Below, one piece after another: positions 1-18,984 of a stretch of 18,984 nucleotides of DNA. The notes under the pieces were generated by a model that was not told where the DNA came from, searched no databases, and saw nothing but the letters and a program-made list of their open reading frames with translations. The translations under genes and the position numbers were made by a program. This DNA comes from Pseudomonadota bacterium (GTDB lineage: Bacteria; Pseudomonadota; Gammaproteobacteria; Acidiferrobacterales; UBA6901), in contig JAJYEK010000062.1 of the NCBI GenBank assembly GCA_021785795.1, positions 1-18,984 of the forward strand, given 5' to 3'. The stretch's first letter is position 1; the number at the start of each line of letters is the position of its first letter.

Positions 1-107
1 GGCGTGGAGCGGTTGTTGTCTCGATCCGAATTTCACGCACATCGTGCAGGGCCGCCGATGATTATTGATGGGCATCCGATATTCGCATGCTGGATTGAGC
101 CGTTGAG
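1..107 (+). repeat. Left arm of a perfect inverted repeat in luxI (at least 107 bp)
   Basis: Bases 1-107 are the exact reverse complement of 13763-13869. Identity ends sharply at ...GCCGTTGAG and may continue past the left window edge. The two arms enclose 13655 bp, which is the whole biosynthetic region. Exact identity in coding DNA, including third codon positions, suggests a recent duplication, gene conversion or ongoing recombination between the arms. Confidence 0.97.
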
Positions 108-162
108 GCAGGAAGCTCTCCCTAGGGCGGCTCAAAAAATCTCGGAATTGTCGTTCCCGTGA
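1..162 (+). CDS. C-terminal part of a second LuxI-type AHL synthase (5' end outside window)
   Basis: An open frame runs from the first base to TGA at 160-162 and encodes 53 residues. The first 35 (GVERLLSRSEF...FACWIEPL) are the same as the C-terminal region of the complete LuxI encoded on the minus strand at 13702-14313, and the DNA is identical for the first 107 bp. After that the tails differ: here RQEALPRAAQKISELSFP, in the complete gene SSNPGYSLLSITQCHFATHS. The family makes N-acyl-homoserine lactones from acyl-ACP and S-adenosylmethionine. The active-site half lies outside the window, so I cannot say whether this copy is intact. It points into the 322-2677 operon with a 159-bp gap, mirroring how the complete luxI leads into the minus-strand operon. 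It could be a full second synthase or a truncated recombination remnant. Confidence 0.85.
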   Translation, partial: GVERLLSRSEFHAHRAGPPMIIDGHPIFACWIEPLRQEALPRAAQKISELSFP

Positions 163-172
163 ACACGGGAAC
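153..172. promoter_or_regulatory. 20-bp perfect palindrome over the stop codon of the left luxI copy
   Basis: The sequence is GTTCCCGTG-AA-CACGGGAAC, two 9-bp arms around AA that include the TGA stop at 160-162. It could fold as a stem at the transcript end, but no T-run follows (the next bases are CAAGTTAAAT), so a classical intrinsic terminator is not well supported. It could equally be a protein-binding site ahead of the 322-2677 operon. It is not a lux box: the half-sites differ from those at 14374 and 14886. The complete luxI has no counterpart, since the two copies diverge before this point. Confidence 0.4.
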
Positions 173-321
173 CAAGTTAAATCAGCAACCTGTATGCTGG
201 TTTCCGCATGAATGACGGGTTTTTCGAGGTGTCCCATAAACTAAAGCCTTTTCGTCTGCAGCCTTACGAGAAGTAATGGCCGAATTCTGGAAGTTTCTTG
301 AGGGGGGTGTGAGGTGGATGC

Positions 322-1140
322 ATGCGGAAAAGCCTTACTATTAACGGTGTTAGCATTGGCTATTGGGAGCGGAAAGGAGACGGACCCTGCGTAGTCTGTT
401 GTCATGGCAACTCCTCGTCAGGGGATTCTTTCATCGGTCTGATCGAACGGCTCGGCCCCGAAGTCCGAGGTCTGGCAATCGACTTCTACGGCCACGGCGC
501 AACGGCCATGCCAGCGACAGATGTGTGCGATGTGGCAGGCTATTCGGCGCTGATTGTCGCCTTCGTACGACAATTGGACCTCGGTCCATACCTGTTGGTA
601 GGTCACAGCCTCGGGGGGCACGCTGTCATCGAAGCCATTCCCAATCTGCCGCCCGGTCTGATGAGCGCTGTGTGCCTCTCCGCGCCCCCGTTCAACATGG
701 AGACGGTGGTCACGGTTTTCCGTGACCCAACAGAAGGTCTAATCTTCAGTGAGCACCTTTCATTATCGGAAACCACGCGCATCGCCGACACCTTCGTCAA
801 GCTGGATAACCTCTCTGTCGGTGAGTATGAGGCCGTCACCCAACGGATACGGGCTGCTGCGGGTGCTGTCCGCAAAGCCATCGGCGCGTCACTCGCCCGC
901 GGTGCTTTCCAAGACGAAGTCGATATCTGCCGGCGGTCATCGGTTCCGTTACTTTTCATCCAAGGGACCGAAGACCCATTTATCGACATCGATTGCTATA
1001 AATCTCTGCCCGGCCGCGAACGTCATCAGACGGTATTCATCGAGGGAGTCCGCCACAGCCCCCATCTCGAAGCGATTGAGGAGGTGGCGAGCAGGGTCAA
1101 TGCTTTGGCGGGACACGCAAGGGAGCGCCAATTGAAGTGA
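322..1140 (+). CDS. AidH-like alpha/beta hydrolase, candidate AHL lactonase
   Basis: The 272-residue protein has an alpha/beta-hydrolase fold. An oxyanion-loop HGNSSSG lies at about 28-34, the nucleophile elbow GHSLGG gives Ser96, and the likely triad is completed by Asp218 (GTEDPF) and His245 (VRHSPH). From memory, length and several blocks match AidH, the AHL lactonase of Ochrobactrum (271 residues): HGNSSSG, SLGGH plus IE, a PP segment after strand 6, IFSE, and an EDPF-like acid block. If that holds, it would open the homoserine-lactone ring and limit signalling. It may instead hydrolyse a thioester or ester in the local pathway. The start is supported by GAGGTGG at 311-317. It is first in an operon, and its stop overlaps the next start in a TGATG arrangement. 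The protein shows no signal peptide, so it should be cytoplasmic. Confidence 0.8.
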   Translation: MRKSLTINGVSIGYWERKGDGPCVVCCHGNSSSGDSFIGLIERLGPEVRGLAIDFYGHGATAMPATDVCDVAGYSALIVAFVRQLDLGPYLLVGHSLGGHAVIEAIPNLPPGLMSAVCLSAPPFNMETVVTVFRDPTEGLIFSEHLSLSETTRIADTFVKLDNLSVGEYEAVTQRIRAAAGAVRKAIGASLARGAFQDEVDICRRSSVPLLFIQGTEDPFIDIDCYKSLPGRERHQTVFIEGVRHSPHLEAIEEVASRVNALAGHARERQLK

Positions 1141-2384
1141 TGTTCGTCCGCAGGCTAGGCCAAATAGAGACCCGTATGGCGCTGATGCAGAGTGAGCTTT
1201 GCGGTACGACGCAATGCTCGTGGATGGTGGTGCTCGACGGGGTGGTCACGGTGAAATCGGTGCAGTTGGCCGCATATGACGTGTTTCTATACTATCAGGG
1301 CCTTCGCTGCTCAATCGCCGAGGATGAGGAGGGATTTTTCTTCGCCGAGCACGCGGATTGGAGCCGTATCGAAATAATCAGCCGAACCATCAAGGGGGAT
1401 GCCGACGTTCAAAGCGAGCGGCAAAGGTTGTTCACTGAGGAAGTCAATAGGCCGTTGCGGGCCTCAGATGCGCTATGGCGGCTGGTCGTGGTCATGGGGA
1501 AGGGCGAAACTGGCCTAATCATCACCGTCCATCACTCTATTGTCGATGGAACCTGCGCGACTTGGCTTCTGCAATGGTTACTGGAAGGGATTGACGTCAC
1601 GCTAGCCGGGGGCAAGTTGACCGACGCATGCCGGACCTTGGGTGCACCCATCGAGAGATATCTCCGCAAGACTCCCCTACCGGGGGATACGCCATCCTCG
1701 CGGCAAGCCGAAATTCCATTCGCCCTCTATCGTCCATTGGATGAGCGCAGGACAGCCATGATTTCCGCAGGGCTGGATGCAAGAGCCTATCGCGCTCTAT
1801 CCGCAAGAGTTGAGCGGGACGGGGTCACCACCAATTCGCTGATCGCGGCGGCAATGGCGAAGGCCACATCGGAATGTGGGATCGCCAAAGGGGCGATATC
1901 CATAAAGACGGCGGTATCTCTTCGACGTCTCGTACCGGATGGGGAGTGGGGGTGCTACCTGACTGTCGCGGGAGCAGATGTCGACGCGGAGGGGGGAAAC
2001 CTTGAGCAACTCGCGCACGCCTATCATACCGCGCTGATAGCACATGTCTACGAGCGCGGCATTCGGACGCAGGACTTTTCAGGAAGCACGATGCGGTATG
2101 CGATTAAGAAAATAGGTGAGCATCGGGTATTTGTCGATGGCGTGGGCTTGACCTATCTTGGAACGATCGAGTTGAAGAGAAACTTCCTCCATTTCAGACT
2201 GTCGGAGTACCACGCCTGCACCAATCGCAATGCGGGGAATGCCGCCTTCGTTCTGTCCGTGCGCGAGGGCGAGTCTGGTTTGATACTCAGCCTGACCTTC
2301 ACGGAGCCGCTGATGGAGCGGGAGCGGATGATCTGGTTAGGTAGTGCGATCACCAGGGTGCTTCGCACATATGCGGGCCAATAG
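1140..2384 (+). CDS. Stand-alone condensation/acyltransferase-superfamily protein (HHxxxDG)
   Basis: The 414-residue protein carries HHSIVDG at about 131-137, the active-site signature of NRPS condensation domains and of related free-standing acyltransferases (PapA5, alcohol acetyltransferase and WS/DGAT types). A later GLTYLG segment corresponds to the structural motif in the second half. The length suits one complete two-lobed CoA/ACP-dependent acyltransferase without adenylation or carrier domains. I chose ATG at 1140, which overlaps the upstream TGA (1138-1140); an in-frame GTG at 1137 is the alternative. Overlap implies translational coupling with the hydrolase. An acyl carrier protein follows 26 nt later, so this enzyme probably joins an ACP-bound acyl or aryl group to an amine or alcohol. 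The donor and acceptor cannot be read from the sequence. Confidence 0.8.
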   Translation: MFVRRLGQIETRMALMQSELCGTTQCSWMVVLDGVVTVKSVQLAAYDVFLYYQGLRCSIAEDEEGFFFAEHADWSRIEIISRTIKGDADVQSERQRLFTEEVNRPLRASDALWRLVVVMGKGETGLIITVHHSIVDGTCATWLLQWLLEGIDVTLAGGKLTDACRTLGAPIERYLRKTPLPGDTPSSRQAEIPFALYRPLDERRTAMISAGLDARAYRALSARVERDGVTTNSLIAAAMAKATSECGIAKGAISIKTAVSLRRLVPDGEWGCYLTVAGADVDAEGGNLEQLAHAYHTALIAHVYERGIRTQDFSGSTMRYAIKKIGEHRVFVDGVGLTYLGTIELKRNFLHFRLSEYHACTNRNAGNAAFVLSVREGESGLILSLTFTEPLMERERMIWLGSAITRVLRTYAGQ

Positions 2385-2410
2385 AAACCATTTCAGAGGG
2401 GTAATGAACC

Positions 2411-2677
2411 ATGGATCAGGAGCGTTTTTACGCCGTGTTGCGCGAATATCTGGTCGAGTGTCATCCGCGGGTCGATCCCGCTAGTATCGGGAAGGATGAC
2501 GACCTGTGGGGTCTGGGGCTTCTTGATTCGTTCGGCACGGTCGGTCTGTTATGCTTCCTCGAGGAGTTCATCGGCCATCGCATCCCTTTCGCTCATCATT
2601 CACCAAAAGTGTTCCACACGATGGCGCATATTTATCGGACCTTCGTGGCTGGTACGGAGGCTGTTGCTCCCGATTGA
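2411..2677 (+). CDS. Acyl/aryl carrier protein
   Basis: This 88-residue acidic protein has a canonical 4'-phosphopantetheine site, GLLDSFG, with Ser40 as the attachment residue, and helices of normal carrier-protein spacing around it (LREYL before, VGLLCFLEEF after). The GLLDSFGTV form resembles DltC-like and other dedicated carrier proteins more than the fatty-acid ACP form with DSL. AGAGGGG at about 2394-2400 serves as the ribosome site, 10 nt from ATG. It is the third gene of the plus-strand operon, behind the condensation-type protein that would use it. The AMP-forming ligase encoded at 12164-13684 is a candidate to load it. No terminator is visible after its stop. Confidence 0.88.
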   Translation: MDQERFYAVLREYLVECHPRVDPASIGKDDDLWGLGLLDSFGTVGLLCFLEEFIGHRIPFAHHSPKVFHTMAHIYRTFVAGTEAVAPD

Positions 2678-3247
2678 GCGAGAACACGGGTCTTTGTTTG
2701 ACGGGTGCTCCTCAAGCGGTCACGGGTGAGAGGGCGCCGTGCAGGGCGTCGACCTCAGCGAGGAGCCGGAGATCCTAGGGGGGTAGCGGCGGGCGAAGTG
2801 CCGGTGGGCCGCGGTGATCGCTGATGCGGCCACGCTCGCGGAACTGGGCGAAAAGGCTAGCAGGGCAAAAGGCTGTGCACTAGTCGATAATGCAGTCATG
2901 TGTTAGAGTTAACAAGGTATCTAAGGTAAGTGCGGCAATATTGATATGCAGTGATGGCGAACGTAGCTTTGCATACGAGGCTCCAGATGGGTGAGAGCTG
3001 ATCCAAGAGCTACGCTGACCCCATCGACACGGTTCTTCTGGCGGCGCCTCGACAGTCTTTAGCCGTATATCTATGACCCAGAAAGCTAGGCTGAGATCAA
3101 ACCATGTCGCTCACGTTGACAAAATGAGGTGTCGGTCTCTCCTTGCGTAAGGAGCTTAACTTTTGGCGCCGCTAACCGCATTTACCTGGATACCCCACTA
3201 AAGTTAAGTTCAATCATTGGTTGTGCTAATACCACGACCGCTAATTC
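2678..3247. other. 570-bp gene-free gap between acpP-like gene and trpE(G)
   Basis: I find no convincing gene here. The left part (about 2700-2870) is GC-rich, and read on the minus strand it gives broken frames ending in ...DALHGALSPVTA-stop. That looks like a decayed coding remnant, possibly a transposase tail, but I cannot identify it. The right part (about 2880-3247) is more AT-rich and must contain the promoter of the anthranilate synthase gene unless that gene is read from upstream. It holds TTGACA at 3116-3121 without a convincing -10 and a small hairpin CTCCTT-gcgt-AAGGAG at 3139-3154. I see no run of Trp codons, so no trp-type attenuator leader, and no lux box. Confidence 0.5.
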
Positions 3248-5431
3248 ATGAGGTTGGAAAAGGTGAGCATCTCAGCCGATGACGGCAAGACTTTTCATAC
3301 GTTCGGTGGGCTTGAAATCACTCGAACCACCCATGCGGCAGATTCTGAGGAGTTCAACCGCATCACCGCCTCTCTCGACAACTGCATTGGTATCCTATTG
3401 TCCTCGACCTATGAGGTGCCCTCACGTTATTCCAGATGGGATATTGGTTTTGTAAATCCTCCCCTTCAAATCACAGGAAAAGAACTTGGCTTTACGCTTG
3501 AAGCTCTTAATGAAAGGGGGGGTGTCCTGCTAAAATTCTGTCATTTCCTCCTTGAAGGATCGGCTCTCTGGGAGTTGACTGTGGATGATCGGAAGATACA
3601 AGGCCGAATTACCGCAAGTGGCACGCATGGTGCAGCCGAGGAATACCGGACACGAACCCCTTCGCTGTTCTCCGTCCTTCGTGCCCTCATGGAGGGTTTC
3701 CAGTCCGAACAGGATTCGACGTTGGGATTTTACGGCGCCTTTGGGTACGACCTAGTATTCCAGTTTGAACAATTAGAAAAAATGATTCCCCGCTCCCCGG
3801 AGCAGCGGGACATCGTCTTGTTCATTCCAGATAGAGTATTTGTCAGGGACAATATCGACAGCCTAGCCAAGGTCGTCGAATACGATTTCGTGTTCAGGGA
3901 GCACAGCACGCTGGGCAAGCACAGGGAAAACGTCAAAAGTCCTTATCATCCTTCTCCCGCACCGGTGGAATTATCTTCCGACCATCAGCCAGGTGAATTT
4001 GCCCAATGTGTCTGCACAGCCAAGGAAAGCTTTGCCCGCGGTGACCTATTCGAGGTGGTACCAGGTCAAACCTTCGCGAGAAGCATGCCCGTTTCCCCCT
4101 CTGCGGCTTTTCTCAAACTCCGCAACATCAATCCTGCCCCTTACGGATTTCTCATGAATCTCGGGGACAATGAATTCCTTATCGGCGCATCCCCAGAGAT
4201 GTTCGTGCGCGTCCAAGGTAGGCGTGTTGAAACCAGTCCCATCTCTGGTACGATTGCACGGGGAACGGACGCCATAGACGATGCCGTGCAAATTCAAACG
4301 CTGCTCAATTCATCGAAAGATGAAGCCGAGCTGACAATGTGTACCGATGTCGATAGAAATGACAAATCCCGTATCTGCGAGGCCGGCAGTGTGCGCGTCA
4401 TTGGCCGTCGTCAAATCGAGATGTATTCGCGGGTCATCCACACCGTTGACCATATAGAAGGCATCCTGAAAGAAGAATATGATTCCCTTGACGCCTTCAT
4501 AACTCATATGTGGGCGGTCACGGTGACGGGAGCACCGAAGCTCTGGGCCATCAAATTTCTCGAACGATATGAACGAACACCCCGTTACTGGTACGGAGGC
4601 GCGGTGGGGGTCCTTGGTTTCAATGGCAATATCAATACCGGTCTCACACTGAGGACGATACGTGTCAAGGATGGTGTGGCGCAGGTCCGGGCCGGGGCCA
4701 CCCTGCTTTATTTCTCCGATCCTGATGAAGAGGAGAACGAGACCAGGATCAAAGCCAAGGCCATGCTGGAAGCAATCGAGCCACCCAATGAGGAGGCGCG
4801 GGCTGCACCGCCCCCCAGATGTCTAAAGAGCCGACGGTTGAGAGCCCTCCTCGCGGATCACGATGATTCCTTCGTGCATACGCTTGCCAATTATTTTTCG
4901 CAGACGGGGCTCTCGATCGAAACATTCCGCTACAACAACGCCCTCTCCCACCTGAACGCGGATATTGATCTGCTTATACTTTCCCCTGGTCCCGGCAGGC
5001 CAGCGAATTTCGCTACAGACCGGCTGATCGACTCCGCACTAGCACTTGGCGTGCCTATATTTGGTGTTTGTCTTGGCTTGCAGGCGATCGTCGAATATTA
5101 CGGCGGGAAACTCGGACAGCTGTCCGTCCCTTGCCACGGCACGCCATCACGGTTAAAGCATGTCGGAACGGGCCTATTCCGCAATATGCCGCAGAATGTC
5201 ATTGTGGGTAGGTACCACTCACTCTACGCAGAACGTGAGTCGTTGCCCTCAGTCCTGAAAGAAACCGCTACGTCCGACGACGACATCATCATGGCGATAG
5301 AGCATGTAGGTGCTCCGGTCTGGGCCGTCCAGTTTCATCCTGAATCCATGCTCTCCGCCCGCCAGAACCGCGGCATGGAACTGATCTCAAATGTTGTCTC
5401 CCTGGTTGGGGGCGCTTCGAGGCGGACATGA
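3248..5431 (+). CDS. trpE(G): Fused anthranilate synthase TrpE(G), rhizobial type
   Basis: The 727-residue protein combines both anthranilate synthase components. Residues ~1-515 are the chorismate-binding TrpE part: SRYSRWDIGF near 60, PISGT at 331, the VDRNDK block, VTVTGAPK ending at Lys431, and YGGAVG. Residues ~530-727 are the glutamine amidotransferase: LSPGPGRP, GVCLGLQ with nucleophile Cys608, and QFHPES with His697 and Glu699. Size and motifs match the TrpE(G) fusions of rhizobia (about 729 residues), which turn chorismate and glutamine into anthranilate. Related ADIC/PhzE-type enzymes share this order, but the VTVTGAPKLWAIKFLE block favours the rhizobial anthranilate class. It probably supplies the local pathway rather than tryptophan synthesis, as no other trp gene is near. 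ATG at 3248 has no clear Shine-Dalgarno sequence, so the start is slightly uncertain. Confidence 0.92.
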   Translation: MRLEKVSISADDGKTFHTFGGLEITRTTHAADSEEFNRITASLDNCIGILLSSTYEVPSRYSRWDIGFVNPPLQITGKELGFTLEALNERGGVLLKFCHFLLEGSALWELTVDDRKIQGRITASGTHGAAEEYRTRTPSLFSVLRALMEGFQSEQDSTLGFYGAFGYDLVFQFEQLEKMIPRSPEQRDIVLFIPDRVFVRDNIDSLAKVVEYDFVFREHSTLGKHRENVKSPYHPSPAPVELSSDHQPGEFAQCVCTAKESFARGDLFEVVPGQTFARSMPVSPSAAFLKLRNINPAPYGFLMNLGDNEFLIGASPEMFVRVQGRRVETSPISGTIARGTDAIDDAVQIQTLLNSSKDEAELTMCTDVDRNDKSRICEAGSVRVIGRRQIEMYSRVIHTVDHIEGILKEEYDSLDAFITHMWAVTVTGAPKLWAIKFLERYERTPRYWYGGAVGVLGFNGNINTGLTLRTIRVKDGVAQVRAGATLLYFSDPDEEENETRIKAKAMLEAIEPPNEEARAAPPPRCLKSRRLRALLADHDDSFVHTLANYFSQTGLSIETFRYNNALSHLNADIDLLILSPGPGRPANFATDRLIDSALALGVPIFGVCLGLQAIVEYYGGKLGQLSVPCHGTPSRLKHVGTGLFRNMPQNVIVGRYHSLYAERESLPSVLKETATSDDDIIMAIEHVGAPVWAVQFHPESMLSARQNRGMELISNVVSLVGGASRRT

Positions 5432-5479
5432 TAAGTATCCGAAGACCGCAGCGTAACCGTTACTCATGGATGATTTTGG

Positions 5480-5497
5480 GCAGCGTCATTCCGCTGC
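5480..5497. terminator. Weak hairpin in the convergent gap after trpE(G)
   Basis: GCAGCG-tcattc-CGCTGC is a perfect 6-bp inverted repeat with a 6-nt loop, lying in the 153-bp gap between two convergent genes. It could stop transcripts from both sides, but it has no T-run and the stem is short. Nothing else is apparent in 5432-5584. Confidence 0.3.
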
Positions 5498-5584
5498 AGT
5501 GGAAGCAACCGGACAAACTTAAACTCACTCTAATTGTCTTGACCAATGGGTCCACCATAATACTCGTACCACACTTGGTCAGTT

Positions 5585-6556
5585 TTACACTCCGATTAAC
5601 AGATCTTCGCATGGTGACTGGTGGGGTCGGGATGGAGATAATTCGGCTAGGACCTCGATTTCTATGCAGGCGCCATCGCGCGCAAGCTGGGAGAGGAATA
5701 CCTCGCCCACGGCGTTGGAGAGGTAGCCTGAGAGGGTTTTAGCTGCGATTTCTTCTACCTCCGCGCTCGTCACGAAGGCATGGTAGCCGCGAACCGAAGA
5801 AAGCCCCTTTCCGCAGAAAGACACGTATTCCGTGGTAACACCAGCATCAATCGTGAGATGAAGGAGATGTAACAGATCATGGATTGTATCACTAATACAT
5901 ATGTTGTTGCCTTCCCTTCCTTTCGCAGGCAGAATTCCTGAGAAAAATAATAAGCACTCGTCCCTTGAATGAACAGCGATGGCGCGAGAATAGGAAAGCG
6001 GGTTAGTTGTATATTTTTCTGGATCCAAGAGGCCAGGAATGCTTACTTGCGAGACACGGAGGATCGTGCTGCTCACGCCGTATGCGAGTACGGCGCTGGG
6101 GCCCAGATGTCGAATCCCCGTGCTCGCCGGGTACGGCGCACGGCCACTGCCGGACAGCCGTTCCCGGCGTGCATTCTCAAGATCCGTAGTGACTTCCACG
6201 GGATTTAGCAATACTCGCGTGAAGAAGGGGATGAAAGTCTTGTCGAGTGCATCTAGCGCCTTACCATAGGCAGATTGGACATTGTTGCTTTCCTCGAATG
6301 TGGCAGTGATGACTCTGTCGGCGTCCGCCCTCGCTCTTCGCGCAAAGAATATCCCCTTTGGCAGTCCGTTCTCGGAATGCAACATCTGAAGTTTCCTCTC
6401 GCCCTTAAATAGGCGAATCAGTTGGTCGTCAATGCGGGTGACGAGCCCAGTGATCAGGTCGAACATTTCAAGGTCGAGATGGTGAAGCGCGGCGCATGTG
6501 GAAACGACCCACTCTTCACCGCACAGATGTAAGCTAACGGCCTGGAATGTTTTCAT
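5585..6556 (-). CDS. Divergent chorismatase/RidA-fold-like protein
   Basis: The 323-residue protein has the C-terminal layout of the chorismatase family (FkbO, Hyg5, XanB2), enzymes that hydrolyse chorismate to dihydroxycyclohexadiene- or hydroxybenzoate-type products. Visible matches, judged from memory of FkbO, are PASTGI at ~143-148 (family PAATGIG), YTTNPLSYSRA at ~182-192, FFSGILPAKG at ~204-213 (family FISATAGILG) and a final CIEIE with Glu299/Glu301 (family LLVEIE, holding the catalytic Glu). The family's WNY...IN and FC.GR signatures in the middle are not recognisable, so substrate or chemistry may have changed. The chosen ATG at 6556 has GAAGAGG upstream and overlaps the end of the hydroxylase gene by 23 bp; ATG at 6580 is the longer option. 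It is last in the minus-strand operon and convergent with trpE(G), another chorismate user. Confidence 0.6.
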   Translation of the reverse strand: MKTFQAVSLHLCGEEWVVSTCAALHHLDLEMFDLITGLVTRIDDQLIRLFKGERKLQMLHSENGLPKGIFFARRARADADRVITATFEESNNVQSAYGKALDALDKTFIPFFTRVLLNPVEVTTDLENARRERLSGSGRAPYPASTGIRHLGPSAVLAYGVSSTILRVSQVSIPGLLDPEKYTTNPLSYSRAIAVHSRDECLLFFSGILPAKGREGNNICISDTIHDLLHLLHLTIDAGVTTEYVSFCGKGLSSVRGYHAFVTSAEVEEIAAKTLSGYLSNAVGEVFLSQLARDGACIEIEVLAELSPSRPHQSPCEDLLIGV

Positions 6557-8162
6557 TCGGCAAAACCTCTTCGCGATCAATGATGTATAGTGCGGTCAAT
6601 GCCAGGAGCGCGTCGCCACACGCGTCACCACCGGTACTGATCATCTCCACAAAGAAATCGGGGCGAATCAGTGCAACACCCGGGTCTGGAAAGCTACACG
6701 CATCCAACGCTGCCACGTTAGCGCGCCAAGCGACCCTCTCACCGAGGCAGTCTCGGAGCTGGGGATTGACGAAAACGACGATTTTGACGATCGCATCAAA
6801 ACTATCGCGTATCTGCGCCAAAGCCTCAGCCCAGCGCGGCCATTCCTTTCCCAGAGATCGCCCGTTCACAACAAGAATATGTTTTCCTTGCCAAAGCCGC
6901 CTTTCGTCTTCACTGGGGAGAATTACGTCAATGAAGGGGGCGATAGATTTTGGGCGCACGGCCCTCCCGGCCAGCCCCCCTAGACCATCGTCGTAACAAT
7001 GGGAAAATCCTGCCAAGTGATAGGGAATCGTGCGCAGATTAGGCCGGTTCCGCGCCTGCGGAAGCCAACGTTCTTCATCCTTTGGGGCATGTCGGGAAAT
7101 GAGCGATGTTAGGTGATCGGTCATAGACACCAAGCGCTGCGCCAGCGCTAGACGCTCCCCCTCGTAACTGCGCAAAAGTTTGGCATCGGAATGGCCTTTC
7201 ATAACATAGGCAAGCTTCCAACCCAGATTGAAGGCGTCACCAATGCCGGTGTTCATCCCAGACCCACCGATCGGACTGAAAAGATGCGCGGCGTCTCCCG
7301 CCAGGAAAACTTTTCCGGCCCCCGATAATGCCGAAGCCAGCCGGTTATAGATGGGTGCGCTTGAGACCCAAATTGGATCGGAAAGATGTAGGCGTTCTCC
7401 GACGCAAGCATTCACGGCGTCCTTCACATCATCAAACGTCACGGACCCCTTCTCGTCAAGTCGACCCTCGACGCTGACCACGATCCGGTGGTGTTGCCCG
7501 GTCAGTGGCAGAAGGACGAGGAAGGCGCTATCTTCGACGAAATAGAAGGCTTCATCCATCGGCCCATCCCACTCTACCCTAACATCCGCCAGAAGGAAGT
7601 GCATGGGATAGTCAAAGCCATTGAATGGAATACCAAGGCGCTGGCGGACGACGCTTCTGGCACCATCGCACCCGACCAAGTACGCGTATTTCTCGCGAAT
7701 TGTGGTACCGTTCGGGCAGAGCATAACCGCAGTGACACCCGCTTCGGTCGATTGGACATCGACGAGAGCAACCTCTCGCTCAATCTCGACCCCGACCTCC
7801 TGTAGCCTCGCGGAAAGTATTTCCTCAGTCACCGGCTGCGGCAGCATGATAAGGTGATTGTGGCGGTAGGCGAGCCTTTGCAGGCTAACCGCAGTAAGGC
7901 GATGTCCCCGCCAGAGGACCGTAGCCCGGTTGAGGCGACGCCCCCTATCGATGACCTGGGAGGCTACGCCGAGCATCTCGAAAATGTAGAGGGTGCTCGG
8001 GTTCACGGTGAGCGCCTTCGACCCTCCTCGCCGTTCGGTCGATTTATCAATCAGCCTTACGGGCACGCCATAGCTGTGGAGCTGGAGCGCGAGGGTCATC
8101 CCGATCGGTCCCGCGCCCACGATCAAGACTGTGTCCATCGCCGCCATGCTGTCGGTATCCAT
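6534..8162 (-). CDS. Class A FAD-dependent aromatic hydroxylase (PheA/TfdB-like)
   Basis: The 542-residue protein shows the three signatures of single-component flavoprotein monooxygenases: the FAD-binding GxGxxG (VLIVGAGPIG, ~12-21), the NAD(P)H-related DG motif (LVGCDGARS, ~162-170), and the GD motif (VFLAGDAAHLFSP, ~285-297) followed by GMNTGIGDAFNLGWKL. The C-terminal ~110 residues, ending with ALIRPDFFV, match the thioredoxin-like domain of phenol and dichlorophenol hydroxylases. The expected reaction is hydroxylation of an aromatic ring with O2 and NAD(P)H. Plausible local substrates are anthranilate or a chorismate-derived aromatic acid, which is inference. The start at 8162 lies 16 nt after the reductase stop but has no clear ribosome site; ATGs at 8147 and 8138 are possible. 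The soluble protein lacks membrane segments. Confidence 0.9.
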   Translation of the reverse strand: MDTDSMAAMDTVLIVGAGPIGMTLALQLHSYGVPVRLIDKSTERRGGSKALTVNPSTLYIFEMLGVASQVIDRGRRLNRATVLWRGHRLTAVSLQRLAYRHNHLIMLPQPVTEEILSARLQEVGVEIEREVALVDVQSTEAGVTAVMLCPNGTTIREKYAYLVGCDGARSVVRQRLGIPFNGFDYPMHFLLADVRVEWDGPMDEAFYFVEDSAFLVLLPLTGQHHRIVVSVEGRLDEKGSVTFDDVKDAVNACVGERLHLSDPIWVSSAPIYNRLASALSGAGKVFLAGDAAHLFSPIGGSGMNTGIGDAFNLGWKLAYVMKGHSDAKLLRSYEGERLALAQRLVSMTDHLTSLISRHAPKDEERWLPQARNRPNLRTIPYHLAGFSHCYDDGLGGLAGRAVRPKSIAPFIDVILPSEDERRLWQGKHILVVNGRSLGKEWPRWAEALAQIRDSFDAIVKIVVFVNPQLRDCLGERVAWRANVAALDACSFPDPGVALIRPDFFVEMISTGGDACGDALLALTALYIIDREEVLPNENIPGR

Positions 8163-8178
8163 ATATGAGAAACCCGGG

Positions 8179-9171
8179 CTAGCTTCTGAGGCTCACGGGG
8201 TAGCGGGCACCGCTAATCGCCGAAGGCGCGAACACGGCTTCAATTTCGACGAGGGCCCATTCCGGAAGCATGAGCGTTCCAGCGGCGAAGTTGCATATGA
8301 GATGCCTAGACGAAGTCGAGCTCGGGATAGCGCGTATGTGTTGTCCACCTTTGGAAAAAATCCAGGCCAAGGCCACTTGGGCACATTCAAGCTCCAGCTG
8401 TTCAGCGATACTCCGAAGACGTTCGACCAGCAACAGGTTAGCGTCTAGATGCTCATCCTGGAACCGCGGCAAATTTGCGCGCAGATCCTCGGCTGGGTCA
8501 AGACTACTGATGAATTGCTTGCTCAGGGTACCTGATAGGATTCCTCGACCGAGCGGGCTGAATGCGACCAATGGAATGCCGAGTCTGCCACAAGCGTTCC
8601 CCACATCCTGCTCAATCTCTCGTGACCACAGCGAGTACTCCGATTGGACTGCGGATATCGGATATTCGGTATTCGCCGTCTCCAGCGTAGAGGCCGACAC
8701 CTCGCACAACCCGATAGCGGCGATTTTGCCTTGGCGGACTAGGTCGCCAAGTGCCCCCACGCTCTCCGCTAATGGTACATTCGGGTCCTGGCGGTGGAGG
8801 TAGTAGAGATCAATCTGCTCGATCCCCAAGCGGCGGAGCGATGCCTCGCATGCATCACGAATGTACTCGGGACGCCCGTTGAGAACAAGACGGAATTTGT
8901 TCATTGGATCGCGAGTGATGCCGGTCTTCGATGCGATCAACACCCCTTCGCGACGGGACCCGATATCGGCGAGAAAACGACCTAGAAGCCGCTCGTTGTG
9001 TCCAGAACCATACATGTCCGCTGTATCAAAGTGACGATAGCCAATGTCATAGGCGCGGTGGAGCGCAGCCAAAGACTGGTTATCGTCACACGCCCCATAA
9101 AATTCGCTCATTCCCATGCAGCCGAGCCCGATGCGCGGCATCCGCTCGAAAAAAGAGGTTTCGGATATCAT
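8179..9171 (-). CDS. Aldo/keto reductase
   Basis: The 330-residue protein is a typical AKR barrel. IGLGCMGMSEFYG near residue 14 marks the start of the domain. The catalytic tetrad is Asp49 (HFDTADMYG), Tyr54, Lys82 (ASKTG) and His126 (LYYLHRQDP). SPLGRG and a C-terminal NADP-binding SSTSSRHL segment are also present. It would reduce a carbonyl with NADPH. Its ATG overlaps the stop of the HAD phosphatase gene in TAATG, so the two are translationally coupled. Next to the AfsA-like and HAD genes, it is a candidate for the reduction step of a butyrolactone-like or furan-like precursor. It is not homologous to the known A-factor reductase BprA as far as I can judge, so that role is inference. Confidence 0.92.
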   Translation of the reverse strand: MISETSFFERMPRIGLGCMGMSEFYGACDDNQSLAALHRAYDIGYRHFDTADMYGSGHNERLLGRFLADIGSRREGVLIASKTGITRDPMNKFRLVLNGRPEYIRDACEASLRRLGIEQIDLYYLHRQDPNVPLAESVGALGDLVRQGKIAAIGLCEVSASTLETANTEYPISAVQSEYSLWSREIEQDVGNACGRLGIPLVAFSPLGRGILSGTLSKQFISSLDPAEDLRANLPRFQDEHLDANLLLVERLRSIAEQLELECAQVALAWIFSKGGQHIRAIPSSTSSRHLICNFAAGTLMLPEWALVEIEAVFAPSAISGARYPVSLRS

Positions 9172-9857
9172 TAGAAGGTTTCTCCGGCTTGGCGTTCAAT
9201 CCATTGGCGTCCCCAATTCACAAGTTCGTCGCGGTAAGCAGGGCTGTTTTCGACCATACGCCCACTGCCAACCGCCGCGAGCATCGCCGCGTCGGTTACA
9301 TCATCGCCGAAGGCAACACACCGATCCAGCGGAATGCCTCGTCGAGAGGAAAAGGCCCTGATAACGTCGACCTTCTGCTCACCGATGCAGGGAGGACCAG
9401 CGAGCGCACCGGTATAGAAACCATCGACAACGTCCAACTGGGTGCACAGCACCGCGTCACAGGAAAGGGCCTGCCCTAAGGGTGTCACGACGGACGCGAA
9501 TGACCCTGTAACAAGAACCACCTCCGCCCCCCGCCTTTTTTGCGACTCGACCTCCCGCCTCATGTCATCTTTGAAAAACCCAGGCTGCGTGTTCACCTCC
9601 GTGAACCAAGCTTCTCCAAGTCGATCGAGCGTTTTCTCACTTTGTCCACGAAACAAGGTGTAATAGAAAGTGTTCAGCGTCTGCCGTTCGGTTTTTGTCA
9701 CAATGAGATTGCGCAAGTGTGTGCAGTATTCGGAAAACCATGCTTGATCATCCAACTCGTAATGGTGTCGGAAGTATTCCAAGAAGCTGAGTAAGCTGTT
9801 TTTATTTATGAGCGTACCATCAACATCAAAGAATGCGATGTATGCCTCGTTAGCCAT
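9171..9857 (-). CDS. HAD-superfamily phosphatase (SerB-like, subclass IB)
   Basis: The 228-residue protein has all four HAD motifs: FFDVDGTL with Asp11 (nucleophile) and Asp13, VTGS at 116-119, Lys162, and FGDDVTD with Asp185/Asp186/Asp189. A helical cap lies between motifs I and II, as in HAD-IB enzymes such as phosphoserine phosphatase and its small-molecule relatives. It should remove a phosphate from a small metabolite in the cytoplasm. Its start overlaps the end of the AfsA-like gene by 8 bp, and its stop overlaps the reductase start by 1 bp, so the three are produced together. In Streptomyces furan and butyrolactone pathways a phosphatase works directly with the AfsA/MmfL enzyme, which has dihydroxyacetone phosphate as co-substrate. 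That makes this assignment attractive but unproven. Confidence 0.88.
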   Translation of the reverse strand: MANEAYIAFFDVDGTLINKNSLLSFLEYFRHHYELDDQAWFSEYCTHLRNLIVTKTERQTLNTFYYTLFRGQSEKTLDRLGEAWFTEVNTQPGFFKDDMRREVESQKRRGAEVVLVTGSFASVVTPLGQALSCDAVLCTQLDVVDGFYTGALAGPPCIGEQKVDVIRAFSSRRGIPLDRCVAFGDDVTDAAMLAAVGSGRMVENSPAYRDELVNWGRQWIERQAGETF

Positions 9858-10587
9858 ATTTCTTGTCTTGTCCTCTCGACGCGACCATGGTCGAAGCTGC
9901 GGCGGCTAGGCGCCTCTCCTGACGCTCTGCGGCATACCTGTCATGCAGTTCAACCGAAATCAGGGAGGACACTACGACCAAATCCTGCTGTAAGAACTCG
10001 AAGCCAAAGCGAATGGACTCCCGACGTGACTTCACAATTTGCCGCTGCAAAATCCGGCAGATGATTGTGGTTTCGACGGGAAAAGTAGCATGCATGAAGT
10101 CCATCTGAATTGAGGACCAGAGGAAGCTGCAACCATTGGGAAAATTTTTAGAAAAAAACTTTTCAATGACTGCCAAGCCCATTTGGCGCACCACCTCAAT
10201 AAGGATCATCCCAGGCAGATGCTGCCCACCGACGTGATCACTAAACAATTCAGATCGGTCATCAAGCAGAACGCTGGCTTCGTACGTATTTACATCCAGT
10301 TGCACCGGCAACGACAGAATAGAGTTCTCCGGTTTCAACTTGTGCACCTCCGCAGGCCCACATTTCGTTACCTCTTCGAAGAAGAACCGGCCACGCTTTC
10401 CTTTGATGGTCGCTAGCTGTAGGAGGTGGCCGATCCGATCGGCACCGACACCTTGACCCAGCACAAAAACCTCGTCCTCCAATAAACCGCCATTCTCCAG
10501 GCTGTTCTCAAGTTCACCAATGCAAACGACCGTTTCGTTTTTGGCGAACGCTTCGAATCTATCGCCAACGACAACCACCACTCTCAT
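9850..10587 (-). CDS. AfsA-like (A-factor biosynthesis) hotdog-domain protein
   Basis: The central part of this 245-residue protein carries the AfsA hotdog signature: SDHVGGQHLPGM at ~116-127 followed by IEVVRQMGLAV (Glu131, Arg134, Gln135). In AfsA/MmfL this domain condenses a beta-ketoacyl-ACP with dihydroxyacetone phosphate to start gamma-butyrolactone or furan signal synthesis. The same domain also has the fold of FabZ-type dehydratases. Classical AfsA has two such repeats over about 300 residues. Here the first ~75 residues (MRVVVVVGDRFEAF..., then VLGQGVGADRIG) do not look like a hotdog and I cannot name them. The start is supported by AGGGAGA 5 nt upstream. The gene overlaps the phosphatase by 8 bp, and a 61-bp gap separates it from the upstream methyltransferase. 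Confidence 0.75.
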   Translation of the reverse strand: MRVVVVVGDRFEAFAKNETVVCIGELENSLENGGLLEDEVFVLGQGVGADRIGHLLQLATIKGKRGRFFFEEVTKCGPAEVHKLKPENSILSLPVQLDVNTYEASVLLDDRSELFSDHVGGQHLPGMILIEVVRQMGLAVIEKFFSKNFPNGCSFLWSSIQMDFMHATFPVETTIICRILQRQIVKSRRESIRFGFEFLQQDLVVVSSLISVELHDRYAAERQERRLAAAASTMVASRGQDKKYG

Positions 10588-10648
10588 TGCATTCTCCCTT
10601 CCCTAGGCTTCTCGATCTGTCACAATGAAGACAGAAATTGTTCTCTAG

Positions 10649-11209
10649 CTACTTTATTCTGTGGATATTTAATAAATGTGTATGGTCACGATATCTGTAT
10701 TTCTTTTCGTATAGAAGATCGAACGGCATAATTATTTTATACCATTCAGCTATATGGCACGTCAGGAGCGTGGAGACCGGAGCGGAAAGCTGCCGGATAA
10801 TCGAGATAATCTTACCATAGTCCGTGCCAACCCATTTGTCGTAAAGAACCCCAGTAATACAAATCAAATCAAATTTCTCACCAACACACAGTGAGACAGC
10901 GTTCTGGATAGAGCCGCATAGGAATACGGCATTTGGTATTCCTCTATTCGACGCGTAGTCAATGGCTTTGCGCGAAATATCGATCCCGACGATTCTGTCA
11001 CCTGGTAGATGTTGGGTCATGAACCCATTTCCGCAGCCGATATCTAAGACGTTTATCGGCTTAAGGCTCTGTGTCGCGATCTTCATTTCGGCGACTCTTT
11101 TATAGTCCCAGAAATTATCCTCGTACGACCACGGATCAGGCGAGTCATACATTTCTTCCAGCTCCGCCGTAATCTGTTCGATCATAGATATTTCCTGTGA
11201 TTGCATCAT
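10649..11209 (-). CDS. SAM-dependent methyltransferase (NodS-like class I)
   Basis: The 186-residue protein has a class I methyltransferase core: motif I VLDIGCGNGFMT (~54-65), the acidic end of strand 2 in GIDIS (Asp77), and FDLICITGVL as motif IV. DSPDPW...YK before motif I resembles NodS-like N-methyltransferases. It would methylate N or O on a small molecule using S-adenosylmethionine. I chose ATG at 11209 because GAGGAAG lies 7 nt upstream and just after the dioxygenase stop; the longer frame from 11269 would overlap that gene. The gene is much more AT-rich than its neighbours (30% GC across 10681-10740, near its 3' end), which points to a separate origin. At 186 residues it is short for the family, and the C-terminal end (LLNIHRIK) may be trimmed. 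Confidence 0.85.
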   Translation of the reverse strand: MMQSQEISMIEQITAELEEMYDSPDPWSYEDNFWDYKRVAEMKIATQSLKPINVLDIGCGNGFMTQHLPGDRIVGIDISRKAIDYASNRGIPNAVFLCGSIQNAVSLCVGEKFDLICITGVLYDKWVGTDYGKIISIIRQLSAPVSTLLTCHIAEWYKIIMPFDLLYEKKYRYRDHTHLLNIHRIK

Positions 11210-11229
11210 ATCGCAACTTCCTCTGTATT

Positions 11230-12174
11230 TCAGTCGGTTGATTCCATGTTGCTCCAGAGTACAGGGCAAACATCAGGGTCAGTATAGTCAGGGTGCCCAT
11301 CAAGCGTTCGGCAGAGATAGTCATGAGAATATACGAATGGGCGACCGTCTACCAAGTGTCTTTGATAGGTATTATCTTCATCTTGCAAATGAATTGCCAA
11401 TGCAATACGGGGTTTATTTGATAAATTGATGCCGCTAGAGTGTAAGGTTAAACAATGATGTACACTCATATGGCCAGCTGGTACGGACGGGCAAACTTCG
11501 CTTGTTTCAAACCCGAGATTGGCTAGTCGTGAATTCAATTTATGATGGTCATCACAGATAAAATTTTTTTCTGAGCGCAAGAGCCGGAGATCTTCTCGAT
11601 CCTCCCAACGGTGACTGCCATTGATGAAACGTAAACCACCGTTCGCTTCATTCGCGTCCTGCATGGGGATCCAAACGGTCAGCATATTGGTGGAAGTGCA
11701 TGTCGGCCAATAGGCATGATCGGTATGCCAGCCGACACGCTCGTCACCGCTTTTCCTGATGCCGTAAGGGGGTTTGTAGATGAGAGAACTGTTGAAGAGC
11801 CTTACCGTTCTGGTATTGGCTAGCCGCGCAGCGGTCGCGCCCAACAACGGATTCTCAAGCAGTCGCCTAATCTTTTCGCTCTGCAGAGCGATGAAGTCGT
11901 TAATCCGGATATGGTCAGGCGAACCGGGTTTCCAATCCAGATAACTCCTGCTTTTGTCCGACCATAGCCGGACATCTCGCCTGCCCGCATAGATCTCGTC
12001 CGCAGCCTTTATGGCGAGCGCGATCTCTGCGTCCGAAAATATTCTTCTCGTCACGACATGCCCATTGGCCGCATAAGCGTCAATTTCCCGTGCATTCGGC
12101 AACGCCTGCTCATCATTGTGCCGGATTGGTCTGATCGATAAACGGGGTAGGAATTTGATCTGCCTAGCATTCAT
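11230..12174 (-). CDS. Phytanoyl-CoA dioxygenase (PhyH) family Fe(II)/2-oxoglutarate oxygenase
   Basis: The 314-residue protein shows the PhyH facial triad: His150 and Asp152 in GWHTDHAYWP, and His245 in LTLHSSGIN, with Arg256 (NKPRIAL) placed to bind 2-oxoglutarate. WIPMQDANEANGGLRFINGSH is the usual middle strand pair of this family. It should hydroxylate, desaturate or cyclise a substrate using O2 and 2-oxoglutarate, as many secondary-metabolite tailoring enzymes do. It overlaps the upstream ligase gene by 11 bp, so coupled translation is likely, and 20 nt separate it from the methyltransferase. The substrate is not readable from the sequence. Confidence 0.9.
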   Translation of the reverse strand: MNARQIKFLPRLSIRPIRHNDEQALPNAREIDAYAANGHVVTRRIFSDAEIALAIKAADEIYAGRRDVRLWSDKSRSYLDWKPGSPDHIRINDFIALQSEKIRRLLENPLLGATAARLANTRTVRLFNSSLIYKPPYGIRKSGDERVGWHTDHAYWPTCTSTNMLTVWIPMQDANEANGGLRFINGSHRWEDREDLRLLRSEKNFICDDHHKLNSRLANLGFETSEVCPSVPAGHMSVHHCLTLHSSGINLSNKPRIALAIHLQDEDNTYQRHLVDGRPFVYSHDYLCRTLDGHPDYTDPDVCPVLWSNMESTD

Positions 12175-13684
12175 AGGTAATTATCTCGCTGATTTGGCGT
12201 CGGTCCAACTTACCGCTATCCAGACGCGGCAACTCGCTGAAAAAGCGGATGCGATGGGGGACCGCATGAGGGGAGGCACGTCGGCGGCAATGATCCCGGA
12301 TCTCGCGCTCAGTGCCTTTGAAATCGGCGCGTACCGCGATCCCCGCTGAGGCAACAGACCCCATCATGGGGTGTGAAATGGGAACGACACAAGCCTCCAC
12401 AATATCCGGATAAGCTAGGAGGATGGCCTCGATCTCCGCTGGGCTGACATTTTCCCCTCCAACAATAAAAATGTCGTCTGCCCGGCCGATCACCCGTAGA
12501 TGTCCGGCTTCGTCCCACCAACCCAAATCAGCGGTCTCTATCCATCCGTTCTCATCGGCGCAAGGGAATCGGCCATCATCGGTTATTATTCCAACAGCGC
12601 AGCCAGGTGTGCGGACGCGGATAGTCCCTATGCCCGCCTTGTCTTGCTTGATCAATTCGATATCCACGCCGGGCAGCGCCACGCCGACGCTCTCCGGGTG
12701 AAGAATGGGAAAATCGCACGGGCGAGGACCGGCGGCGATAGGGCCAAGTTCGGTCGCACCGTACACCTGAAACGCTGGGCATCCATAGGCTTGTGCTATC
12801 CTTTCGATCTCTTCCGTCGTACAGCGCGCCCCACCCACCCGCAGGTATCGCAGGCTTGGGTATCCGCCGGGAGTGAGCCTGGCTTCCAATGCCGCATAGG
12901 CGAATAGTGTCGGTGTACCGGCCACATGGGTAACCTGATATTTACGGATCACTTCGTTGAATAAGACTGGATCAAAATACTTCAGAAATATGCCGGTGCC
13001 ACCCTTTCTGAAAACTTCGAGGAAACGCAAAAGGCCGCTGAAGTGAAAAAGAGGGCCTGCGATGATACAGATCGGCCTTCCCTCCACCGCTCCTTGCGGC
13101 CCCAATTGTCTTTCCGCGCACTCGAACCACATCATCCCCTTTTTCCCGATCAGCACGGACTTCGGGGTTGCGCTGGACCCAGATGAATGCATGATGAGCA
13201 GTTCGTCTTCCTCAGACATCCAACCCGCGTCCTGTAGAAAAAGGCCGATTGTCCCCCTTGCGACACCATCTAATGAGACGAAATCGACGACATTTCCGTT
13301 TTCGCTATCGTCCACACAATCAGCTTCTACGATGGCCAATGCCGCATCCAGACGCTGCGATATCCTTGTAACTCTTTCCTTTCCCCAACTCATGGGGATG
13401 GGGGCCGGGATCATGTCTGCGCGCCAGCATGCCATTATCATCGACGCGAATTCGATTTGGTTACGAAGCGAAACAAGGACGCGCGCGCCAGGCGGAAGCA
13501 GCGTGGACAGTTTGTTGGCATGTTGCGCGACGAGTTTATCGAACTCGCTGTGGGTAACCACGCGAACGGTATTTGGACAAATCTCTATGAAGCCTGCCTC
13601 ATTACTGTGTTCTTCAAGTACTTCGGCTTCGTATTGACCGAAAATGGATCGCGCTATGACTGTCGGCATTTCCATAAAACTCAT
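12164..13684 (-). CDS. AMP-forming acyl/aryl-CoA or -ACP ligase
   Basis: The 506-residue protein has the ANL-superfamily core motifs: the phosphate loop HSSGSSATPK (~166-175), YGATELGP (~308-315), DLGWWDEAGHLRVIGRADD with the hinge Asp, GGENVSP, and the C-terminal catalytic Lys492 (LDSGKLDRR). It activates a carboxylic acid as an acyl- or aryl-adenylate and transfers it to CoA or a carrier protein, here perhaps the ACP at 2411. The phosphate loop reads SSA where most members have STG or TTG, a mild deviation. The acid could be anthranilate or another aryl or fatty acid; I cannot decide. I chose ATG at 13684, 17 nt after the luxI stop; no strong ribosome site is present, and ATGs at 13675 and 13669 are alternatives. 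Its closeness to luxI implies cotranscription and AHL control. Confidence 0.9.
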   Translation of the reverse strand: MSFMEMPTVIARSIFGQYEAEVLEEHSNEAGFIEICPNTVRVVTHSEFDKLVAQHANKLSTLLPPGARVLVSLRNQIEFASMIMACWRADMIPAPIPMSWGKERVTRISQRLDAALAIVEADCVDDSENGNVVDFVSLDGVARGTIGLFLQDAGWMSEEDELLIMHSSGSSATPKSVLIGKKGMMWFECAERQLGPQGAVEGRPICIIAGPLFHFSGLLRFLEVFRKGGTGIFLKYFDPVLFNEVIRKYQVTHVAGTPTLFAYAALEARLTPGGYPSLRYLRVGGARCTTEEIERIAQAYGCPAFQVYGATELGPIAAGPRPCDFPILHPESVGVALPGVDIELIKQDKAGIGTIRVRTPGCAVGIITDDGRFPCADENGWIETADLGWWDEAGHLRVIGRADDIFIVGGENVSPAEIEAILLAYPDIVEACVVPISHPMMGSVASAGIAVRADFKGTEREIRDHCRRRASPHAVPHRIRFFSELPRLDSGKLDRRQISEIITYEC

Positions 13685-13701
13685 CCGTGTTAAGGCGCGG
13701 C

Positions 13702-14313
13702 TTATGAATGCGTAGCGAAGTGACACTGCGTGATTGATAGCAGCGAATAACCCGGATTTGAACTCAACGGCTCAATCCAGCATGCGAATATCGGATGCCC
13801 ATCAATAATCATCGGCGGCCCTGCACGATGTGCGTGAAATTCGGATCGAGACAACAACCGCTCCACGCCGATCGGCGACACCGTGATCAACCGTTTCGCT
13901 CCGTGCGAGACTGCGCAGGCGATGGATTCTTCCAATAGTTTTCGCGCAACCGAGGAGGAAAACTGCCCTGGTGTCCTGGCCCGGTTATTCAAATCCACGG
14001 CCGCGAAGCGCGACAGCTCCCAGACATCGGGAGAACATGGCGGTGCCAGTCCATTAAGCAATTGGGGAAAAACCTCGCCCAACAGGTAGGGGCGCGTGGT
14101 CGGGAGGAGGCGGGCACAGCCGGAGACATGGCCTTGGTCGTCTTGCGCGACCACATACACGGTGTCTGGTCGGTCGAACTGGTCCGACTCCATCCCGTTC
14201 TCCGTGTGCAACGCCCACCCCAATTGCTCGACAAAGACTTGATGGCGGTAACCCGCCACCTTCGCATACAGATTACTCGGTAAAACTTCAGCTGGCCCGG
14301 ATATAATCTGCAT
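13702..14313 (-). CDS. luxI: LuxI-family N-acyl-homoserine-lactone synthase
   Basis: The 203-residue protein has all nine hallmark LuxI residues at the usual spacing: Arg23, Phe27, Trp33, Asp44, Asp47, Arg68, Phe82, Glu99 and Arg102. Characteristic blocks are VFVEQLGWAL, DQFDRPDTVYV, GCARLLPTTRPYLL and WELSRFAAVD, close to CepI-type enzymes as I recall them. It makes an AHL signal from acyl-ACP and SAM; the acyl length cannot be predicted here. A strong GGAGG 5 nt before ATG fixes the start. A lux box lies 60 nt upstream. The last 20 residues (SSNP...FATHS) differ from those of the copy at 1-162, and the switch is exactly where the 107-bp identity ends, so the 3' end may be recombinant. The ligase gene follows 17 nt after the stop. 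Confidence 0.95.
   Translation of the reverse strand: MQIISGPAEVLPSNLYAKVAGYRHQVFVEQLGWALHTENGMESDQFDRPDTVYVVAQDDQGHVSGCARLLPTTRPYLLGEVFPQLLNGLAPPCSPDVWELSRFAAVDLNNRARTPGQFSSSVARKLLEESIACAVSHGAKRLITVSPIGVERLLSRSEFHAHRAGPPMIIDGHPIFACWIEPLSSNPGYSLLSITQCHFATHS
13763..13869 (-). repeat. Right arm of the perfect 107-bp inverted repeat, inside luxI
   Basis: Exact reverse complement of 1-107. Beyond 13869 the right copy continues as normal luxI sequence, but the partner would lie outside the window. On the 13762 side the two copies share nothing further. Confidence 0.97.
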
Positions 14314-14373
14314 CTTATCCTCCGATAGAGTTTGTCTATGAGGATGAATCTACCAGCCCCGGCGGTTCTGTCT

Positions 14374-14400
14374 AGCTGTCAACCTTGACAGCTTGTCAAG
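14374..14400. promoter_or_regulatory. lux box upstream of luxI, with an overlapping third half-site
   Basis: Bases 14374-14393 read AGCTGTCAA-CC-TTGACAGCT, a perfect 20-bp palindrome of LuxR-binding type, 60 nt before the luxI ATG. A second palindrome, CTTGACA-gct-TGTCAAG (14384-14400), shares its right half, giving three alternating half-sites. The array covers the TGA stop (14396-14398) of the rsaM-like gene. LuxR-AHL binding here would activate luxI and the operon behind it. No convincing -10 is seen at standard spacing. Confidence 0.85.
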
Positions 14401-14827
14401 TGTATCTATCCATGATATGCAGCCGGACTGCGGCCTGCCAGGCCGTCTTGTCGATGGCCGCTTCCAGTAGTTTGGCCGTGTTGGCGGGACCCAGGTCCCG
14501 CCGCAGGTCATCCACCAGCATGATATTGCTTCGTGGTAAACCCGTCCGGAGATAGCGGGCCTGTCCTGACGCCCCTTCCATCCGCCAGTCCCACCCCAGA
14601 GTGATGACGGGCGCCGTCTCGCTGACCCATTCGGTATAACCGGAAATATCGGTCTGGCTGGCCCCTTCGTGAAGAGGGAGGGGTTCATCCGGGTCCAGGC
14701 CGGATAAAAGATGCACCAAGGGAATCGCCTGAAACTGTTCCAGTGTCAGGCGCACATAACCATCGGGAGACAACCTCATGAATCCATGTCCTTGCGGCCT
14801 TACCGCGATTCCATTCTGCACTGTCAT
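14396..14827 (-). CDS. RsaM-like (DUF4902) quorum-sensing modulator
   Basis: The 143-residue protein has GYVRLTLEQFQAIPLVHLL near 23-41, GYTEWVS at ~63-69 and LGWDW at ~77-81, features I associate with the RsaM/DUF4902 family found between luxI and luxR in Burkholderia and some Pseudomonas. A similar small gene sits between afeI and afeR in Acidithiobacillus ferrooxidans. RsaM proteins damp or balance AHL production by a mechanism that is not settled. I chose ATG at 14827, with AGG 8 nt upstream; a GTG at 14833 has no good ribosome site. The gene reads toward luxI with its stop inside the luxI lux-box array, and has its own lux box 58 nt upstream. The family call rests on recalled motifs. Confidence 0.75.
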   Translation of the reverse strand: MTVQNGIAVRPQGHGFMRLSPDGYVRLTLEQFQAIPLVHLLSGLDPDEPLPLHEGASQTDISGYTEWVSETAPVITLGWDWRMEGASGQARYLRTGLPRSNIMLVDDLRRDLGPANTAKLLEAAIDKTAWQAAVRLHIMDRYT

Positions 14828-14885
14828 GATCACCTGCCAGGAAAATTCGGATAGGAACAGGCTACCGAATCACCCCATGATGCGG

Positions 14886-14905
14886 TAGTGTCAACCCTGA
14901 CAGGT
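14886..14905. promoter_or_regulatory. lux box in the divergent rsaM-like/luxR region
   Basis: On the minus strand the site reads ACCTGTCAGGGTTGACACTA and matches the luxI box at 15 of 20 positions, with the same TGTCA/TGACA half-sites and 4-nt spacer. Its distance to the rsaM-like ATG (58 nt) almost equals that of the luxI box to its gene (60 nt), so its main target is probably the rsaM-like gene. luxR, starting 81 nt away on the other side, may also be affected. Confidence 0.75.
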
Positions 14906-14986
14906 TGATTAGGCTATATCCACGGCGTGCCCCGGTTGGCGGTGCTTTTTCCCCACGGCCTCGCGCTGCCCGAGAAGGAGGGACAT

Positions 14987-15700
14987 TTGGACCCCTGGAA
15001 GGAAGATCTCCTACAGACATTCCAGTCCATCGACTGCGAACGGCAGGTGCTTGCCATGGTGGCCGAGTTGGCGCGCAAGCTGGAATTCGATTACTGCGCC
15101 TACGGGTTACGCATGCCGCTCCCGCTTGCACGCCCAAAAACCGCCCTGTTCAGCAACTACCCTGCGGTCTGGCAGGCCAGATATCAAGCGCAGGAATACC
15201 AGGCTATCGATCCCACGGTACGGCATGCCATGCGTTCGCCGTCTCCCGTCATCTGGTCCGATGACCTGTTTGCGCCCGCGCGCGAGCTATGGGAAGAGGC
15301 CCGTTCTTTTGGCCTACAGGCCGGGCTGGCCCACACTTGCCGCGATGCCAGCGGGATGGGCGGCATGTTGACACTGGCGCGCGCTGGAGAAACCGTTACC
15401 ACAACCGAGTGGCAAGCAAAGGCCTGCCATATTTCATGGTTGGTCCAGGCCGTTCATCTCTGCATGGTCCGCATTGCAGCGCCCAAACTCTTGCCGGAGA
15501 TCGCCGTACAACTGTCTCGCCGAGAGGTGGAGGTACTACGCTGGACCGGCGAGGGCAAGACCTCCGGCGAAATCGCCGAAGTCCTCAACATCACGGAGCG
15601 TACGGTCAATTTTCACATCGGCAAGACCATGACCAAGCTGAATGCCGTCAACAAGACCGCCGCCGTATTGCGGGCGGCGATGCTCGGGCTGCTGTCGTGA
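14987..15700 (+). CDS. luxR: LuxR-family AHL-responsive transcription factor
   Basis: The 237-residue protein has an N-terminal autoinducer-binding domain with Trp62, Tyr66, Asp75, Pro76, Trp90 and Gly113, the pocket residues conserved in TraR/LuxR. The C-terminal GerE helix-turn-helix follows (LSRREVEVLRWTGEGKTSGEIAEVL...RTVNFHIGK, with Glu180, Leu184 and Gly190). It should bind the AHL made by LuxI and activate at the two lux boxes. I chose TTG at 14987 because AAGGAGG lies 5 nt upstream and the protein then has normal family length; GTG at 14927 would add 20 residues but lacks a ribosome site. It is divergent from the rsaM-like gene and convergent with the relaxase gene, with only 23 bp between the stops. 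Confidence 0.93.
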   Translation: MDPWKEDLLQTFQSIDCERQVLAMVAELARKLEFDYCAYGLRMPLPLARPKTALFSNYPAVWQARYQAQEYQAIDPTVRHAMRSPSPVIWSDDLFAPARELWEEARSFGLQAGLAHTCRDASGMGGMLTLARAGETVTTTEWQAKACHISWLVQAVHLCMVRIAAPKLLPEIAVQLSRREVEVLRWTGEGKTSGEIAEVLNITERTVNFHIGKTMTKLNAVNKTAAVLRAAMLGLLS

Positions 15701-15723
15701 TTCTCCGGTAGGCTGTAGACCCC

Positions 15724-18651
15724 TCATCGTCCCGGCCCGAATCCCCGACTGGGCGGCCTCGGTTGTCGGTCCGGACCCGGCCGTTGCATGGGCTCCGGCC
15801 GCGGCCGCTCCTGCTCCCGCGCGAGGGCCAGATCCCCTTCCCGCCCCAGCGCGGCAGCGACCCGTTCCCGCAAGGCGGCCAGCGCTTCCAGGCGTGGCGC
15901 TGTACGGGTCCGGGTCGCCTCCATGGCGCTTTGCCGCTCCGCCCAGCGGGTCCAGCTCTGCCCGAGTTTCCCCCGGTCATCGGTATAAATCGCCAGGGTC
16001 AGGCGTTCCCGGCTGGCCGCCACATAGGCCGTTTCGGCCGTGGCCAGCCGGGAGGCCTCGCCGGCGACAATGACATGATCCACCGTTTGTCCCTGGCTGG
16101 CATGGATGGTTCGGCACCATCCATAATCCAGTGCCATCCCCCGATCCGCCATCACCTCCAGCGGAATATCCTGCCCCTCCAGGGCGATGGTCGCCATACC
16201 CCGGGGGACATCCACCGCGACCACCTTCCCTGCCTGACCGTTGACGATCCGGGTCTTCTCCCCCTGGGTCTGGTTCTCCCGAAAGAGGACTTGGTCCCCC
16301 ACGGCCAGCGTCATGGGTCTCGCCTGATAGAGACTGACCAGTTGGTGATCCGCCCGGGCCGGATCCCAAGATATCTCCGCACCGGCGGCATCACGGAGCA
16401 GAACTTGCCCGCCTTGTGTTCCGGTCACGGTATATTCCTGTTCTTCGGGTTTCCCTCTGCCACCCTGGCGCTGTCGGCGGATCCGCACCACCATGCCGGG
16501 CCGGTATTGCTCGGCCAAGGTCCGTTGCTCCCGCGTCAGATTGGCCTTGTCCAACGCGGTGATGGCCACCTCCTCCTGCCCGATCGCTCCCTTGACCTGC
16601 AGGCCGGCGCGGATATCCGCATTGATCCGCTGCCGCACGGCATTGGTGCCGGACACGAGGAGGGTCCGCTCACGCTCGACCGGATTGCGGGCGAGATAGT
16701 CCGCCGCACAGGCGGCAGCAATGCCCTGCTGCCGATCCTCCGTGGTGGCCTTCGGCCGCCCCTGCCGATCCTGGCCGTTCTGCGGAATGGGTACCTCCCG
16801 CAGATAGGGTTGCGCCGCGGTTACCGCCTCCGTCGCCCGCCCCGCCGCAAAGGCTTCGGCGATCCGGCGTAACTGGGGATCCCGCTGTCGCTGGATCTCG
16901 TCGATGCGGACATGGGCCAGCACACCAGAATCCAGAAACAGCGCAAAGGGATTGCCGGCTTCCACACTCGCCAGCTGGCGGGGATCTCCCACCAGCAGCA
17001 GGCGATCCTGCGGGCGCAACCGTTGCAGCAGCGCTTCCATGTCCCGGGCCGAGACCATGCCGGCCTCATCGAGGAGAAGATAACGCGGCCCGTCCTCAGT
17101 ATCGGTTTGCAACAAAAAGCGCGCCAGCGTCCGGGTATCCGCAGCACCCGCGCCGCCCAATTCCCGACTGGCCGCCGCTGAGGGGGCCAGGCCCACGACC
17201 TGATAGCCCCGCGCCCGCGCGGCCGCCACGATGCCCGCCATGCTCGTGGTCTTGCCCGCCCCCGCCGCACCGACAACACCGACAACTTGGTCGTTGCTGG
17301 TTAGCCCGAGCTGCAGGGCGGCCCGCTGGCCGGCACTGTAGGAAAAACCCTGGCCAGCCTCCCGGTCGAGAACCAGACGATCCGCCGCTGTGGCATCCAG
17401 GAACGCGGAAGACCGCCCTCGCCCTGCGGCGACCCGCGCCAGGATGGTCTGTTCCCGCAGCAGGGCGGTCTCGGTGGTCAGTTGGTCGGATCCGGCAGGG
17501 ATCAGGGCGGAACTCCTGGTGAGGGCATCGTCCACGCGATCCAGCCCATCGATCGCCCCAACCGCCGACTGCAGGGCCGCCAGGCGCACGGCATCGCGGG
17601 AAAACACCGTATCCCGTTCACAGAGGTGACGGGCGGCCGATTGCACGGCATCGACCGCGATATCCGGCAATGCGCCCTCCCGGCCCCGGGCCGCCCGCTG
17701 GAGCGCGGCCAGATCCAGCCCTGCCTCCCGGGCTCTTTCCCGCCACTCCCAACGGCATGCCACGACGTCCATCGGGATTTTCCTGCGCCTGGTGGCCAGA
17801 TTGGCGTGGGTCCGCTGCGTGGCGGTGCTGTGTTCCCGGGACAGCCCCACCGCTTCCAGCGCCGCGTCGATCTGCGCCTTGCGTTGGGAAAACCGTGTGA
17901 TCGCCTCCGGGGCGATGCCCGCCACCTCGAAGCCGTCCTTCGTGCGCTCGATGTCATACCCCAGCGTCCGTACTCCACGGGCCAACGCATTTTTATAGAC
18001 CGCATCCGCCAGATGCATCCGCACGTTGTTCACCCCGAAATCCAGCACCATGGCCGACAGGGTGTCATCCTCCCGCCGGGTTACGTTCATCACCATGCAG
18101 TGGGTATGCAACTGGGGATCGATCCGGCCTTCCACGTCGCGGGCATCCTCATGTTTGAACGTGGCCGCGAGCATTTTTCCCGTATGCTGAATCCGCGTAC
18201 CGCCTTTGCCCATTCGGGCGGTCAGGACTTCTTTTTCGATAAAGCGAAGTGCTTCCCGCACAGCGGCGTGATGCGCTTCCAGAATTCGACGGTCATTTTC
18301 TACGAGCGCCAATAACGAGACACTTTTCGGTGCGCTGAAAGTCAGGTCCGTGCAAAGACGCCGGTCCCCTTGTCGGTGTCCTCTTTGGGAGATGTCCACA
18401 TCACCCGGAAAACGGCCTTCCAGGGCATCCACAAAAACATCGTGATCGACCAACTCCGGGTATCCCATCTCTTCAGCCAGGACGCCGAACCAGATCCCGT
18501 GGCAGTCTTCCGCTCCTTGATAATAGGACAGCACGGCATCCTTCTTCCGGGCGTTGTCGCCGCCGGGCTTCATCGTCAGACCCTGTTCCGGGTAGTCGGC
18601 CATTCCCCCGGCCTTGCCGCCTTTTCCGCGAACGTTCTTGATGCTCAGCAT
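15724..18651 (-). CDS. MobF-family conjugative relaxase-helicase (TrwC/TraI-like)
   Basis: The 975-residue protein has TrwC size and order. The relaxase domain (~1-310) has candidate catalytic tyrosines Tyr20 and Tyr43/Tyr44, the LTFSAPKSVSLLAL block at ~103-116, and the metal-binding histidines His167, His182 and His184 (KHEDARD, DPQLHTHC). The helicase half has Walker A GAAGAGKT (461-468), Walker B LLLDEAGM (525-532), GDPRQL (555-560) and a late YVAASRERL motif. It nicks DNA at oriT, stays covalently bound, and unwinds the strand for transfer. The N terminus carries about 25 extra residues (KGGKAGGMADYPEQG...) before the part that aligns with TrwC's start, as I recall TrwC. The last ~40 residues are Pro/Arg-rich. 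The start is preceded by CGGAG. The gene is far more GC-rich than the methyltransferase region. Confidence 0.95.
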   Translation of the reverse strand: MLSIKNVRGKGGKAGGMADYPEQGLTMKPGGDNARKKDAVLSYYQGAEDCHGIWFGVLAEEMGYPELVDHDVFVDALEGRFPGDVDISQRGHRQGDRRLCTDLTFSAPKSVSLLALVENDRRILEAHHAAVREALRFIEKEVLTARMGKGGTRIQHTGKMLAATFKHEDARDVEGRIDPQLHTHCMVMNVTRREDDTLSAMVLDFGVNNVRMHLADAVYKNALARGVRTLGYDIERTKDGFEVAGIAPEAITRFSQRKAQIDAALEAVGLSREHSTATQRTHANLATRRRKIPMDVVACRWEWRERAREAGLDLAALQRAARGREGALPDIAVDAVQSAARHLCERDTVFSRDAVRLAALQSAVGAIDGLDRVDDALTRSSALIPAGSDQLTTETALLREQTILARVAAGRGRSSAFLDATAADRLVLDREAGQGFSYSAGQRAALQLGLTSNDQVVGVVGAAGAGKTTSMAGIVAAARARGYQVVGLAPSAAASRELGGAGAADTRTLARFLLQTDTEDGPRYLLLDEAGMVSARDMEALLQRLRPQDRLLLVGDPRQLASVEAGNPFALFLDSGVLAHVRIDEIQRQRDPQLRRIAEAFAAGRATEAVTAAQPYLREVPIPQNGQDRQGRPKATTEDRQQGIAAACAADYLARNPVERERTLLVSGTNAVRQRINADIRAGLQVKGAIGQEEVAITALDKANLTREQRTLAEQYRPGMVVRIRRQRQGGRGKPEEQEYTVTGTQGGQVLLRDAAGAEISWDPARADHQLVSLYQARPMTLAVGDQVLFRENQTQGEKTRIVNGQAGKVVAVDVPRGMATIALEGQDIPLEVMADRGMALDYGWCRTIHASQGQTVDHVIVAGEASRLATAETAYVAASRERLTLAIYTDDRGKLGQSWTRWAERQSAMEATRTRTAPRLEALAALRERVAAALGREGDLALAREQERPRPEPMQRPGPDRQPRPPSRGFGPGR

Positions 18652-18672
18652 GGCCTGTCTCCGGTGTCATGG

Positions 18673-18694
18673 CCTGTTCGGAGAACATAACAGG
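18673..18694. promoter_or_regulatory. Nested palindrome upstream of the relaxase, possible operator
   Basis: CCTGTT (18673-18678) pairs with AACAGG (18689-18694), and inside lies TGTTC-gga-GAACA (18675-18687). The site sits 21 bp upstream of the relaxase ATG, a typical place for a repressor in relaxosome operons. The binding protein is unknown; the small protein at 18884 is a candidate. Confidence 0.4.
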
Positions 18695-18800
18695 CGTTCT
18701 GGGGTTGCGCAACATCGTTAGGTGTGATTGTGTGGTAATATAGGGCACCAGAGGTGCCCGTCGGGAGTATGCGTGTTAGTTATAAAGTGACGCCAGTTGC

Positions 18801-18828
18801 TTGATACGAGAGCAAATACCGTCATAAT
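18801..18828 (+). promoter_or_regulatory. Sigma70-like promoter toward the 18884 gene
   Basis: TTGATA (18801-18806), a 16-nt spacer and CATAAT (18823-18828) differ from consensus by one base in each box. Transcription would start near 18835, about 50 nt before the ATG at 18884. Confidence 0.5.
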
Positions 18829-18883
18829 AAGTCGTATTACATTGTTACCCGTCGTTTCGCAGCAGTATGCACAGGAGCCCGCC

Positions 18884-18984
18884 ATGGAACCAAAACGACT
18901 CACCCCCCGCGTTGCCCGCTATGTGCGGGCCATCGAGCAGGCCCGTCTGGAAGGGTATACCTGGGAGGAAATCTTCGATGTTCT
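18884..18984 (+). CDS. 5' end of a small plasmid-type protein, possible relaxosome accessory factor
   Basis: An ATG at 18884 with AGGAG 6 nt upstream opens a frame that runs off the window after 33 codons: MEPKRLTPRVARYVRAIEQA..., then GYTWEEIFDV. The YTWEEI segment resembles the start of helical DNA-binding proteins on plasmids, but the fragment is too short for a family call. Its position, divergent from the relaxase across the candidate oriT and with its own promoter, is where TrwA-like or other relaxosome regulators are often found. That role is inference. Confidence 0.65.
   Translation, partial: MEPKRLTPRVARYVRAIEQARLEGYTWEEIFDV

What the first reader, a model, noticed from the sequence alone, without database searches (positions are those of the whole stretch)
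8179..10587. AfsA-like, HAD phosphatase and reductase genes coupled in an AHL-linked operon
The three genes overlap (8 bp and 1 bp), so they are produced together. In Streptomyces an AfsA/MmfL condensing enzyme, a HAD phosphatase and a reductase are the core set for gamma-butyrolactone or furan signals made from a beta-ketoacyl-ACP and dihydroxyacetone phosphate. Finding this set in a proteobacterial operon directly behind luxI suggests a second small-molecule signal, or a butenolide-like part of a larger product, made on AHL command.
Basis: partly seen in the sequence, partly recalled or inferred. Interest (0 to 1): 0.78.

Follow-up and report, generated by a model that had tools for sequence, protein, structure and literature searches.

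The report
Butenolide-type synthesis genes in luxI operon
A plasmid-like DNA fragment, probably from a proteobacterium, carries a three-enzyme set related to the one Streptomyces uses to make butenolide and butyrolactone molecules, placed inside an operon headed by a quorum-sensing signal gene, and it more likely makes a secreted product such as an antibiotic than a second signal.

Summary
The three genes are real, overlap by 8 and 1 bp, and encode a PF03756 (AfsA) protein, a HAD-IB phosphatase and an aldo/keto reductase (AKR). They are not directly behind luxI: an AMP ligase, a PhyH oxygenase and a methyltransferase lie between. A perfect lux-box-like palindrome precedes luxI; a flavin monooxygenase and an orphan gene follow.

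The AfsA protein is not a canonical two-hotdog ScbA/BarX enzyme but a single-hotdog form with an N-terminal domain; I gathered 82 proteobacterial and actinobacterial loci. In 68 of 82 a HAD relative lies within 5 kb; in 23 of 82 the locus holds HAD and AKR relatives. The Ruegeria pomeroyi member is in a published cluster needed for diffusible killing, and Chromobacterium subtsugae has a published AHL-upregulated AfsA–HAD-IB pair, so neither module nor AHL control is new.

I read it as a module making, dephosphorylating and reducing a phosphorylated butenolide for a secreted, AHL-induced product. No ScbR-type receptor matched in the window, and at least five Streptomyces loci carry canonical ScbA/ScbR besides this module. 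New here: physical inclusion in a luxI operon beside a MobF relaxase gene, with other tailoring genes. New variant of a known kind.

The parts
9850..10587 (-). short AfsA-type, putative phosphorylated-butenolide synthase (245 aa): N-terminal alpha/beta domain (about 1-72), one hotdog (about 73-218), C-terminal helix
9171..9857 (-). HAD-IB phosphatase (228 aa)
   Evidence: TIGR01490 121 bits over 98.3; PF12710; motifs DVDGT, VTGS, GDDVTD; scores highest against HADs near AfsA genes
8179..9171 (-). aldo/keto reductase (330 aa)
   Evidence: PF00248 219.6 bits; 46% identical over 312 residues to the AKR of the R. pomeroyi locus; its best match is AfsA-linked in 9 of 10 chosen genomes
6534..8162 (-). 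flavin monooxygenase, PF01494 (542 aa), 16 bp after the AKR gene
   Evidence: 246 bits; nearest solved relatives are rifampin monooxygenases and polyketide oxygenases; a relative lies within 5 kb of AfsA in L003, L013, L020, L036, L043, L061
5585..6580 (-). orphan protein, 331 aa (start codon unsure; relative P0003 begins at residue 9), last gene of the run
   Evidence: no Pfam, NCBIfam or PDB match; one 98% relative, P0003; fold prediction failed, pLDDT 31
10649..11269 (-). SAM-dependent methyltransferase (NodS-like) upstream of afsA
   Evidence: PF13847 47.6 bits, NodS 33 bits; DIGCGNG; 61 bp before afsA
11230..12174 (-). PhyH-family oxygenase
   Evidence: PF05721 82.7 bits
12164..13726 (-). 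AMP-dependent acid ligase (acyl or aryl acid, substrate unknown)
   Evidence: PF00501 136.8 bits and PF13193; nearest solved relatives are oxalate-, succinylbenzoate- and coumarate-CoA ligases and luciferases
13702..14313 (-). LuxI-type AHL synthase, first gene of the run
   Evidence: PF00765 89 bits; 70% identical to a Sulfuriferula nivalis plasmid LuxI; motif residues
14376..14391 (.). lux-box-like perfect 7-2-7 palindrome CTGTCAACCTTGACAG, 62 bp upstream of the luxI start, next to a promoter-like element
   Evidence: -35/-10-like hexamers at 14374-14347, minus strand
14888..14903 (.). second copy of the palindrome (2 mismatches) between the DUF4902 gene and luxR
   Evidence: 3 matches against 0.15 expected, one of them the reverse reading of the first site
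14396..14833 (-). DUF4902 protein, also next to luxI in L108 and L109
   Evidence: PF16245 163 bits; DUF4902-luxI order
14927..15700 (+). LuxR-type AHL receptor
   Evidence: PF03472 145.5 bits and PF00196 67.5 bits

Best explanation
The three genes form a short-AfsA / HAD-IB / AKR module that builds a butenolide- or furan-type unit for a secreted specialised metabolite. Inferred chemistry: the AfsA-type enzyme condenses a beta-ketoacyl (or 3-oxo-aryl-acyl) thioester with dihydroxyacetone phosphate to a phosphorylated butenolide; the HAD-IB enzyme removes the phosphate; the AKR reduces a carbonyl; the flavin monooxygenase, PhyH oxygenase and methyltransferase decorate the product; the AMP ligase activates an acid precursor. 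LuxR with AHL made by LuxI switches the operon on through the palindrome at 14376. Shown here: gene identities, motifs, gene order, recurrence of AfsA with HAD-IB and AKR, the palindrome. Inferred: the substrate, the product, the sequence of steps, and that the product is a weapon-type metabolite rather than a pheromone.
For: Family membership and intact motifs. HAD relatives in 68 of 82 short-AfsA loci, all within 5 kb, none at 5-10 kb in 672 kb looked at. The window HAD scores higher against HADs near AfsA genes than against the other HAD-IB proteins of the same genomes. The window AKR's best match is AfsA-linked in 9 of 10 chosen genomes. AfsA and HAD trees are correlated, r 0.79, 0 of 999 permutations. 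Nearest AfsA neighbours L003, L005, L013 carry HAD plus AKR and/or the flavin monooxygenase. The R. pomeroyi relative (L001) lies in the megaplasmid cluster needed for diffusible killing (PMC7426152 passages). An AfsA-like domain was shown in vitro to condense 3-ketothioesters with DHAP (PMC7756379 passages). An AfsA-HAD-IB pair is strongly upregulated with quorum sensing in C. subtsugae (PMC12114271 passages). Lux-box-like site. No ScbR-type match in the window.
Against: No ketosynthase was found among the window's annotated genes, so the beta-ketoacyl substrate must come from elsewhere. The window proteins are distant from every studied relative (AfsA 27%, HAD 33% to R. pomeroyi). The place of the window HAD in its own tree is unsure, and its nearest rows differ from those of AfsA. 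The AfsA grouping with L003/L005 has only 89% SH-aLRT and a stem of 1.38. In R. pomeroyi afsA is also needed for transcription of its cluster, so a signalling role there is not excluded. The free-standing single-hotdog form has not been assayed in anything I read. A profile of the family also matches FabZ dehydratase sequences in the PDB (E 6.4e-5), so a different hotdog chemistry is not excluded by sequence. No relative's product structure was found.
Confidence: 0.6

Rival explanations
1. The set makes a second diffusible signal (butyrolactone, butenolide or furan type) layered under AHL control.
For: In Streptomyces, AfsA-family enzyme + phosphatase + reductase sets make signals (SabA/P/D in passages; mmfL/P/H in passages). 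R. pomeroyi afsA is needed for transcription of its own cluster. In 7 of 82 loci (Rhodospirillales, Kiloniella and related) the AfsA-HAD pair lies near a hybrid histidine kinase, a possible receptor.
Against: No ScbR-like match in the window. The rest of the operon (acid ligase, two oxygenases, methyltransferase) is larger than a minimal signal set. At least five Streptomyces loci (L062, L064, L068, L069, L076) hold canonical two-domain ScbA and a ScbR-like regulator besides the short AfsA and a HAD, so the signal role is already filled there.
Confidence: 0.2
2. The AfsA-like enzyme uses another phosphorylated sugar or ketose instead of DHAP, so the product is a furanone or cyclopentanone of a different type.
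For: A pentulose-using butenolide synthase is proposed in methylenomycin biosynthesis (MmyD, AvrD-like; PMC12593393 passages). The single-hotdog form differs in architecture from two-domain AfsA proteins.
Against: MmyD is described as AvrD-like in that paper, not as AfsA. The AfsA residues are kept, and the PBS domain assayed in PMC7756379 took DHAP.
Confidence: 0.12
3. The three genes are leftovers or generic enzymes whose neighbourhood is accidental, with no joint pathway.
For: HAD and AKR families are large: the HAD-IB model matches in 10 of 14 control genomes (over its cut-off in 2). The window's HAD branch is long.
Against: Overlapping reading frames, recurrence (HAD and AKR both in 23 of 82 loci), and the preference of the window's HAD and AKR for the AfsA-linked copies.
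Confidence: 0.05

Closest known systems
Ruegeria pomeroyi DSS-3 megaplasmid AfsA cluster (L001; SPOA0342 region of PMC7426152)
   Same: single-PF03756 AfsA aligning from its N-terminus (27% identity), HAD-IB (33%) and AKR (46%) within 6 kb, on a large plasmid of a proteobacterium. That L001 is the paper's cluster is inferred from replicon and gene content; the old tag is not in the record I saw
   Different: No window match to its two flanking hypotheticals, tautomerase, CMD, LysR or MFS proteins; adjacency here is AfsA-HAD-AKR in one run; the window adds LuxI/LuxR, acid ligase, PhyH, methyltransferase and flavin monooxygenase
Chromobacterium subtsugae quorum-regulated AfsA - HAD-IB operon (U6115_04635/04640; PMC12114271)
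   Same: AfsA and HAD-IB adjacent, strongly upregulated with AHL quorum sensing, log2 fold change 8.9 and 9.2
   Different: In the passages I saw the AHL synthase gene csuI pairs with csuR elsewhere, the operon runs on into an efflux pump, and no AKR is named. I compared through the paper only, not its sequences
Streptomyces two-domain AfsA/ScbA/BarX systems
   Same: PF03756 hotdog; the ExxRQ motif of both ScbA halves aligns to E131-R134-Q135
   Different: two tandem hotdogs and a neighbouring ScbR receptor in the four loci fetched (L110-L113, 4 of 4, out of 162 records matched); NAD(P)-binding reductases there
Gladiostatin/gladiofungin AfsA-like (PBS) domains of Burkholderia gladioli PKSs (PMC7756379, PMC7756420)
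   Same: proteobacterial AfsA-family enzyme used for a product, with candidate phosphatases encoded in the cluster (passages)
   Different: there a C-terminal domain of a modular PKS; here a free-standing protein without PKS
Burkholderia sp. E7m39 locus L005
   Same: AfsA - HAD - AKR in the same order and strand; near the window in the AfsA tree
   Different: no LuxI match in the locus; RND efflux genes upstream

Membership tests
AfsA family (PF03756) | PF03756 above gathering score | tested here: met
   59 bits against 24
AfsA family (PF03756) | conserved DH..G.H..GM...E..RQ block | tested here: met
   E and RQ align to both halves of ScbA
AfsA family (PF03756) | condensation of beta-ketothioester with DHAP | not testable with these tools
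   needs enzyme assay
ScbA/BarX two-domain GBL synthases (NF041195) | score over the equivalog cut-off, two tandem hotdogs | tested here: not met
   25.5 bits against 200; one AfsA domain, one hotdog in the model
Streptomyces GBL signalling system | ScbR/ArpA-type receptor gene nearby | tested here: not met
   three ScbR proteins against all window ORFs of 60 aa or more: no match at 1e-4
R. pomeroyi-type AfsA cluster | short AfsA + HAD-IB + AKR | tested here: met
R. pomeroyi-type AfsA cluster | two flanking hypothetical families | tested here: not met
   both L001 hypotheticals against the window ORFs: no match at 0.01
HAD-IB phosphatases | TIGR01490 over cut-off; DxDGT, GDxxxD | tested here: met
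   121 against 98.3
FabZ dehydratases | match to a FabZ family model | tested here: not met
   only AfsA-type models listed up to E 10. But the fold is FabZ-like, and against PDB sequences FabZ appears at E 0.15 for the protein and 6.4e-5 for the family profile: distant kinship
LuxR-controlled operon | lux-box-like palindrome before luxI | tested here: met
   binding itself not tested

The most novel reading that the evidence does not exclude
Short AfsA + HAD-IB + AKR is a phylum-crossing biosynthetic cassette for antagonistic butenolide-type products, distinct from pheromone AfsA, and is wired to whichever regulator the host has: ScbA/ScbR in some Streptomyces, other regulators such as LysR types in Ruegeria, and here LuxI/LuxR, with the AHL synthase as first gene of the product operon on a mobilisable plasmid. 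The acid ligase, flavin monooxygenase, PhyH enzyme and perhaps the convergent anthranilate synthase / carrier-protein genes make an unknown aryl- or anthranilate-bearing butenolide.
Probability: 0.35. Interest if true: 0.68.

Novelty: new variant of a known kind. Interest (0 to 1): 0.5.

Why it matters
AfsA-type clusters outside Actinobacteria tend to be labelled butyrolactone signals. The pattern here (a short AfsA with HAD-IB and AKR, no ScbR-type receptor match in the window, embedded in a quorum-controlled operon) argues that some are product pathways instead. One LuxI-headed operon offers a small, inducible, testable example of chemistry that in R. pomeroyi is tied to killing of competitors and whose compound I did not find described in the papers I searched.

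Tried and rejected
Own-genome search: none is held for the window. The homologue search for AfsA in 5.8 billion proteins gave only the window itself and P0002 (57%). The operon has no near DNA match among plasmids (phages and E. coli genomes not searched). The orphan 5585-6580 was suspected from memory to be a chorismatase; that got no support from Pfam or NCBIfam at E up to 10, from PDB sequences, or from a fold (pLDDT 31), so the idea is dropped. Creamer et al. 2021 is not held; I saw only its reference entry and one sentence citing it in PMC12114271. PMC10041152 (passages) has no mention of butyrolactone or of the afsA tag. PMC8719888 (passages) lists an A-factor-like cluster in a Pseudomonas strain that lacks the reductase. 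Terminator scan: 8 found against 8.5 expected, no information. The flavin monooxygenase as a fixed part of the module is only partly supported: the AfsA-linked copy is the best genome match in 4 of 7 chosen genomes. In one search two control HADs (L120, L118) were printed as unlinked; searches show that both lie beside an AfsA gene, and that L128, printed there as linked, does not. Of 30 HAD loci 27 ORFs were extracted and 23 gave a hit; L124 (the L003 copy) was extracted in a wrong frame.
Full report
WHAT IS THERE. The three genes exist as described: 8179-9171, 9171-9857 and 9850-10587 on the minus strand, overlapping by 1 and 8 bp. They score as an aldo/keto reductase (PF00248, 219.6 bits), a HAD-IB phosphatase (TIGR01490, 121 bits against a cut-off of 98.3) and an AfsA protein (PF03756, 59 bits against 24). 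The same strand carries luxI (13702-14313), an AMP ligase, a PhyH oxygenase and a methyltransferase upstream of the three, and a flavin monooxygenase and an orphan protein downstream. Junctions in the whole run are overlaps or gaps of at most 61 bp. So the set is in what looks like the luxI operon, but not directly behind luxI: three genes intervene.

CONTROL BY AHL. Upstream of luxI, at 14376-14391, lies CTGTCAACCTTGACAG, a perfect 7-2-7 palindrome of lux-box form. Perfect 7-2-7 palindromes number 4 in the window against a mean of 1.5 in 200 simulated sequences, but the CTG...CAG form averages 0.04. The looser pattern CTG-N10-CAG alone is not significant (6 against 4.5 expected). Searched with 3 mismatches the full motif gives 3 matches (one of them the reverse reading of the same site) against 0.15 expected, and none of 200 shuffles reaches 3. 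The other site, 14888-14903, lies between the DUF4902 gene and luxR. A promoter-like pair of hexamers abuts the first site (13 such pairs in the region against 7.3, sd 2.6, so single ones mean little). DUF4902-luxI pairs in front of or beside other biosynthetic genes occur on plasmids of Sulfuriferula nivalis (LuxI 70% identical) and Burkholderia stagnalis. LuxR binding itself is untested.

A WIDESPREAD MODULE. A scan of the species-genome collection with a four-row alignment gave 80 loci (81 relatives, the best 80 kept); with the R. pomeroyi and S. clavuligerus plasmid loci that makes 82. Relatives of the window's HAD occur in 68 of 82, 51 within 2.5 kb and 17 at 2.5-5 kb, none at 5-10 kb although 672 kb were available there; AKR relatives occur in 24 of 82, together with HAD in 23, and with HAD and a flavin-monooxygenase relative in 5 (in L005 that last relative lies about 10 kb from AfsA). 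Some loci are cut by contig ends. 14 of 82 show no HAD relative. No relative of the window's LuxI was found in any of the 82; 9 of 12 chosen genomes have a LuxI gene somewhere, so the physical link to luxI is the window's own feature in this sample.

ARE THE HAD AND AKR THE RIGHT ONES? I fetched 30 HAD-IB loci from 8 genomes, extracted 27 ORFs and scored them against the window HAD; 23 gave a hit. With labels corrected, the eight that lie within 5 kb of an AfsA gene (seven near a short AfsA, one about 4 kb from a two-domain one) take ranks 1-8 (70.7-118.1 bits); the other 15 score at most 66.9. The copy of L003 (L124) was mis-extracted and is not in this count. For the AKR I searched 10 genomes, chosen because they hold a short AfsA, 9 of them with an AKR in the locus: in 8 of these 9 the best match is the one in the AfsA locus; in G017 the one in the locus is second; in the tenth (G009) the best match is on the AfsA contig about 15 kb away (contig lengths checked for those not otherwise known). 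For the flavin monooxygenase the linked copy is best in 4 of 7 chosen genomes. AfsA and HAD distance matrices correlate (r 0.79, 68 rows, 0 of 999 permutations as high), part of which is shared descent of the hosts.

PHYLOGENY, AND WHAT SPEAKS AGAINST. In the AfsA tree of 83 rows (L074, 149 aa, left out) the window and P0002 join Parachitinimonas L003 and Burkholderia L005 at 89% SH-aLRT, then Thalassococcus L013 at 82%, neither starred, on a stem of 1.38. L005 has AfsA-HAD-AKR in the same order; L003 has AfsA, flavin monooxygenase, a KASIII-like protein, HAD, an MFS transporter and AKR. In the HAD tree the window is a long branch (1.81) with no supported place, and its nearest rows are Actinobacteria. 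The two trees do not agree on the window's neighbours.

SIGNAL OR PRODUCT? Four ScbA/BarX loci fetched from Streptomyces plasmids (L110-L113, of 162 records matched) all have a ScbR receptor within about 2 kb. Three ScbR proteins find nothing in the window's ORFs. Among the 82 short-AfsA loci 19 have a ScbR-like match (E 1e-4, some may be generic TetR), and at least five (L062, L064, L068, L069, L076) hold both a two-domain ScbA and a ScbR-like regulator besides the short AfsA and a HAD. There the short form seems to have a second, different job. The R. pomeroyi locus L001 is, by replicon and gene content, the cluster in which transposon insertions abolish diffusible killing; there afsA is also needed for transcription of the cluster (PMC7426152, passages). 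In Chromobacterium subtsugae an AfsA and a HAD-IB gene rise with log2 fold changes of 8.9 and 9.2 with quorum sensing and are co-expressed with an efflux pump (PMC12114271, passages). AfsA-like PKS domains make butenolides for gladiostatin and gladiofungin, and one was reconstituted with DHAP (PMC7756379 and PMC7756420, passages). Against a pure product reading: in 7 of 82 loci a hybrid histidine kinase lies near AfsA-HAD (one representative was scanned and scores best against NahK-type models, below their cut-off), which would suit a signal. I weigh product about three to one over signal for the window.

MECHANISM PROPOSED. AHL accumulates; LuxR activates at the palindrome; the operon is transcribed. 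The ligase loads an acid; a beta-keto thioester from fatty acid synthesis or from elsewhere meets DHAP on the AfsA protein; HAD removes phosphate; AKR reduces; the oxygenases and methyltransferase finish. Only the gene identities, motifs, order, recurrence and palindrome are shown here. No ketosynthase turned up in the window: none among the family matches of the genes scanned, and two KASIII proteins and a thiolase from related loci find no window ORF at 0.01. The substrate is unknown, and the last gene has no known relative but one 98% copy.

NOVELTY. AfsA genes in proteobacteria and quorum control of an AfsA-HAD pair are in print (above). My nine literature searches listed no paper that I recognised as describing an AfsA gene inside a luxI operon; I saw listings for most and passages of seven papers, and most subscription journals are not held, so this is weak. 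The combination on a plasmid-type backbone (MobF-type relaxase at 15724-18651, GC 0.64-0.69 against 0.47-0.58 across the operon) is a new variant of a known kind. Membership: AfsA family yes; ScbA/BarX no; Streptomyces signalling system no; R. pomeroyi-type cluster by its three enzymes, but without its two flanking hypotheticals.

Noticed in passing
window 322-5431 (+): Alpha/beta hydrolase, condensation-domain/PapA5-like protein (weak, below cut-offs), 88-aa carrier-protein-like ORF and a fused TrpEG-type anthranilate synthase (1029 bits, cut-off 645) run towards the luxI operon; they may supply anthranilate or a carrier to the same product.
   Followed up: partly
window 5585-6580 (-): Orphan protein with a single 98% relative and no family, PDB or fold match.
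   Followed up: yes
L004, L006, L009, L010, L017, L021, L023: AfsA-HAD pairs with a hybrid histidine kinase close by: a possible signal and sensor set in Rhodospirillales and Kiloniella.
   Followed up: partly
L062, L064, L068, L069, L076: Two-domain ScbA and ScbR-like genes and the short AfsA with HAD lie in one locus, suggesting two AfsA forms with different jobs.
   Followed up: partly
L018:10832-11671, L038:9336-9992 and relatives (neighbour clusters 2 and 3): Two protein families whose representatives have no Pfam match accompany short AfsA in 40 and 37 of 82 loci; the R. pomeroyi copies find no match in the window.
   Followed up: partly
window 15724-18651 (-): MobF/TrwC relaxase of higher GC beside the operon, so the operon is probably plasmid cargo.
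   Followed up: partly
L002, L040, L065, L071, L078, L081: A subgroup of short AfsA without a HAD relative but with a large PPDK/PEP-utilising-type protein nearby: perhaps a different pathway variant.
   Followed up: no
L018 and L048 (one Salinarimonas ramus genome): Two short AfsA loci in one genome, each with its own HAD-IB gene.
   Followed up: partly
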